Below, one piece after another: positions 1 to 64,000 of a DNA stretch of 64,000 nucleotides. Position 1 is the stretch's first letter. Every line of letters begins with the position of its first letter. The stretch is from Alistipes sp. (lineage in GTDB: Bacteria > Bacteroidota > Bacteroidia > Bacteroidales > Rikenellaceae): the NCBI GenBank assembly GCA_017536555.1, contig JAFXHE010000008.1:1-64000 (forward strand), given 5' to 3'. The position numbers were made by a program, and so were the translations under genes. The notes beneath the pieces were generated by a model. That model had not been told where the DNA came from, ran no database searches, and worked only from the letters and a program-made list of their open reading frames with translations.

Positions 1-42
1 CGGCTCAACCCGTAACTACTTCGAGTGACGCTATTGTCGTGG

Positions 43-144
43 GGCAAGCAAGCGTATTCGCTGAAACGCGCGCAGCGGTCTATTGTGCTTGCACAGTGTA
101 GACTGCGGCGCGCGTTTCAATGTCGATAACATCGACTGCTTGCC
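43..144. repeat. Foldable four-way-junction element, copy 1
   Basis: An 8-bp outer stem (GGCAAGCA at 43-50 with TGCTTGCC at 137-144) encloses three consecutive hairpins. They are AGCG-TATT-CGCT at 51-62, a long stem running GAAACGCG (63) to CGCGTTTC (118) around a short loop near 88-92, and GTCGAT-AAC-ATCGAC at 122-136. The arms abut almost without spacers, giving a cloverleaf or cruciform geometry that both strands could form. No protein is credible here. It could be a structured RNA, a REP/MITE-like DNA element or a recombination site; the sequence does not decide which. Confidence 0.7.
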
Positions 145-184
145 ACACACGGCAACAACAGCCACTATCGCTGCCACAAACCAC

Positions 185-212
185 AAAAAAGGGGACACCG
201 CACCGTGTCCCC
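185..212 (-). terminator. Terminator-like hairpin downstream of the truncated tRNA copy
   Basis: An 8-bp stem (GGGGACAC / GTGTCCCC, 191-212) with a 6-nt loop. Read on the minus strand it is followed by a run of T (185-190), the usual intrinsic terminator form. It is the duplicate of the terminator behind the intact tRNA-Thr. Confidence 0.6.
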
Positions 213-234
213 AGAGCCTTGAGCGGGACTCGAA
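213..234 (-). pseudogene. tRNA-Thr 3'-end remnant
   Basis: The sequence matches the acceptor 3' strand and the first part of the T-arm of the intact tRNA-Thr at 528-600, then breaks off at 234. No anticodon arm or D-arm follows, so it cannot be a functional tRNA. A short duplicated tRNA 3' end can be the footprint of integrase-mediated insertion, but here the similarity continues for about 210 bp beyond the tRNA, so a tandem duplication is the simpler reading. Confidence 0.6.
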
Positions 235-350
235 TGGCAAAGCCATAGAGCCGATACCACTAAAAAATCAGCGCAGACCGTAGGGCGAACAATAAACCGT
301 TATAATATCGGCTCAACCCGTAACTTCTTCGAGTGACGCTCTTGTCGTGG

Positions 351-452
351 GGCAAGCAAGCGTATTCGCTGAAACGCGCGCGGCGGTCTATTGTGCTTGC
401 ACAGTGTAGACTGCGCCGCGAGTTTCAATGTCGATAACATCGACTGCTTGCC
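351..452. repeat. Foldable four-way-junction element, copy 2
   Basis: This has the same arm order as at 43-144: outer stem 351-358/445-452, small hairpin 359-370, long hairpin 371-426 and third hairpin 430-444. The outer stem, small hairpin and third hairpin are unchanged between copies. The long arm has accumulated several changes that partly weaken its pairing. Confidence 0.7.
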
Positions 453-495
453 ACAAACAAACCGCAACAACAACCACTATCGCTGCCACAAACCA

Positions 496-525
496 CAAAA
501 AAAAGGGACACCGCACCGTGTCCCC
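496..525 (-). terminator. Intrinsic terminator of tRNA-Thr
   Basis: A hairpin of GGGACAC/GTGTCCC (about 504-525) begins three bases beyond the tRNA 3' end. On the minus strand it is followed by an 8-nt T-run (496-503). Confidence 0.75.
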
Positions 526-527
526 AG

Positions 528-600
528 AGCCTTGAGCGGGACTCGAACCCGCGACCCCTTCATTACGAATGAAGTGCTCTACCGACTGAGCTATTAAGGC
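528..600 (-). tRNA. tRNA-Thr (anticodon CGU)
   Basis: Read on the minus strand this is a 73-nt cloverleaf. It has acceptor GCCTTAA / TCAAGGC with one mismatch, D-arm GCTC..GAGC, anticodon stem CTTCA/TGAAG around loop TTCGTAA (anticodon CGT in DNA, reading ACG), T-arm GCGGG-TTCGAGT-CCCGC and discriminator T. CCA is not encoded. It is transcribed away from cstA and has its own terminator. Confidence 0.93.
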
Positions 601-655
601 AACCTTGAATGGTCAAACTTTACTCGTTGACGGTGCAAATATCGTAAAAATTTAT

Positions 656-663
656 TAAATTTG
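656..663 (+). promoter_or_regulatory. Putative cstA promoter (-7 box TAAATTTG)
   Basis: This matches the Bacteroidota -7 consensus TAnnTTTG and lies 25 nt upstream of the cstA ATG. No well-spaced -33 box is obvious. Confidence 0.45.
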
Positions 664-688
664 TGCCAAATAACCAAAAAAAACGAGT

Positions 689-2122
689 ATGATAACCTTT
701 TTCATCTGTCTTGTAACACTCATCGCCGCATACTTCCTCTATGGTGGATTGCTGGAGCGCATCGTTAAGATTGACCCCAATGCCGATGTGCCATCAAAGA
801 CACACTACGATGGTGTCGACTATATGCCGTTGCCACGCTGGCGCATATTCCTTATACAGCTACTCAACATTGCGGGCACAGGCCCTATCTTCGGAGCTAT
901 CCTCGGTGCGTGCTACGGCCCTGTAGCCTTTCTGTGGATTACGCTGGGAGGTATCTTGATGGGTGCTATGCACGACTTTGTTGCGGGCGTTATATCTCTG
1001 CGCAACGGTGGCACAAGCCTCCCCGAGACCATAGGTAAATATTTAGGTGTCAATATGCACCGTCTGTCGCTTGTGGTAATACCTATCCTTATGGTGTTGG
1101 TTGGTGGCGTATTTATTGTCACACCCTCGAAGATTCTTACAAGTATGACCGACATACCCTACCTTGCGTGGGTGGCAGTAATCATCGTCTACTACGTCAT
1201 AGCTACGATACTCCCCGTCGACAAGATCATAGGCAAGATATACCCCTTGTTCGGTGCTGCACTTATCTTTATGGCACTCGGTATGTTTGGTGTAATACTC
1301 TTTGGCGACTACGAGATACCCGAGCTCACATCGCTTGGTAATCAACACTATAACGCCGAGAATCTCCCTATTATACCTACGCTCTTTATCAGCATTGCGT
1401 GTGGAGCTATCTCGGGTTTCCACGCCACACAGTCACCGCTTATGGCACGCTGCCTGACTAACGAGAAGCAGGCACGCCCGATATTCTTCGGAGCTATGAT
1501 CTCGGAGTCTGTCATCGCCCTTATCTGGGCAGGTGTAGCTATGGCATTCTTCGGTGGTGTCGAGGGTCTCAACAGCTTTATGGTTGAGAACAACAATGAT
1601 GCGGGTCTTGCGGTGTCGCATATCAGCGTCACCACACTCGGCAAGATAGGCAGCATCCTCGCACTGCTTGGTGTTGTCGCCGCACCTATAACATCGGGAG
1701 ATACTGCCTTCCGCTCGGCACGACTCATCGTTGCCGATATGCTACATATCGACCAGAGACCTATCACCAAGCGACTCTTGGTGTCGCTTCCACTCTTTGC
1801 AGTAGGCATAGGCATCGCCTTTATCGACTTCGATGTCATTTGGAGATACTTCGCCTGGTCTAATCAGGCACTCTCGGTGCTGACACTATGGATGATTACC
1901 GCGTGGCTGAGCCGTCGTGGCAGCAAGGCGGTACTTCTGTCACTTATACCAGCCCTCATAATGACCTATGTATGTGCGTCGTTTGTCTTTGTGTCAAACC
2001 AGTTCATTGGTCTTGGCTCAACGCCCATAGCATACCTCTATGGTGCCGCTGCAACGGCAGTTATCGCTGGTTTAATAATGTCGAAGATACGAAAAGATGT
2101 GCGCAATGGAGCTGAAATTTAA
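689..2122 (+). CDS. cstA: CstA-family carbon starvation / peptide or pyruvate transporter
   Basis: This is a 477-residue polytopic membrane protein with about a dozen hydrophobic segments. Family-type stretches are visible: the glycine-rich GTGPIFGAILGA near residue 60, SGDTAFRSARL near 340 and WSNQALSVLTLW near 400. It belongs to the CstA family, inner-membrane transporters linked to peptide or pyruvate uptake under carbon limitation. It is much shorter than the ~700-residue E. coli CstA and corresponds to the compact form common in anaerobes. The ATG at 689 follows a TAAATTTG promoter box. The 3' end overlaps the next gene by 26 nt, so the two are probably translationally coupled. The family call is firm; the substrate is not known from the sequence. 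Confidence 0.9.
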   Translation: MITFFICLVTLIAAYFLYGGLLERIVKIDPNADVPSKTHYDGVDYMPLPRWRIFLIQLLNIAGTGPIFGAILGACYGPVAFLWITLGGILMGAMHDFVAGVISLRNGGTSLPETIGKYLGVNMHRLSLVVIPILMVLVGGVFIVTPSKILTSMTDIPYLAWVAVIIVYYVIATILPVDKIIGKIYPLFGAALIFMALGMFGVILFGDYEIPELTSLGNQHYNAENLPIIPTLFISIACGAISGFHATQSPLMARCLTNEKQARPIFFGAMISESVIALIWAGVAMAFFGGVEGLNSFMVENNNDAGLAVSHISVTTLGKIGSILALLGVVAAPITSGDTAFRSARLIVADMLHIDQRPITKRLLVSLPLFAVGIGIAFIDFDVIWRYFAWSNQALSVLTLWMITAWLSRRGSKAVLLSLIPALIMTYVCASFVFVSNQFIGLGSTPIAYLYGAAATAVIAGLIMSKIRKDVRNGAEI

Positions 2123-2792
2123 CCCTACCGTTGACCAATCATTTGAGATAGAGGGCGGTGGCAAGTATGACTTTGTCCGCCGCAAACAGCTTATCGACAG
2201 GCTCGGTGCTGCGGGCAACTATGCCGAGGCGTGTGAGGCGCGCTACGCCGCCTTTGTTGACCTCGCCGAGGTATTGCCCGAGGATGAGCCAATTATGCTA
2301 CGCTGGGAGCACGACAATAGCCGTGCTGCGCTCTCTATACTCTATGGCTCTGCTGTCGACCACTTCCGCATAGGCGACGTGGAGATGTGTATGGCACAGT
2401 TGGAGATGCTCACAGAGTTAGACCCTGAAGACCACTTCGAGGGTGTTAACCTGCTGGCACTATGCTATATAGCTATGGAGGAGTGGGAGGCATACGACGA
2501 TATTGTCATCGACCTTAGCGAGAAGTCTGCCGAGGCTGTTATAGCCCGTCTGTGGGCAGCGTTCAGGCGTTCAGGCAGGGTGGATGAGGCACTATTGTCG
2601 CTGCTTAAGTCGCGCCACCGCAGCTACTACGAGGAGCTATATTTAGACGAGCACCCCGACGACGACCGCTTCCGCCGCGACATATCATCAGAACGCCCCT
2701 CCCGTCAGGCAGAGGCGCGCGAGTGGTGGCTTATGACAGAGCCGCTATGGGCAGAGTACCCCGAGTTTATACGTAGCCTCAAACAGCGTTGA
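2097..2792 (+). CDS. TPR-like protein of unknown function
   Basis: A soluble, acidic 231-residue protein with no signal peptide. It has helix-turn-helix repeats of tetratricopeptide character (for example residues 100-135, AQLEMLTELDPEDHFEGVN followed by a second helical pair) and a conserved-looking C-terminal RQAEAREWWLMTEPLW. The start could be the ATG at 2097 or the ATG at 2106; both lie inside the end of cstA. The overlap suggests co-expression with the transporter, possibly as a partner or regulator. No catalytic motif is recognisable, so function is left open. Confidence 0.75.
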   Translation: MCAMELKFNPTVDQSFEIEGGGKYDFVRRKQLIDRLGAAGNYAEACEARYAAFVDLAEVLPEDEPIMLRWEHDNSRAALSILYGSAVDHFRIGDVEMCMAQLEMLTELDPEDHFEGVNLLALCYIAMEEWEAYDDIVIDLSEKSAEAVIARLWAAFRRSGRVDEALLSLLKSRHRSYYEELYLDEHPDDDRFRRDISSERPSRQAEAREWWLMTEPLWAEYPEFIRSLKQR

Positions 2793-2801
2793 CAACGCTT
2801 G

Positions 2802-3668
2802 CTACATAGCACCGTTGTTGCGGTACTGCTTGGGCGACATACCTGTAGCACGCTTAAAATACTTGCCAAAGAAGGACTGGTTAGGGAAGTTCAGCGACAC
2901 GGCAATCTGCTGTATTGTCATATCTGACGATTGCAGCATAGCGCGTGCATCAAGCACCACGTGGTTCTCTATCCACTCGCCAGCCGAGCGACCTGTATTC
3001 TCCTTGACAATTTTTGAGAGATATTTAGGCGTTATACAGAGCTTGTTGGCATAAAAACTTATCATACGCTCCTCGCGGTAGTGCGTATGCTCCAACTCGA
3101 GGAAACGCTCAACGATGTTATTCTTATAGGGCGACACACTATCCTTTGCAGGTGAACTACCATTCACACCACCATAGTAGAATACGCGTACAAGGTTCTC
3201 GATGACCTGCAAGCGGAATGGGTTGTCTACATTTGACGCTGCGCGATGGAGTATTGCGAGGAAGAAGCGTGCTGCGTTGCTCTGCTCCACCTCCATTTCG
3301 GTTATCGGGTTGTTATATAGCGTCAGGTATCTCTGCTGCCAGCCTGGGAGGTTTATCATATCTATAAAACGCTTCGAGAGAGTTATCACGTGCGCACAGA
3401 AGTTGTTGCTCGACTCCATAGGCTCGAATATCTGCCCAGGCATCAGCGTCACCATAGATGGGCTCTCAATCTCGTATGTCTGGAGGTTTACCTTGATGGT
3501 AGCATTGCCCGAAATGCAGAAGATAATCACAGCGTTGTTCACCTTTGTCGGGCGGTCAAACTCCAAGAGATTGTTATATGTCTTTATCGAGAGGTCGTCG
3601 CCAATGACCACCTCATCCTTCAAAAACGAAAAGTCGTATTTCCCGCTCAAGCCCAAAATGTTATCCAT
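2802..3668 (-). CDS. AraC-family transcriptional regulator
   Basis: A 288-residue protein with an N-terminal cupin-like sensor domain (about residues 1-180, ending GSSPAKDSV) and a C-terminal double helix-turn-helix domain. The latter shows the AraC hallmarks ITPKYLSKIVKENTG and IAVSLNFPNQSFFGKYFKRATGMSP. I start it at the ATG at 3668 (MDNILGLSG); a TTG-initiated extension to 3713 would add 15 residues. It converges with the cstA-TPR pair, from which it is separated by only 9 nt, and is divergent from murA. Its ligand and targets are unknown. AraC regulators of this layout often control a neighbouring transporter or efflux gene, but nothing here proves that. Confidence 0.9.
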   Translation of the reverse strand: MDNILGLSGKYDFSFLKDEVVIGDDLSIKTYNNLLEFDRPTKVNNAVIIFCISGNATIKVNLQTYEIESPSMVTLMPGQIFEPMESSNNFCAHVITLSKRFIDMINLPGWQQRYLTLYNNPITEMEVEQSNAARFFLAILHRAASNVDNPFRLQVIENLVRVFYYGGVNGSSPAKDSVSPYKNNIVERFLELEHTHYREERMISFYANKLCITPKYLSKIVKENTGRSAGEWIENHVVLDARAMLQSSDMTIQQIAVSLNFPNQSFFGKYFKRATGMSPKQYRNNGAM

Positions 3669-3889
3669 AGTTGTCGTTGTTTTACTTTTATTAACCACGT
3701 TTACGCGAGACAAAGTAACGAATTATATTAGTTAAAACAAAACACGTTTCGACCAAAAGAACAACATAGAGGGTCTAAATGGCTCATTTACGGGCAAAAT
3801 ATTACATATATGCAAAAATAATGCACTTATTGCGAATTTGTCAAAATACCCAATAACCCTTAAATGTTGATAACTTGTTACGTCAAAAG

Positions 3890-3921
3890 TTGGATGTGTA
3901 TCGTAAAAATTTGTATCTTTG
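3890..3921 (+). promoter_or_regulatory. murA operon promoter (TTGG, 20 nt, TATCTTTG)
   Basis: The -33-like TTGG at 3890-3893 and -7 box TATCTTTG at 3914-3921 are separated by 20 nt, the Bacteroidota sigma-70 arrangement. The predicted start of transcription is only about 10 nt before the murA ATG. Confidence 0.7.
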
Positions 3922-3937
3922 ATAAAAATTTAAGTCT

Positions 3938-5248
3938 ATGGCACTGTTTAAGGTTGAAGGCGGTTATCGTCTCAAGGGTGAGATAGTACCGCAGGGTGCT
4001 AAAAATGAGGCACTTCAGATTATATGCGCTACGTTGCTCACATCCGAGCGCGTGGTACTTCGCAATGTTCCCATTATCGCTGATGTTATGCAGCTGCTTG
4101 ACCTGATGTCGGCTATGGGTGTTAAGGTTGAGCGTTTGGCAGAGGATAGCTTTGCGCTAACTGCCGATGACATCAACCTCGACTACTTGCGCACCGCCGA
4201 CTACCATAAGCGTTGTCGTCGTCTGCGTGGCTCGGTGATGATGATTGGTCCACTTCTTGCGCGCTATGGCGTAGGCTTTATGCCCAAGCCTGGTGGCGAT
4301 AAGATTGGTCGCCGCCGTCTCGACACCCACTTTCTCGGTTTCCAGAAGCTCGGTGCGAAGTTCAATTTCGACATCAGCGATGAGTTCTATACCGTTGAAG
4401 CAGACAAACTTAAGGGTACATATATGCTCCTTGATGAGGCATCTGTGACGGGCACCGCTAATATTGTTATGGCAGCCGTCCTCGCCGAGGGTCGCACCAC
4501 GATATACAACGCCGCGTGCGAGCCATACTTGCAGCAGCTATGCAAGATGCTCAACCGTATGGGAGCCAAGATTTCGGGCATCGCCTCAAACCTCCTCACC
4601 ATAGATGGTGTCGAGTCGTTGGGCGGCACCGAGCACACTATGCTCCCCGATATGATTGAGGTGGGCAGCTTTATTGGTATGGCAGCTATGACCCGCTCGG
4701 AGCTTACCATCAAGGATGTCTCTTACGACAACCTCGGTATCATCCCTGCGCAGTTTGCACGTATGGGCATCCGCTTCGAGCAGCGTGGCGACGATATCTA
4801 CATCCCGCAGCAGGATAATTACAGCATTGAGAGCTTCATCGACGGCTCTATTATGACCATCGCCGATGCTCCGTGGCCAGGACTCACACCCGACCTGCTG
4901 TCAATCTTCCTTGTTGTTGCAACACAGGCAAAGGGCTCGGTGCTCATCCACCAAAAGATGTTTGAGAGCCGCCTCTTCTTCGTCGATAAGCTTATAGATA
5001 TGGGCGCGCAGATCATCCTCTGCGACCCACACCGCGCAACCGTCATCGGCTTGGATCACCGCCTGCCGCTGCGTGCTGCCAATATGACATCGCCCGATAT
5101 ACGTGCAGGCGTAGCTCTGCTCATCGCTGCTATGAGTGCCGAGGGCACGAGCACCATCCAAAATATCGAGCAGATAGACCGAGGCTATCGCGCTATCGAC
5201 CAGCGTCTTAACGCACTTGGCGCACACATTATGCGCCTTGAGGAGTAG
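3938..5248 (+). CDS. murA: UDP-N-acetylglucosamine 1-carboxyvinyltransferase
   Basis: MurA transfers enolpyruvate from PEP to UDP-GlcNAc, the first committed step of peptidoglycan synthesis in the cytoplasm. The 436-residue protein has the family start with Lys22-Asn23 (AKNEAL), the PGG.KIG..R.D.H loop around residues 118-130, and the two-domain inside-out barrel length. The catalytic-loop residue that is Cys115 in E. coli (PGGCAIG) is Asp121 here (PGGDKIG). Asp at this site keeps activity in other MurA enzymes but removes the cysteine that fosfomycin alkylates. It is first in a probable operon with tdk, tsaC-like and thioesterase genes and has a strong promoter directly upstream. Confidence 0.95.
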   Translation: MALFKVEGGYRLKGEIVPQGAKNEALQIICATLLTSERVVLRNVPIIADVMQLLDLMSAMGVKVERLAEDSFALTADDINLDYLRTADYHKRCRRLRGSVMMIGPLLARYGVGFMPKPGGDKIGRRRLDTHFLGFQKLGAKFNFDISDEFYTVEADKLKGTYMLLDEASVTGTANIVMAAVLAEGRTTIYNAACEPYLQQLCKMLNRMGAKISGIASNLLTIDGVESLGGTEHTMLPDMIEVGSFIGMAAMTRSELTIKDVSYDNLGIIPAQFARMGIRFEQRGDDIYIPQQDNYSIESFIDGSIMTIADAPWPGLTPDLLSIFLVVATQAKGSVLIHQKMFESRLFFVDKLIDMGAQIILCDPHRATVIGLDHRLPLRAANMTSPDIRAGVALLIAAMSAEGTSTIQNIEQIDRGYRAIDQRLNALGAHIMRLEE

Positions 5249-5285
5249 ATGCGCAAAAATTGACTAAACGAAAAAATTATATACG

Positions 5286-5861
5286 ATGTTTTTAGAAAAT
5301 AACAAGCATAAAGGCTGGATTGAGGTTGTCTGCGGCTCGATGTTCTCGGGCAAGACCGAGGAGCTTATACGCCGTATGAAGCGCGCGCAGTTCGCCAACC
5401 TCAAGGTAGAGATATTCAAGCCGAGTATCGACGTGCGCTACTCCGAGGAGGATGTTGTGTCACACGACTCCAACGCCATTCACTCAACGCCTGTTGAGTC
5501 GCCACAAAATATTCTGCTTATGGCATCTGATGTCGACGTTGTAGGCATCGACGAGGCGCAGTTCTTCGACGACAGCATCGTTGATGTATGCCGCCAGCTC
5601 GCAAATAGCGGTGTACGTGTCATCGTCGCAGGCTTGGATATGGACTATATGGGTGTTCCCTTTGGCCCTATGCCCGCGCTGATGGCCACTGCCGAGTATG
5701 TCACAAAGGTACACGCTATCTGTGTGCGCTGTGGCGACCTCGCACACCACTCACACCGCCTCACGTCCGACGACAAGCAGGTAGTGCTGGGTGCTCACGA
5801 CACCTACCAGCCTATCTGCCGCCACTGCTTCAACGAGCTTATGCGCCAAAAACAGGAGTAG
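5286..5861 (+). CDS. tdk: Thymidine kinase (type II)
   Basis: It phosphorylates thymidine to dTMP in the salvage pathway. The 191-residue protein has the P-loop GSMFSGKT (residues 17-24), the acidic DEAQFFDD segment (89-96) and the zinc-binding lasso pairs Cys146/Cys149 and Cys178/Cys181, all typical of the TK1-like type II family and of normal length. It lies 37 nt after murA and 2 nt before the next gene, consistent with one transcript. Confidence 0.96.
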
Positions 5862-5863
5862 CT

Positions 5864-6427
5864 ATGCAGCGTGCCATTGAACAAGCCGTCGCCATCCTCC
5901 GCGAGGGAGGTATCATCCTCTACCCCACCGACACGGTGTGGGGTCTTGGCTGCGACGCGACGAATGATGCTGCCGTGCAGCGTCTCTATGCCCTTAAGCG
6001 CAGCGAGGATAAGCACTCTATGTTGTGCTTGTGCCGCGATGCCGATATGGTCGTGCGCTATGTAAATAAGGCCCCAGGCATCGCCTTCGAGGTTATGGAG
6101 CTCTCGGATAAGCCCCTAACTGCCATTCTGCCTGGTGCTACGGGCGTTGCTCCGAGCCTTATCCCCGCTACGGGGACACTCGGCGTGCGCATCCCGCAAC
6201 ACGACTTCTGTCAGGCTCTGCTGCGCAAGTTCGGTAAGCCTATCGTCTCTACGTCGGCAAACCTCTCGGGCGAGCCCGCCGCCAAACGCCTTAAGGATGT
6301 CGTTCAACCCATCCTCGATGGTGTCGATTATGTTGTACACCCTCGCTTCGAGGGCAAACCCACGCTCAAGCCCAGCTCTATCATCGCTTTTGGCGAGTCG
6401 GGCGAGGTTGAGATAATACGTCAATAG
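5864..6427 (+). CDS. L-threonylcarbamoyladenylate synthase (Sua5/YciO/YrdC family)
   Basis: A 187-residue single-domain YrdC-fold protein. The family motifs are visible: ILYPTDTVWGLGCDA near residue 16, KRSEDKH near 45, and STSANLSGEPAA near 130. It makes threonylcarbamoyl-AMP from threonine, bicarbonate and ATP for the t6A37 modification of ANN-decoding tRNAs. It lacks the C-terminal Sua5 domain, so it is of the TsaC/YciO length; YciO-type paralogues have an uncertain role, so the exact orthology is left open. It sits 2 nt after tdk and 2 nt before the thioesterase gene. Confidence 0.88.
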   Translation: MQRAIEQAVAILREGGIILYPTDTVWGLGCDATNDAAVQRLYALKRSEDKHSMLCLCRDADMVVRYVNKAPGIAFEVMELSDKPLTAILPGATGVAPSLIPATGTLGVRIPQHDFCQALLRKFGKPIVSTSANLSGEPAAKRLKDVVQPILDGVDYVVHPRFEGKPTLKPSSIIAFGESGEVEIIRQ

Positions 6428-6429
6428 CT

Positions 6430-6834
6430 ATGGCAAAGCAGCTTATAACACCTATACAGAAGCGTTTCTCGGATGTCGACTCTTTTATGCACGTCAACAA
6501 CATCTGGCAGCAGACATACTTCGACCTCGGCAAGACCGAGTTTTATAGCAAGGTCTTGGGCATCACGGGTGTCTTCGACAGCCTGCGCATCATCACCGCA
6601 TCTACGCATACCGACTACCTCGGTCAGGTGCGCCTCACGGATGATATCGTCGTCACTACCGACGTGTCGCGCCTCGGCAATAAGAGTATGACGCTGCACC
6701 AGCGTATTTTGTGCGGCGACAAGTGCCTCACGGAGAGCTCATCTGTTATGGTCGCCTTCGACTTCGATGCGCAGACCACAGTGCCTATCCCCGCTGTGTG
6801 GCGCGAGAAACTCTCCGAATACCTCACCGAGTAG
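6430..6834 (+). CDS. Acyl-CoA thioesterase, hotdog fold (4HBT/YbgC-like)
   Basis: A 134-residue protein whose N-terminal FSDVDSFMHVNNIWQQTYFD matches the [R/F].DVD..HVNN...Y signature of the 4-hydroxybenzoyl-CoA thioesterase family. The Asp and His-Asn-Asn positions form the active site. It is cytosolic and a full single hotdog domain. It is the last gene of the murA operon and is followed by a strong terminator. The acyl-CoA substrate cannot be told from the sequence. Confidence 0.85.
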   Translation: MAKQLITPIQKRFSDVDSFMHVNNIWQQTYFDLGKTEFYSKVLGITGVFDSLRIITASTHTDYLGQVRLTDDIVVTTDVSRLGNKSMTLHQRILCGDKCLTESSSVMVAFDFDAQTTVPIPAVWREKLSEYLTE

Positions 6835-6859
6835 CATATCTACATATATATTTAACATA

Positions 6860-6887
6860 ATAGCGTCGACAACGACGCTATTTTTTT
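6860..6887 (+). terminator. Terminator of the murA-tdk operon
   Basis: A perfect 9-bp stem (ATAGCGTCG / CGACGCTAT) with a 4-nt loop, followed by seven T. Confidence 0.9.
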
Positions 6888-7020
6888 GTCTTCTCAACGG
6901 CTACACCATCTGCCGACAGCACAGCCCGAGCTAATACCGACAACCACGCAATCATAGCCCGCACAAAAGAGCTGCCACCCTAGCACAGCCCGCGCAATAA
7001 CTTACCACCACACGCATACA

Positions 7021-7053
7021 CAAAAAAGAGGAGGATGCCGAATGGCATCCTCC
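7021..7053 (-). terminator. Terminator of the giant lipoprotein gene
   Basis: A perfect 10-bp stem (GGAGGATGCC / GGCATCCTCC, 7030-7053) with loop GAAT. On the minus strand it is followed by a T-rich tract. It lies 38 nt past the stop codon at 7092. Confidence 0.88.
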
Positions 7054-7091
7054 AACTTTGGTTAGTTATTTGTTAACTAATATCCTATTAA

Positions 7092-10000
7092 TTAAGCGTT
7101 AGCAGGGATAGTAACTACGATATCACCAACCTTGCGACCCCAAGGATAGTCAACAGTAACCTTAACTACTACATCAACAGTCTCGTAGATAGTCATTGAG
7201 TTAACACCAATGAATCTCAAAGTACCATTAGTAGTATCCAACTCGATGTTGTTCTTAAGGTTAAGATCCTCATAAGACTTACCACTTACGAAAGTAGTAA
7301 ATTCAGAATCAAATTTTACACCATAAGGAGATACCATACCGAATACAGCACCAGCATTAACACCAGCATCGAAACCATTATCGTAACCATTACCAACTAC
7401 CCAAGGATTAGCGATACCCAAAGTAGTGTTGTGGTCGATAAGCTCCCAACCCTTATCACCGTTATTAGTACGAGCATCTACGAGAGATACACTCTTGAAG
7501 AGGCTATACTTATAATCAGCAGACATATCATCTGTATTGAGTGTATGACGCTTGTTAGACCAGCCAGCGATAGGATCGTACTTAACTACGCGGTAGTTGT
7601 TATTGTACTCGTTGAATGCAGCAGGTACCTTAATGTAACCTCCACCATAACGCGCAACGCGCAATGTACCATTTACGAATACATAAGCAGCCTTACCATC
7701 ATAAGCCAATACCTTCTCAGGACCATAAGTCTTACCATCAACTACCATATCAGCAGTGTTAAGTTCAATACCATTCATCTGGTCGGGGTTAGAAGCCTCG
7801 TCAGCTGCTGACCAAGCGTTGAACTCATTACCCTGGTAATTAGTCCACAAGAACTCATCCTCAACGCTACCAGTGATCTGGAATACAAAGTCAATCTTAT
7901 CAACTGCAGGATCTACAGACTTCTCAACGCCACCCACAAGCCTAAATACATTAAATGCGTCGGGCAAAAGAACGTGCTTTGTAGAGAAGGCAGCAACAAC
8001 ATCTGATGAGAAGTTAGGAGCCCAAATACCCTTAACCTCAGTAGTGTACTTTGCACCTTCAACAGGCTTCTTATCGGTTACATAAGTTGTAGAGTGCTTA
8101 ACATAGTACTCAGGCATCTTAACAAGAGCGTGAACGTTGTTAGTCAACTTAATCTCATCAACACCACCAAATACTGCAGTGTAGTAAGTGCTGTAATCGA
8201 ACTCGTCAGCAATACCATCAACCTCGCTCCAATCAATAGCCAAGAAAAGCTCACGGATATCTGAAGAGTTAGTTGCAAGGTATGTTTTAACAGAAGGAAG
8301 AGTTGTACTATAAGAGGCAGTAGTAGGAGTTGAGTCATTCTTGCTCAAAGTATAATACTTCAAACCACCCTTGATAGTAGAGTCATCAACAAATACTGAC
8401 TTAGTTGAAGAGGTACCAACAAACTGATCCTTTGTGAAGTGGTGCTTCAAAGCCTCCTCATTCTGCTCCCACAACAATGCGAAGCTGCTACCGAAGCTCT
8501 CCTCATAGGTCTCTATAGAAGACTTGAACTCAAACTCCGCCTCACTTTGAGCCACAGCTGCATCGTTAAGAGCAACCATATCAAGATCAAACTTGAAGAT
8601 GATATCAAGAGTAGGAAGAACAGCCTTTGCAGTTACCTGATACTTCTTACCGAAATCCCAACCGTTCAAGTTGAATGTCCAAGTGTATGACTCACCAGCC
8701 TTTGTCCAAGTAGGAGCAGTGAATACCCATCCTGTAAGAATAGTAGAATCAAGTGTACCATCAGTCTTGTAAGCCTTAGCCTCTACAGTGTAAGTAGCAC
8801 CAGCCAACTCAGTCTTGCCAGCATCAGTGTAGTAATCCTCGGGAAGAGGAAGAAGTGTAGCAACCTCGTTAATCTTAACAAGATCAGCAGCAGGAATAGA
8901 GATATCCTCTACCTGATACTGGAAGTTGCGAACATAGTCGCGGTAAGGCGTAGTAGCATCCTCAGCCTTCTTGAAGTCTGCATAGTTCCATACATACTGG
9001 ATAGAACCAAGATCAACTACAGAGTAAGCCTTGATAATCTTAACCTCCTCACCATAAACTGCGCTGATAACGCCGTTCAAAGATGTCTTGAGTGAAGTGA
9101 TAGCCTTCTGACCTACAGACTCCTTCTTAACCTCAGCAACACGGTAAATGTCGTTGTAAGAACGAACATCCTCAGTAAGATCGAAGTTAGACTCGTCATA
9201 AGTGATAGCAAGAGCATAAGCATCCTCGTATACGTGCTCGCACTCGTTTACGAAATCAGGAATGAACTGTACGATCTCCTCACCGTTAACGATTGAGTTA
9301 GAAACAAGACCGAATACGTCCGTAGCCAAAGTCTCAACAGTATAGTACTCACCATCATACTTAACGCGTGGCTCCCAACCCTCATAGAGGATAACAGCCT
9401 TAGCAGGATCCTCATCAGTTGCAGTAGCTACAGCATCGTCGTACTTAATCTCGTTACGCTTACCATAACCCTCCTGATCAACATTGTAGTATGCCTGATC
9501 TGAAGTGAACTTACCATTTTCAATAGCCTTTTTCTCCGGAGTGTAATAAAGTGCAAGATCAGCAGCTGTTACGTATACAGGAGAAGGTGTCAAAGCAGTA
9601 AATACAGAGATGATGTTACCCTTATGCTTCTCTGAATCAACACTCTCGTTGTTGAATACAAGAGCAACAGCCAAGTCATCAGCACCAGTAACAGTTACAT
9701 CACGACCAAGACCGTAGTCATAGGTTACATAGCCCTTCTTGTAGAAGTCATCAAGAGCCTCGCTGTAAGGAACAAAACCCTTAACGATGATGCGACCTGT
9801 ACCCTCCTCATCTTTAGTTACAGACATTACCTTAGGAGCAGCCTCACCAGTTACCTCATAACGAGTGTAATCCTCAAGAGCAAAGCTCAAGATAGACAGA
9901 TCCTTCTTGCAGTACTCAACGATCTGTGAAGCAGCCTCAGCAGGAGTAATGCGGTATGCAATTGAGAATACAGCACCATTTGAAAGGAACTGATCATCAG

Positions 10001-11987
10001 CAAGATCCTTAACCTCACCTGGCTCCATAAGAGCATACATAGGAACCTGAACGTCGTCCTGTGGAACAGGAACGATAGACTGGATACGGTTAACAAGCTC
10101 GTCGATCTGTGCCTGAAGAGCAGCAACACGCTCGTCGATAATGTTCAAACACTGAACATAGAGCTCATACATTGTGGTGTTCAACTGATTGTACATAGTC
10201 ATAAGACCCTTCTGGAGGTCAAGAATCTGCTCCTTAAGGCCCTTGATCTCAAGGTTAACCTCATCCAACTTCTTATCAGTGTAGTCCTTCAACTCACCAA
10301 CCTCGATGTCAGTGTACTTGTTAGCACGTGCCTCTGACTCAGCGATCTCCTTGCGAAGAGTAAGTGTGAGCTGCTCGATAAGCTTTGCCATGCTCTCCTT
10401 GTACTCATTGAATGCACCAGTAAGAGTCTCAAGATCCTCAGCAAGCTTATTGCAACGTGCATCGTACTCAGCGTCAAGCTCGTTGTACTTGTCGTTCAAA
10501 AGCTTCAAGATATTAGCGTCAGCAGCCTCACGGTTAGCGATCTCCTCGTTGAGCTTGTTCTGGTACTGAGTCATAACAGCCCAGATAGCGTTTACCTGTG
10601 CCTGCAAAGCCTCAATCTGAACCTTGTTAGTAGCAATCTTTGAAGAGAGTGACTTGTTAACATCCTCAAGTTCAGCCTCCAAGTTATCAAGACCAGCGAA
10701 GCAGTCTGACAACTGTGAGTCAACGTTTGCCTTGTAAGTCTCGAACTCTGAAACCAAAGCAGCGAGCTCACCATCAAGCTCAGTTACGTCGTCAGCAAGA
10801 GCAGCAAGAGTAGCAGCCAATGCAGCGTCAGCCTTTGTCAACTGATCGAAAGTGTTAGCTACAGCCTGCTTGTAAGCCTCGAACAAAGCCTCGTTCTTAG
10901 CGATGTCAGCAGCGTTCTGCTGTGCAAGCTCCTTGTTAGCGTCGATCTGATCCTGCATCTCGGGAAGCAATGCCTCAATAGCAGCTACCTGCTCCTCAAG
11001 AGCTGAAATGTGTGACTCGATGTAAGCGATCTTACCCTCGATAGCAGCCTGATATGCAACGAACTCCTCGATGTGAGCAACCAATGCCTTCTCAACATTA
11101 GCTACGTTGTTACGTACAGTCTCAACATCCTTAATGATATCCTCTGCCTGTGCCTGCAAAGCTACGATGTCAAGAGCGTTCTCCTCGATAGCGCGCTTGT
11201 TAGTGTCGATCTGTGCCTGAAGCTTTGTCTCAAGAGCAGCAAGATCAGCCTTAAGCTCGTTGTAGTTAGCAGTTACGCGGTCAGAAAGTGTATTGAGGTT
11301 CTCCTCAAGCTCCTTCAACTGCTCTGCGAACAATACGTCCTGCTCCTCAAGTGCGTCAGCGCGAAGCTCCAAAGCGTCGATAGCGTCGTTAGCCTCAGCG
11401 ATAGCGTCGTTAGCAGCGTCGATCTTTTTCTGCATATCCTCGCGGAGATCCTCGATGTCGCCCTCAAGCTTTGTCTGAAGGTCGTTGATCTTTGCAAGAA
11501 GAGATGTCTCAAGATCAGTGATCTTCTGGGTCAACTCAGCCTTAACTGCGTCGTCACCAGCCTTGATAGCATCAGCAAGCTCCTTCTTTGCAGCCTCCAA
11601 TGCAGCCTCAAGAGTGTCGATCTCGCCCTCAAGACGGCTAACCTCCTGTGCCAACTCACCCTCAAGTGCCTGGATAGCATCGTTAGCAGCAGCAATCTTG
11701 CCATCCAACTCAGCGTCAACAGCCTTAAGAGCGTCAACATCCTCCTTGTGCTTTGTTGAAAGCTCATTCTTCATAGCTTCCAAAGCAGCCTCAAGATCTG
11801 CCTTAACCTGAGCAAGGTCAGCCTCCAGAGCGTTGATCTCTGCGTCAACCTTCTCGGTTATGTCGGTCTGGTTCTGATCGATTTTGTTGTGCAAATCACG
11901 GATCTGCTCATCATAATCGGTACAACCAACCGATACGAGCACCATTCCTACCAGGAACATGCTCAGTAACTTTGAAAAGTACTTCAT
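7092..11987 (-). CDS. Giant coiled-coil surface lipoprotein (1631 aa)
   Basis: A lipoprotein signal ends in LVSVGC, with lipidated Cys22. Residues ~24-640 are an almost uninterrupted Ala/Glu/Leu/Asp-rich coiled coil without prolines, followed at about 645 (VQVPMYALMEPG) by ~980 residues of Tyr/Asn/Thr-rich, beta-type sequence with no recognised enzyme motif. The start CTDYDEQIRDL resembles the Cys-x-DYD...I..L start common in Bacteroidota coiled-coil lipoproteins (DUF4988-like; from memory, not searched). It lies 65 nt downstream of an OmpA-family gene with no terminator between, so the two are probably cotranscribed. I infer a long rod anchored in the outer membrane that presents a large C-terminal module, perhaps an adhesin or glycan-binding stalk. 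No function is proven. Confidence 0.85.
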   Translation of the reverse strand: MKYFSKLLSMFLVGMVLVSVGCTDYDEQIRDLHNKIDQNQTDITEKVDAEINALEADLAQVKADLEAALEAMKNELSTKHKEDVDALKAVDAELDGKIAAANDAIQALEGELAQEVSRLEGEIDTLEAALEAAKKELADAIKAGDDAVKAELTQKITDLETSLLAKINDLQTKLEGDIEDLREDMQKKIDAANDAIAEANDAIDALELRADALEEQDVLFAEQLKELEENLNTLSDRVTANYNELKADLAALETKLQAQIDTNKRAIEENALDIVALQAQAEDIIKDVETVRNNVANVEKALVAHIEEFVAYQAAIEGKIAYIESHISALEEQVAAIEALLPEMQDQIDANKELAQQNAADIAKNEALFEAYKQAVANTFDQLTKADAALAATLAALADDVTELDGELAALVSEFETYKANVDSQLSDCFAGLDNLEAELEDVNKSLSSKIATNKVQIEALQAQVNAIWAVMTQYQNKLNEEIANREAADANILKLLNDKYNELDAEYDARCNKLAEDLETLTGAFNEYKESMAKLIEQLTLTLRKEIAESEARANKYTDIEVGELKDYTDKKLDEVNLEIKGLKEQILDLQKGLMTMYNQLNTTMYELYVQCLNIIDERVAALQAQIDELVNRIQSIVPVPQDDVQVPMYALMEPGEVKDLADDQFLSNGAVFSIAYRITPAEAASQIVEYCKKDLSILSFALEDYTRYEVTGEAAPKVMSVTKDEEGTGRIIVKGFVPYSEALDDFYKKGYVTYDYGLGRDVTVTGADDLAVALVFNNESVDSEKHKGNIISVFTALTPSPVYVTAADLALYYTPEKKAIENGKFTSDQAYYNVDQEGYGKRNEIKYDDAVATATDEDPAKAVILYEGWEPRVKYDGEYYTVETLATDVFGLVSNSIVNGEEIVQFIPDFVNECEHVYEDAYALAITYDESNFDLTEDVRSYNDIYRVAEVKKESVGQKAITSLKTSLNGVISAVYGEEVKIIKAYSVVDLGSIQYVWNYADFKKAEDATTPYRDYVRNFQYQVEDISIPAADLVKINEVATLLPLPEDYYTDAGKTELAGATYTVEAKAYKTDGTLDSTILTGWVFTAPTWTKAGESYTWTFNLNGWDFGKKYQVTAKAVLPTLDIIFKFDLDMVALNDAAVAQSEAEFEFKSSIETYEESFGSSFALLWEQNEEALKHHFTKDQFVGTSSTKSVFVDDSTIKGGLKYYTLSKNDSTPTTASYSTTLPSVKTYLATNSSDIRELFLAIDWSEVDGIADEFDYSTYYTAVFGGVDEIKLTNNVHALVKMPEYYVKHSTTYVTDKKPVEGAKYTTEVKGIWAPNFSSDVVAAFSTKHVLLPDAFNVFRLVGGVEKSVDPAVDKIDFVFQITGSVEDEFLWTNYQGNEFNAWSAADEASNPDQMNGIELNTADMVVDGKTYGPEKVLAYDGKAAYVFVNGTLRVARYGGGYIKVPAAFNEYNNNYRVVKYDPIAGWSNKRHTLNTDDMSADYKYSLFKSVSLVDARTNNGDKGWELIDHNTTLGIANPWVVGNGYDNGFDAGVNAGAVFGMVSPYGVKFDSEFTTFVSGKSYEDLNLKNNIELDTTNGTLRFIGVNSMTIYETVDVVVKVTVDYPWGRKVGDIVVTIPANA

Positions 11988-12052
11988 AGTTTAATTAAAA
12001 TAGGTAAATAATAATTTGTTATTGGTTTTATTTAAATCTCGAATGATTTCAA

Positions 12053-13261
12053 TTACTCCAATGTGCAAGTAACAACGCGGTTCTTTGCATTCTCCTCGAA
12101 AGGCTGTACAGTGTCACCCTTGAAGTCAGCAACGATGCGGCTCTCAGGAATACCAGCCTTAACAAGTGCCTTCTTAACGTTGTTTACACGCTGCTCTGAA
12201 AGCTTCATATTACCCTTTGCGCTACCAGTCTCCTTATCTGCGTGACCGATGATGCACAAGTTGAAGTCCTCGTTAGCCTTCATCCACTCTGCGAGCTTGT
12301 TAACCTTCTCAAGCTCAGCCTTGCGGATGTAAGATGAACCGATAAGGAAGAATACGTTGTCAGAGTTCTCCTCGATCTTTGCAGCACGCTCTGCAGCAGC
12401 CTTCTTTGCAGCCAACTCTGCAGCCTCCTGCTCCTTGCGGATGCGCTCTGCCTCACGACGCTCATTCTCAAGACGCTCGTTCTCACGACGCTCTGCCTCA
12501 CGACGCTCTGCCTCGGCACGCTCTGCAGCAATACGAGCAGCCTCCTCAGCCTCTACCTTCTCACGCCATACACGTGACTCTGAAGTCTTATCACCGAAAC
12601 CTACAGATACACCTGCCAAGAGGTTGAACTGCCAGTCAAGGTTGTCAGCACGCTTTGAGTTGAAGTGGTCAGAAAGCATCTCTGCATTAGCCTCAAGGTT
12701 GAGGTTTACGCGCTTGCTTACACGGAAGTCGAGACCCAAGCCAAGACGACCAGTGAAGAATGCACGCTCATCCCACTTATACTCAAACTGCTCTGACCAA
12801 GAGGGAAGAGAGGCAGCAATCTCGTTAACCTCGCGGTTGTTGAAGCCATACATACCGCTGATACCAGCGAATACATATACACCGCAAACGCGCTTGTGGT
12901 TGTAACCGCCAATAAGGGTGCTCAAATCGAGCTTGTAGTCAGCGAAGAGCTGTGCGAAGTTGTACTTGTACACATCCTTCTCCTCGATGTAGATACCCTT
13001 GCCCTGCCAGCCACCAAGACCGAAGCGCACGCCCATTGCGGGGTGGAACTTGTAGTTGGTTGAAAGGAATGCAGCGGGAGAAACGAGATCAGTGAACTTT
13101 GAAGACTCGCCCAAAGTGTAAGCAGCACCACCCTGCAACTGAATATCCCAGTGAGGACGGAACTCAACAGTCTCGTCAGTTTTGCTCTGTGGTCTACCAG
13201 CGAATACGCTCACGCAGCAGCACATTGCAATAAGAGTAAGAGTAAAGTTTTTAATTTTCAT
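12053..13261 (-). CDS. OmpA-family outer-membrane protein with internal coiled coil
   Basis: A 402-residue protein with a signal peptide ending CCCVSVFA, a beta-barrel region (about residues 30-230) with alternating hydrophobics, and a highly charged alpha-helical linker rich in RREAERRENE-type repeats (about 232-300). A C-terminal OmpA peptidoglycan-binding domain contains IIGHADKETGSAKGN and LSEQRVNNVKKAL. The domain should hold murein in the periplasm while the barrel sits in the outer membrane; the charged helix is an unusual spacer. It is upstream of, and likely in an operon with, the giant coiled-coil lipoprotein. A second OmpA protein at 22794-24041 has no such linker. Confidence 0.9.
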   Translation of the reverse strand: MKIKNFTLTLIAMCCCVSVFAGRPQSKTDETVEFRPHWDIQLQGGAAYTLGESSKFTDLVSPAAFLSTNYKFHPAMGVRFGLGGWQGKGIYIEEKDVYKYNFAQLFADYKLDLSTLIGGYNHKRVCGVYVFAGISGMYGFNNREVNEIAASLPSWSEQFEYKWDERAFFTGRLGLGLDFRVSKRVNLNLEANAEMLSDHFNSKRADNLDWQFNLLAGVSVGFGDKTSESRVWREKVEAEEAARIAAERAEAERREAERRENERLENERREAERIRKEQEAAELAAKKAAAERAAKIEENSDNVFFLIGSSYIRKAELEKVNKLAEWMKANEDFNLCIIGHADKETGSAKGNMKLSEQRVNNVKKALVKAGIPESRIVADFKGDTVQPFEENAKNRVVTCTLE

Positions 13262-13942
13262 ACATCTATTTTTTTAGTTCATTAATAGTCTTTCTGTTTT
13301 GCAAATTTCAGCAAATTCACACCATTTTTTTTGCTCTGTTTCCATTTATGCACCCGCCGACCAGCTCAAATCCCCCTATGCGAGTACGCGCATAGCCCAC
13401 GTGATACATATAATATATTGCCAACAACACCCCATTATCGGTGTACAATAATGGTTGTTTTTAGCTAACCTAAAACACTGAACCTTAACCAGATACAGCG
13501 CAGAGCGTGTTTTGATTCCTTTTTATTATCTGTTTTTCCGTCTACTTTTGTGTATATTTTTACGTGCAAATATAAGCATAAATCGTTTCTCCACCAAATT
13601 TTTTATAACATTTTTGTATGATGACACTAAAAAAACATACTGCATTACTGCACCGCTCTCTTTGCCAATTTCGCACATTTTAGAGCTCGCACGGGCAAGC
13701 TATATGGTGTTATCCCGCCTGATATTTTCATCAAGATAAACTAAATTACTCGGCTGCTCGCTTACCTATAATTAATATGCTAATATTGTCTATACAATTG
13801 GTCTATTTTTCGTGTTACACAGCGGCGACACTGCGCTATCTGCAAAATGCGTTCCGATTACTCAATTTTTGTGCGCTTAATAGGGGCAAAATCGTGTATA
13901 AGTGCGATGTAGGGAGAGGATAAAAAGGGAGAAAATTGCTGA
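13262..13942. other. 680-bp intergenic region between two minus-strand genes
   Basis: AT-rich and without a convincing gene; the short open frames lack coding character. It contains small inverted repeats (CTATGCG/CGCATAG near 13375-13394 and ACACC/GGTGT near 13428-13445) and a good minus-strand -7 box at 13567-13574. If the box is used, the OmpA gene has a ~300-nt leader. Confidence 0.5.
13567..13574 (-). promoter_or_regulatory. Candidate promoter for the OmpA / giant lipoprotein operon (TATATTTG)
   Basis: On the minus strand this reads TATATTTG, an exact TAnnTTTG match. It is about 305 nt upstream of the OmpA ATG. No better box was seen nearer the gene. Confidence 0.4.
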
Positions 13943-13961
13943 TTAACCCAGCAATTTTCTC
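13922..13961 (-). terminator. Terminator overlapping the stop codon of the acyl-CoA ligase
   Basis: A perfect 13-bp stem (13929-13941 with 13949-13961), followed on the minus strand by CCTTTTT. The TAA stop codon (13943-13945) lies in the loop, so one arm of the terminator encodes the last residues of the protein. Confidence 0.85.
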
Positions 13962-15856
13962 ATAGATGCTATATTACGCTCGTTGCCCGCAGCCTTACCC
14001 TCGGGGGTGTAAGCGTGGCTGATGGCATCGGCGAAGTGTTTTTCGACCTTGTTGCGCACAACCTTCATAGTGCTGTTAACAAGTCCATTTTGCTCGGTAA
14101 ATGGCTCGTCGGCAATGGCAACGACGGCAGGCACCCATCTGTCGGGGAACTCATCGGCATAGATGCCGCCCGTGCGATACTTGGCAATCTCGCCAGCTAC
14201 GAGCTTAACAGCCTCCTCGGCACGAGCATCCCCCGTAACACCCCTCTCATCGAGAGCTCGGTTGAGATTCTCCTTGGAGCCGACAACAAGAGCTATGGTA
14301 TATGGGTTCTGGTTGTTGTATATCATTATCTGGTCAATGAGCGGCGACTTGTCAACAATAGCCTCCTCCATACCTTCGGGGCTATACTTCTCGCCATCGC
14401 TCGATATAAGCAGGCTCTTGAAGCGACCCAGCACATAGAGGAAGTTATCCTTGGACATATAGCCCATATCTCCTGTATGGAGCCAGCCATCGCGCACAGT
14501 GTCGGCAGTCGACTCTGGGTTCTTCCAGTATCCCGCCATAACATTCTCACCACGGATGACAATCTCGCCCTTCTCGCCTGCAGGGAGCTCACGACCCTCG
14601 TCGTCTAAAATCTTTATGTCGAGAGGCTTAACCAAGCGACCCGACGAGCCAAAGCGGTGGTCACCCTTGGTGGGTGCATTAGTCGAGATGACGGGTGTTG
14701 CCTCCGACAGACCATAACCCTGGAACATAGGGATACCTATGGCGTAGAAGAAGCGTTGCAGCTCGCTGTCGAGGAGTGCTCCGCCACCAACGAAGAATTG
14801 TAGCTCGCCGCCAAATGCCTCGCGCACCTTACTATATAGAATCTTGTCAAATAGCACTACCGCAGGCTTGAGCAGCGCGCGCCAGCCCCTACCCTTTGAG
14901 TAGCCATCTGCCTGATATGCATACGAGGTCTTGAGCGCAAGGTTAAACAGACGCTCTGTGGTCTTGCCCTTCTTGCGTATCGAGGTTTCGATGCTCTTGC
15001 GGAAGTTCTTGGCGAGAGCTGGCACAGACAACAAGAAGTGGGGACGCACCTCCTTTATGTTTATAGGTATATTCTTGAGGGTCTCCATCGGGGTACGACC
15101 AACCTCGGTAGTAGCCACCGATGCACCGCAGGCAATCATAATATAGAAGCCCACAACGTGCGCAAAACAGTGATCCAAAGGCAGGATGATAAGCGTACGC
15201 CACGTAGAGGGTATCGACATCACAGAGAGTGCTTGCTCAACATTGGCAGTATAGTTGCGATGCGTGAGTACCACACCCTTGGGGTCGGCAGTCGTTCCAG
15301 AGGTGTAGGTGATAGTTGCAATATCGTCATTTTGCAACGCCTTGCCGATAGCCATAAACGCGTCGCCATTACCCTTCAGATAGTCGGCACCCATATTAGC
15401 AATCTCATCAAGGCATTTCTCCTCTGCACGAAGCTCTGCGCGCTCCACGCCCCAAACTATGATATGTTTCAAATCGGGCAAATCGGCAGCAATACGGCGT
15501 ATCTTCGGCAGCTGGTTTCTCGATACAAATATCGCTTTTACGTCGGCGTGTCGCAAACGGAACAGAAGGTCGTTAGACTCCTCCAATTTTATCGACAACG
15601 GCACACTGATAGCACCTGCATATAAGAGACCAAGCTCCGAGATTATCCAGTTGTTACAACCCTCGGCGAGTATCGACACACGGTCACCACGCTCTATGCC
15701 AAGCGCAGCAAGACCAGCACCGATATTTAGTGCAGCCGCGCGAGACTCGTTGTAAGTTGTGGGAATAAACTCTCCGTCGTGTTTTTCGAGCAGAAACTCC
15801 TTATGTCCGTATTTACCGACAGACTCTTCAAATAGATCGATTATTGTCCTCTTCAT
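13943..15856 (-). CDS. Long-chain fatty acid-CoA ligase (AMP-binding)
   Basis: A 637-residue adenylate-forming enzyme. The AMP-binding signature TITYTSGTTADPKGV is near residue 190, and YGLSEATPVIS and the hinge WLHTGDMGYM occur further on. It activates long-chain fatty acids to acyl-CoA with ATP, in the cytoplasm or at the inner membrane. Length and motifs fit the FadD15-type bacterial acyl-CoA synthetases rather than acetyl-CoA synthetase. It stands alone, with a TATCTTTG promoter box and a terminator that overlaps its stop codon. The chain length preferred is unknown. Confidence 0.92.
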   Translation of the reverse strand: MKRTIIDLFEESVGKYGHKEFLLEKHDGEFIPTTYNESRAAALNIGAGLAALGIERGDRVSILAEGCNNWIISELGLLYAGAISVPLSIKLEESNDLLFRLRHADVKAIFVSRNQLPKIRRIAADLPDLKHIIVWGVERAELRAEEKCLDEIANMGADYLKGNGDAFMAIGKALQNDDIATITYTSGTTADPKGVVLTHRNYTANVEQALSVMSIPSTWRTLIILPLDHCFAHVVGFYIMIACGASVATTEVGRTPMETLKNIPINIKEVRPHFLLSVPALAKNFRKSIETSIRKKGKTTERLFNLALKTSYAYQADGYSKGRGWRALLKPAVVLFDKILYSKVREAFGGELQFFVGGGALLDSELQRFFYAIGIPMFQGYGLSEATPVISTNAPTKGDHRFGSSGRLVKPLDIKILDDEGRELPAGEKGEIVIRGENVMAGYWKNPESTADTVRDGWLHTGDMGYMSKDNFLYVLGRFKSLLISSDGEKYSPEGMEEAIVDKSPLIDQIMIYNNQNPYTIALVVGSKENLNRALDERGVTGDARAEEAVKLVAGEIAKYRTGGIYADEFPDRWVPAVVAIADEPFTEQNGLVNSTMKVVRNKVEKHFADAISHAYTPEGKAAGNERNIASMRKLLG

Positions 15857-15884
15857 TATAAATGAGCGTTTACGTTAATCAATG

Positions 15885-15892
15885 CAAAGATA
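15885..15892 (-). promoter_or_regulatory. Acyl-CoA ligase promoter (-7 TATCTTTG)
   Basis: An exact TAnnTTTG match on the minus strand, 29 nt upstream of the ATG at 15856. Confidence 0.6.
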
Positions 15893-16070
15893 CGAAAAAT
15901 CTGCAAAAGTAGAAATCTCGACACACTCTTTTTTGTCGCTCCTGCACATAAACACGCACGTCACAGTCGACGAACATACCACTCACTCCCAATAATTAGC
16001 CGTCTGTACACATTATATTACCGACGGGTAAATTATTGAAAAGTTATTTTTAGATGTAATTTTTTTGTTC

Positions 16071-16078
16071 TACCTTTG
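16071..16078 (+). promoter_or_regulatory. Amylase promoter (-7 TACCTTTG)
   Basis: An exact TAnnTTTG match, preceded by a T-rich tract. The predicted leader is about 80 nt. Confidence 0.6.
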
Positions 16079-16161
16079 TCGCTGTGATAATATATATTAA
16101 ATATATGTATTATCTACGTCAACACCGATTATAGTAAAAAGTAAAACTAAATATTTAAGCG

Positions 16162-18732
16162 ATGAAGACTCTGCGTTTTTTAATTGCTGCCTTGCTTACA
16201 CTATGTATGGCAGCAGCTTGTACTGATGATGGTTGGAACACCCAGGGCCCCAGCAACCAGGGCTGTCAAGAGCAGCCAGATCCCGATCCTGACCCAGATC
16301 CTGATCCTGACCCAGATCCTGATCCAAACGAGCCTACAGAGTACCCATTTATCTCTACCGACCCCGCCTTTGTAACGGAGGATATGACCACCGATGTTAA
16401 GGTCATCATTAATGGCAAAGGCACTGCTATCGAGGGCTTTAAGGGTGATTTGTACGCACATACAGGCGTTATCACCGACAAGAGCACAGCCTCAAGCGAC
16501 TGGAAGTATGTCAAGGCAGATTGGAACGTAAATATCGACGCGTGCAAGCTCGCATCAAAGGGCAATAACATCTGGGAGCTTACCATCAAAGGGGGTCCCC
16601 GCGCATACTACGGTGTACCCGCAGGTGATAAGATTCTAAAACTCGCCTTTGTATTCCGCTCGGCTGATGGCTCAACACAGCTCAAGGACAACGGCAACGA
16701 CATCTTCATCGACCTTGTTGAGGAGGGTCTTTCAGTGTTGTTTGTGACACCTGCTGACGGTCTTATTATGCAGGTTGGCAACAAGTGCGAGGTACAGGTT
16801 AAGCAGCAGGCTGCCACATCTCTTACGCTCTATAAGAATGAGGAGGAGGTTGCTACAACCACCGATGACACTCTAAACTACACATTTGAGGCAACAGCTG
16901 CTGGCGACTACACCTTTAAGGCTGTGGCTACCGACGGCACAGAGACCATCGAGGAGAGCGTATCTGTGGCTGTGCTTGGCGCAACCGAGAATGCCCCCTG
17001 CCCCGTTGACGTTAACGGCGGTGTTGTCGTTGAGGGCAATGCAGCTACCTTCGTGCTATATGCACCAGGCAAGCAGCGCGTGATACTTCTCGGCGACTTC
17101 AACAACTACAAGCCTATGAATGAGTATGTTATGAAGCGTGATGGCAACCTTTTCTGGACTACCGTGGAGGGCTTGCAGTCGGGTGTTGAGTATGGCTATC
17201 AGTTCCTCGTTGACGACACAATCAAGATTGGCGATCCGTATGCGACCAAGATTCTTGACCCGTGGAACGATAAGTACATCTCCTCGACAACATATCCCAA
17301 CCTAAAGCCATATCCCGCAGAGTACACCACAGACATCGTCTCTGTATTCGATATTGACGAGGTGGAGTATAGCTGGCAAGTGACTGACTTTGAGCGTCCC
17401 GACGAGAATATGTTGGCTATCTACGAGTTGCTCATCCGTGACTTCACTACCAACGGCACAATAGATGCTGTCACCGCAAAACTCGACTACTTCGAGACCC
17501 TCGGCATCAACGCTATCGAGCTTATGCCTATCCAGGAGTTCGACGGCAACGACTCGTGGGGCTATAACCCCTGCTTCTACTTTGCCACCGACAAGGCATA
17601 CGGTACTGACGAGGCATACAAGCGATTTATCGACGAGTGCCACAAGCGCGGCATCGCCGTAATCGTTGATGTCGTGTTCAACCACGCTACAGGTCAGTTC
17701 CCCTACGCCAAGATGTGGTGGAACAGCAACAACAACTGCACAACCTCGGATAACCCCTTCTTCAACGTCTCTGCGCCCCACAACTTCAGCGTATTCCACG
17801 ACTTCAACCACCTCTACGACCAGACACGCACCTACTTCAAGGAGGTTTTGAAGTACTGGCTTGAGGAGTACAATGTCGACGGTTTCCGCTTCGACCTTAC
17901 CAAGGGCTTTGTGCAGAAGCCCAGCAACTATGACGCTTGGAACTACTCGGCAGAGCGTGTCGGCATCTTGAGCGACTACGCACGCGCTATACGCGATGTT
18001 GAGGAGGATGCATACGTCATCTTCGAGCACTTCTGCGACCAAAAGGAGGAGAACGAGCTTTATAGCACTGTTGGCGCATTGTGCTGGAACAACAACAACC
18101 TCGGTGGCTACCAGGAGAGTGTTATGGGCTACACAGGCAACAACAAGAGTAACTTTGCGAGCTACAAGAGTGGTCGCATCAACAATATCGAGACACACGA
18201 CGAGGAGCGTATCGCCTACAAGGCTATCACCTATGGCCCCGCGTGGTTGAAGAACGACTGGTCGATTATCTCGAAGCGCATACAGGCCGTATACGCCTTC
18301 CACTTCCTCACGCCCTACCCCAAGATGATGTGGCAGTTTGGTGAGCTTGGCTACGACATCTCTATCGAGCAGAATGGTCGCACAGGTCGCAAGCCCGTTA
18401 AGTGGGAGTACTACGACGATGCTGACCGCAAGGCTATCTATGACGCTATCTCCAAGGTACTTAAGTTCCGTAACTCACGTCCCGACATCTATGCACAGGA
18501 CGACGTTAAGGTGCGCACACAGAAGTTCGGCGACAGCGATATGGCTGGCAAGGTGCTCGTTATGGACAATGTTATTATGGTTGCAAACTTCTCAACTACG
18601 GCAAGTTCCACAAATGTTGTTGTACCCGTTAGTGGCGAGTGGCAAAACCTTATGACAGGTGAGCGCGTGCAGCTTGGCGACAGCTATGTAGCAGAGCTTG
18701 AGGCTCACGACTACGTTATACTTGTTCGATAA
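16162..18732 (+). CDS. Secreted GH13 alpha-amylase-type lipoprotein with CBM48-like domain
   Basis: An 856-residue glycoside hydrolase. The lipobox ends in MAAAC (Cys20), followed by a Pro-Asp repeat linker (about residues 38-56) that lifts the enzyme off the membrane. A beta-sandwich region and a CBM48/E-set module (VEGNAATFVLYAPG...VILLGDFNNY, about 290-390) precede the GH13 barrel. Catalytic regions are DVVFNHA (~502), GFRFDLTKGF with the nucleophile Asp ~578, FEHF with acid/base Glu ~622, and ETHDEE with Asp ~679. It should hydrolyse alpha-1,4-glucan outside the cell. No SusC/SusD partner is in the window, so it is not in a classical starch-utilisation locus here. Confidence 0.92.
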   Translation: MKTLRFLIAALLTLCMAAACTDDGWNTQGPSNQGCQEQPDPDPDPDPDPDPDPDPNEPTEYPFISTDPAFVTEDMTTDVKVIINGKGTAIEGFKGDLYAHTGVITDKSTASSDWKYVKADWNVNIDACKLASKGNNIWELTIKGGPRAYYGVPAGDKILKLAFVFRSADGSTQLKDNGNDIFIDLVEEGLSVLFVTPADGLIMQVGNKCEVQVKQQAATSLTLYKNEEEVATTTDDTLNYTFEATAAGDYTFKAVATDGTETIEESVSVAVLGATENAPCPVDVNGGVVVEGNAATFVLYAPGKQRVILLGDFNNYKPMNEYVMKRDGNLFWTTVEGLQSGVEYGYQFLVDDTIKIGDPYATKILDPWNDKYISSTTYPNLKPYPAEYTTDIVSVFDIDEVEYSWQVTDFERPDENMLAIYELLIRDFTTNGTIDAVTAKLDYFETLGINAIELMPIQEFDGNDSWGYNPCFYFATDKAYGTDEAYKRFIDECHKRGIAVIVDVVFNHATGQFPYAKMWWNSNNNCTTSDNPFFNVSAPHNFSVFHDFNHLYDQTRTYFKEVLKYWLEEYNVDGFRFDLTKGFVQKPSNYDAWNYSAERVGILSDYARAIRDVEEDAYVIFEHFCDQKEENELYSTVGALCWNNNNLGGYQESVMGYTGNNKSNFASYKSGRINNIETHDEERIAYKAITYGPAWLKNDWSIISKRIQAVYAFHFLTPYPKMMWQFGELGYDISIEQNGRTGRKPVKWEYYDDADRKAIYDAISKVLKFRNSRPDIYAQDDVKVRTQKFGDSDMAGKVLVMDNVIMVANFSTTASSTNVVVPVSGEWQNLMTGERVQLGDSYVAELEAHDYVILVR

Positions 18733-18756
18733 ACCGTAATATAAGTATATTTGAGG

Positions 18757-18797
18757 GCGGTGCCTGCGGACTATGAAGTCTGCGGGCATCGCTGTTT
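18757..18797 (+). terminator. Probable terminator after the amylase gene
   Basis: A 14-bp imperfect stem (18757-18770 with 18779-18792) containing G-T pairs and followed by TGTTTT, a weak T-tract. Confidence 0.5.
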
Positions 18798-18830
18798 TAT
18801 GCAAAGCAAGTGCGCAGGACTCAAATATTG

Positions 18831-18909
18831 CCATCCAACCCCATCCAACCCATCCAACCCATCCAACCCATCCAACCCCTCTCCCTAAACTCCCTAAACT
18901 CCCTAAACT
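18831..18909. repeat. Two adjacent 9-bp tandem repeats
   Basis: Five copies of CCATCCAAC (18831-18877, one with an extra C) are followed by three exact copies of CTCCCTAAA (18881-18907). They are in non-coding DNA, about 40-120 bp upstream of the promoter box of the hexosaminidase gene. Repeat number could vary between strains. Confidence 0.9.
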
Positions 18910-18948
18910 CTTTTTACTACCCCTCGTGCTTATTTCAATTTTTTTTTG

Positions 18949-18956
18949 TATCTTTG
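18949..18956 (+). promoter_or_regulatory. Hexosaminidase promoter (-7 TATCTTTG)
   Basis: An exact TAnnTTTG match, 45 nt upstream of the ATG at 19001 and just downstream of the tandem repeats and a T9 tract. Confidence 0.6.
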
Positions 18957-19000
18957 CTTTTATATACAACCAATAACCATTGACAAACACATTAACCTAT

Positions 19001-20587
19001 ATGAGACGACTTCTTACACTACTACTTGCAGCAGCAACACTTATGCTGCACACCACAACCACAGAGGCTGCAACACTTAACATCATCCCCGAGCCCGCAT
19101 ACGTCGACCTCGCAGCCGAGGGCACGTATCTCGTTACAGGTAAGACACATATCATCGTAAACGACGAGCTATGGAACGAGGCAGAGCTATTTGCTACGGA
19201 GATGATGCCACACTTCAACCTTAAGAAGCCTATGAAGTGCGTAAAGCGCGGTAAGGGCATCAAGGTACGCACAGATAGCTGCATACACGAGGAGGGCTAC
19301 GAGATGACGGTATCCGAGGAGGGTATCCTCATCATTGGCGGTAGCGCAAAGGGCGTATTCTACGGCTTGCAGACACTGCGCCAGCTAATAGTCGTTGGCA
19401 ACGGCGTTGTCCCCTGCTGCTTCATTGCCGATGAGCCTACGTTTGCCTATCGCGGCGTACACCTCGACGTTGCGCGCCACTTCTTCTCGGTAGAGGATGT
19501 GAAGCGTTATATCGACATCCTCGCGGCACATAAGGTCAACCGCCTACACTGGCATCTTACCGACGACCAGGGCTGGCGCATCGAGATAAAGCGTTATCCC
19601 GAGCTTACCACAAAAGGCTCTATGCGTAGCGAGACACTTATCGGTCACGGTCTGCGCCCCGAGTTCTGGGACGGCAAGCCCTATGGTGGCTACTACACAC
19701 AGGATGATATACGCGATGTTGTGGAGTATGCCGCACAGCGACACATCGTCATCATCCCCGAGATAGAGATGCCTGGACACGCACAGGCTGCCCTCCACGC
19801 GCTACCGTGGTTAGGCTGTCATGAGCAGATTGTCGACGTATGGACAACGTGGGGCGTGACACCCGAGGTGATGTGCGCAGGTAAGGAGACAACATACGAG
19901 TTTTTGGAGAATGTCCTCGCCGAGGTCATCGAACTATTCCCCTCGGAGCTTATACACATTGGTGGCGATGAGTGCCCCAAAGAGCGTTGGAAGGAGTGCG
20001 AGCACTGCCAGGCAATGATGAAGGCGCAGGGTCTTGAGAACGAGGAGGAGCTGCAAGGCTACCTCGTGGCACGCATAGAGAAGTACCTTAACGCCCACGG
20101 ACGCAAGATGATAGGCTGGGACGAGATACTCGACGGCGGTGTTACACCTACCGCTACCGTTATGTCGTGGCGCGGCATCGAGGGCGGCATCTACGCAGCC
20201 AAGCGTGGCAACAACGTCGTGATGACACCTATGAGCCTCTGCTACTTCAACTTCTACCAGACCGAGAGCCGTAAGGGTGAGGGTCTGCATATCGGTGGAC
20301 ATATCCCCTTTGAGAAGGTATATGCGTGGGATCCATACGCAGGTCTTGATGACGACGCACGCAAGTATATCATTGGTGTTCAGTGCAATATGTGGAGCGA
20401 GTATATTAAGGATATTGAGACCTTGGAGGTTATGCTGCTGCCACGTCTTGCTGCAATGTCGGAGGTACAGTGGTCGGTTGACCGCCGTAATGATACTACC
20501 ATACGCGAGAAGATGAACACGCTACGTGGCTTCTACGACGCTATGGGCTGGCACTATGCACCCTACTACTTCGACGGCAGAAAGTAG
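19001..20587 (+). CDS. Beta-N-acetylhexosaminidase (GH20)
   Basis: A 528-residue exported enzyme. The signal peptide MRRLLTLLLAAATLML is followed by a Thr-rich stretch. An N-terminal GH20b-type domain ends around residue 135, then a TIM barrel carries AYRGVHLDVARHFF, HWHLTDDQGWRIEIK and the catalytic pair in HIGGDECPKERW (Asp-Glu near 323-324). It removes terminal GlcNAc/GalNAc from glycans in the periplasm or at the surface, useful for mucin or chitin-type substrates. I start it at the ATG at 19001; an in-frame TTG at 18980 would only add residues before the signal peptide. Confidence 0.94.
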   Translation: MRRLLTLLLAAATLMLHTTTTEAATLNIIPEPAYVDLAAEGTYLVTGKTHIIVNDELWNEAELFATEMMPHFNLKKPMKCVKRGKGIKVRTDSCIHEEGYEMTVSEEGILIIGGSAKGVFYGLQTLRQLIVVGNGVVPCCFIADEPTFAYRGVHLDVARHFFSVEDVKRYIDILAAHKVNRLHWHLTDDQGWRIEIKRYPELTTKGSMRSETLIGHGLRPEFWDGKPYGGYYTQDDIRDVVEYAAQRHIVIIPEIEMPGHAQAALHALPWLGCHEQIVDVWTTWGVTPEVMCAGKETTYEFLENVLAEVIELFPSELIHIGGDECPKERWKECEHCQAMMKAQGLENEEELQGYLVARIEKYLNAHGRKMIGWDEILDGGVTPTATVMSWRGIEGGIYAAKRGNNVVMTPMSLCYFNFYQTESRKGEGLHIGGHIPFEKVYAWDPYAGLDDDARKYIIGVQCNMWSEYIKDIETLEVMLLPRLAAMSEVQWSVDRRNDTTIREKMNTLRGFYDAMGWHYAPYYFDGRK

Positions 20588-20798
20588 CCAAGAGGCTGAC
20601 GGTAGCCCAAGGCCGTGTTTTAATAATGATAGCTCCGTTGTGGCACTTGCTGCAACGGGCTATTTTTTTGCTTGAGCAAGGCTATGATGCGCCCAAAATA
20701 GCAGTTTATGACGGAGTGCAAGGGGGGGGGTAACACAATAAAAATCAATATTTTTCATAAAATTTATCGCAAGGGGCTTGTTATCACAAAAAAATGTT
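20588..20798. other. Intergenic region before rpsA
   Basis: It contains the hexosaminidase terminator and a run of nine G (20722-20730), about 70 bp upstream of the rpsA promoter box. No gene is apparent. Confidence 0.6.
20629..20669 (+). terminator. Terminator after the hexosaminidase gene
   Basis: A stem ATAGC(T)CCGTTG / CAACGGGCTAT with a one-base bulge, followed by a run of seven T. Confidence 0.8.
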
Positions 20799-20806
20799 TA
20801 CCTTTG
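20799..20806 (+). promoter_or_regulatory. rpsA promoter (-7 TACCTTTG)
   Basis: An exact TAnnTTTG match. It lies 124 nt upstream of the ATG, leaving a leader of about 115 nt. Confidence 0.65.
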
Positions 20807-20814
20807 CAGTCCCT

Positions 20815-20880
20815 AACGTGCGCGCATAAGGCTTATGCTTAAGGCACAGCTTTAAGCGGGCAACGCGTGGGAAGAGAACC
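20815..20880 (+). promoter_or_regulatory. Structured 5' leader of rpsA (candidate autoregulatory element)
   Basis: The leader contains two consecutive hairpins, GCATAA-GGC-TTATGC (20824-20838) and GCTTAA...TTAAGC (20837-20857). They share two bases, so they compete at their junction, and a G-rich segment GGGCAACGCGTGGG follows. Ribosomal protein leaders often carry autogenous control elements; that this one does is inference. Confidence 0.35.
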
Positions 20881-20930
20881 TATTTATTAACTTTTAACGA
20901 GCGATTGTATCGCAAAACTATTTTTCCATT

Positions 20931-22715
20931 ATGGAGCAGAACATTTTTGTAGCGAACGAGAATTTCGATTGGAATGCATTCGAGAATGACCTTGGTTTGT
21001 ACAACCAGTCGAAGGAGGAGATTGCAGCAGCTTATGACAAGACTTTGTCGAATGTAGCTGTAGGTGAGGTTGTTGAGGGTACTGTTACCGAGATCAACAA
21101 GCGCGAGATCACCGTAAACATCGGCTACAAGTCAGAGGGTCTTATCGCAGCAACAGAGTTCCGTTACAACCCCGACTTGACCGTAGGCGAGAAGGTTGAG
21201 GTTTACGTTGAGTCGGTTGAGGATAAGGGTGGTCAGTTGGCACTCTCTCACAAGAAGGCTCGTCAGCTTAAGAGCTGGGATCGTGTTAACGAGGCACTCA
21301 ACAACGACGAGATTATTAAGGGTTACGTTAAGTGCCGCACAAAGGGCGGTATGATCGTTGACGTATTTGGTATCGAGGCATTCTTGCCCGGTTCACAGAT
21401 TGACGTTAAGCCCATCCGTGACTACGACGTATACGTAGACAAGACTATGGAGTTCAAGGTTGTAAAGATCAACCAGGAGTTCCGCAATGTAGTAGTTTCT
21501 CACAAGGCTCTTATCGAGGCAGAGCTCGAGGCTCAGAAGCAGATCATTATGTCAAAGCTTGAGAAGGGTCAAATCCTTGAGGGTACTGTTAAGAACATCA
21601 CCTCATACGGTGTATTCATCGACCTTGGTGGCGTTGATGGTCTTATCCACATCACCGACCTTTCGTGGGGTCGCGTAAACAACCCCGAGGAGGTTGTTGC
21701 ACTTGACCAGAAGCTTCAGGTTGTTATCCTTGACTTCGATGAGACAAAGAAGCGTATCGCTTTGGGTCTCAAGCAGCTCACAGCACATCCTTGGGAGGCT
21801 CTCGACACAGAGCTTAAGGTAGGCGACAAGGTTAAGGGTAAGGTAGTGGTTATGGCTGACTACGGCGCATTTGTGGAGATTGCTCCTGGCGTTGAGGGTC
21901 TTATCCACGTTTCAGAGATGTCTTGGAGCCAGCCTTTGCGTTCAGCACAGGAGTTTATGAAGGTAGGTGACGAGATTGAGGCTGTTATCCTTACTTTGGA
22001 TCGCGAGGAGCGCAAGATGTCACTCGGCGTTAAGCAGCTTACACCCGATCCTTGGGCAGAGATTGAGAAGAAGTACCCCGCAGGTACAAAGTGCACAGCA
22101 CGTGTACGCAACTTCTCTAACTTCGGCGTATTTGTAGAGATTGAGGATGGTATCGAGGGTCTCGTACACATCTCTGACCTCTCTTGGACAAAGAAGGTTA
22201 AGCACCCCAGCGAGTTCACACAGATTGGCGCAGAGTTGGAGGTTGTAGTTCTCGAGATCAACAAGGAGAACCGTCGTCTTTCACTCGGTCACAAGCAGCT
22301 CGAGGAGAATCCCTGGAACGGCTTTGAGAGCCAGTATGGCGTAGACAGCATCCACGAGGGTACTATCAGCGAGGTTACCGAGAAGGGTGCAATCGTATCA
22401 CTTGGCGAGAACATCGAGGGCTTCTGCCCCGCACGTCACCTCGTTAAGGAGGATGGCACTACTTTGAAGGCTGGCGAGAAGGCAGAGTTCAAGGTTTTGG
22501 AGTTCTCAAAGGCTACAAAGCGCATCACACTCTCACACAGCCGCATCTTCGAGGAGGCAAAGCGTGCAGAGGTTGCTGCCGAGAAGGCAGAGCGTCGCGC
22601 AGCTGCTGATGCAACAAAGTCAACCGTTAAGAAGATTAACGCCGCAGTTGAGAAGACAACTCTTGGCGATATCGCAGGCTTGGCAGAGTTGAAGGCACAG
22701 CTCGAGAAGAAGTAA
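20931..22715 (+). CDS. rpsA: 30S ribosomal protein S1
   Basis: A 594-residue protein with six consecutive S1 (OB-fold) RNA-binding domains starting near residues 45, 126, 210, 297, 384 and 471; the third to fifth show the GVF[IV][DE]I....GL[IV]H[IV]S core. S1 binds mRNA on the 30S subunit and helps initiation, which matters in Bacteroidota because Shine-Dalgarno sequences are mostly weak. A Lys/Glu/Ala-rich tail follows. It has a strong promoter, a structured leader and its own terminator. Codon choice is restricted, as expected for a highly expressed gene. Confidence 0.97.
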   Translation: MEQNIFVANENFDWNAFENDLGLYNQSKEEIAAAYDKTLSNVAVGEVVEGTVTEINKREITVNIGYKSEGLIAATEFRYNPDLTVGEKVEVYVESVEDKGGQLALSHKKARQLKSWDRVNEALNNDEIIKGYVKCRTKGGMIVDVFGIEAFLPGSQIDVKPIRDYDVYVDKTMEFKVVKINQEFRNVVVSHKALIEAELEAQKQIIMSKLEKGQILEGTVKNITSYGVFIDLGGVDGLIHITDLSWGRVNNPEEVVALDQKLQVVILDFDETKKRIALGLKQLTAHPWEALDTELKVGDKVKGKVVVMADYGAFVEIAPGVEGLIHVSEMSWSQPLRSAQEFMKVGDEIEAVILTLDREERKMSLGVKQLTPDPWAEIEKKYPAGTKCTARVRNFSNFGVFVEIEDGIEGLVHISDLSWTKKVKHPSEFTQIGAELEVVVLEINKENRRLSLGHKQLEENPWNGFESQYGVDSIHEGTISEVTEKGAIVSLGENIEGFCPARHLVKEDGTTLKAGEKAEFKVLEFSKATKRITLSHSRIFEEAKRAEVAAEKAERRAAADATKSTVKKINAAVEKTTLGDIAGLAELKAQLEKK

Positions 22716-22739
22716 TATATACTTCTACATAACAAGAGA

Positions 22740-22771
22740 ACCGACGATGGATACCCACCGTCGGTTTTTTT
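22740..22771 (+). terminator. rpsA terminator
   Basis: A stem ACCGACGATGG / CCACCGTCGGT with one mismatch and a short loop, followed by a run of T. It lies between the convergent rpsA and OmpA genes. Confidence 0.88.
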
Positions 22772-22793
22772 GTCTATATACACCTGATGCAGA

Positions 22794-24041
22794 CTACTTT
22801 ATAACTACGCATCTGTTGGTCAGCGCAGCATCCTTGCCCGAGAATAGTTGCACCGTGTCACCCACCCACGACGTTGTTATACGGCTCTGGGCGATGCCCC
22901 TGTCTACCATATACGCCTTGACACTCTCTGCGCGCTCGCGCGACAGTTGCTCGTTGCGAGCAGCACTGCCCGTCTCCTTGTCGGCATAGCCTGTGATGGT
23001 AAGCGGCGCGTTACTGCCCTTTATGGCGGCTATGTAGGTGTCGAGCGTTGCCTGTGCATAGGGCGTGAGGCTCGCAGTGCCTATATTGAAGAATAGTATG
23101 CCATCTGTTGCTACCACCTCCTCCTTTATCGTGCGTGGAGCCTTGCGGCACTCGTCCAAATCTGCGCGTAGCGTGCCATTCTCGCTCTTAAGCTGCGTAA
23201 GGTGCTTCTGTGCATCCTCATAGAGGACGGCAGCGGCTAACAGGTCGGCATTAAGCTCCTCAACAAGGGCAATATATCCACTCACATCGGCTGGCGTAAA
23301 GGCACGATCCCAACCACGCTTATTAAAGCGATAGGCAAGACCGACACTCGCCGAGAATGCCATAGCCACGCTGCTGTCGCTGCCCTGGCGTATCTGCTCG
23401 GGGAGGTCGCGCGTTGGGAAAAACCAGCTGCGCAGGTCTAACTGGATATCAAACTGACGGCTCACACGAAACTTATTAAGCGTGCCCGCTGTAAATGCAA
23501 ATTCGTCGTTACGTTGCCCCACAGAGCCTGATGTCCACGACATAAGCGTATAACCAAAGCCTACATACGGCACAGCACTATATACACGCCTCTCCTTATA
23601 GCCACCTATCCAGTTGGAGAGGTTTATCATAAAATCGCCGTGAGCAAAGAGATATGGCGTCTGGTAGATGTCGTTGCCATATACCGAGGGGGCATTAGAG
23701 TAGTTCTGGTACTGTCCTATGTCGAACTGTAGACGCGCTCCGACAATGGGGTTTAGCCACTTGGTAACAGCGATATTGGCATTCCAGCTATTACGCTTCC
23801 AGAAGTTGCCAGGCTCACGCGAGCCACCAAGAGAGTTGATGTCGAGAGCCGAGCTACCAAAGCCCGCAGAGATCTCCCAATTATCCCAGAAACGGTTGGT
23901 CACAAGACCGCTCCAACGTAGCGGTTTACCGCTATCACTCTGTGTATATACCTCCGTTATGGAGAGCGTCTCCTGCGCATAACTCTCCGTAGCGATGAGT
24001 GTGAGGAGCGATGTCAATAAAAATAGTAGACTCTTTTTCAT
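22794..24041 (-). CDS. OmpA-family outer-membrane protein
   Basis: A 415-residue protein with a signal peptide ending ATESYAQ, a barrel-type region (residues ~25-260, with many aromatic strand ends such as WFFPTRDLP), and a short helical linker with an LKSENGTLRADLDECRK coiled segment. A C-terminal OmpA domain contains TGYADKETGSAARNEQLS. It probably anchors the outer membrane to peptidoglycan. The start is the ATG at 24041, where a proper signal peptide begins; an upstream extension lacks one. It converges with rpsA. Confidence 0.88.
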   Translation of the reverse strand: MKKSLLFLLTSLLTLIATESYAQETLSITEVYTQSDSGKPLRWSGLVTNRFWDNWEISAGFGSSALDINSLGGSREPGNFWKRNSWNANIAVTKWLNPIVGARLQFDIGQYQNYSNAPSVYGNDIYQTPYLFAHGDFMINLSNWIGGYKERRVYSAVPYVGFGYTLMSWTSGSVGQRNDEFAFTAGTLNKFRVSRQFDIQLDLRSWFFPTRDLPEQIRQGSDSSVAMAFSASVGLAYRFNKRGWDRAFTPADVSGYIALVEELNADLLAAAVLYEDAQKHLTQLKSENGTLRADLDECRKAPRTIKEEVVATDGILFFNIGTASLTPYAQATLDTYIAAIKGSNAPLTITGYADKETGSAARNEQLSRERAESVKAYMVDRGIAQSRITTSWVGDTVQLFSGKDAALTNRCVVIK

Positions 24042-24163
24042 TGTTGCAATAATTTGATTAACCACATATCTTTTGTCTATCTGCGCCCACTCCTTTAAGA
24101 GGGCTGCCGCTACCATATATGCAAATTATGTACAATTCAGCCCCTTACGCCACAAATTATTGC

Positions 24164-24200
24164 AAATAAAAGAGGTATCCACCCATAGGCAGATACCTCT
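24164..24200 (-). terminator. Terminator of the first BACON-type lipoprotein gene
   Basis: A 9-bp stem AGAGGTATC / GATACCTCT (24171-24200) with a T-rich tract on the minus strand (24164-24170). Confidence 0.8.
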
Positions 24201-24222
24201 CAACCGACCTAAAGTCGAGCTA

Positions 24223-26316
24223 TTATCTTATGTGCTGCAACATCACAACATCGTCTGCGCCCTTTATAGGAGCACTGCTTTCGACGCTGTCACGCTGCGA
24301 GTAACGCTCTCCCTCTGTGCGCTCTACCGTCGACACAGCTGCTCTAAATGGTGCCTCCATAGGCTCTATGGCAAGAGGCTCACAGCTATATACAACGCTC
24401 TGCGTGTTAGCAATAATGTCACGATGCTCGTTGTACCAGTCGACAAATATCTGCGCATCGGGGTTAACGCCCTCGCGTGTACACTGGAACTTATATAGGA
24501 AACGCTCCGAGTAGAAGCCGAGCTCATCCTTGGCTATTGCACCGAGCCAATTCTCATAGTCGTAGGCGACAGGCTCACAGATGTACATAGGACGCACATC
24601 CCAATAGAGCATACGTCCAAGCAGGTTCTCGTCGGTATACCACGCAGGGTCATCATAGGGCCCTACCTCCCAATTATAGTAGTATACAACAGCGTCGGGG
24701 TCGGAAACAACAAACTCTACGGGGTATACCGCATACTCGTCCGCCATATCGAGGTTACCGATAGTCGGGTCAAGCTCATTGACGGCTCTGATATCGAAGT
24801 AGCCCATATCCTTAATTGACACTGTCACCTCTGACGGCTTCTCGGGCAGAGTCTTGAACTCCTGCGAGAAGAGCGATGTTGTCACAACGCCTCCATAGTA
24901 GCCAAAGGCGTATACCACATACTCTGTATCAGGCTCAAGACCGCGGTCTATGTCGTATTGATACTCACCGTAGATATACTCAAAATCATACTTCTTGAGA
25001 ATGGCACTTAATCGTGCGCGCTCCGAGGCACCAAGCTCATTCCACTCCTCCAAAGTCACCCAACCTGCCACATACGACTCACTATCACTTGTGGGACGGA
25101 AGACAAACGTAACACCATAAGCCGTAATGTCGCTTACAACGATACGTATGCTCATATCACTCGACTCAACAATGCCCGTATGAACAACCTCCATATATGG
25201 AACAGTCGAACATAGCGCATAGTCGTTCACAGCAAATGCAAATACATAGTAGTCTGTATCCGCCAACAGCTCAAAGGTGAAGGTGTCGGTGTCATACGAA
25301 CAATGGTTCTGAATGATTAGCGCAGGAGGCGCACCTTGCAGACGATCCGACTCGGTAACATCCACCCACCACTTCTCGATATACTGCTCTGGGGTAATGC
25401 CCAAAGCCGCAGCTTCACTATCTACAAGCGACTTGGCAAGCATATCGAAGTAGTAAGCACCACTATAATTATTAGGCGTGATGACCACATCTACAACAGG
25501 GCCTGTAATCTCTGTATCCACATCAAACGACAACTCGCCAAGCTCAACGCTCGGTGTAGAGAACTCAAAACGGTATACGTCAGACAATCGCTCACCCGTG
25601 TTGACATCGTAGTAGTAGGCATAGAAGAGGTACTCCGATGCTGGGCTGAGATTAGCTAATCGCAGGTCGTAGACAGCACCCTGACGAGCATCCTCGCGTG
25701 CCACATCCATAGCACTCAAGCCCGACCACGAACCTATCCACTCCTTATACGCCATATCCTCCTGAAAGAGTGCATCGTCATCGTGTAGACCATACTCCTC
25801 TACCTCCTCCATACTATAGATACCTATAAGATACTTTGTATCAAGGTTGGCAGGATATACATCTATGAATGCCTCAAAGTAGTTGCAGCTCAACATCTCC
25901 ACTGTAAAGGTATAGCTCGCAGGTGCTGCCGCTAACTGCTTTACGACAAACGACACCTCGTCGGCATCCTCGTATGTCACCTTAACAGATGCCTCGCGTG
26001 GCTCCTCAACCTCATTTTGGCTAACTACAAACCTTATAGCACCCGCCACAGTAACGTCGATATCCTTGATCCACTCCGCAGCACACGTCGCCTCCACCAT
26101 AACACCGTCAATAGGGTTGACAATGGTATAGTTCACGCTATACTCACCACCCTCTGCCTCTGCCGTGAGCTCGCTCTGCTTGAGTTTTATCACGGGCTTC
26201 TCCGTGGGCGTTGGATCATCCTTGGGCTCCTCGACACCACTCTTGTCGCACGACACAGCAAGCAGCATACCTATAAGAGGAAGTAATGCCCACATAAACT
26301 TTGTAAACAGTTTCAT
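24223..26316 (-). CDS. BACON-like multidomain surface lipoprotein (copy A)
   Basis: A 697-residue lipoprotein (lipobox LAVSC, Cys23) with a Pro/Asp/Lys linker and a BACON-like beta-sandwich (about residues 45-132). Three Ig/FN3-like modules follow, each ending in a strand pattern such as L.P.SEYLFYAYYYDVNTGERLSD or EPDTEYVVYAFGYYGG, then a C-terminal module rich in Tyr/Trp. BACON domains are usually linked to glycan or mucin binding at the Bacteroidota surface. It is paralogous, module by module, to the neighbouring gene at 26587-28650 in the same orientation. There is no catalytic motif, and the role is inferred only. Confidence 0.82.
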   Translation of the reverse strand: MKLFTKFMWALLPLIGMLLAVSCDKSGVEEPKDDPTPTEKPVIKLKQSELTAEAEGGEYSVNYTIVNPIDGVMVEATCAAEWIKDIDVTVAGAIRFVVSQNEVEEPREASVKVTYEDADEVSFVVKQLAAAPASYTFTVEMLSCNYFEAFIDVYPANLDTKYLIGIYSMEEVEEYGLHDDDALFQEDMAYKEWIGSWSGLSAMDVAREDARQGAVYDLRLANLSPASEYLFYAYYYDVNTGERLSDVYRFEFSTPSVELGELSFDVDTEITGPVVDVVITPNNYSGAYYFDMLAKSLVDSEAAALGITPEQYIEKWWVDVTESDRLQGAPPALIIQNHCSYDTDTFTFELLADTDYYVFAFAVNDYALCSTVPYMEVVHTGIVESSDMSIRIVVSDITAYGVTFVFRPTSDSESYVAGWVTLEEWNELGASERARLSAILKKYDFEYIYGEYQYDIDRGLEPDTEYVVYAFGYYGGVVTTSLFSQEFKTLPEKPSEVTVSIKDMGYFDIRAVNELDPTIGNLDMADEYAVYPVEFVVSDPDAVVYYYNWEVGPYDDPAWYTDENLLGRMLYWDVRPMYICEPVAYDYENWLGAIAKDELGFYSERFLYKFQCTREGVNPDAQIFVDWYNEHRDIIANTQSVVYSCEPLAIEPMEAPFRAAVSTVERTEGERYSQRDSVESSAPIKGADDVVMLQHIR

Positions 26317-26390
26317 AATAGTCTATTTATTGATTAACACCTAATAATTCAGCGGCGTGGCTACGGCAACACAGATCACTACCGAGTCAA

Positions 26391-26407
26391 TATCTTACGT
26401 AAAGATA
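26391..26407 (-). promoter_or_regulatory. Possible promoter / small inverted repeat upstream of BACON copy A
   Basis: TATCTT and AAGATA form 6-bp arms around ACGTA. On the minus strand TATCTTTA is one base from the -7 consensus and lies about 85 nt before the ATG. Confidence 0.3.
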
Positions 26408-26506
26408 AGAAATATTTTAGAAAACACAAAAATCAGCACCCATATTTTCACATTTTCACACTTTATCGGCTGTTAGCACCATAGCTACAACACCCGACAA
26501 CCATAT

Positions 26507-26556
26507 ATAAAAAGATTCCAGACAAGAGACCGTTAAGCCCTCTTGTCTGGAATCTT
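26507..26556 (-). terminator. Terminator of BACON copy B
   Basis: A perfect 17-bp stem (26512-26528 with 26540-26556), followed on the minus strand by a T-rich run. It separates the two paralogous genes, so they are separate transcripts. Confidence 0.9.
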
Positions 26557-26586
26557 ACTTATGACGCTTACGCGTACTCTTATCTG

Positions 26587-28650
26587 TTATCGACGAGCAA
26601 CAAGTGCATCAGCAGCGGTAACAACCTCATTGTCGCTTGCCTGCTTTGAAGAGAACTTAACCTTTGCAGGTGACTCTACAACAACAGCCTTGCGAGTGAA
26701 CAATGGAGCCTCCTCAACCTTCTGCTCTGCGTCGTAAACTACGCTTGCAGGCACTGCAGTAGTACCCCACCACGCATTTCTCCACTCAATGAATGACTGA
26801 ACGTCAGTGTTGCAATTGCTTCTATCGCAGTAGAAGTAGTTGTAATACATCTCTGTATAGCGACCCTCTGTATCACGACCTACAGCAGTAATAAGGTTAT
26901 TCATACCGTACTCAACAAATACGTAAGTGTACTGTGGAGCAGGGCCGTCGCCGAGCATACCGCTCATAACATACTCGTATGTATACCAATCCTTGTTGGT
27001 TGCTGAAATGAGCCAGTTGCTGGTATAGCCAAGGAGATCCTCTGATGACTTGATAAGCTCCATAGGATAGATAGCATACTGCTGTGCAAATGAGAGGTTT
27101 CCAATAGTAGGATCTGCCTCGTTAAGAGCAGTGATATCGAAGTAACCCATCTCTCGAAGCGCAATAGTCTCTGTTGACGGAGCATCAGACAATGTCTTGA
27201 ACTCGGTAGAGAACAACTTTGTAGTTGCAACACCACCACGGTAACCCATAGCAAATACTACATACTCTGTCTCGGGTGTAAGACCCATCTTCTCTGTGTA
27301 TGACATATCGCCGTGGAGATAGTCGCTACCAAAATCATAAGTCTTGATGATGTTCTGGATACGCTCACGCTCCGAGCTTCCGAACTTGTTCCACTCATCC
27401 TTTGTAGCCCAACCAGAGACATAAGGATCATTGTTGGTAGTGCGGTAACGGATTGTTGCACCGTTAGGTGTAATATCTGTAACGATAATAGTAATCTCGT
27501 TTGTTGAAGGCTCTACCTTACCTGTTGTGAACACCTCATACTGGGGAACAGACGAGCAGAGAGCCCACTCGTTGAGTGCCATAGCAAAGAGATAGTAGTC
27601 AGTCTCTGCCAAAAGCTCAACATCATACTCATCGCTTGAATACGAACCTACACTTGCAAGGATGCTCTCGGGGCTGTAATCCTGATCCATCTCATTGCAA
27701 GCAGTTGTATTCCACCACAACTCGAAGAACTCTGCAACAGTAAGACCAAGCTCTGCAGACTGTGCATCAACAGCCTCCTTTGGCATTACATCGAAGTAGA
27801 ATGCGTCGAGGTAGCTTGCAGGAGCAGTTGCCTCAATGTGTACTGCGGGGCCATCAACAGTGTATGATGTCTCAAATGCCATCTCCTGAAGAGGTACTGA
27901 AGGAGCAGTAAAAGGATAACGATAGATATCAGAGAGACGCTCACCAGTGTTTACGTCAATGTAGTACATATAGAGAAGGTACTCTGTTGCGGGGCGACAG
28001 TTAATTACCTCCTTCTCATAGGTATTACCATAAATCTTACGGATATCAATGATATCAACAGCAGTAAGACCGTGATACTGACCCAACCACGCAAAGTACT
28101 CCATATCATCGTTGAAGAGTGCATCATCATCATACAACTCATACTTGTCGATGTATGCCATATCGTATACATTCACAAGGTAAGCAGTATTCTGGTCTGC
28201 AGGATAGATATCGAAAGTACAAGTACGGTAGCCCATAGAGACCTCATCTACAGTAAATGTGAGGTTCTGGGGCTTTGCAGCCTCCTGCTTAACAGTAAAT
28301 GTTGCAGGCTCTGCATTCTTGTACTCAACTGTAACAACAGCACTACGCTGCTGCTCAACGGTGTTCTCGGCTACATCAAACTTGATGACACCTGCAGTTG
28401 TTCTGTCAATGTTAGAGATCCACTCTGCGTCAGTCAGAACGTTAACAGTCTCGCCATCAACAGGGTTCTCGATAGTGTAGTTTACGGTGTAGGTATCAGC
28501 CTTTGCCTTTGCCTCAACAACTGAAGACTTCAGCTTGATAACAGAGGTGATCTCGCTGCCATTGTCAACGGGATCATCACCGCAAGATACAACAAAAAGC
28601 AAGCTCAACAGAGGAAGCAAGCTCCACAAAAACTTTGTAATTTTGCTCAT
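26587..28650 (-). CDS. BACON-like multidomain surface lipoprotein (copy B)
   Basis: A 687-residue lipoprotein (lipobox FVVSC, Cys23) with the same layout as copy A. Its BACON-like domain (about 40-130) contains the strand VVTVEYKNAEPATFTVKQE, and three Ig-like modules follow, the first ending PATEYLLYMYYIDVNTGERL and the third TPETEYVVFAMGYRGG. A C-terminal aromatic-rich module and a short basic tail complete it. Identity with copy A is obvious along the whole length but far from complete, so the duplication is old. It has its own promoter and terminator. Its ligand is unknown. Confidence 0.82.
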   Translation of the reverse strand: MSKITKFLWSLLPLLSLLFVVSCGDDPVDNGSEITSVIKLKSSVVEAKAKADTYTVNYTIENPVDGETVNVLTDAEWISNIDRTTAGVIKFDVAENTVEQQRSAVVTVEYKNAEPATFTVKQEAAKPQNLTFTVDEVSMGYRTCTFDIYPADQNTAYLVNVYDMAYIDKYELYDDDALFNDDMEYFAWLGQYHGLTAVDIIDIRKIYGNTYEKEVINCRPATEYLLYMYYIDVNTGERLSDIYRYPFTAPSVPLQEMAFETSYTVDGPAVHIEATAPASYLDAFYFDVMPKEAVDAQSAELGLTVAEFFELWWNTTACNEMDQDYSPESILASVGSYSSDEYDVELLAETDYYLFAMALNEWALCSSVPQYEVFTTGKVEPSTNEITIIVTDITPNGATIRYRTTNNDPYVSGWATKDEWNKFGSSERERIQNIIKTYDFGSDYLHGDMSYTEKMGLTPETEYVVFAMGYRGGVATTKLFSTEFKTLSDAPSTETIALREMGYFDITALNEADPTIGNLSFAQQYAIYPMELIKSSEDLLGYTSNWLISATNKDWYTYEYVMSGMLGDGPAPQYTYVFVEYGMNNLITAVGRDTEGRYTEMYYNYFYCDRSNCNTDVQSFIEWRNAWWGTTAVPASVVYDAEQKVEEAPLFTRKAVVVESPAKVKFSSKQASDNEVVTAADALVARR

Positions 28651-28758
28651 AATTTGATAGTTTAAGGTTTTAATATTTAGTTACTTATCTCGTTTAGCGA
28701 ATATTAATATTTCGTATTCGACGCTCAAATCTATAAACACACATTTCGTTAATCTGGG

Positions 28759-28766
28759 CAAATATA
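28759..28766 (-). promoter_or_regulatory. Promoter of BACON copy B (-7 TATATTTG)
   Basis: An exact TAnnTTTG match on the minus strand, 109 nt upstream of the ATG at 28650. Confidence 0.5.
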
Positions 28767-28873
28767 CAAATAAAAATCTAATTTTTGCTATTTATATGAC
28801 TTTTTTTTGCAAAATGTACCATTAATCAAAACGACATACCTGCCAGCAACACAGCACCATTGACATCGCCGCA

Positions 28874-28919
28874 AAAGAGAAGCCGAGGTGAGTACAAATA
28901 GAGTACCCTAACCTCGGCT
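28874..28919 (-). terminator. Probable nrdJ terminator
   Basis: A 9-bp stem AGCCGAGGT / ACCTCGGCT (28881-28919) with an inner GTAC pairing. The following minus-strand tract TCTCTTTT is only moderately T-rich. Confidence 0.55.
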
Positions 28920-28962
28920 CAAAAGATATATAGACGGCAGCTACCCGCTATCGTGGTCTAAA

Positions 28963-31509
28963 TCAACCGCACTTTGAATAGCCGCAAGACATACAGGTAA
29001 GGCAGCCATTCTGGTATGCCATATTCTCCTGACCACACTGCGGACAGCGACCCTTACCACGCGTACCATCCTTGATATACTGCTTAAGTGCGCGCTCAAC
29101 GCCATTCTTCCAGGTGTTGATAGTCTCGCTATCGAGGTGCAGACCGTCAACAAGCTGCACAACCTTGTCGATAGGCATACCGTAGCGCAATACGCCCGAA
29201 ATAAGCTTCGCATAGTTCCAGAACTCCTCGTCGAACAGACGTGATATACCACCGATAGTGTTGATATAACCGTAGCGATCCTGATACTGGAAATCGTAAC
29301 GCTTCGAGCCATCCTTCTCGCATACCTTCAAGATGTGACCACGCGTAATAGTCTTGGGGATATACATTGCATCCTCCTCAATCTTACCTGTAAAGATCTC
29401 ATAAGGACGATCATCCTGCTTACCTACAAATGCAATCCAGTCCTCCGAGCCATTCTTGAAACGTACAATGTCGGCGGGGATAGACTCGGGACGACGAATA
29501 GAGTTAGAGCCGCTGCAGTCCTTCTTATTCTTACTGTTTACATCGAGCAAGACACCCGTACGGCAGCCGTCACGATATACGGTAATACCCTTACAGCCAC
29601 ACTCCCACGCTGTGCGGTAAACGTCAGCTACAAGCTCCTCCGAGACATCGTTGGGCAAGTTTACAGTAACCGAGATTGAGTGGTCAACCCACTTCTGGAT
29701 AGCACCCTGCATCTTAACCTTTGCCACCCAATCAATATCGTTGGCTGTAGCCTTGTAGTAGGGCGATGCCTTGAGCCACTCGTCGAGCTCTGCCTCCGAG
29801 ATTGTCTGCAAGCGCGTAGTGTCATAGCCATTAATCTCCAACCACTTGACGAAGTTGTGGTGGTATACGTAGTACTCAACGAACTTCTCGCCAGTCTCGT
29901 CAACAAATGTTGCCACCTGATCCTTATCCGAGGGGTTAATCTTACGGCGACGCTTATACACAGGGCGGAACACTGGCTCGATACCCGATGTTGTCTGCGA
30001 CATAAGCGATGTAGTACCAGTGGGTGCAATAGTCAGCATAGCGATATTACGACGACCATACTCTCTCATAAGCTCCTCAAGCTCTGGAGCCTCCGCCAAG
30101 ATACGCTTAATCATAGGGTTGTTCTGCTCCTTCTCGAAGTTGAAGACACCAAACGCACCACGATCCTTCGCCATCATAACAGATGCACGGTAGGCCTCAA
30201 CAGCGAGTGTCTTATGCACCTTGACCGCAAAGTCGATAGCCTCGTCAGAGCCATAACGCAGACCAAGTGCCGCAAGCATATCACCCTCGGCAGTGATACC
30301 GAGACCTGTACGACGACCCTTGAGTGCCATATCCTTAATCTTGCGCCACAACTCAAGCTCTACACGGCGCACATCGTCGTCCTCGGGGTCTGACGCAATC
30401 TTGCCAATGATAAGCTCAACCTTCTCAAGCTCAAGGTCGATGATATCATCCATAAGGTGCATAGCCTTTGCTACGTGCTCCTTGAAGAGGTCGAAGTTAA
30501 ATGACGCCTCACGCGTAAATGGCTTCTCAACATAGCTCAAGAGGTTCAACGCCAACAGACGGCAGCTGTCGTAGGGACAGAGAGGAATCTCGCCACAGGG
30601 GTTTGTTGACACCGTACGGAAGCCCTCGTCGGCATAGCAGTCGGGCACACTCTCGCGCAAGATAGTATCCCAGAACAATACACCAGGCTCGGCAGACTTC
30701 CAAGCATTGTGAATAATCTTCTCCCACAACTTCTTGGCATCTACATCCTGCTTGAACATAGGCTCCTTCGCACCAATGGGGAACTCCTGACGGTAGCTCT
30801 CACCATTGATGGCTGCGCGCATAAACTCGTCGTCAATCTTGATTGAGACGTTAGCACCTGTAACCTTACCTGTGTCCACCTTTGCATCAATAAAACGCTC
30901 TGCATCGGGGTGCTTGATAAGCAGCGACAACATAAGCGCACCGCGACGACCATCCTGTGCCACCTCGCGTGTAGAGTTTGAGTAACGCTCCATAAAGGGG
31001 ACGATACCTGTTGAGGTGAGTGCCGAGTTAAGCACGGGGCTACCTGTAGGACGGATGTGCGAGAGGTCGTGACCAACACCTCCACGACGCTTCATAAGCT
31101 GCACCTGCTCCTCATCCATACGGAAGATACCACCGTATGAGTCTGCGGGGTTCTTGTGACCGATGACAAAGCAGTTAGAGAGTGATGCCACCTGAAGGTT
31201 GTTGCCGATACCTGTCATCGGGCCACCCTGCGGAATGACATAACGGAAGTGGTCAAGGAGCTCAAATATCTCGGCGTGTGTCAAGGAGTTGGGATAGTTG
31301 CTCTCGATGCGTGCAAGCTCGGCTGCAATACGGTTGTGCATATCCACAGGTGTTGACTCAAAGATGTTGCCATACGAGTCCTTCAGGGCGTACTTGCTCA
31401 CCCAGACTGTGGCAGCAAGCTCATCACCCGCGAAATACTCACGTGTGGCAGCTACCGCATCCTCGTACTTCACCGTAGGAAGTTGATTAGTAGTAGGTTT
31501 ATTCGTCAT
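28963..31509 (-). CDS. nrdJ: Adenosylcobalamin-dependent ribonucleotide reductase (class II)
   Basis: An 848-residue class II enzyme that reduces ribonucleotides to deoxyribonucleotides using B12 as radical source, independent of oxygen. Visible are the N-terminal SNCFVIGH segment, the catalytic NPCGEIP loop near residue 304, IAPTGTTSLMSQTTSGIEP, and a TSCPD-type region (about 700-760). A C-terminal zinc-ribbon-like tail has CPQCG and CMSCGYSKCG; the final cysteines resemble the redox tail that regenerates the active-site disulphide. It has a long upstream spacer but no visible cobalamin riboswitch, and no second subunit is needed. Confidence 0.95.
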   Translation of the reverse strand: MTNKPTTNQLPTVKYEDAVAATREYFAGDELAATVWVSKYALKDSYGNIFESTPVDMHNRIAAELARIESNYPNSLTHAEIFELLDHFRYVIPQGGPMTGIGNNLQVASLSNCFVIGHKNPADSYGGIFRMDEEQVQLMKRRGGVGHDLSHIRPTGSPVLNSALTSTGIVPFMERYSNSTREVAQDGRRGALMLSLLIKHPDAERFIDAKVDTGKVTGANVSIKIDDEFMRAAINGESYRQEFPIGAKEPMFKQDVDAKKLWEKIIHNAWKSAEPGVLFWDTILRESVPDCYADEGFRTVSTNPCGEIPLCPYDSCRLLALNLLSYVEKPFTREASFNFDLFKEHVAKAMHLMDDIIDLELEKVELIIGKIASDPEDDDVRRVELELWRKIKDMALKGRRTGLGITAEGDMLAALGLRYGSDEAIDFAVKVHKTLAVEAYRASVMMAKDRGAFGVFNFEKEQNNPMIKRILAEAPELEELMREYGRRNIAMLTIAPTGTTSLMSQTTSGIEPVFRPVYKRRRKINPSDKDQVATFVDETGEKFVEYYVYHHNFVKWLEINGYDTTRLQTISEAELDEWLKASPYYKATANDIDWVAKVKMQGAIQKWVDHSISVTVNLPNDVSEELVADVYRTAWECGCKGITVYRDGCRTGVLLDVNSKNKKDCSGSNSIRRPESIPADIVRFKNGSEDWIAFVGKQDDRPYEIFTGKIEEDAMYIPKTITRGHILKVCEKDGSKRYDFQYQDRYGYINTIGGISRLFDEEFWNYAKLISGVLRYGMPIDKVVQLVDGLHLDSETINTWKNGVERALKQYIKDGTRGKGRCPQCGQENMAYQNGCLTCMSCGYSKCG

Positions 31510-31773
31510 AGCTCTATATTATTTTATATTTCTTGCTTCAATTTACCGCATTACACCGCCCAAAAACCGACTCATACGAGCCTGCAACAAACAAGTAAAC
31601 AACCTTGCGATAGGGCGACGCCTCCCCTCACCCATTCTAAAAGGGCGTGTTTTGGGATTACAAAATTCGTGAAAATTTATATTAAAAAGTGTGTTGCGCG
31701 GAGTTAATTTTCGACAGGTTATTCACAAAAAATGAAAATGTGCGCCAGAGCCACACCCAACGCATTTTCACCC
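31510..31773. other. Intergenic region between nrdJ and the PAP2 gene
   Basis: 264 bp with no convincing gene. It contains one TTATTCACA (31719-31727), an exact DnaA-box 9-mer, about 210 bp upstream of nrdJ. No exact TAnnTTTG box for nrdJ was found. Confidence 0.4.
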
Positions 31774-32367
31774 CTATAATTTTTTCTTATCGAAAAATTT
31801 TAGGCTTCTACACCACACAAATAGCCCCGCACCAACTCCACCTGAAAGCACTCCGAGCGCAATGCCAAGAAGTATATCAAACGGATAGTGACAGGCGAGG
31901 TAAATACGTGAATAACAGATAAGTAGCGCAACGACAACAATCACTGCGGCATACCACCAACGTCGTATTGCCACAATCGACAACGTAGCCATAGCCGCGA
32001 TTGTCGCGGCGTGTGCCGACACTGTGCCATACTTACCGTGGTCAAACGACGGGACGTGTACATCGCACAGCATATCGTTCCACATTGGACGCAGGCGCGC
32101 TGGAAACGATGCCCACAAATTCTTCAATAGCCCCGTATGCTTAAAGACTCCTGCAACCATATCGGCAAGAGCCATCGCCACTGCTACCGACACAACAAAG
32201 ACGAGCAGTCCGCGCCAGCTATAGCGTCGCCATATAATATAAAGTATCAACACATAGAGTGGTATCCACATAAAGACTCCCGACACGGCTGTCATAAAGG
32301 CATCCACGGTAGCCCCACCATCGAAGTTCAGCATCTCAAACAATCTCCAATCCCAGCGAATATCCAT
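31774..32367 (-). CDS. PAP2-superfamily membrane phosphatase
   Basis: A 197-residue protein with about five membrane helices. It has the acid phosphatase motifs: Lys/Arg-Pro region LKNLWASFPARLRP (81-94), SAH at 117-119 (the usual SGH with Ala for Gly) and SRIYLACHYPFD (153-164) with the catalytic His160 and Asp164. Such enzymes remove phosphate from lipid carriers or lipid A at the periplasmic face. It is last in a five-gene minus-strand unit, 21 nt after the MBOAT gene, which suggests an envelope role. The exact substrate (undecaprenyl pyrophosphate, lipid A or phosphatidyl lipid) is open. Confidence 0.85.
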   Translation of the reverse strand: MDIRWDWRLFEMLNFDGGATVDAFMTAVSGVFMWIPLYVLILYIIWRRYSWRGLLVFVVSVAVAMALADMVAGVFKHTGLLKNLWASFPARLRPMWNDMLCDVHVPSFDHGKYGTVSAHAATIAAMATLSIVAIRRWWYAAVIVVVALLICYSRIYLACHYPFDILLGIALGVLSGGVGAGLFVWCRSLKFFDKKKL

Positions 32368-32388
32368 ATCTCTTAATCTGCATAGATG

Positions 32389-33969
32389 TTAGAATGCTGC
32401 ATACATAGGCAGCGCACCATCGCCTCCCGACGAGAGCGTAAGTAGCATATCGCACTCTGCCATAAGCCACACAGCAACAACGATAAGAAGCACCTGACAG
32501 ATATACCCCGAGCGTGTCACGCCCCTCATAACAGCATTATCTACGCGGCGCGGCAGGAGGTGCATAACATATCCCAATAGCATCAGAGCAAGGGCGACTT
32601 CTGACTGCTCAACCATAGCGGGTATATCTGCCCACGACCAGTTGTGAGCTATGCGCATAAGCATATCCTCAACCTGATGCATACTATCGGCAGTAAAGAG
32701 CAACCAGCCGAAGGCGACAATATGGAATGTGAGGAGCGTTGCTAAAACTCTCCACGCTGGCTTCATCTCGCTACCCACCTTCTTGGCATTGGGTATAAGC
32801 TTGAGCCAGAGCTTATGTAGCGCGAGAGCCACACCGTGCAGCAGACCCCACGCCATAAAGGTAAGACCCACACCGTGCCACAAGCCTCCGAGGAACATTG
32901 TTACTATAAGGTTGAGGTAGGTGCGCAACGTGCCGTGGCGATTTCCGCCAAGTGATATATATAGGTACTCCTTCAGCCACGTCGACAGCGATATGTGCCA
33001 TCTACGCCAAAACTCGGTGATGGTAGCCGACTTATAGGGTGCATCGAAGTTATCGGGCAGGCGGAAGCCCAACAATAGCGCAACACCTATGGCGATGTCA
33101 GAGTATCCCGAGAAATCACAATATATCTGTAGCGTAAAGCCATAGATAGCCATAAGTGCCACAATACCACTATCGCCCAACTCGCCAGCAAAGGCGGGAG
33201 CCACAAACAGCACTCCGAGCGACTTGGCAATGACAGCATACTTGATAATACCGCCAGCGATAAGCGTCACAGCGCGCCCCAAGTCATCCTTCGATATACG
33301 CAAATCGCGCTGCTCAATCTGCGGGATAAAGTCTCGCGCACGCACTAACGGCCCGAGAAACATCTTCGGGAAGAAGGAGAGCAAGAAGAGGTAATCGCTG
33401 AAGTGGCGCAGCGGCTTAATTACGCCGCGCGATATATCCACCACGTATGCTATAGACTGAAACACAAAGAATGAGACACCCGCAGGTACCACCATACCCC
33501 ATTCGAGCGTGCCCTCGCCATACAATCCATTTACGAAGCCCACAAAGGCATCGGTGGCCTTGAAATAGACAAGTATCGCAACATTTATAGCCACACTAAT
33601 AGCCACAAGCCTTCGTGTGCGTGCTCCACCCTCGCGCCTACGCGCCACACGGCGACCTATAACAAAGTCACTCACCGCCACAAAGAGTAGCAGCAACACG
33701 TATAATCCAGAGAGTTTATAGTAGAAATAGAGGGAGAACAGCACGACATAGAGCGTGCGCAGACGTACCACACGTCTCACAGCCATATAGCCGACACCAA
33801 ATAGAAGAAAGGCAAAGAGGAAGAAGCCACTTGTAAGGGTTATAGGCGAGGTGGCATCATACCACAACAGGGGCAACAGACGCTCCCACATCGCCGACAA
33901 TGACTCCACAACAGCCTCGGCATCGCCACCCAACCACTCGGCTATCTTTCCGATATACTCTGCTACCAC
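32389..33969 (-). CDS. MBOAT-family O-acyltransferase (AlgI-like)
   Basis: A 526-residue polytopic membrane protein with the MBOAT hallmarks YCDFSGYSDIAIG, FWRRWHISLSTWLKEYLY and the catalytic-His segment GGLWHG near residue 365. AlgI-type MBOATs move acyl (usually acetyl) groups across the inner membrane for transfer to extracytoplasmic polysaccharide. The start is GTG at 33969, overlapping the stop of the upstream SGNH gene by 7 nt with a GAGGAG ribosome site, so the two are translationally coupled. This pairs the exporter with its probable periplasmic transferase. Confidence 0.92.
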   Translation of the reverse strand: MVAEYIGKIAEWLGGDAEAVVESLSAMWERLLPLLWYDATSPITLTSGFFLFAFLLFGVGYMAVRRVVRLRTLYVVLFSLYFYYKLSGLYVLLLLFVAVSDFVIGRRVARRREGGARTRRLVAISVAINVAILVYFKATDAFVGFVNGLYGEGTLEWGMVVPAGVSFFVFQSIAYVVDISRGVIKPLRHFSDYLFLLSFFPKMFLGPLVRARDFIPQIEQRDLRISKDDLGRAVTLIAGGIIKYAVIAKSLGVLFVAPAFAGELGDSGIVALMAIYGFTLQIYCDFSGYSDIAIGVALLLGFRLPDNFDAPYKSATITEFWRRWHISLSTWLKEYLYISLGGNRHGTLRTYLNLIVTMFLGGLWHGVGLTFMAWGLLHGVALALHKLWLKLIPNAKKVGSEMKPAWRVLATLLTFHIVAFGWLLFTADSMHQVEDMLMRIAHNWSWADIPAMVEQSEVALALMLLGYVMHLLPRRVDNAVMRGVTRSGYICQVLLIVVAVWLMAECDMLLTLSSGGDGALPMYAAF

Positions 33970-35582
33970 GACAACTCCTCCTCAACAACGGGTTTTTCGA
34001 TGCTCATAGCACCGCTATTGTCGATGCTGGGCAGAACCTCACTAACACCGATAGAGCGCATCTGCTCGATGTAGCGACGCTCCTGCTCACGCAGACTATC
34101 TACCCTCTCACGCTCCAATAGCAGCTCATATACAGGCTGACGCAATGCCGCCGCAAGTGCGCGCGCCACACGCTTACCACCCGCATAGTTGATGTGCGTA
34201 TAGTCGCCACCAGCCCAGCCGTGCGACACAAAAGCAGGCATACCGCCCAGCTCTGCCATAGCTGCCGACGTATTCCAGAACGCCACATTACAGCTATCTG
34301 CTGCAGCTCGCTGATACTTTGTCAGAGCATCCACCGAGCCGATAGGCACATACTTACCCGTCTCCTCGCTCTTTATCCAGCGGTCACTAACGCCCATAAC
34401 CAAGACAACAGCATTGGGGAAGCAACGCTCGACATAGGCAATCATATCGCGTAGCTGATCGCGGTACTTCGAGAAGTTACGCTGCCCAGGGAGCATAATA
34501 TTAAGTCCATACTGCAAGACCACCATATCGTAACCTAACATCTCATCAACCTGACGATTTATCGCGGCACTCGTACCAAAGATTGCGTGACCATTGTTGC
34601 TGCGCACAGAGAAGTTATCCACTACAACACCTCCATCAGCCTCAAGCGACGCACCATAGCAGACAACCCTACCCTCGACAACCTCCATAGCGAGCGAGTG
34701 TATGGGTGCCTCGATATGTATCTCGCGCAGACGCTCATCCGCAGCAATATCCAAACGATGATAGATGGTATCGTTTATGGTGAGCTGCACGCTACTACTA
34801 TCGCGGCTAATAAGCAGAATACGAGCATTGCTGCACGAATCGAGCGTGGGGAACATATCCACCGACTCCCAGCGCACATTAGCACGCGCACCGCCCTCTG
34901 ACAGATAACCCGACACAGAGAACTTATCGCGCAAACGCTCGGGTGCCGACTTCGGCTTCATAATGCTGTATGACGACCAATTCGTAGCACGACGCTTGAC
35001 ACTACGTCTTACAGTAGCAAAGGGGATATCACACGGAACAAAGCCCACGCCACGACCTCCAAACAGCTGCTGTAGCTCGCTACGCAGGTCACAAGTGAGT
35101 ATATCGCCCTCAACAAAAGAGTCGCCCATAAAGGCTATACGCACACTCTCGCCCGCAGCAAGACGCTCCACAAGACGCTCAAAGCGACTATTAGGCAGGC
35201 TGTCGAAGTCCTCAATGGCGATGACACGCTGCGCTGTATCGGGACGCACCATAGCGGCGGTAAGATGTGGACGGGGCTCTGAAGCCATATCCTCAACGAC
35301 CCAATCATAGCGCGTTGGCACAACAACGGGCAGGGTGTCGACAACAGCCTCCTCGGCGATAGTCATTGCTGCAAGCTCCTCCTCCAAGCGTGCCATATCA
35401 GCCTCATACTCAACGACCTCCTCTGTGGAATGGGTCTCTTTGAGTGGCGACAAAGCATCGACACGCTCCAAGCGCAGACCAAAGACCTCAACGGCAGGCA
35501 ATAGACCGAGTGCCACCACACCAAGCGTGACACCAAGCGTGAGCAGCCATCCTCGAAACGTATAGTCCTTATCCTTATTCAT
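33963..35582 (-). CDS. SGNH/GDSL-type periplasmic acyltransferase or esterase
   Basis: A 539-residue protein with a single N-terminal membrane helix (residues ~11-35), then a helical spacer and an SGNH hydrolase domain. The latter contains FMGDSFVEGD (Ser155 of block I), VLQYGLNIMLPG, and block V DYTHINYAGG (Asp/His near 465). The pairing with an MBOAT resembles AlgI with AlgJ/AlgX or PatA/PatB systems, in which the SGNH partner acetylates a polysaccharide in the periplasm. The polymer is unknown; no polysaccharide synthase is in the window. Confidence 0.82.
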   Translation of the reverse strand: MNKDKDYTFRGWLLTLGVTLGVVALGLLPAVEVFGLRLERVDALSPLKETHSTEEVVEYEADMARLEEELAAMTIAEEAVVDTLPVVVPTRYDWVVEDMASEPRPHLTAAMVRPDTAQRVIAIEDFDSLPNSRFERLVERLAAGESVRIAFMGDSFVEGDILTCDLRSELQQLFGGRGVGFVPCDIPFATVRRSVKRRATNWSSYSIMKPKSAPERLRDKFSVSGYLSEGGARANVRWESVDMFPTLDSCSNARILLISRDSSSVQLTINDTIYHRLDIAADERLREIHIEAPIHSLAMEVVEGRVVCYGASLEADGGVVVDNFSVRSNNGHAIFGTSAAINRQVDEMLGYDMVVLQYGLNIMLPGQRNFSKYRDQLRDMIAYVERCFPNAVVLVMGVSDRWIKSEETGKYVPIGSVDALTKYQRAAADSCNVAFWNTSAAMAELGGMPAFVSHGWAGGDYTHINYAGGKRVARALAAALRQPVYELLLERERVDSLREQERRYIEQMRSIGVSEVLPSIDNSGAMSIEKPVVEEELSW

Positions 35583-35584
35583 TG

Positions 35585-36346
35585 TTAGTTACGGCGCGAG
35601 TTAATCAGCGAAATATAGTATATGATAGTGGCGATAGCACTCAACGCTGCCACAAGATAGGTGCGGGCAGCCCAGCGTAACGACACCGTAGCACCCTCTA
35701 TCTCGTCGCCCTTAAGCGTACCGCTACGCTTGAGCCACTCTAAAGCACGCTCCGAGGCATTATACTCAACAGGGAGCGTTACAATAGAGAAGAGTGCCGA
35801 CATAGCCACAAGACCGATACCTATCCAGCACACCGTAGCGTTGCTCGTAGCCGACATAATGGCAATGCCTATAAGGATAATCCACGTAGCTATGCTTGAC
35901 GAGAAGTTTACGATAGGCACGAGCTGCGAGCGGAGCCTGATTGGAGCATAACCCGTAGCGTGCTGCACAGCGTGACCGCACTCGTGGCAAGCCACAGCAG
36001 CCGCAGCAACCGAGCGTGACGAGTATACACTGTCGCTAAGGTTTACGGTCATCGTCTGCGGATTGAAGTGGTCGGTGAGGTGACCCTTAACGTGGGTAAC
36101 CTTGACGTTATATATGCCGTGGTCGTGCAACATCTTCTCGGCGAGCTCCGCGCCTGTCATACCCTGCGGCGACATCACCCTTGAGTACTTGTCAAAGACG
36201 CTCTGCAAGCGCGCCTGCACGATATAGCCAACAAGAGCTATAATACCCATAAGGATAATTGAGCCCGAGGTAGAGATATTTGACATCAGACCTGTTGAGG
36301 CATCAGATGCGCCAGAATCCACATAAATCTGCAAAAAATTAATCAT
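35585..36346 (-). CDS. Membrane zinc metallopeptidase (YugP family)
   Basis: A 253-residue protein with membrane helices near residues 28-45, 140-170 and 225-245. A zinc peptidase motif HECGH at 121-125 sits in VACHECGHAVQHATGY, followed by the YAPIRLRSQLVP segment characteristic of YugP-type neutral zinc metallopeptidases. The substrate is unknown. It lies 10 nt downstream of the antiporter gene and 2 nt upstream of the SGNH gene, within the same unit. Confidence 0.9.
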   Translation of the reverse strand: MINFLQIYVDSGASDASTGLMSNISTSGSIILMGIIALVGYIVQARLQSVFDKYSRVMSPQGMTGAELAEKMLHDHGIYNVKVTHVKGHLTDHFNPQTMTVNLSDSVYSSRSVAAAAVACHECGHAVQHATGYAPIRLRSQLVPIVNFSSSIATWIILIGIAIMSATSNATVCWIGIGLVAMSALFSIVTLPVEYNASERALEWLKRSGTLKGDEIEGATVSLRWAARTYLVAALSAIATIIYYISLINSRRN

Positions 36347-36356
36347 AGTAAATTGT

Positions 36357-37289
36357 CTAAATCAATGTATATACGTATGCTGCATAGCATACCAAGAACA
36401 TAACACCCTCGATGCGTGTGAGCTTATCTCGACCGATGATAAGGGCCGATATAAGGACAACCATCGCAGCTGCAAGTGTCATATAGATATCATTCATACC
36501 GACATCGCCCATTGTGAGGGGTGTCACCGTGCCACACACACCCAAGATAAGCAAGATGTTGGCGATATTCGAGCCAAGCACATTTCCTAAAGCCAACGAC
36601 GGGCTACCACGTAGTATTGACACAAGGCTTGATGCCAACTCTGGAAGAGATGTTCCGCCAGCAACGAGCGTGATGGCGATAACAGCCTCCGACACGCCGA
36701 GCTGTCGTGCTATCTCTGTCGCGCTATTCACACACATCCTGCCGCCAAAGATAAGACCCGCAAGACCTGCCACAATCCACACCGTCACCTTCAGGTAAGA
36801 CATCTTAACGGTGAGTGCCTCCGCCTCGGGCTCTTTTGTCATAGCCTTACGGTCAGCACGTATTGTAAGCGTTATCATCACAACGTAGCCCGCCAGCAAT
36901 ATAAGACCCTCAATGCGAGTAATATCCCCGTTGAGTGCCGTAACAACGAGCAGAGCTACAGTAGCTGCAATACAAGCGGGAATATCGCGGCGCACATTAG
37001 TACGAGTGAAGTCGATAGGCATAAATATAGCGCAGATACCCAATATCGCGAGGATGTTGAAGATATTTGAACCTACGATATTGCCTATCGCCATATCGCC
37101 ACTGCCACCAAGTGCTGCGAAGAAGCTGACAACAAACTCTGGCAAAGATGTACCTACCGCCATCACCGTAAGACCAATAATAAACTCTGGTACTCGAAAC
37201 TTCTTTGCCAATGCCACCGAGCCATCGGTAAGCATCATCGCTCCGATAATAATCAGAGCAAGACCGGCTACAAGAATTAGATACTCCAT
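36357..37289 (-). CDS. Calcium/sodium antiporter (CaCA family, YrbG-like)
   Basis: A 310-residue inner-membrane protein with about ten helices and two inverted alpha-repeats. The first reads GTSLPEFVVSF and GNIVGSNIFNIL, the second GGTSLPELASSL and GNVLGSNIANIL. These acidic and GSN motifs bind the cation in K+-dependent/independent Na+/Ca2+ exchangers. It is the first gene of the five-gene minus-strand unit and carries the unit's promoter. Its link to the surface-modification genes downstream may be only shared transcription. Confidence 0.93.
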   Translation of the reverse strand: MEYLILVAGLALIIIGAMMLTDGSVALAKKFRVPEFIIGLTVMAVGTSLPEFVVSFFAALGGSGDMAIGNIVGSNIFNILAILGICAIFMPIDFTRTNVRRDIPACIAATVALLVVTALNGDITRIEGLILLAGYVVMITLTIRADRKAMTKEPEAEALTVKMSYLKVTVWIVAGLAGLIFGGRMCVNSATEIARQLGVSEAVIAITLVAGGTSLPELASSLVSILRGSPSLALGNVLGSNIANILLILGVCGTVTPLTMGDVGMNDIYMTLAAAMVVLISALIIGRDKLTRIEGVMFLVCYAAYVYTLI

Positions 37290-37320
37290 CGTTTTTTATC
37301 GCAATTATATAATAATTGTG

Positions 37321-37328
37321 CAAAGGTA
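37321..37328 (-). promoter_or_regulatory. Promoter of the antiporter-peptidase-SGNH-MBOAT-PAP2 unit (-7 TACCTTTG)
   Basis: An exact TAnnTTTG match on the minus strand, 32 nt before the ATG. A TTGG lies 18 nt further upstream as a possible -33 box. Confidence 0.65.
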
Positions 37329-37401
37329 CAAAAACAATTCACATTGCCAACAGCACACCGATATTTATTTCAACATTATCGCACAAAACCATTTTTACAA
37401 C

Positions 37402-37433
37402 AAAAAAGGGAACAGCTAACATTAGCCATTCCC
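37402..37433 (-). terminator. Terminator of the TPR gene
   Basis: An imperfect 12-bp stem GGGAA(TG)GCTAA with its complement, followed on the minus strand by six T (37402-37407). It separates the TPR gene from the antiporter unit. Confidence 0.75.
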
Positions 37434-37457
37434 ACTCTTGTTATATGTTGGTCTATG

Positions 37458-38405
37458 TTACTCTGCGGGAGTAAGAGCCTTGATAACTGCTGCTGCATTC
37501 TCTACGTTGCCACCTGCAGTCACATTCTTCATAGCTGCAATAGCCTTGTCAAACTGACCAAGCTCGTTGTAGGCTACACCAAGCAGGTAGTTGATGTCGC
37601 TGCGACCCTCATCTGTGGTCTGTGCTGCGATAGCTGCCTCTGACATCTCAACCATCTTTGCAAACTCCTTCTTACCATAGTATGCCTGCATAGTAATCTT
37701 CTGTGCCATAGCTGCATCGTCAAGCTGCTCTGCCATTGCAATAATACCATCATAGTCGTTTGCCATCTGGAGCTTTGCAACCTCATTGTTGGTGTACATA
37801 TTCATCTTTGCCTGTGCCTCAGCGATAGCCTCTGCATACTTGTCGGCATTGAGTGAGCTGATGTTAGCACAAATCTTCATACCATCCTGGTACATATCGC
37901 TGCGGAAGTAGCTCTCTGCAAGGTTGAGGGCCATACCTGTATTGCGGGGATCAGCCTCATAACCCTTTGAGAATACAGCGATTGCAGTTGCATAGTCCTC
38001 CGAGTTGAAGGCGTCAGCACCCTGCACCTCATAAACCTGACCGATAAGCGTGCGGTTCTTATTCATAGATGCTATGTCCTCATAGAGCTCTGCATAGTTA
38101 GCAGCATTTGTAAAGCTCTCAACAGCAGCCTCATAGTCCTTTGCGTTGATAGCACTGACACCCATCTTGTTGTAGCAAGTTACGATAAACTTCTTTGAAC
38201 CAGCGATAGCCTTTAGCTCATTGGGATCCTCTGTCTCAAGATCATAGCTTGCCTCTACAACTGCCTGGAACTGCGCGATAGCTTCGGTAAAATTACCAGC
38301 CTTTGCATTAGCCAAGCCCTGCTGGAAGTTTGCCACTACATCGCTCTGCGCAAAGAGAGTTGTTGCACCCATCAAAGCAACAACGGTCATAATTAGTTTT
38401 TTCAT
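37458..38405 (-). CDS. Exported tetratricopeptide-repeat protein
   Basis: A 315-residue protein with the signal peptide MKKLIMTVVALMGATTLFAQ, then about seven TPR-type helical pairs, for example ANAKAGNFTEAIAQFQAVVE, DYEAAVESFTNAANYAE and YNELGQFDKAIAAMKNV. It is periplasmic or envelope-associated, a probable scaffold with no enzyme motif. It has its own TAAATTTG promoter box and terminator. Confidence 0.85.
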   Translation of the reverse strand: MKKLIMTVVALMGATTLFAQSDVVANFQQGLANAKAGNFTEAIAQFQAVVEASYDLETEDPNELKAIAGSKKFIVTCYNKMGVSAINAKDYEAAVESFTNAANYAELYEDIASMNKNRTLIGQVYEVQGADAFNSEDYATAIAVFSKGYEADPRNTGMALNLAESYFRSDMYQDGMKICANISSLNADKYAEAIAEAQAKMNMYTNNEVAKLQMANDYDGIIAMAEQLDDAAMAQKITMQAYYGKKEFAKMVEMSEAAIAAQTTDEGRSDINYLLGVAYNELGQFDKAIAAMKNVTAGGNVENAAAVIKALTPAE

Positions 38406-38518
38406 AGTTTTAGTATAGTTTTTTAGTTTTAATTGTTTTGCTATTTTTACGCCTCATATAGCTGCATCGCAAGCGGTTTATCATAGAGTCACAGCCCTAC
38501 TACTCAACAAACCAAACG

Positions 38519-38526
38519 CAAATTTA
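38519..38526 (-). promoter_or_regulatory. Promoter of the TPR gene (-7 TAAATTTG)
   Basis: An exact TAnnTTTG match on the minus strand, 114 nt before the ATG at 38405. Confidence 0.45.
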
Positions 38527-38561
38527 CAACTTTTTTTGAACATACAACTGCTGTATCGCGT

Positions 38562-39023
38562 TTATTTTCGTAATTTGGCAAAAAACTCGCTCATAAGCTC
38601 TTCGCACTCTTCGCGCAACACTCCTCGCTCAACCTTTGTTCGCGGATGCATAATACGCTCCGAGTAGGTGGAATATCCGCGCTTCGGGTCGTCAGCACCC
38701 CACACCACACGTCCTATCTGGCTCCACGCCAACGCACCACCACACATTACACACGGCTCGACGGTGACATACAACGTACAGTCTGCGAGATACTTACCAC
38801 CGAGTGTCGACATAGCCGCCGTAATAGCCTGCATCTCGGCGTGTGCTGTAGCATCCATAAGTGTCTCCACGAGGTTGTGCCCGCGACCTATTATACGGTC
38901 AGCTGCCACCACCACAGCACCTATCGGAACCTCCTGCTTGGATAACGCGATACGTGCCTCATTTAGTGCCATACGCATATATTTTTCATCTTTAGAGGGC
39001 TCCAACACAAATTTTTGTTCCAT
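38562..39023 (-). CDS. tadA: tRNA-specific adenosine deaminase / nucleoside deaminase
   Basis: A 153-residue cytidine-deaminase-fold protein with zinc ligands and catalytic Glu in HAE (61-63) and PCVMC (90-94). The C-terminal RGVLREECEELMSEFFAKLR is typical of TadA, which converts A34 to inosine in tRNA-Arg(ACG). A guanine deaminase-like role is less likely. Its promoter faces that of aspS. Confidence 0.9.
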   Translation of the reverse strand: MEQKFVLEPSKDEKYMRMALNEARIALSKQEVPIGAVVVAADRIIGRGHNLVETLMDATAHAEMQAITAAMSTLGGKYLADCTLYVTVEPCVMCGGALAWSQIGRVVWGADDPKRGYSTYSERIMHPRTKVERGVLREECEELMSEFFAKLRK

Positions 39024-39051
39024 ATATTAACTAACGTATCGTTAAATTTAT

Positions 39052-39059
39052 TACCTTTG
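39052..39059 (+). promoter_or_regulatory. aspS promoter (-7 TACCTTTG)
   Basis: An exact TAnnTTTG match, 69 nt upstream of the aspS ATG. Confidence 0.6.
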
Positions 39060-39087
39060 TGGGTTAGAATGTATGTTTATTTTCTCG

Positions 39088-39095
39088 CAAAGATA
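39088..39095 (-). promoter_or_regulatory. tadA promoter (-7 TATCTTTG)
   Basis: An exact TAnnTTTG match on the minus strand. It points toward the aspS promoter 28 bp away, so the two transcripts would overlap at their 5' ends. Confidence 0.55.
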
Positions 39096-39127
39096 TAAAA
39101 ATTAGATTAAACTAAAAATATACAACA

Positions 39128-40885
39128 ATGTACAGATCACATAACTGCGGAGAACTCCGCATTGAAAATGCAGGTCAGACAGTCACCCTCGCTGGCTGGG
39201 TACAGAAGGTGCGCAACCTTGGTGCGATGACCTTTATCGACCTGCGTGACCGCTATGGCATCACACAGATCACCGTTGAGGAGCATTCACCCGAGGCAGC
39301 ACGTGCTGCCGCACAGGAGGTAGGTCGTGAGTACGTATTGCAGGTGACAGGTAACGTCATCGAGCGTCAGGCAAAGAATGCGAAGATGCCCACAGGAGAC
39401 ATCGAGATTACCGCATCAGAGATAAAGATACTCAACCGCGCTGTGACACCCCCCTTCACCATTGAGGAGGAGTCTGACGGTGGCGATGACTTGCGTATGA
39501 AGTATCGTTACCTCGACTTGCGCCGTCCACCTCTCCAGCGCGCAATGATTCTGCGCCACCGTATGGCACAGGCTGTGCGCCAGTTCCTTGACAAGGAGGG
39601 TTTTCTTGAGATTGAGACACCCTATCTTATCAAGTCTACACCCGAGGGCGCGCGCGACTTCATTGTACCGAGCCGTATGAACCCCAACCAGTTCTATGCA
39701 CTGCCACAGTCTCCCCAGACCCTCAAGCAGTTGCTTATGGTTGCAGGCTACGACCGCTACTTCCAGATTGTACGTTGCTTCCGTGACGAGGATTTGCGCG
39801 CAGACCGCCAGCCCGAGTTCACACAGATAGACTGCGAGATGTCTTTCGTTGAGCAGGAGGATGTTTTGGAGATCTTCGAGCGTTGGGCACGCTATATGTT
39901 CAAGGAGGTTATGGATATCGAGTTTGCGGAGCCCTTCCAGCGTATGCCGTGGATTGAGGCTATGGAGAAGTATGGCTCTGATAAGCCCGACTTGCGCTTT
40001 GGTATGACCTTCAGCGACATCACCGACCTGGCTCACGGTCACAATTTTGCGGTATTCGACTCTGCCGACTACGTAGTAGGCTTCGCTGCCGAGGGCTGTG
40101 CATCGTACACCCGCAAGCAGATTGATGCGCTCACAGAGTTTGTCAAGCGTCCGCAGGTAGGCGCAAAGGGTCTTGTATGGATCAAGGTTGACGAGGAGGG
40201 CAAGTGCAAATCATCTATCGACAAGTTCTTCTCGGAGGAGGATCTCAAGAAGATTGCCGAGCGCACAGGTGCCAAGTGTGGCGATATGGTGCTTATCCTC
40301 TGTGGCGAAAAGTTTAAGGCTCTCACACAACTCTGCACGCTGCGTCTTGAGGTTGCCGAGCAGCTCGGTCTGCGCGATCCCAAGAAGTTTGCACCGTTGT
40401 GGGTTGTCGACTTCCCGATGTTTGAGTGGGACGAGGAGACACAGCGTTTCTACGCTATGCACCACCCCTTCACATCGCCCAAGCCCGAGGATGCCAAGTA
40501 CTTCGACACGGGCGAGTTGGGCAAGATGCGTGCTAACGCCTACGACTTTGTATGTAACGGTACAGAGATTGGTGGTGGCTCAATACGTATCCACGATGCC
40601 GAGCTTCAGGCAAAGGTGTTTAATGCTCTGGGCTTCACGCCCGAGGCTGCCGAGGAGCAGTTTGGATTCTTGATGAACGCCTTTAAGTATGGCGCACCTC
40701 CCCACGGTGGTCTTGCCTTTGGCTTTGACCGCTTGTGCTCACTCTTTGGTGGCTCGGACTCTATACGCGACTACATCGCTTTCCCCAAGAACAATGCAGG
40801 ACGCGATGTGATGCTCGACGGCCCATCACCCGTGGCACAGGCACAGCTCGACGAGTTGTACTTGTCATTAGTAAAGCCCGAATAA
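39128..40885 (+). CDS. aspS: Aspartyl-tRNA synthetase
   Basis: A 585-residue class II synthetase. An N-terminal OB-fold anticodon domain (1-~105) is followed by the catalytic core with motif 2 [18 protein letters not shown], a bacterial GAD insertion (about 290-410), and motif 3 [16 protein letters not shown] with the end signature [10 protein letters not shown]. It charges tRNA-Asp. The length matches bacterial AspRS (about 590). A terminator follows directly. Confidence 0.97.
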
Positions 40886-40920
40886 CTATAACGGTGCGAC
40901 TGCACCACACTTATAACAAC

Positions 40921-40965
40921 CTCGGATGGGTCGTATGTAAATGCCTCCTGTCCGAGTTTTTTTTT
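40921..40965 (+). terminator. aspS terminator
   Basis: A stem CTCGGA / TCCGAG with inner GGG/CCT pairing, followed by nine T (40957-40965). Confidence 0.75.
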
Positions 40966-41127
40966 GTACGTTGACCACAGATATAGCCACTAAAATTTTG
41001 ATAATCGCAGCATATTTTGTAATTTTGTTGTAACGTTGTAGGTGTGCGCCTTTGCAAACAAGTATAGTTTGGACAGGGCATAGCGCAAAACCGCGTTGAA
41101 TAATTAACCTTATAAAGAGATACTATT

Positions 41128-41706
41128 ATGAAGAGATTATCCTATTTTGTTGTGCTGGCAATAATGTCGATAGCTGGCACATTTACCGCCTGTGCGCAGG
41201 AGTTTACAGTTGAGGCAGAGGGCATAGGCCCCGTTAAGATTGGTGCAAATGCCAAAAATCTACCCAAACAGGTGGCTGGACTATATGACGAGATTGCTCT
41301 GATGCAAGATTATGATGAGTTTGAGGACGAGTATATCTATTCATACACATACAAGCTCAATGGCGAAGATATGCTCGGTGCTATGGCAAACGAGGCTGGC
41401 GAGATTTATTTAGTATCTGCCTACTCTGAAAAGCTACGTACAAAATCAGGCGCATACCACACAATGAAGGCTCGTGATTTTATTCAGCTTCAGGGTGTTA
41501 AGGTCATCCTCAAGCCCGAGGCAGACTTCGACAGAGTGAGCTTCGAGATTGACGGCATACCTGTATCGCTGAGCCAGGCAGGCTTCACAGCATCGGGTCA
41601 GGCAAAGTGCGATGCAGCTCTCAAGAGCGGTAACGCGCCACAGTTTACACCCAACGATTTTGAGGCTGACGAGAGCATCTTCCTCGGCGGCTTCACTTGG
41701 ATGTAG
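41128..41706 (+). CDS. Exported protein of unknown function
   Basis: A 192-residue protein with a signal peptide ending TFTACAQ. The Cys there is not in a good lipobox, so cleavage after the Gln is as likely as lipidation. The mature part is acidic and beta-rich, with GIGPVKIGANAKNLP near residue 32 and YSYTYKLNGEDMLG near 72. I do not recognise a family. It stands alone between the aspS terminator and the mutase promoter. Confidence 0.7.
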   Translation: MKRLSYFVVLAIMSIAGTFTACAQEFTVEAEGIGPVKIGANAKNLPKQVAGLYDEIALMQDYDEFEDEYIYSYTYKLNGEDMLGAMANEAGEIYLVSAYSEKLRTKSGAYHTMKARDFIQLQGVKVILKPEADFDRVSFEIDGIPVSLSQAGFTASGQAKCDAALKSGNAPQFTPNDFEADESIFLGGFTWM

Positions 41707-41772
41707 TGCGACATACTAATTGGAGAATATTTAGTCTATATCGGCATCGGAGGGCAAATTAATTAAAAAAAA

Positions 41773-41804
41773 TTTGCTTTTCGGTGCCGAATTTCGTAAC
41801 TTTG
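41773..41804 (+). promoter_or_regulatory. Methylmalonyl-CoA mutase promoter (TTTG, 20 nt, TAACTTTG)
   Basis: The -33 TTTG at 41773-41776 and -7 TAACTTTG at 41797-41804 have the ideal 20-nt spacing. This is the best consensus promoter in the window. The leader is about 110 nt. Confidence 0.8.
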
Positions 41805-41923
41805 TTTGATTTTAGGCGACAACTGCCCGTGCGCGTATGTGTATGAGTGCGGACGCTAACGAGAAAAGCGAAACATAAGATATTACATATCAATCATTTA
41901 AAACTTTAAACTCTAAAACAATT

Positions 41924-43774
41924 ATGGCTAATACCAAAGAAAAGTTGTTCACGGAGTTCCCACCAGTTTCAACCGAGCAGTGGGAGGCCGTAATCACAAC
42001 TGACCTAAAGGGCGCCGACTATGAGCGCAAATTGGTATGGAAGACCGGTGAGGGTTTCAACGTAAAGCCCTACTACCGTGCGGAGAACCTCGCAGATGTT
42101 GAGTTCCTCGGAACGGCAGCCGGAGAATTCCCCTTCGTACGTGGCGTGCGTAACGACAACACGTGGCGCGTACACCAGACAATCTCGGTGGAGTGTGCAA
42201 AGGCTGCCAACGAGACTGCTCTGAAGCTCCTCAACTCGGGTGTTGACTCACTCGGTTTCTGCTTCTGCAAGTCTTGCGCTTGCGAGGTAGATGTAGACGC
42301 ACTGCTCAAGGACATTGTTCCTACCGCAGTTGAGCTCACATTCTGTGGCTCTAACGTTAAGGGCTTGGCAGCACTTGCAGGCAAGGTTCTTGCAAAGTAT
42401 GCGGGCGAGGATAAGGATGCTCTTCGCATCAACTTCTGCATCGACCCCATCATCAAGGATCTCTCTGTTGCTGGCGACTTCTGCTGCAAGACAGGCGACG
42501 AGTGCTTCGACACTATCGCCGAGCTTATCAAGGCTACCGAGGAGTACAAGCACATTCGCGTAGTAAACGTATCTGGCGCAACATTCAGCAACGCAGGTTC
42601 TACCATCGTTGAGGAGTTGGCATTCTCATTGTCGGCAGCTCACGAGTACGTTGTTAAGCTTATGGAGCGCGGCTTGAGCATCGACCAGGTTGCTCGCAAG
42701 ATTCGTTTCAGCCTCGCTGTTACCTCTAACTACTTTATGGAGATGGCGAAGTTCCGCGCAGCACGTATGCTCTGGGCTAACATCGTTAAGGCTTACAACC
42801 CCGAGCGCAACTGCTCTTGCAAGATGTTTACACACGCTGTGACCTCTTCTTGGAACCAGACTGTATACGATCCTTACGTGAATATGTTGCGTGGTACTAC
42901 CGAGGCTATGTCTGCCGCTATCGCAGGCGTACACTCACTCGAGGTACTCCCCTTCGACTATGCATTTGAGGCTCCCACAGAGTTCTCACAGCGTATCGCT
43001 CGCAACGCACAGCTCCTGCTTATGCACGAGTCACACTTCGATCAGGTTGTTGACCCCGCAGGTGGTTCATACTTCATCGAGAGCCTTACCAAGAACATCG
43101 CAACAGAGGCTTGGGCACTCTTCCGCGAGATTGAGGATAAGGGTGGCTACATCGAGGCATTCCGCGCAGGTGCTATCGTAGAGAAGGTTAAGGCATCGGC
43201 TGCTACAAAGGATAAGAACATTGCTACACGCCGTCTTATCTTGTTGGGCGCAAACCAGTATCCTAACTTCACAGAGGTTGCCGACAAGGCTATCAGCGAG
43301 GAGGCTGTAACACGCAAGGCTAATGAGGGTAATGTTCTTGTACCCTACCGTGGTGCAATGGCATTCGAGGCTATGCGTCTTAAGGTTGACCGCTCGGGCA
43401 AGGCACCCAAGGCATTTATGCTTACTTGCGGCACGCTCGGTATGGCACGCGCTCGCGCACAGTTCTCTTGCAACTTCTTTGCTTGCGCAGGTATCCGCGT
43501 TGAGGATAACACCTTCTTCAAGAGTGTTGAGGAGGGCGTAGAGGCTGCATTGGCATCAAAGGCAGAGATCGTCGTAGTATGTGCTTCTGACGATGACTAC
43601 GCAACAGTAGCTCCCAAGGTTAAGGAGCTTTTGGGCGACAAGGCTATCCTCGTTGTTGCAGGTGCTCCTGCGTGCGCTCCCGAGTTGGAGGCACAGGGTA
43701 TCACCAACTTCATCAATGTTAAGAGCAACGTGTTGGAGACCTTGAAGGATTATTTGAACAAGTTGGGTATCTAA
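41924..43774 (+). CDS. mutA: Methylmalonyl-CoA mutase small subunit
   Basis: A 616-residue mutase-fold subunit (TIM barrel of the MM-CoA mutase family, with [18 protein letters not shown] and [15 protein letters not shown]). Its C-terminal Rossmann-like domain lacks the DxHxxG cobalamin motif, so it is the non-catalytic partner. It forms a heterodimer with the large subunit encoded 17 nt downstream. Confidence 0.95.
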
Positions 43775-43791
43775 TCAATATCAATCAAACA

Positions 43792-45924
43792 ATGAGAGCA
43801 AAATTTTCAGATTTAGAATATAAGGGTGCAGCTGCCACAGAGTGCTGCACTAAAAAGACCGCTCCTAAAGAGGATTGGTTGACAGCCGAGAGAATACCCG
43901 TTAAGGCGGACTACGCGGCTTGCGACCTCGAGGGCATGGAGCATCTGAACTATGCAGCAGGTATCGCTCCCTTCTTGCGCGGTCCCTACTCTACAATGTA
44001 CGTTATGCGTCCCTGGACTATCCGTCAGTACGCAGGTTTCTCTACTGCCGAGGAGTCTAACGCATTCTACCGTCGTAACCTTGCAGCAGGTCAGAAGGGT
44101 CTGTCTGTAGCATTCGACCTTGCAACACACCGTGGCTATGATGCCGACCACCCCCGCGTAGTTGGTGACGTAGGTAAGGCTGGTGTATCTATCTGCTCGG
44201 TTGAGGATATGAAGGTGTTGTTCAACGGTATTCCGTTGGATCAGATGTCTGTGTCTATGACTATGAACGGTGCCGTACTTCCCGTATTGGCATTCTACAT
44301 CGTTGCAGGTTTGGAGCAGGGCTGTACACTTGATCAGCTTGCTGGTACTATCCAGAACGATATCTTGAAGGAGTTTATGGTGCGTAACACATATATCTAT
44401 CCGCCCGAGTTCTCTATGAAGATTATCGCTGACATCTTCGAGTACACATCGAAGAATATGCCCAAGTTCAACTCTATCTCTATCTCTGGTTACCATATGC
44501 AGGAGGCAGGTGCTACCGCAGATATCGAGTTGGCTTACACCCTTGCTGACGGTCTTGAGTATCTCCGCGCAGGTATCAACGCAGGTATGTCTATCGACGC
44601 ATTTGCACCCCGTCTGTCATTCTTCTGGGCTATCGGTATGAACCACTTTATGGAGATTGCCAAGATGCGTGCAGCACGTCTGTTGTGGGCAAAGATTGTT
44701 AAGCGTTTCGAGCCCAAGAACCCCAAGTCTTTGGCACTTCGTACCCACTCACAGACCTCTGGTTGGTCACTTACCGAGCAGGATCCGTTTAACAACGTAG
44801 CACGTACAGCTATCGAGGCTATGGGTGCAGCTCTTGGTCACACACAGTCGTTGCATACCAACGCACTTGATGAGGCTATCGCTCTTCCCACAGACTTCTC
44901 TGCACGTATTGCTCGTAACACCCAGATCTACATTCAGGAGGAGACAAACGTATGCCGCTCTGTAGATCCTTGGGCAGGTTCATACTATGTTGAGACCCTC
45001 ACTAACGAGATTGCACACAAGGCTTGGGAGCACATCGAGGAGATTGAGAAGCTCGGCGGTATGGCAAAGGCTATCGAGACAGGTATTCCCAAGTTGCGTA
45101 TCGAGGAGGCTGCAGCACGTAAGCAGGCACGCATCGACTCTGGCAACGAGACTATCATCGGTGTAAACCGCTTCCGTCTTGAGAAGGAGGCTCCTATCGA
45201 CATCCTTGCTGTGGACAACACAGCGGTACGTGAGAGCCAGGTTAAGCGTCTTCAGGAGCTTCGCGCAAACCGCGACAACGAGGCTGTTAAGAAGGCTCTT
45301 GCAGCTATCACCGAGTGCGTACGCACAGGTGAGGGCAACTTGCTTGCACTCGCTGTTGAGGCAGCAAAGGTACGTGCATCATTGGGCGAGATCTCTGACG
45401 CTTGCGAGGAGGTTGTAGGTCGCTACAAGGCAGTTATTCGTTTGAATTCAGGTGTATATTCAGCAGAGGTGAAATCAGATTCAGCATTCGAGAAGGCAAA
45501 GCAGATGTGTGCTGACTTTGCAAAGAAGGAGGGTCGTCAGCCCCGTATAATGATTGCGAAGCTTGGTCAGGACGGTCACGACCGTGGTGCCAAGGTTGTT
45601 GCAACAGGTTATGCAGATATCGGCTTCGATGTCGATATGGGTCCGTTGTTCCAGACTCCCGAGGAGGCTGCAAAGCAGGCTGTGGAGAACGATGTTCACG
45701 TAGTGGGCGTATCGTCACTTGCCGCAGGTCACCTCACACTCGTTCCGCAGATCATCGCCGAGCTTAAGAAGCTTGGTCGTGAGGATATCGTAGTTGTTGT
45801 GGGTGGTGTTATCCCCGCACAGGACTACGACCAGCTCTATAAGGATGGTGCTGCTGCAATCTTTGGCCCTGGTACTCCCGTGGCTACTGCAGCTATCAAG
45901 ATTATGGAGATCCTCGCCGAGTAA
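43792..45924 (+). CDS. mutB: Methylmalonyl-CoA mutase large (catalytic) subunit
   Basis: A 710-residue subunit with the substrate barrel ([20 protein letters not shown] near residue 65, and [19 protein letters not shown]) and a C-terminal B12-binding domain. The domain contains DGHDRGAKV near residue 594 (DxHxxG, lower axial His), SSLAAGH and a GG loop. It interconverts succinyl-CoA and methylmalonyl-CoA, the B12-dependent step of propionate formation from succinate. It is cotranscribed with mutA; epimerase and decarboxylase genes are not in the window. Confidence 0.97.
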
Positions 45925-45947
45925 CCTATACTACTCGACAACAAGAG

Positions 45948-45979
45948 AGGGCTGTCCCACCAAAGGACAGCCCTTATTG
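45948..45979 (+). terminator. Terminator of the mutase operon
   Basis: A perfect 10-bp stem AGGGCTGTCC / GGACAGCCCT with a 7-nt loop, followed by TATTGTTT. Confidence 0.75.
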
Positions 45980-46088
45980 TTTACAATGTTGTCCCGTCCT
46001 AAAATAGCGTTACACAAAAACGAGTAAAGCTATGGAAGAAAAGAGTAAATGCTTGTATATCAAGCGTACACAACACCTATATACGACA

Positions 46089-46116
46089 ATGGGCCGAACA
46101 TTGCTGTTCGGCCCAT
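46089..46116. terminator. Perfect 12-bp hairpin without T-tract downstream of the phosphorylase gene
   Basis: A stem ATGGGCCGAACA / TGTTCGGCCCAT with a 4-nt loop, 38 nt past the minus-strand stop at 46154. Neither side has a T-run, so it may be a transcript 3'-end stabiliser or a factor-dependent stop. Confidence 0.5.
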
Positions 46117-46153
46117 CTATCATCGTTGCAGGTGGCTCACACCACCCATACAA

Positions 46154-49100
46154 TTATGCCCACTTAACAAGGGCGAAGTCCATACGGTGCTCGAGCTTGT
46201 CGTTGGTGGGGAATACACGCAATGCGACATCGAACATACCTGTATGCTCTGGCTCATAGTCAAGAGCGAGGGTTACAGTGTTTGCATCAGATGAAACAAC
46301 ACTCAAGCGACGTGTCTCAACAACATTTGCTGCCTGACCAGCCTCAATCTGTGTTGCCACAACCAACTCTGCACCGATATCCTCCTTCTGCAAGCCTGCG
46401 AGGTCGAGAGTAATCTCGAAACGGTACTTCTTACCAACATACATAGCCTCCGACTCAATCTCTGCACGCTTAACATCGAGAATAGTAACATAGTCCCAAG
46501 CGGCAGAGACCTTACGCTTCCAAGCAGCAATCTGACGTGCCATAATGTAGTTGTTGTCGAGCATAAGCTTCTTACGCTCAGCGAGCTTATTGTAGAAACG
46601 CTCCTCGTAGTCAATGAGCATACGGTTTGTAGTGAAGTTAGAGGCGATGTCTGCCACGCACTTCTTAACCGAGTTAACCCAACGGTGAGGTACGCCATCG
46701 TCAGAACGGTCATAGTACAAAGGTACAATCTGCTCCTCGATAGTGTTGTATATCATCTCGGCATCGAGCTCATCCTGGAAACGCTGGTCGGCGTATGTGC
46801 GCTCCATAGGCAACATCCAGCCTGCGCCCTCCTTGTAGCCCTCAACCCACCAGCCGTCGAGAACAGAGAACTGCATAACACCATTCATTACACACTTCTC
46901 GCCCGAAGTACCTGATGCCTCAAGAGGACGTGTAGGTGTATTGAGCCATACGTCAACACCCTGCACCATACGACGAGCAAGCTCCATATCGTAGTTCTGC
47001 AAGAATACAATCTTACCTACGAACTCGGGCATTGCCGATACCTCAACAATACGCTTGATAAGATCCTGTCCTGGCTTATCGTTGGGGTGTGCCTTACCCG
47101 CGAAGATGAACTGCACGGGACGCTCCTTATTGTTTACCAACGCCGACAGACGCTCAAGGTTTGTGAAGAGCAAGTATGCACGCTTATATGTTGCAAAACG
47201 ACGCGCAAAACCGATAGTAAGCACATCGGGCTTGATGCTATCAACAACCTGCACCATCTGACGTGGTGACTGCAAGCGCACCTGTGTAGGATCGCTGAAA
47301 CGCTTACGTATAGTCTTGATAAGACGCTCCTTAAGCACCATACGCTCCTCCCACAACTCGCGGTCATCAATCTTGTGTACACCCTGCCAAGCGGGGATGT
47401 CGTAGGTGTGACCACCAAAGCCCTCGCCGAAGTACTTCTGGTAGAGACGACGCAAGTTCGAAGCAACCCACGTGGGGAAGTGAACACCATTAGTCACATA
47501 ACCGATATGAAGCTCATTCTTGAAGTAGCCTGGCCACATATTGCCGAGAATATCCTTTGACACCTCGCCGTGCAACCAAGATACGCCGTTGACCTCCTGC
47601 GAGAGGTTACAAGCGAGCACCGACATTGAGAACTTCTCGTTGGGGTCGCTCGGGTTTGTCTTACCCAAGTTGATGAACTGATCCCAAGTGATACCCAATA
47701 CATCGGGATAGTGCGACATATACTGACGAAGCATCGACTCGGGGAACGCATCGTGACCTGCGGGAACAGGGGTATGTGTCGTAAAGAGCGATGATGAGCG
47801 GATAACCTCCAAAGCCTCCGAGAATGAGAGGTGCTTCTTTGCGATGAGGTTACGAATACGCTCAATGCCAATAAATGCGGCGTGACCCTCGTTGCAGTGG
47901 TAAACCTCCTGCTTGATACCCATCTTTACGAGGGCGCGGATACCGCCGACGCCAAGCAAAATCTCCTGCTTGAGACGGTTCTCCCAGTCACCACCATAGA
48001 GGTAGTATGTCACCTGACGATCCTCCTCGAGGTTTGCCTCATAGTCGGCATCGAGCAAGAAGAGGTCGGTACGACCTACCTGACACTTCCAAACACGTGC
48101 CGTAAGAGTACGTCCTGGCAGAGCCACCTGTGTAGTAATCCAGTTACCATCCTCGTCACGTACAGGCGATATGGGCAACTTAAAGAAGTTCTGTGCCTCG
48201 TATGTAGCCTCCTGCGCACCCTGTGCCGAGAGACGCTGTGTGAAGTAGCCATAGCGATACAACAGACCTACTGCAACCATAGGCACATTGCGATCTGATG
48301 CCTCCTTGAGGTAGTCACCCGCAAGGATACCAAGACCACCCGAATATATCTTCAATGATGAGTGCAAACCATACTCCATAGAGAAGTATGCAACCTTTGC
48401 GTGCTCGGGAGATGGCTTCTCCGACATATACTCGCAGAACTCCTTATATACAGCATCCATACGCTTCAAGAAGTCCTTATCCTTTGTAAGCTCGTCGAGA
48501 CGTGCCGCAGAGAGCTTGTCGAGCAGAGCGATAGGATTGCGATCAACGCTTACCCACAACTCCTTGTCTGTTGACTCGAACAACTCCTGTGCAGCAGCTG
48601 TCCAGCACCACCACAAGTTACGTGACAACTCCTCCAGCGGCTTAAGACGCTGCGGGATACCCTTCTCAACCATCAAACGGTGCCAAGAGGGACGGTTTGA
48701 GGTAAGCTGCTGACGCACGAAGTTAATCTGCTCCGAGCGACCACCACCGTCGATAAGCACACGGTTAGTACGTGAAATAGAGTTATCCATAGCCTCCTCG
48801 TAAGCAACCTTATACTCGTTGAAGAGCTTTGACCAGAGTGCTGTTGATGATATCTCCTGTGCTGACTTGCGTGTAGAAGCTGCCCTCTCCTCGCTCATAT
48901 CCAAATACTTGCGCAACACATCGGTAATCTGAAGAACAACCTCACGCTCATTGTAGTCGTCACGACGAACAATATCTACGCCCTCGTGCTCCGACTGCTT
49001 TGCAACCCACATACCAAAGCCTGCAAGTGTTGTTGTAACGGTAGGCACGCCATAAGCAACCGACTCTAAAGGAGTGTAGCCCCACGGCTCATAGTATGAC

Positions 49101-50398
49101 GCAAATACGGTAAGGTCAACGCCAGCCAATACATCGTAGTAAGGCATATTGAAGATGCCATCATTGCCATTGAGGTATGTAGGCACGAACAACACCTTTA
49201 CGCGGGATGCCGTCGTTGAGAGGATGCTGCCCTCGATGCTCTGTGACACCTGATCCCAAGCCTCTGACTCAAGGTAGTGAGTAAGGTAACGCTTCTGTGA
49301 TGGGTCTATCGCATAGCTCTTATCCTCGAGGTGCTGTGCCAAGTCCTGACGCACGCCTGCGGTGGCTGCGGGCACTGCGATAACTGCAAGTACGTCGCGC
49401 TCCAAGTTACTTGATGCAAGCTGCTTGAGTGACTCAAGGAATACGTCGATACCCTTGTTACGATACTCATAGCGACCACTTGTAGCAACAATCAGAGGCT
49501 CGCCACGGAACTCATAGTCCCAAGTAGCCTGTGCCACGTCGATAAGCTTGCGACGTGCAGCAGCACGCTTCTCGGCGAGCTTCTCACCCTTCGGAACAAA
49601 GCCATTCTCAAAGCCGTTAGGTGTGATGCGTGTAACCTCACGACCAAGCAGATACTTACATTCGTTAGCCGTGATGTCGCTCACTGTAAGGAATGCATCA
49701 GCATAGGTTGCAGCCGACTTCTCCAATGAGTGCTTCGCCATAACATTGAACTGACGTGCAAGGTCATCGGCATTGAACTTGTGAAGGTCGTTGTAGAGGG
49801 GCAGACGGTTGCCAGCGATGCAACGTCCGATAACTGTAGCGTGTGTAGAGAATACCGTTGCTACATAGGGGGCATTGTCGCGCAAGTAGAGCGAACCTGC
49901 GGCTGCCATCCACTCGTGGAAGTGCGCTACGACCTTATCTGTTGATGCGCACATTGTCTCAACATACGATGCGATAACAACGCCTGCTGCGTGACCAAAC
50001 AACACGGGCTCAACATAGTCCCACTGACCAGACAACGAGTCTACGTGGTAAGAGTCCCACAACTGCTTAAGTATAGCATCCTTCTGACCAAAAAATGATT
50101 TAAAGTCAATAAGTATTGCGATGGGATTACCCTCAATCATCCAACGACCAATACGAACACGAACACCACGATTGTAAAGCGACTCGCGCCACGCCGCCAT
50201 AAGGGTTGTATCCTCCTTGAACTCGGGATTTGCTGCATCCTGCGAGAAGTCGGGACCAATGGTGATATACTTATCACCGAGCAGAGACTTCACCGTAGGT
50301 GCCTTCGAAGCGATAACGGTATGAATACCGCCCACTTTGTTGCATACCTCCCAGCTGACCTCAAACAAATAGCTGGGGGTTAGGTTTACATTACTCAT
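46154..50398 (-). CDS. Fused GT3-like glycogen synthase and GT35 alpha-glucan phosphorylase
   Basis: A 1414-residue bifunctional-looking protein. Residues 1-~560 resemble eukaryote-type (GT3) glycogen synthase: FEVSWEVCNKVGGIHTVI near the start, HFHEWMAAAGSLYL, ITPNGFENGF and PSYYEPWGYTPLES-like segments (here FASYYEPWGYTPLES). From ~586 (LEELSRNLWWCW) it is an alpha-glucan phosphorylase: YFSMEYGLHSSLKIYSGGLG, CNEGHAAF, and the pyridoxal-phosphate loop EASGTSGEKCVMNG with the cofactor Lys near 1168. One chain would build and break alpha-1,4-glucan. The start is the ATG at 50398; an upstream TTG-initiated extension would run across the TACCTTTG promoter box, so it is rejected. Confidence 0.9.
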   Translation of the reverse strand: MSNVNLTPSYLFEVSWEVCNKVGGIHTVIASKAPTVKSLLGDKYITIGPDFSQDAANPEFKEDTTLMAAWRESLYNRGVRVRIGRWMIEGNPIAILIDFKSFFGQKDAILKQLWDSYHVDSLSGQWDYVEPVLFGHAAGVVIASYVETMCASTDKVVAHFHEWMAAAGSLYLRDNAPYVATVFSTHATVIGRCIAGNRLPLYNDLHKFNADDLARQFNVMAKHSLEKSAATYADAFLTVSDITANECKYLLGREVTRITPNGFENGFVPKGEKLAEKRAAARRKLIDVAQATWDYEFRGEPLIVATSGRYEYRNKGIDVFLESLKQLASSNLERDVLAVIAVPAATAGVRQDLAQHLEDKSYAIDPSQKRYLTHYLESEAWDQVSQSIEGSILSTTASRVKVLFVPTYLNGNDGIFNMPYYDVLAGVDLTVFASYYEPWGYTPLESVAYGVPTVTTTLAGFGMWVAKQSEHEGVDIVRRDDYNEREVVLQITDVLRKYLDMSEERAASTRKSAQEISSTALWSKLFNEYKVAYEEAMDNSISRTNRVLIDGGGRSEQINFVRQQLTSNRPSWHRLMVEKGIPQRLKPLEELSRNLWWCWTAAAQELFESTDKELWVSVDRNPIALLDKLSAARLDELTKDKDFLKRMDAVYKEFCEYMSEKPSPEHAKVAYFSMEYGLHSSLKIYSGGLGILAGDYLKEASDRNVPMVAVGLLYRYGYFTQRLSAQGAQEATYEAQNFFKLPISPVRDEDGNWITTQVALPGRTLTARVWKCQVGRTDLFLLDADYEANLEEDRQVTYYLYGGDWENRLKQEILLGVGGIRALVKMGIKQEVYHCNEGHAAFIGIERIRNLIAKKHLSFSEALEVIRSSSLFTTHTPVPAGHDAFPESMLRQYMSHYPDVLGITWDQFINLGKTNPSDPNEKFSMSVLACNLSQEVNGVSWLHGEVSKDILGNMWPGYFKNELHIGYVTNGVHFPTWVASNLRRLYQKYFGEGFGGHTYDIPAWQGVHKIDDRELWEERMVLKERLIKTIRKRFSDPTQVRLQSPRQMVQVVDSIKPDVLTIGFARRFATYKRAYLLFTNLERLSALVNNKERPVQFIFAGKAHPNDKPGQDLIKRIVEVSAMPEFVGKIVFLQNYDMELARRMVQGVDVWLNTPTRPLEASGTSGEKCVMNGVMQFSVLDGWWVEGYKEGAGWMLPMERTYADQRFQDELDAEMIYNTIEEQIVPLYYDRSDDGVPHRWVNSVKKCVADIASNFTTNRMLIDYEERFYNKLAERKKLMLDNNYIMARQIAAWKRKVSAAWDYVTILDVKRAEIESEAMYVGKKYRFEITLDLAGLQKEDIGAELVVATQIEAGQAANVVETRRLSVVSSDANTVTLALDYEPEHTGMFDVALRVFPTNDKLEHRMDFALVKWA

Positions 50399-50799
50399 AA
50401 ATCTTCTATTATAAAAATACTTCGTTTTCCGAAACATAGAGTCGTCGACACCCATTGGATGCCACCGACACAAAAACACCTTTTTCAATTTGCAAAGGTA
50501 ATACAATATATTTAATAAAGAAAATCTTATTAAATAATTTTAATAAATGGTATAAATGTTATGCCGAGCGGTCATTTTTAGGGAGTGAACGGTGAATGCA
50601 AAAACGAGTCATAAAGCAAGGCGCGAACAACCTGCTCTTCAGACATATTCAACAACGCCACTCGAAATGTTCGACGCTTGCTAACTACCAAAAATACGGA
50701 TATTTACACCATATTGTTACTATTTTCATATATTGTGGCTCATATAGTTCAATTAATAGTATTTGGCGTTAAATGTGACAAAATCCCAAAAAAAATACT
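50399..50799. other. Intergenic region between the fusion gene and the sulfate cluster
   Basis: Apart from the minus-strand promoter at 50493-50500 it is AT-rich. A 50-odd-codon open frame from the ATG at about 50594 has no recognisable product and no ribosome site of note. I treat the stretch as non-coding. Confidence 0.5.
50493..50500 (-). promoter_or_regulatory. Promoter of the synthase-phosphorylase fusion gene (-7 TACCTTTG)
   Basis: An exact TAnnTTTG match on the minus strand, 95 nt upstream of the ATG at 50398. Confidence 0.65.
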
Positions 50800-50807
50800 T
50801 ATATTTG
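50800..50807 (+). promoter_or_regulatory. Promoter of the sulfate/sulfotransferase cluster (-7 TATATTTG)
   Basis: An exact TAnnTTTG match, 98 nt before the permease ATG. No terminator or second promoter is visible until after the sulfotransferase gene. Confidence 0.6.
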
Positions 50808-50905
50808 CAGACTAATCGAGCTTACCGCAACTGGTTAGCGCGGCTTACAAAACAACCCACAGATGCCCCATACCGCAAACAGAGCATCTATATAATACAT
50901 TATAA

Positions 50906-52453
50906 ATGAACGATATAAATATATATATAGTTCTTGCGGCAATCGCCTTTATGGTATGGATGTTAATACGTGACAGACTACGTCCTGGCATCTTGCTATT
51001 TAGCATTGTCGTCATCTTTATCTGCACTGGTATCTTGACCCCCAAAGAGGCTCTTGCGGGCTTCTCAAATAAAGGTATGATAACCGTGGCACTGCTCTTT
51101 TTGGTTAGCGAGGGTGTGCGCCGTTCCGACTGCCTCGGCGCGATAATGTCCTTCATATTTCCATCAAAGGAGCGTAGTTCGCTACGCAAGGGTTTGCTCT
51201 ATATTATGGGTGTTGTAGCATCAGCATCAGCATTTCTCAATAACACCCCCATTGTGGTAATCTTCATACCACACATCAAGCAGTGGTGCAGGCGCGTAGG
51301 GCTACCCATAAAGAAATTCCTTATTCCGCTATCGTATGCCGCCATACTCGGTGGTATGTGTACGCTTATCGGCACGTCAACAAACCTTGTGATTCACGGA
51401 CTTATGCTCGACGCTGGATACGAGGGGTTCTCAATGTTTGAGCTTGGCAAGGTGGGTGGAATAATAGCTATTGCTGGCATCGCATACATCGTGCTATTTG
51501 GCGACAAGCGTCTGCCAGGCGACACAACACCACAAAGCTCACAGCAACTCTCCAACGACAACTACCATATAGTAGAGGCGGTGATAGGCCCACGTTTCCC
51601 AGGTATCAACAAGTCGTGGGAGGAGTTTGACTTCAAGAACCACTACCAAGCCGACATAATTCAGATACGCCGCGCAGGTAGCATCATTGAGGATATGCAC
51701 AAAATACGCTTCCGCGAAGGCGACACGCTGGTACTATCTGCCGACGAGCAGTTTATACCCACGTGGGGCGATTCGAGCGTCTTCTTGCTCTTATCCAACG
51801 ACTTGGACTACACGCCAAAGTGTCCCGCGCCAAAGAAGTGGTTTACATTGGGGCTACTCTTAATGATGATTATAGGTGCTACACTCGGCGACACATCATA
51901 CGTCAAGGAGCTCTTCCCAACAGCTACGCTTGATATGTTTTTCTGGGCGTGCGTGGTGACTGTGATAATGGCATTTTGCAATATCTTTCCTCCCAAGAAG
52001 TACACTAAATTTATCTCGTGGGATATACTCATAACCATCGCCTGCGCCCTTGCCATAAGTCAGGCGATGACAAAGTCGGGACTTGCGGACTGGGTTGCAA
52101 GCGGTATGATTGGCTTGGCAAAGGAGATGCCGCCTATCGTCATCCTCGCCATACTCTACGTTGTGACTAACATTATAACCGAGCTTATTACAAATAACGC
52201 TGCCGCAGCCTTCGCCTTTCCTATCGCTATGGCCGCTGCCGAGCAGCTTGGCGTAAACGAGATGCCATTCTTTGTGGCGATATGTATTGCAGCATCGTGC
52301 AGCTTCTCGTCACCCATTGGTTATCAGACAAATATGATTGTGCAGGGTATAGGTGGATACACGTTCAAGGACTTCTTACGTATAGGTCTACCCCTCAACA
52401 TCATAGCCTTTATAATATCAATGATTTTCATCCCTATATTCTGGTCTTTCTAA
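50906..52453 (+). CDS. SLC13/DASS-family permease with RCK_C domain (probable sulfate importer)
   Basis: A 515-residue membrane protein with about ten helices in two halves, each with the SLC13 Asn-Thr/Pro hairpin motifs (SAFLNNTPIVV near 110 and TNNAAAAFAFPIA near 430). Between them a soluble RCK_C/TrkA-C-like domain (about 215-290, DTLVLSADEQF). The general family moves di- and tricarboxylates or sulfate with Na+. Its place directly before cysC-cysD-cysN (3-nt gap) argues strongly for sulfate as substrate, by context. Confidence 0.88.
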   Translation: MNDINIYIVLAAIAFMVWMLIRDRLRPGILLFSIVVIFICTGILTPKEALAGFSNKGMITVALLFLVSEGVRRSDCLGAIMSFIFPSKERSSLRKGLLYIMGVVASASAFLNNTPIVVIFIPHIKQWCRRVGLPIKKFLIPLSYAAILGGMCTLIGTSTNLVIHGLMLDAGYEGFSMFELGKVGGIIAIAGIAYIVLFGDKRLPGDTTPQSSQQLSNDNYHIVEAVIGPRFPGINKSWEEFDFKNHYQADIIQIRRAGSIIEDMHKIRFREGDTLVLSADEQFIPTWGDSSVFLLLSNDLDYTPKCPAPKKWFTLGLLLMMIIGATLGDTSYVKELFPTATLDMFFWACVVTVIMAFCNIFPPKKYTKFISWDILITIACALAISQAMTKSGLADWVASGMIGLAKEMPPIVILAILYVVTNIITELITNNAAAAFAFPIAMAAAEQLGVNEMPFFVAICIAASCSFSSPIGYQTNMIVQGIGGYTFKDFLRIGLPLNIIAFIISMIFIPIFWSF

Positions 52454-52456
52454 CTT

Positions 52457-53065
52457 ATGAACAGCGAGATTGTAAATAACATTCACCCCATATTTGACCG
52501 TATGCAGTCACGCGAGGAGAAGGAGCAGCAGCTCGGTCAGCGCGGCATTACCGTATGGTTCACAGGTCTTTCAGGCTCTGGTAAGAGCACAATCGCCATA
52601 GCCCTTGAGCAGCGTCTTTCACAGATGGGCATATTGTGCCGCATCCTCGATGGCGACAATGTTCGCACGGGCATAAACCGTGGTTTGGGCTTCTCTGAAG
52701 AGGATAGACGCGAGAATATACGCCGCATTGCCGAGGTGTGCAGACTCTTTACGCATACAGGCATCGTGACCCTCGCCGCCTTTGTGTCGCCCACGCAGGA
52801 GCTTCGCACAATGGCAGAGGAGATTATCGGCGCAGAGGATTTTGCTGAAATTCACGTCTCTACACCCCTTGAGGAGTGTGAGCGCAGAGACATCAAGGGG
52901 CTATATGCCAAGGCACGTCGCGGCGAGATTGGCGACTTCACAGGCATAAGCTCGCCCTTTGAGGAGCCACAGCACCCCGCACTGCGCATCGACACCACTA
53001 ATAAGCGTGTTGATGAGTGTGTTGACGAGGTACTTAACATAATTGAGAAACGTATAAAACTATAA
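52457..53065 (+). CDS. cysC: Adenylylsulfate (APS) kinase
   Basis: A 202-residue kinase that phosphorylates APS to PAPS. It has the P-loop GLSGSGKS (37-44), the APS-binding [16 protein letters not shown] segment and the lid ISSPFEEP, all family-specific. Normal length, cytosolic. The gene is 4 nt upstream of cysD. Its presence, with no PAPS reductase nearby, shows the pathway stops at PAPS in this cluster. Confidence 0.97.
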
Positions 53066-53069
53066 TATT

Positions 53070-53975
53070 ATGTCATACAGTTTGAGTCACCTGAAGGCTC
53101 TCGAAGCAGAGTCCATACATATCATCCGCGAGGTGGCGGCAGAGTTCCGCAACCCGGTGATGCTATACTCTATCGGCAAAGACTCATCAGTAATGGTACG
53201 TCTTGCCGAGAAGGCGTTTGCTCCAGGTAAAGTGCCCTTCCCCCTAATGCACATTGACTCGATGTGGAAGTTCAAGGAGATGGTGGAGTTTCGTGACCGT
53301 TATGCCAAGGAGCACAACTGGAATCTTATCGTCGAGTATAACAAAAAGGCATACGAGGAGGGTGTAGGCCCCTTCACGCACGGAAGCAAGGTACACACCG
53401 ACCTTATGAAGACACAGGCACTGCTTATGGCACTCAAAAAGCACGGCTTCGATGCCGCCTTTGGTGGCGCACGCCGCGACGAGGAGAAGAGCCGCGCCAA
53501 GGAGCGTATATTCTCTTTCCGCAATGAGTTTCAGCAGTGGGATCCCAAGAACCAGCGTCCCGAGCTATGGGATATATACAACACCCGCATAAATGCTGGC
53601 GAGAGCATACGTGTATTCCCGCTATCAAACTGGACAGAGTTAGATGTATGGCAGTATATACGTATGGAGAACATCCCTATTGTGCCGCTATACTACGCCA
53701 AGGAGCGTCCTATCGTCGAGATAGATGGCAACCTTATAATGGCTGATGATGACCGTATGCCCGAGGAGTTGCGCCGACAGGCAAAGATGCGTATGGTACG
53801 CTTCCGCACATTGGGTTGCTACCCGCTCACAGGGGCTATTGACTCGGAGGCTGACACAATAGAAAAGATTGTCGAGGAGATGATGACCACAACCAAGTCG
53901 GAGCGTACTACGCGTGTCATCGACTTCGACCAGGAGGGCAGTATGGAGCAGAAGAAACGCGAAGGATACTTCTAA
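53070..53975 (+). CDS. cysD: Sulfate adenylyltransferase subunit 2
   Basis: The 301-residue PP-loop ATP pyrophosphatase-type subunit, with the loop SIGKDSSVM (34-42), [18 protein letters not shown] and the conserved C-terminal [21 protein letters not shown] end. It makes APS from ATP and sulfate, driven by the CysN GTPase. Length and ends match E. coli CysD (302) closely. Confidence 0.97.
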
Positions 53976-54014
53976 CTTACACGACTCTTTTTCGGTATTA
54001 AATATTCGGAAATT

Positions 54015-55442
54015 ATGGCATTAAGCATAGAGGAATTTTTGGCGCAGGACGAGCAAAAAGATCTTTTGCGCCTGTTGACCGCAGGATCGGTTGACGATGG
54101 AAAATCTACACTTATAGGTCGTCTGCTCTTTGATAGCAAGCGACTCTATGAGGATCAACTTCAGGCACTTGAGCGCGACAGCAAGCGTGTGGGCAATGCT
54201 GGCGATAACATCGACTATGCACTGTTGTGCGACGGTCTTAAGGCAGAGCGCGAGCAGGGCATAACCATTGATGTTGCATACCGCTACTTCTCGACAAATC
54301 GTCGTAAGTTCATCATCGCCGACACCCCAGGACACGAGCAGTATACACGCAATATGATTACAGGTGGCTCAACAGCCAACCTCGCAATAATCCTTGTCGA
54401 TGCGCGTCAGGGCGTTGTCACGCAGACGTGCCGCCATAGCTACATCGTCTCGCTACTTGGCATACGCCATCTTGTGCTGGCTGTCAACAAGATGGATCTT
54501 GTGGAGTTCAGCCAGGAGCGCTTCGACGCAATTGTCGCGGAGTATAAGAGCTGGCTCAAGCAGCAGCATATCGACATTCCCGACCTGCAGTGTATTCCGC
54601 TCTCTGCACTCGAGGGCGACAACGTTGTTGAGAAGAGCTCACGCACGCCGTGGTACGACGGTCAGTCACTTATGGACTACCTTGAGACAGTGCCCATTGA
54701 CCAGGATATCAATATGCGCTCAATGCGCTTTCCCGTGCAGTACGTACTACGCCCCAACCTCGACTTCCGAGGCTTCGCAGGTAAGCTTGCTTCGGGTGTC
54801 GTGAAGGTGGGTGACGAGGTTATGGCACTCCCCTCGGGCAAGAGATCGCGCATCAAGGAGATAGTAACCTACGACGGCAACCTCGATGAGGCATTTGCAC
54901 CGCAATCTGTGACACTTACGTTAGAGGATGAGATTGACCTGTCACGAGGCGAGATGCTTGTACATCCCAACGACAGACCAATGCAAGGACACCACCTTCG
55001 CGCAATGATGGTATGGATGGACGAGCAACCGCTCGACAGCTCAAAGGCATTCTACCTCAAGCACACCACCAATACTACTCGCGCCTACATAACCAACGTC
55101 AAGTACCGCGTGGATATAAACACTGGCGAGAGGGTGGCAACAGAGGGAATGCGCCTAAACGAGATTTCGGAGGTCTGCATAACCACAGCCGCGCCATTAA
55201 CCTTTGACCGCTATGCCGATAACCGCCAGACAGGTGCCTTTGTTGTCATCGACCCTATAACCAACTTCACCTCTGCCGTAGGTATGATAATTGCCGAGGA
55301 CGAGGCACACGCCATAGCATCGACAATACAGGTGCGCCTATCGGAGTATGGCATCGCCCCCGAGGCGTGGAGTATCGTAGAGCACTTCTGCGAGGAGCTA
55401 CGTCAGCGCGCAGGCATTAACATTGAGTGTATAAAGGAGTAG
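54015..55442 (+). CDS. cysN: Sulfate adenylyltransferase subunit 1 (GTPase)
   Basis: A 475-residue EF-Tu-like GTPase with G1 [10 protein letters not shown] (24-33), the switch [16 protein letters not shown]3 DTPGHEQY and G4 NKMDL, then two beta-barrel domains. It couples GTP hydrolysis to APS formation by CysD. There is no fused CysC domain at the C-terminus, in line with a separate cysC gene. It lies 39 nt after cysD and 4 nt before the sulfotransferase gene. Confidence 0.97.
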
Positions 55443-55446
55443 CGAT

Positions 55447-56550
55447 ATGGGAATACTTAACTTTGAAAAACTTCCCGCAAGCACCCTCATAGGTGCAGAC
55501 AGCAGCACCATAAAGCGTGTATTGGAGGGTGTGGAGTATGAGAAGGAGTATCGCTCAAAGATACGCCTCACAAAGTGCATACAGAGCCTCCTCGCGCCAC
55601 TATACAACATAAACACACGCCGTTACGAGGCTATGCCCGTGCCAGCTACAGAGACAGCACCCGTCTTTATCATCGGACACTGGCGCAGTGGTACTACCTT
55701 CGTACACAACGTGCTCACGCAGGACAGCCAGTTTGGATATTGCACAACCTACCAGACGGTATTTCCACACGTGATGCTGTGGGGCTACCCCACATTCCGC
55801 GCGCTTGTAAAGCTCTTTATGCCCTCGACACGCGCCACAGACAAGATGGAGCTGGGCGTGGACATACCACAGGAGGAGGAGATAGCTCTATCAAATATGA
55901 CCCCCGTGGCGCACTACCACTTTCTTACGCTGCCACAGCGTATGGAGTACTACCGCGATCACTGTCTGCTGCTTGATGGCTTGAGCGACTCGGAGCTAAA
56001 CGAGTTTAAGGCAGCTATGCAGAAGTTGGTGCGCATATCGCTACACGTACAGCACAAGGAGCGATTTTTGTCTAAAAACCCGCCACATACAGCTCGTATA
56101 AAGACACTGTTGGAGATATGGCCCGATGCCAAGTTTATATACCTTGTGCGCAACCCCTACACTGTGTTTAAGTCTACGCGCGACTTCTTTGGCAAGACCA
56201 CGCAGTCGACAACACTGCAACACTTCAACGAGGAGGGCTTCGAGCTGGAGGTGCTAAAGACGTACAAGAGTCTCATTGACCGCTACGAGGAGCAGAAAAT
56301 ATTGATACCCGAGGGCAACCTTGTGGAGGTGCGCTTCGAGGATTTTGAAGCAGACCCCGTAGAGAATACTCGCCAGATATACAACACATTACAACTTGGT
56401 GACTTCGACCAGGTGCGCGCTAACATTGAGCAATATGCAGGCTCGAAACGTGGCTTTAAGAAGAACCGCTATAACTACGACAGCCACACCGTAGAGCTTG
56501 TTGATAGGTGGTGTAGCAGCACGATACAGAGGTGGGACTACCACCTATAA
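55447..56550 (+). CDS. PAPS-dependent sulfotransferase
   Basis: A 367-residue cytosolic protein (no signal peptide or helix span). The PAPS 5'-phosphosulfate loop is GHWRSGTT (77-84) and the 3'-phosphate site is LVRNPYTVFKSTRDFF (about 233-248, Arg235 and Ser243), as in the Sulfotransfer family. It is the last gene of the sulfate cluster, 4 nt after cysN, so PAPS is made where it is used. The acceptor cannot be read from the sequence. By analogy with the B. thetaiotaomicron cluster I recall (BT_0412-BT_0416), sterols or steroidal bile-acid metabolites are candidates; a lipid or glycan acceptor is the alternative. Confidence 0.9.
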   Translation: MGILNFEKLPASTLIGADSSTIKRVLEGVEYEKEYRSKIRLTKCIQSLLAPLYNINTRRYEAMPVPATETAPVFIIGHWRSGTTFVHNVLTQDSQFGYCTTYQTVFPHVMLWGYPTFRALVKLFMPSTRATDKMELGVDIPQEEEIALSNMTPVAHYHFLTLPQRMEYYRDHCLLLDGLSDSELNEFKAAMQKLVRISLHVQHKERFLSKNPPHTARIKTLLEIWPDAKFIYLVRNPYTVFKSTRDFFGKTTQSTTLQHFNEEGFELEVLKTYKSLIDRYEEQKILIPEGNLVEVRFEDFEADPVENTRQIYNTLQLGDFDQVRANIEQYAGSKRGFKKNRYNYDSHTVELVDRWCSSTIQRWDYHL

Positions 56551-56558
56551 GCTATGCG

Positions 56559-56588
56559 GCAGCCGCTCCCGATTTGTGGGGCGGCTGC
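56559..56588 (+). terminator. Possible terminator of the sulfate cluster
   Basis: An 11-bp GC-rich stem GCAGCCGCTCC / GGGGCGGCTGC (one G-T pair) 9 nt after the sulfotransferase stop. No good T-tract follows. Confidence 0.45.
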
Positions 56589-56709
56589 TCTCATTATATC
56601 CCGCTCTTTACGCCAGCGTCCAACCCCGTACGCAGCGCGCTAAAACAGAGGTGGAGGTGACACCTCTTAATTTATTAAATTAAGCCACAATATTTTAGTT
56701 TTTTTTACG

Positions 56710-56730
56710 TATCTTTGTACGTTATATTTG
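56710..56730 (+). promoter_or_regulatory. Two tandem -7 boxes (TATCTTTG and TATATTTG)
   Basis: Exact TAnnTTTG matches at 56710-56717 and 56723-56730, 13 bp apart. The downstream one would give an almost leaderless transcript for the gene starting GTG at 56744. Confidence 0.55.
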
Positions 56731-56743
56731 CATATTCGTACAA

Positions 56744-59734
56744 GTGAAACGATTTTACACATATATTCTGCTGATAATCTGCATTATAGCTCTATCTGAT
56801 AGAGCTACAGCGCAGTATTATAGCTGGGGTGTGGACCCCACTTCGTTTCGCTGGCGACAGATGAAGGGCGACGACTATCGCGTAGTATATCCCGACACGG
56901 CACAAAATATTGCAATGCGAATGATGCACTATCTCGATGCTGTGCATAAAGATATATCTTACGGCTATCGCCATCCGCAGATGTCCATTCCATTTGTTGT
57001 TCACCCATCGAATATGATGTCCAACGGACTCGTTATGTGGCTGCCCAAGCGCGTTGAGTTTTTATCATCGCCCGCCATTGATAGCTACTCTATGCCGTGG
57101 CTGAAGCAGCTCGTAGCACACGAGTATCGCCACGCTGTGCAGTATAACAATCTCAACCGAGGCATCGTCAAGGGTTTAAGCTATGTCATAGGTCAGCAGA
57201 GCTCAACCATAGGTCTGCTCTTTATGCCGCTATGGATGATGGAGGGTGACGCTGTGATGATAGAGACAGAGATGTCGACATTTGGTCGCGGCTTGCAGCC
57301 CTCATTCACGATGGCATACCGCGCATACGGCAACGTCGCCGACGAGTTCAAAAACATCTACAAGTGGTTCTGCGGCTCATATAAGGACTACATACCCGAC
57401 CACTACGCCCTCGGCTACCTGCTATCGCGTCACGGCTACAAGCGTTTCGGCAGTGTCATTGGCGATGATGTCGCTTGGCTCACATCGCGCCGTCCATATA
57501 TGATTGTATCATCTTCTTGGGTACTTAAGAGACTCTATGGCAGCTCCACAAAACAGCTCTTCTACGACACCTTCCGCACGCTGGAGGATCATTGGTCTAC
57601 GCTGGAAGAGGTAGAGCAGACGACGATGCCCATAGCGATACCCCAGCCACGCAGCCATACCAAATACTCGCACCCACTGCCACGCGATAATGGTCGCATA
57701 GTAGCTCTTAAGGAGGATCTCGACCACCCATCGGCATTTGTCGAGCTGGACACCCTCACAGGCAATGAGCGACACATAGCCTACACAGGTGCTGTCTCTA
57801 CTCGCCCCATAATTGGTGCAAACGGGCGTATTTGGTGGACGGAGTATCACCGTAGCCCGCTATATGCCGAGAAGGTAACGTCACGACTTTGGTATATGGA
57901 TCCCGACGATAAAGCTCCACAGCGTGTTCGCAGGCGCGCAAACAACAACAACATACTCTACCCCACACCCACAAGTGAGCACGGCATAGCTTGGGTGGAG
58001 TACACGCCCGACGGCATATACTCGATTGTGGTAAATGGCAAGAGCAATCTTCCACGACGTACGACAATACCCACAGGCTGTGAGGTACACGGTATGGCGT
58101 GGGACAACGCCACAGAGGGGCTATTTGTCATCATCACAGATGATCGAGGTATGCACATCGCCGAGATCAAAGATGGCGTACTTGTTGAGATAACACGCCC
58201 TGCATATACCACCCTGAGCGACCTTACGGCACGTGACGGCAAATTGTACTACGGCTCGATAGCATCGGGGCGCGATGAGATACACTGCTACGACATCAAG
58301 CAACAGCGTGAGTTGCAGCTAACGACATCACGCTATGGCTCGTTTGACCCAACGCCTATGAGCAATGGCAAGGTGCTTGCTACAAGCTATGACCGCCGAG
58401 GATATATGCCCGTAACACAAGACTTCGATGATGTCAAGGAGGTAGAGTATGCACCACACGCACAACAGATACTACTCCCCGAGATGGAGCGATGGAGTGT
58501 GGTAAACCTCGACACGGTGAGCTTCACGCCCGCCATTGCGGAGAGCATCAAGCAGCGCACTCCCGACAGACGTTTTCGCCGCTTTGCCCACGCCTTCAAC
58601 ATACATAGCTGGGCACCTGCATCGTATGACCCATACTCGATTGTCGAGGAGTCACGCATATCGTTCAACCTCGGAGCAACGCTGATGTCGCAGAACATTC
58701 TCTCGACAATGGAAGGCTTCCTCACTTGGGGCTGGAACCACAACGAGGGTTCGGTTTTTAGCGGCACACTGCGCTATAACGGTTTAGGTGTCACGCTATG
58801 GGTTAGTGGCACGTATGGCGGTAGCCAGAACATCCACACCGTCTACATATACGACCCTGACAAGGGGTTTATCTTCCCCGAGCCACCCAAAAAGGGCAAA
58901 TACTACTCGATAAGCGCAGGAGCAACACTCCCCATAATGTTCCATCACGGCTACCACACACGACAGCTCGTGGTGTCAACGGCGTGGGGCTTCTCAAATG
59001 GTATGGTAGCAAATGTCGACAAGCTGACCTACGTCAATGGTAAGATAACCAACTTCTCGACAATAGGCTACAAGGAGGGTGTACACTCGCTCCAGACGAG
59101 CATCGGTTTTCAGGATATGGTGCGCAAGGCTCACCGCGACTTCCTGCCTCCGTGGGGCATAGTACTGTCGGCAGGCTACAGTCTCAACCCTGCCACAAAC
59201 GACTTTGGGCACTTGGCGGTGGTATATGGCAAGGTCTACACCCCAGGCTTTGTAAAGCACCACTCGCTATCGTTAGCTGCATCGTATCAGCTATCGTTAG
59301 GCGGCTTCCAGTCACCTACAGTGCTCTCTGGCTTGACATTTAAGTCAACACGTCTGCTACCACGCGGCTTTTCGTCATACGACATCGAGAACGACCACTA
59401 TGTAGCAACATCGCTAAACTATCAGATGCCTGTATGGTATCCCGATAGTGGATTTGGAGGCGTTATATTCTTCAAGCGTCTGCGTGTAAACCTCGGTGGC
59501 GACTACGCCTCATTCAACAGGGTCACCAATATCGCCGAGGATGGTACGTTGATGCGTGAACGACGACATATATGGTCATACGGCACAGATATAACAGCCG
59601 ACTTTAATGTGTTTAGTATGCCCGATGCTGCAACAATGTCGGCAACATTGTCGTTCTATATGAAGGGCGCACCCCACGACACACGCTCACACAACAAGCT
59701 ACACGTGTCGTTTGGCTTGGGACTCCCATTTTAA
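56744..59734 (+). CDS. HExxH metallopeptidase - beta-propeller - beta-barrel outer-membrane protein
   Basis: A 996-residue exported protein with a signal peptide ending ALSDRATAQ. A zinc-peptidase-like domain carries HEYRH (126-130) and, 37 residues on, WMMEGDA (Glu167), the gluzincin arrangement. Residues ~300-600 show repeated WD/TolB-like blades (DHPSAFVELDTLTG, GRIWWTEYHRSPLYAEK, KLYYGSIASGRDEIHCYD). The last ~350 residues have alternating strand patterns and a C-terminal Phe (GLGLPF), like an outer-membrane barrel. It starts with GTG at 56744 because no in-frame ATG precedes the signal peptide. I know no experimentally described function; surface proteolysis or barrel-coupled sensing are guesses. 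Confidence 0.78.
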   Translation: MKRFYTYILLIICIIALSDRATAQYYSWGVDPTSFRWRQMKGDDYRVVYPDTAQNIAMRMMHYLDAVHKDISYGYRHPQMSIPFVVHPSNMMSNGLVMWLPKRVEFLSSPAIDSYSMPWLKQLVAHEYRHAVQYNNLNRGIVKGLSYVIGQQSSTIGLLFMPLWMMEGDAVMIETEMSTFGRGLQPSFTMAYRAYGNVADEFKNIYKWFCGSYKDYIPDHYALGYLLSRHGYKRFGSVIGDDVAWLTSRRPYMIVSSSWVLKRLYGSSTKQLFYDTFRTLEDHWSTLEEVEQTTMPIAIPQPRSHTKYSHPLPRDNGRIVALKEDLDHPSAFVELDTLTGNERHIAYTGAVSTRPIIGANGRIWWTEYHRSPLYAEKVTSRLWYMDPDDKAPQRVRRRANNNNILYPTPTSEHGIAWVEYTPDGIYSIVVNGKSNLPRRTTIPTGCEVHGMAWDNATEGLFVIITDDRGMHIAEIKDGVLVEITRPAYTTLSDLTARDGKLYYGSIASGRDEIHCYDIKQQRELQLTTSRYGSFDPTPMSNGKVLATSYDRRGYMPVTQDFDDVKEVEYAPHAQQILLPEMERWSVVNLDTVSFTPAIAESIKQRTPDRRFRRFAHAFNIHSWAPASYDPYSIVEESRISFNLGATLMSQNILSTMEGFLTWGWNHNEGSVFSGTLRYNGLGVTLWVSGTYGGSQNIHTVYIYDPDKGFIFPEPPKKGKYYSISAGATLPIMFHHGYHTRQLVVSTAWGFSNGMVANVDKLTYVNGKITNFSTIGYKEGVHSLQTSIGFQDMVRKAHRDFLPPWGIVLSAGYSLNPATNDFGHLAVVYGKVYTPGFVKHHSLSLAASYQLSLGGFQSPTVLSGLTFKSTRLLPRGFSSYDIENDHYVATSLNYQMPVWYPDSGFGGVIFFKRLRVNLGGDYASFNRVTNIAEDGTLMRERRHIWSYGTDITADFNVFSMPDAATMSATLSFYMKGAPHDTRSHNKLHVSFGLGLPF

Positions 59735-59790
59735 AACAAGGTCAAGATAGAGATAAAGGCTCAATAAACGAAAAATAATAAATTTAATAT

Positions 59791-62262
59791 ATGGCACAGA
59801 CACAACCCAAAGAGAAGACGACGAAGACGACGAAGACAACGAAGACAACAAAGAGCTGGCGCAAGCGACTCATTACAGCGATGTGGGCGGTAACCATCAC
59901 AGGCGTTGTCGCCGTAACGCTACTCTTCATCCTCGCAAAGTATGAGATTTTAGGCCCTATGCCCACTTTCGATGAGTTGGAGAACCCCAAGACAAACCTC
60001 GCTACACAGATATTCTCGGCAGATGGCGAGGTACTTGGCACCTACTTCATAGAGAACCGTACCTACCTCTCGTATGAGGATCTGTTCCCCGAAGATCGCA
60101 CGAAGTGGCTCACCATAGACGGGCACACACTACCTCCTATTGTAGCAGCTCTGCTCGCTACGGAGGACGTGCGCTTCTTTGACCACTCGGGCATAGACTT
60201 CGAGGCCACGGCACGTGCTGGCATCAAGACCGTCATCCTGCGCCAAAGTGGTCAGGGTGGTGGTAGTACCGTTACGCAGCAGCTCGCCAAGAACCTCTAC
60301 AAGACACGTCGCCACGCACACGGCTTGGAGGGTAAGGCGGGTACGTTTGCCGCCAAAGCACAGGAGTATGTCATTGCGACGCAGCTTGAGCACAACTATA
60401 CCAAGGAGGAGATTGTGGCTATGTACCTCAACACCGTAGAGTTCTCAAATAGTAACTTCGGTATCAAGTCGGCAGCCAACAACTTCTTTGGCAAGGAGCC
60501 CTGCGACCTCTCTATTGAGGAGGCGGCTGTGATTGCAGGACAGGTTAAGGCCCCTGGTACGTATGCCCCTCTGCGCAACGGCAAGCCCAACGATAAGGCG
60601 CGCGAGAGACGTAACCTTGTGCTATCGCGTATGGCTGTGGCGGGTGCTATTAGCGAGGAGGTGGCAGACTCACTAAAGCAGCTTCCCGTAGACTTGTCGC
60701 GCTACCACCGCGTGGCAGATGCTCACAACGAGGGAACGGCGACATACTTCCGCGAAATGGTGCGCCGTGCGATGATGGCACGCGAGCCCGAGCGCAAGAA
60801 CTTCTACACCGAGTGGGACTATAAGGCGGCACTCAAGGAGTACAACGAAAACCCAATTATGGGCTGGTGCCATAAGAACACCAAGGCTAATGGCGACACA
60901 TACGACATCTACCGCGACGGTCTTAAGATATACACCACCGTAGATTCACGTATGCAGCGCTATGCCGAGCAGGCCGTAGCAGAACACATGGCAGAGGTGG
61001 TGCAGCCACGTATGAATGAGCAGATACGCGCACGCGGCTCGATGTATGTAAACCTCTCACGCCAGCAGACCAACGAGAAGATTGATGCCTCAATGCGCCA
61101 GACTGACAGATGGCGCAATATGGCGAAGGATGGCGACACCGAGCAGGAGATAATTGCAGCATTCAACACACCTGTAGAGATGGAGGTGTTCACATTTAAG
61201 GGTGTGCGCGATACGGTGATGACACCGCGCGACTCGATAATTCACCACAAGGCGATAATGCGTGCAGCCTTTGTTGCCATAGACCCCAACTCGGGCTATG
61301 TACGCGCCTATGTAGGCGGCCCTAACTACCGCTTCTTCAAGTATGACAGTGCTACGCAGAGTAAGCGTCAGGTAGGCTCTACGGCAAAGCCCTTTATCTA
61401 TACCTTTGCCATCGACCACCTCGGTCTTACGCCCTGTACACCTGTGCCCAACGTGCCTGTGTCAATCGAGACACCTGCTGGTATGTGGTCACCCAAGGAG
61501 GCATCGGCCGTTGAGTACACTGGCGTACACCCGCTATACTGGGGCTTGGCGAATAGCCGCAACAACTACTCGGCGTGGATTATGAAGCAGGCAAAGCAGC
61601 CCGAGGCGGTGGCAGAGTTTATCCACGATATGGGTATCAAGGGCTTTATCGACCCTGTGGCAGCCCTCTGCATCGGCTCATACGACAGTAGCCCCTACGA
61701 GATGGCATCGGCATACTGCACCTTCGCAAACGAGGGTGTGCGCATAGACCCAATATTTGTAACACGTATCGAGGATAGTCAGGGTAATGTGCTCGCCACG
61801 TTCACACCCAAGACCAATGACGTGTTGTCTAAACGTGTGGCATACACTATGATAACAATGATGCAGCGCGTGGTGACTATGGGTACAGCTCGCCGTATGA
61901 TATATGAGTTTGGCTTCAACGACGTGGAGATAGCAGCCAAGACAGGTACTACAAATGACAATGTCGATGCGTGGTTTATGTGCTGTGTCCCCAACTTGGT
62001 TATGAGTACGTGGGTAGGTGGCGAGGAGAACAGCATACACTTCTCACACTCTGCTGACGGCTCACGTATAGCACTGCCCATCACAGGCAAGTTCCTTAAG
62101 AAGGTGTACAACAATGGTACTCTCGGCGTTGACCGCGGCGACCTCTTTGAGCGTTCCGACGAGCTGCCCGACTATAAGTGCAGTATTGATATGTCAGATG
62201 CAGGTAACTCATCTACAACAACTGTTGATGACGACATCTTCTCGGATGATGAATTTTTTTAG
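59791..62262 (+). CDS. Class A penicillin-binding protein (PBP1A-type)
   Basis: An 823-residue bifunctional cell-wall synthase. A short cytoplasmic Lys/Thr repeat tail (TKTTKTTKTTK) and one membrane helix (about residues 30-52) lead into a GT51 glycosyltransferase with LLATEDVRFFDHSGID and GGSTVTQQLAKNLY. The transpeptidase has STAK (in RQVGSTAKPFIY), SRN (GLANSRNNYS) and KTG (AAKTGTTND). It polymerises and cross-links peptidoglycan at the outer face of the inner membrane. It sits directly before asd, which feeds diaminopimelate to the same wall. Confidence 0.95.
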   Translation: MAQTQPKEKTTKTTKTTKTTKSWRKRLITAMWAVTITGVVAVTLLFILAKYEILGPMPTFDELENPKTNLATQIFSADGEVLGTYFIENRTYLSYEDLFPEDRTKWLTIDGHTLPPIVAALLATEDVRFFDHSGIDFEATARAGIKTVILRQSGQGGGSTVTQQLAKNLYKTRRHAHGLEGKAGTFAAKAQEYVIATQLEHNYTKEEIVAMYLNTVEFSNSNFGIKSAANNFFGKEPCDLSIEEAAVIAGQVKAPGTYAPLRNGKPNDKARERRNLVLSRMAVAGAISEEVADSLKQLPVDLSRYHRVADAHNEGTATYFREMVRRAMMAREPERKNFYTEWDYKAALKEYNENPIMGWCHKNTKANGDTYDIYRDGLKIYTTVDSRMQRYAEQAVAEHMAEVVQPRMNEQIRARGSMYVNLSRQQTNEKIDASMRQTDRWRNMAKDGDTEQEIIAAFNTPVEMEVFTFKGVRDTVMTPRDSIIHHKAIMRAAFVAIDPNSGYVRAYVGGPNYRFFKYDSATQSKRQVGSTAKPFIYTFAIDHLGLTPCTPVPNVPVSIETPAGMWSPKEASAVEYTGVHPLYWGLANSRNNYSAWIMKQAKQPEAVAEFIHDMGIKGFIDPVAALCIGSYDSSPYEMASAYCTFANEGVRIDPIFVTRIEDSQGNVLATFTPKTNDVLSKRVAYTMITMMQRVVTMGTARRMIYEFGFNDVEIAAKTGTTNDNVDAWFMCCVPNLVMSTWVGGEENSIHFSHSADGSRIALPITGKFLKKVYNNGTLGVDRGDLFERSDELPDYKCSIDMSDAGNSSTTTVDDDIFSDDEFF

Positions 62263-62390
62263 CAGATAGGCTTTCGTGAGACAGTGGTGCGATGCGGTGA
62301 GATGGTACACGCATTACGCGCATATACATTTACACATACACACGATACACGATAGTAGTTAAGACAACAACCAACTAAAATATTAAAATT

Positions 62391-63392
62391 ATGAGAATTG
62401 CAATTGTTGGCGCAAGTGGCGCAGTAGGACAGGAGTTTCTCTCAATTCTTGAGAATCACACAATGCACATCGACGAGCTACGACTCTTTGGCTCGAAACG
62501 TAGTGCTGGCACAACATACCGCTTCCGCGGCGAAGATATCGTAGTACGCGAGCTTCAACACAACGACGACTTCAAGGATATCGACGTGGCACTATGCTCG
62601 GCAGGTGCTTCAACTTCGCGCGAGTTTGCCGAAACTATCACCAAGTACGGCGCATTTATGATTGACAACTCGTCAGCCTTCCGTATGGATGACGATATTC
62701 CACTGGTTGTGCCCGAGGTAAATGGCGAAGATGCCTTTAATGCACCACGTCATATCATCGCTAATCCCAACTGTACAACAATACAGATGGTTGTGGCTCT
62801 TGGCGCAATTGAGCGTCTGTCACATATCAAGAGTGTACACGTTGCCACCTACCAGTCGGCAAGTGGTGCAGGTGCTTCGGCTATGCAGGAGTTCGAGGAG
62901 CAGCATAGAGCTATTGTCGAGGGCAAAGAGCCTAAAGTTGAGAAGTTTGCGTATCAGCTTGCCTATAATCTCATACCCCACATCGACGTATTTCAGGATA
63001 ACGACTACACAAAGGAGGAGATGAAGATGTTCTATGAGACGCGCAAGATTATGCACTCTGACATACGCACATCGGCAACTTGTGTGCGTGTTCCCGTTAT
63101 GCGAGCACACTCTGAAGCTATATGGGTAGAGACCGAGGAGGAGCTCAGCGTGGAGCAGGTGCGCGAGGCATTTGCAAGCACCAAGGGCATTGTCGTTGTT
63201 GACGAGCCAAGCGAAAAACGCTATCCTATGCCCCTCTATGCACAGAGCACCGACCCCGTCTACGTAGGTCGCATACGTAAGGATTTATGCAACGAGCGCG
63301 GCATCACCTTCTGGTGTGTAGCCGACCAAATACGTAAGGGTGCGGCACTTAACGCCATACAGATTCTCGAGTTGCTGGTAGCTAACAGATAA
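62391..63392 (+). CDS. asd: Aspartate-semialdehyde dehydrogenase
   Basis: A 333-residue NADPH-dependent enzyme with the Rossmann loop GASGAVG (7-13), catalytic Cys128 in [14 protein letters not shown] and the His region [11 protein letters not shown]. It reduces aspartyl phosphate to the semialdehyde for lysine/diaminopimelate, threonine and methionine. Start and length fit the bacterial family. Confidence 0.97.
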
Positions 63393-63446
63393 ATTTGGTT
63401 TTATTCGATAGCAAGGATGATAGTATAAAAATATTTATTGTTTTAG

Positions 63447-63477
63447 TTGCAATTGACCATATTTTTGTATACCTTTG
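63447..63477 (+). promoter_or_regulatory. Tryptophanase promoter (TTGC, 19 nt, TACCTTTG)
   Basis: A -33-like TTGC (63447-63450) and -7 TACCTTTG (63470-63477) with 19-nt spacing, about 95 nt before the ATG. No leader peptide with a crucial Trp codon (as in E. coli tnaC) was recognised in the leader. Confidence 0.7.
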
Positions 63478-63573
63478 TCGCAGTTACCTGATTTATAATG
63501 AGAAAAAGGGTGCGAACCAAAGAAAAAAGAATAAATTATTAAATTATCAATAACCTATAAAAAACTACAAACT

Positions 63574-64000
63574 ATGGAAATCCCATTTGCAGAAGCGTAT
63601 CGAATTAAGATGGTTGAGCCTTTGAAGAAGAGCACACGCGAGGAGCGTGAGCAGTGGCTCAAGGAGGCACACTACAACCTCTTCGGTCTTAAGTCAGAGC
63701 AGGTTTACATCGACTGCTTGACAGACTCTGGTACTGGCGCAATGAGCGACCGTCAGTGGGCAGCTATGATGACTGGTGACGAGGCTTACGCTGGTTCAAA
63801 GTCATTCTTCCAGCTCAAGGAGACTATCTTCAACATCACAGGCTTCGAGTACGTTATCCCTACTCACCAGGGTCGTGCTGCAGAGAACGTATTGTTCTCG
63901 CACCTCGTAAAGGCTGGTGACATCATCCCTGGTAACTCACACTTCGACACAACAAAGGGTCACATCGAGTTCCGTAAGGCTACCGCTTTGGACTGCACTA
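63574..64000 (+). CDS. tnaA: Tryptophanase, 5' part (cut by window end)
   Basis: The first ~142 codons are open to the window edge. They begin MEIPFAEAYRIKMVEPLKKS, followed by LTDSGTGAMSDRQWAAMM.GDEAYAGS, IPTHQGRAAEN and HFDTTKGHIE. This is the beta-eliminating lyase family (PLP enzymes tryptophanase and tyrosine phenol-lyase). HFDTTKGHIE matches tryptophanase, where tyrosine phenol-lyases have MYFTTTRYH. It cleaves tryptophan to indole, pyruvate and ammonia. The PLP lysine lies beyond the window. Confidence 0.93.
   Translation, partial: MEIPFAEAYRIKMVEPLKKSTREEREQWLKEAHYNLFGLKSEQVYIDCLTDSGTGAMSDRQWAAMMTGDEAYAGSKSFFQLKETIFNITGFEYVIPTHQGRAAENVLFSHLVKAGDIIPGNSHFDTTKGHIEFRKATALDCT

Follow-up and report, generated by a model that had tools for sequence, protein, structure and literature searches.

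What does a gut bacterium do with a run of genes that ends in a sulfotransferase and begins, it seems, with the import of sulfate, and onto which molecule would the sulfo group be placed? The locus that raises this question lies on contig JAFXHE010000008.1 of Alistipes sp. GCA_017536555.1, of which we analysed positions 1 to 64,000 of the forward strand (the window). Five intact open reading frames (ORFs) stand one after another on the + strand at 50906-56550, with intergenic gaps of 3, 4, 39 and 4 nt. This gene order and spacing, described in an earlier note on this DNA, are borne out by the ORF coordinates and by family scans.

50800..50807, + strand: TATATTTG, a Bacteroidota-type -7-like box, putative promoter (from sequence; weak)
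50906..52453, + strand: SLC13/DASS-type permease, 515 aa (PF03600, E 2.3e-72; PF00939, E 7.6e-18)
52457..53065, + strand: cysC, APS kinase, 202 aa (PF01583; TIGR00455, 232 bits, cut-off 138.7)
53070..53975, + strand: cysD, sulfate adenylyltransferase small subunit, 301 aa (TIGR02039, 491 bits, cut-off 396.6)
54015..55442, + strand: cysN, sulfate adenylyltransferase GTPase subunit, 475 aa (TIGR02034, 608 bits, cut-off 336.1)
55447..56550, + strand: PAPS-dependent sulfotransferase, 367 aa, diverged BT_0416-type (Sulfotransfer_3, PF13469, 131.6 bits, cut-off 27)

The box TATATTTG, of the Bacteroidota -7-like kind, sits 106 nt ahead of the first ATG of the operon, that of the permease. The box is where the earlier note placed it, but its value as a promoter is weak, because the + strand of the 64-kb window holds 26 copies of TAnnTTTG, and just 8 of the 17 loci compared have one at most about 110 nt from the permease start. 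We dropped it as promoter evidence. No Rfam family reached its gathering threshold near the operon, and the sole match in the window is a tRNA at 528-600.

The sulfotransferase scores above the PF13469 cut-off and carries both PAPS-binding motifs claimed for it at first reading, GHWRSGTT at residues 77-84 and LVRNPYTVFKST at residues 233-244. They are kept in its relatives: G77 to T84, R235 and S243 are conserved in at least 97% of 66 aligned rows, one of them (L030) taken in the wrong orientation. Sulfate would be brought in by the SLC13 permease, CysD and CysN would combine it with ATP into APS, CysC would phosphorylate APS to PAPS, and the PF13469 enzyme would pass the sulfo group from PAPS to a hydroxyl of the acceptor. 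The enzyme names come from family scans; the flow between the enzymes, and above all the acceptor, we infer from the shared operon and ancestry. Sulfate import is suggested by operon context. The permease reaches 109.9 bits against TIGR00785 (DASS), below the cut-off of 198.6, and among Pfam models CitMHS is a better fit than the sulfate symporter, which counts against this scheme. That the operon as a whole serves PAPS-dependent sulfonation is highly likely.

CysD and CysN are common to sulfate assimilation, and the operon could instead feed a reductive branch toward cysteine, with the sulfotransferase as a side gene. The host is an Alistipes-like metagenome-assembled genome of 1.63 Mb. Within it, at 79% completeness, we found no APS/PAPS reductase (CysH), either beside CysDN as in an assimilatory cluster or elsewhere, CysD being the sole PF01507 protein. 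A sulfite reductase was likewise sought there, and the same 79% complete genome holds no PF01077 protein; this absence says little, because a Bacteroides ihuae control genome lacks PF01077 too, and we dropped it as evidence for a missing reductive branch. At such completeness, CysH or sulfite reductase may be missing from the bins. The ORFs around the operon bear out the claim that genes for a reductase, a sulfite reductase and a PAP phosphatase are absent nearby; a CysQ PAP phosphatase is, however, encoded on another contig, C1, and would clear the PAP. A protein search and the PF00685 profile, with a single matching protein, turned up one sulfotransferase in the host genome.

Relatives offer a direct comparison. 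Three Rikenellaceae loci (L110, L111, L112) also encode CysD and CysN, which activate sulfate, but their CysD is just 46-48% identical to that of the window, an APS reductase stands beside this divergent CysDN, and no cysC or sulfotransferase is found among the ORFs there. ABC transporter genes lie in front; the one PstS-like protein scanned fell below its model cut-off. APS reductase (TIGR02055) works without PAPS, so cysC would be idle if the operon served assimilation. With no reductase found in the 79% complete host genome and the relatives' APS reductase beside a separate CysDN, we rejected assimilation as extremely improbable. The earlier note had singled out an adjacent PAPS reductase in related genomes, together with loss of the sulfotransferase, as the pattern that would speak against a sulfonation role. 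These three loci show another pattern, and 45 of the 47 family genomes with operon-type CysD keep the sulfotransferase.

That count comes from 250 family genomes, 48 of which encode the sulfotransferase; three have it alone (G003, G006, G026), two have CysD alone and 200 have neither. The three genomes with the enzyme and no operon-type CysD count against a dedicated sulfonation module, and in the two CysD-only genomes the contigs stop at or before the expected sulfotransferase start. Flanks were read in 20 of the 48 genomes and around 16 orthologues at order level plus 4 distant matches; further flanks came from 13 stretches around CysD or the enzyme and from 11 of 87 matches of the other family. 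The five-gene order is complete in 18/18 Alistipes-type loci read with flanks, one Cryptobacteroides contig included. These 18 do not count G036 (genus g19): its enzyme belongs to the Alistipes-type clade, and its operon is split over contigs L119 and L120. G087, a genome of the same genus as the host and assembled as a single contig, also has the sulfotransferase gene. The patchy distribution, and stops inside the matched stretch in G146 and G199 of the same genus, could mean that the operon is decaying in the genus and does little in the window genome. We consider this very unlikely: all five window genes are open, and the differences from the nearest relative (73, 37 and 156 at codon positions 1, 2 and 3 over 366 codons) fit constraint at the protein level.

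If the operon sulfonates, the nearest described system is that of Bacteroides thetaiotaomicron. Yao et al. 2022 reportedly also describe BT_0411-BT_0416 as a cholesterol and steroid sulfonation cluster. In the available text of Le et al. 2022 (PMC9417993), BT_0412 serves import, BT_0413-0415 PAPS synthesis and BT_0416 is a cholesterol sulfotransferase, with BT_0411 counted among the PAPS genes. The window operon follows this published order of functions, from permease through cysC, cysD and cysN to sulfotransferase, as the earlier note had it for BT_0412-BT_0416, and PAPS is likewise made and used within one operon with no reductase inside. It differs in having no cysQ at its head and no PCMD gene at its tail, and its sulfotransferase falls in a separate clade. 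The permease-to-sulfotransferase order is found across the Bacteroidales, among other places at three loci of genus g81, where cysQ stands in front; from these, BT_0411 would be cysQ. We take g81 to be, probably, Bacteroides, its best 16S sequence being 97% like a B. thetaiotaomicron 16S. The window enzyme is 50-52% identical over its full length to nine g81 enzymes (BT_0416 itself is not among them), and by synteny and this identity it is a likely orthologue of them. The operon is thus a diverged branch of the known BT_0411-BT_0416 kind. Its occurrence outside Bacteroides, which the earlier note would have counted as extending the trait, is not new in itself: as far as the excerpt of a review (PMC12667688) goes, other Bacteroidetes have already been reported to carry BT_0416-like genes, and Parabacteroides merdae to show activity.

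The differences at the two ends of the operon are consistent across loci. No Alistipes-type locus (0/18) has cysQ in the cluster, against 32 of 34 other loci; the two exceptions are L096, at a contig end, and L116, with no PAPS genes beside the enzyme. A gene with a PCMD domain (PF13201) lies downstream of the sulfotransferase in 15/34 loci outside the Alistipes type and in 0/18 within it (a Pfam scan covers one of these 15 proteins, and BLAST matched the rest to it). We looked for genes beyond the operon that stay beside the sulfotransferase, as these might hint at its acceptor; the PCMD gene was the sole one recurring across families, and it points to no acceptor.

The enzymes themselves are also set apart. 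In the tree, the Alistipes-type sequences (28 to 30) form a clade apart from the other groups, and a single clade of all Rikenellaceae enzymes is rejected with a p-AU of 1.4e-60 (94 rows, leaving aside L005 and the four distant sequences L101-L104), the clade put to the test being a family and chosen after an earlier 99-row tree had been viewed. No alignment row was identified as Parabacteroides. Identities between groups rest on 45 loci plus the window (L003, L004, L005, L079, L083, L084, L101-L104 and L116 were left out). The Alistipes-type sulfotransferase averages about 49-50% identity to every other group, whereas the others share 66-82% among themselves. The corresponding figures are 66-67% versus 76-82% for cysN, 62-64% versus 71-83% for cysC and 53-58% versus 61-69% for SLC13. 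Because these three are more distant too, part of the sulfotransferase divergence belongs to the operon lineage as a whole, which may have evolved faster or been transferred from another lineage.

The published Bacteroides activity falls on the other side of the clade split, which counts against a sterol acceptor here. The same chemistry could act on another acceptor, the Alistipes-type clade having moved from sterols to another hydroxylated molecule, such as a lipid of bacterial origin, a glycan, or a phenolic or triterpenoid from plants. The separate clade, its low identity to other groups and the missing cysQ and PCMD genes speak for such a move, which we hold to be possible at limited confidence; that cysN, cysC and SLC13 are more distant too speaks against it.

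Divergence within the enzyme bears on the same point. Per column, the between-group excess peaks at residues 149-205, a stretch that lies between both PAPS motifs (the best segment reaches a permutation p of 0.022, with columns taken as independent, shared ancestry ignored and segment length picked after the regions had been seen). By the other two measures this region hardly stands out: its between-group share is 0.341 versus 0.328 at 71-105 and 0.327 at 106-148, and its log ratio is 2.24 versus 1.76-2.40 elsewhere. Divergence thus appears to lean toward residues 149-205, clearly by one of three measures. These were computed on 28 Alistipes-type and 65 other rows, without L005 and L030; one further comparison used 29 Alistipes-type rows, the partial L005 included, and 65 others, again without L030. 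Near-fixed differences, which also favour another acceptor, occur at residue 158 (H in the Alistipes type, N in others), 204 (K/R, G), 99 (C, mostly N) and 337 (F, Y). From the fold, we assume that the acceptor pocket is made up of residues 149-205. A stronger version, in which the Alistipes type is a distinct gut sulfotransferase subfamily whose operon lineage shed cysQ and PCMD and whose acceptor shifted off flat sterols to give a new sulfated metabolite, seems to us rather doubtful.

A profile search of solved structures (Protein Data Bank) ranked 2zq5 and 2z6v, both mycobacterial, first, followed by polyketide and tyrosine sulfotransferases. Human SULT2B1b and SULT2A1 matched behind these, at just E of about 0.004-0.005, and this search did not place the enzyme with SULT2-type steroid sulfotransferases. 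The window enzyme shares with them PAPS dependence and a distant match around the 3'-phosphate-binding motif; it differs in its best Pfam family, Sulfotransfer_3, and there is no sign of a common acceptor site. The ranking does not favour steroid enzymes and counts against a sterol acceptor; the SULT2 matches, weak and outranked, were dropped as evidence for one.

Of the reading in the earlier note, an operon that makes and uses PAPS with no reductive branch stands; the sterol acceptor is so far not supported, given the 50-52% identity to g81 and the separate clade. By analogy to BT_0416, sterols are our best guess at an acceptor, and a sterol or steroid is somewhat favoured. The full statement, a dedicated sulfonation module whose acceptor would most likely be a flat 3-hydroxy sterol or steroid of the gut (cholesterol, coprostanol, bile-acid derivatives or, in herbivores, plant sterols), we hold with modest confidence.

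In monocolonized mice, bacterial cholesterol sulfonation alters host cholesterol sulfate and serum cholesterol, according to the available text of PMC9417993. If the Alistipes branch does likewise, the trait reaches Rikenellaceae; if its acceptor differs, it would be a mistake to label Alistipes-type genes as cholesterol sulfotransferases on grounds of similarity. A literature search on Alistipes with sulfotransferase, PAPS, steroid or cholesterol sulfate returned no title on an Alistipes sulfotransferase, from which we claim no absence. Named relatives come from sheep, goat and cattle gut, joined by a related Cryptobacteroides contig, and there plant sterols would be likely substrates if the Alistipes branch does act on sterols.

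The window's sulfate genes form a row of five head-to-tail open reading frames (ORFs) at 50906-56550, encoding an SLC13-type permease, CysC, CysD, CysN and a PF13469 sulfotransferase and separated, in gene order, by 3, 4, 39 and 4 nt. The ORFs bear out the layout described in the earlier note, with Pfam and NCBIfam scans backing the gene names, and both PAPS motifs reported for the sulfotransferase were confirmed. Across 66 rows (L030 among them on the wrong strand) its residues G77 to T84, R235 and S243 are conserved at 97% or more; the protein had no NCBIfam match at 0.001. The promoter-like box proposed in front of the row is present at 50800-50807, but such boxes are common, with 26 on the + strand of the window. 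In Pfam the permease fits CitMHS more closely than it does the sulfate symporter family, and it scores below the NCBIfam DASS cut-off, so sulfate is a substrate that we infer. Overall, the assignment as a sulfonation operon is well supported.

This operon is of an already published kind, in a diverged branch. In the B. thetaiotaomicron account, Bt_0411 to Bt_0415 are named as putative PAPS genes, with BT_0412 as the importer; BT_0416 produces cholesterol sulfate in E. coli and in vitro, its deletion abolishes cholesterol sulfate, and B. ovatus and B. fragilis carry identical clusters (PMC9417993). Among solved structures, those closest in sequence to the window sulfotransferase are 2zq5 and 2z6v, both named only 'putative uncharacterized protein'. 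Steroid SULT2 enzymes rank far behind them in the sequence search. A sterol is the best guess for the acceptor, with about an even chance of being right. Because the kind and layout are already published, the interest of the operon is modest; it would grow if the Alistipes branch turned out to use another acceptor.

Sulfotransferase matches occur in 83 of 393 genomes sampled across the order. Thirty-one are strong (at least 47% identity over most of the protein and at least 372 bits, the window's own counted) and 52 weaker (at most 242 bits); in a further family, f60, 87 of 301 genomes match. Within f60, 16S sequences of genus g81 are 92-97% like a stretch of B. thetaiotaomicron 16S (four genomes, best G890), and those of g196 reach 94%. 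From these sequences g81 is likely, though not proved, to be Bacteroides. The three g81 loci that were read have the order cysQ-SLC13-cysC-cysD-cysN-sulfotransferase-PCMD, PCMD being a PF13201-domain gene. All 18 loci read of the Alistipes type, the clade of the window sulfotransferase, have the five-gene order with neither cysQ nor PCMD (one is from Cryptobacteroides). Elsewhere cysQ is present in 32 of 34 loci, about 5 kb away in L081; the exceptions are L096, which lies at the end of its contig, and L116, where the sulfotransferase of G003 has no PAPS gene adjoining. PCMD is found in 15 of these 34, and some lack the permease (e.g. L078, L085, L087, L093); L079 groups only sulfotransferase, cysC and cysQ. 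The PCMD-domain protein (~318 aa) lies directly behind the sulfotransferase in L157-L161 and ten of L077-L100, and its N-terminus resembles a signal peptide by eye. In two Alistipes-type loci (L005 8001-8933, L083 7001-7933) the match to the window sulfotransferase ends at residue 317, the final 50 residues being absent.

Alistipes-type sulfotransferases share a mean of 56% identity with each other and 49-50% with those of other Rikenellaceae, g81, other f60 and other families. Groups outside the type average 66-82% identity to one another, and f29 proteins are just 57-61% identical to those of g81. The remaining operon genes of the type are also more distant from the others, to a lesser degree. 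A single clade for all Rikenellaceae sulfotransferases, a hypothesis tested after an earlier tree had been inspected, was rejected (log-likelihood 172.7 lower, p-AU 1.4e-60). Other Rikenellaceae genera are scattered among other families in the tree, chiefly near f60, f107, f106 and f79, and G036 (genus g19) groups with the Alistipes type. Between-group excess per column peaks in residues 149-205, between the PAPS motifs (0.220 vs 0.083-0.145 elsewhere; permutation p 0.022 for the best window of this length). By share of the total between-group difference this stretch is barely ahead (0.341 vs 0.328 for 71-105 and 0.327 for 106-148), and its log ratio to the within-group spread of the others is unremarkable (2.24 vs 1.76-2.40 elsewhere). 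With the three measures so divided, a changed acceptor site in the Alistipes type is no more than hinted at.

Within the family of the window's genome, the sulfotransferase is present in 48 of 250 genomes, and in 24 of the 110 with at least 90% completeness and at most 5% contamination. CysD matches occur in 62 of the 250: 47 genomes have one like the window's (operon-type, 79-100% identity to it), 14 have a divergent CysD (45-52%), and the match in the last is a short fragment (33%). Sulfotransferase and operon-type CysD occur together in 45 genomes, sulfotransferase only in three, CysD only in two and neither in 200. In both CysD-only genomes the contig stops, right after cysN (L117) or after cysD (L118). 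The sulfotransferase-only genomes (G003, G006, G026) carry divergent CysD, whose set their sulfotransferase would have to use. Internal stops interrupt the sulfotransferase matches of G146 (C6:12442-13404, two) and G199 (C7:96741-97694, one), which suggests loss in single lineages.

The surroundings of divergent CysD were inspected in eight loci (L108-L115). An APS reductase scan covered L110, L111 and L112, and in 3/3 the gene after cysN is an APS reductase (TIGR02055 and NF002537 over cut-off). Upstream lie ABC transporter genes; one PstS-like protein scanned scored 100.5 bits, below the cut-off of 206.6. L108 has no APS reductase gene and instead a 659-residue ORF with no NCBIfam match. In G003 and G006 the APS reductase locus and the sulfotransferase are both present, in separate places. 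The family can thus keep its sulfate activation for reduction separate from that for sulfonation, as two systems.

The window's own genome comprises 1.63 Mb in 21 contigs, the window being contig C7, and is 79% complete. The earlier note saw no reductase, sulfite reductase or PAP phosphatase gene nearby. Genome-wide, PF01507 found nothing besides the window CysD and PF01077 had no match (the Bacteroides ihuae control likewise lacked PF01077), but a CysQ is encoded on contig C1, the sole PF00459 match (equivalog 229.6 bits, cut-off 228.8). PF00685 found nothing besides the window sulfotransferase. Because the genome is incomplete, these apparent absences are suggestive, not final. Four named genome records have a matching locus: three labelled Alistipes sp., from sheep colon (66% identity), dairy cattle colon (50%) and goat cecum (47%), and Candidatus Cryptobacteroides faecipullorum (56%).

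Other genes in the window include the following:
7095-11987, - strand: lipoprotein-like ORF of 1631 residues, weak coiled-coil model matches (e.g. Apolipoprotein, Filament)
24226-26316 and 26590-28650, - strand: adjoining lipoprotein-like proteins (697 and 687 aa), both matching BACON at scores under the family cut-off
32392-33969, - strand: MBOAT-family membrane O-acyltransferase (PF03062)
41924-45924, + strand: ORF pair resembling small and large methylmalonyl-CoA mutase subunits, recognised by eye
46157-50506, - strand: 1450-residue ORF, glycogen synthase-like and alpha-glucan phosphorylase-like halves in one chain, from sequence reading only

In a genome of the same genus, L071 (13609-16863, - strand) encodes a protein of 1085 residues that combines an FGE-sulfatase domain with a hydrazine-synthase-alpha middle domain; L072 and L073 contain relatives.
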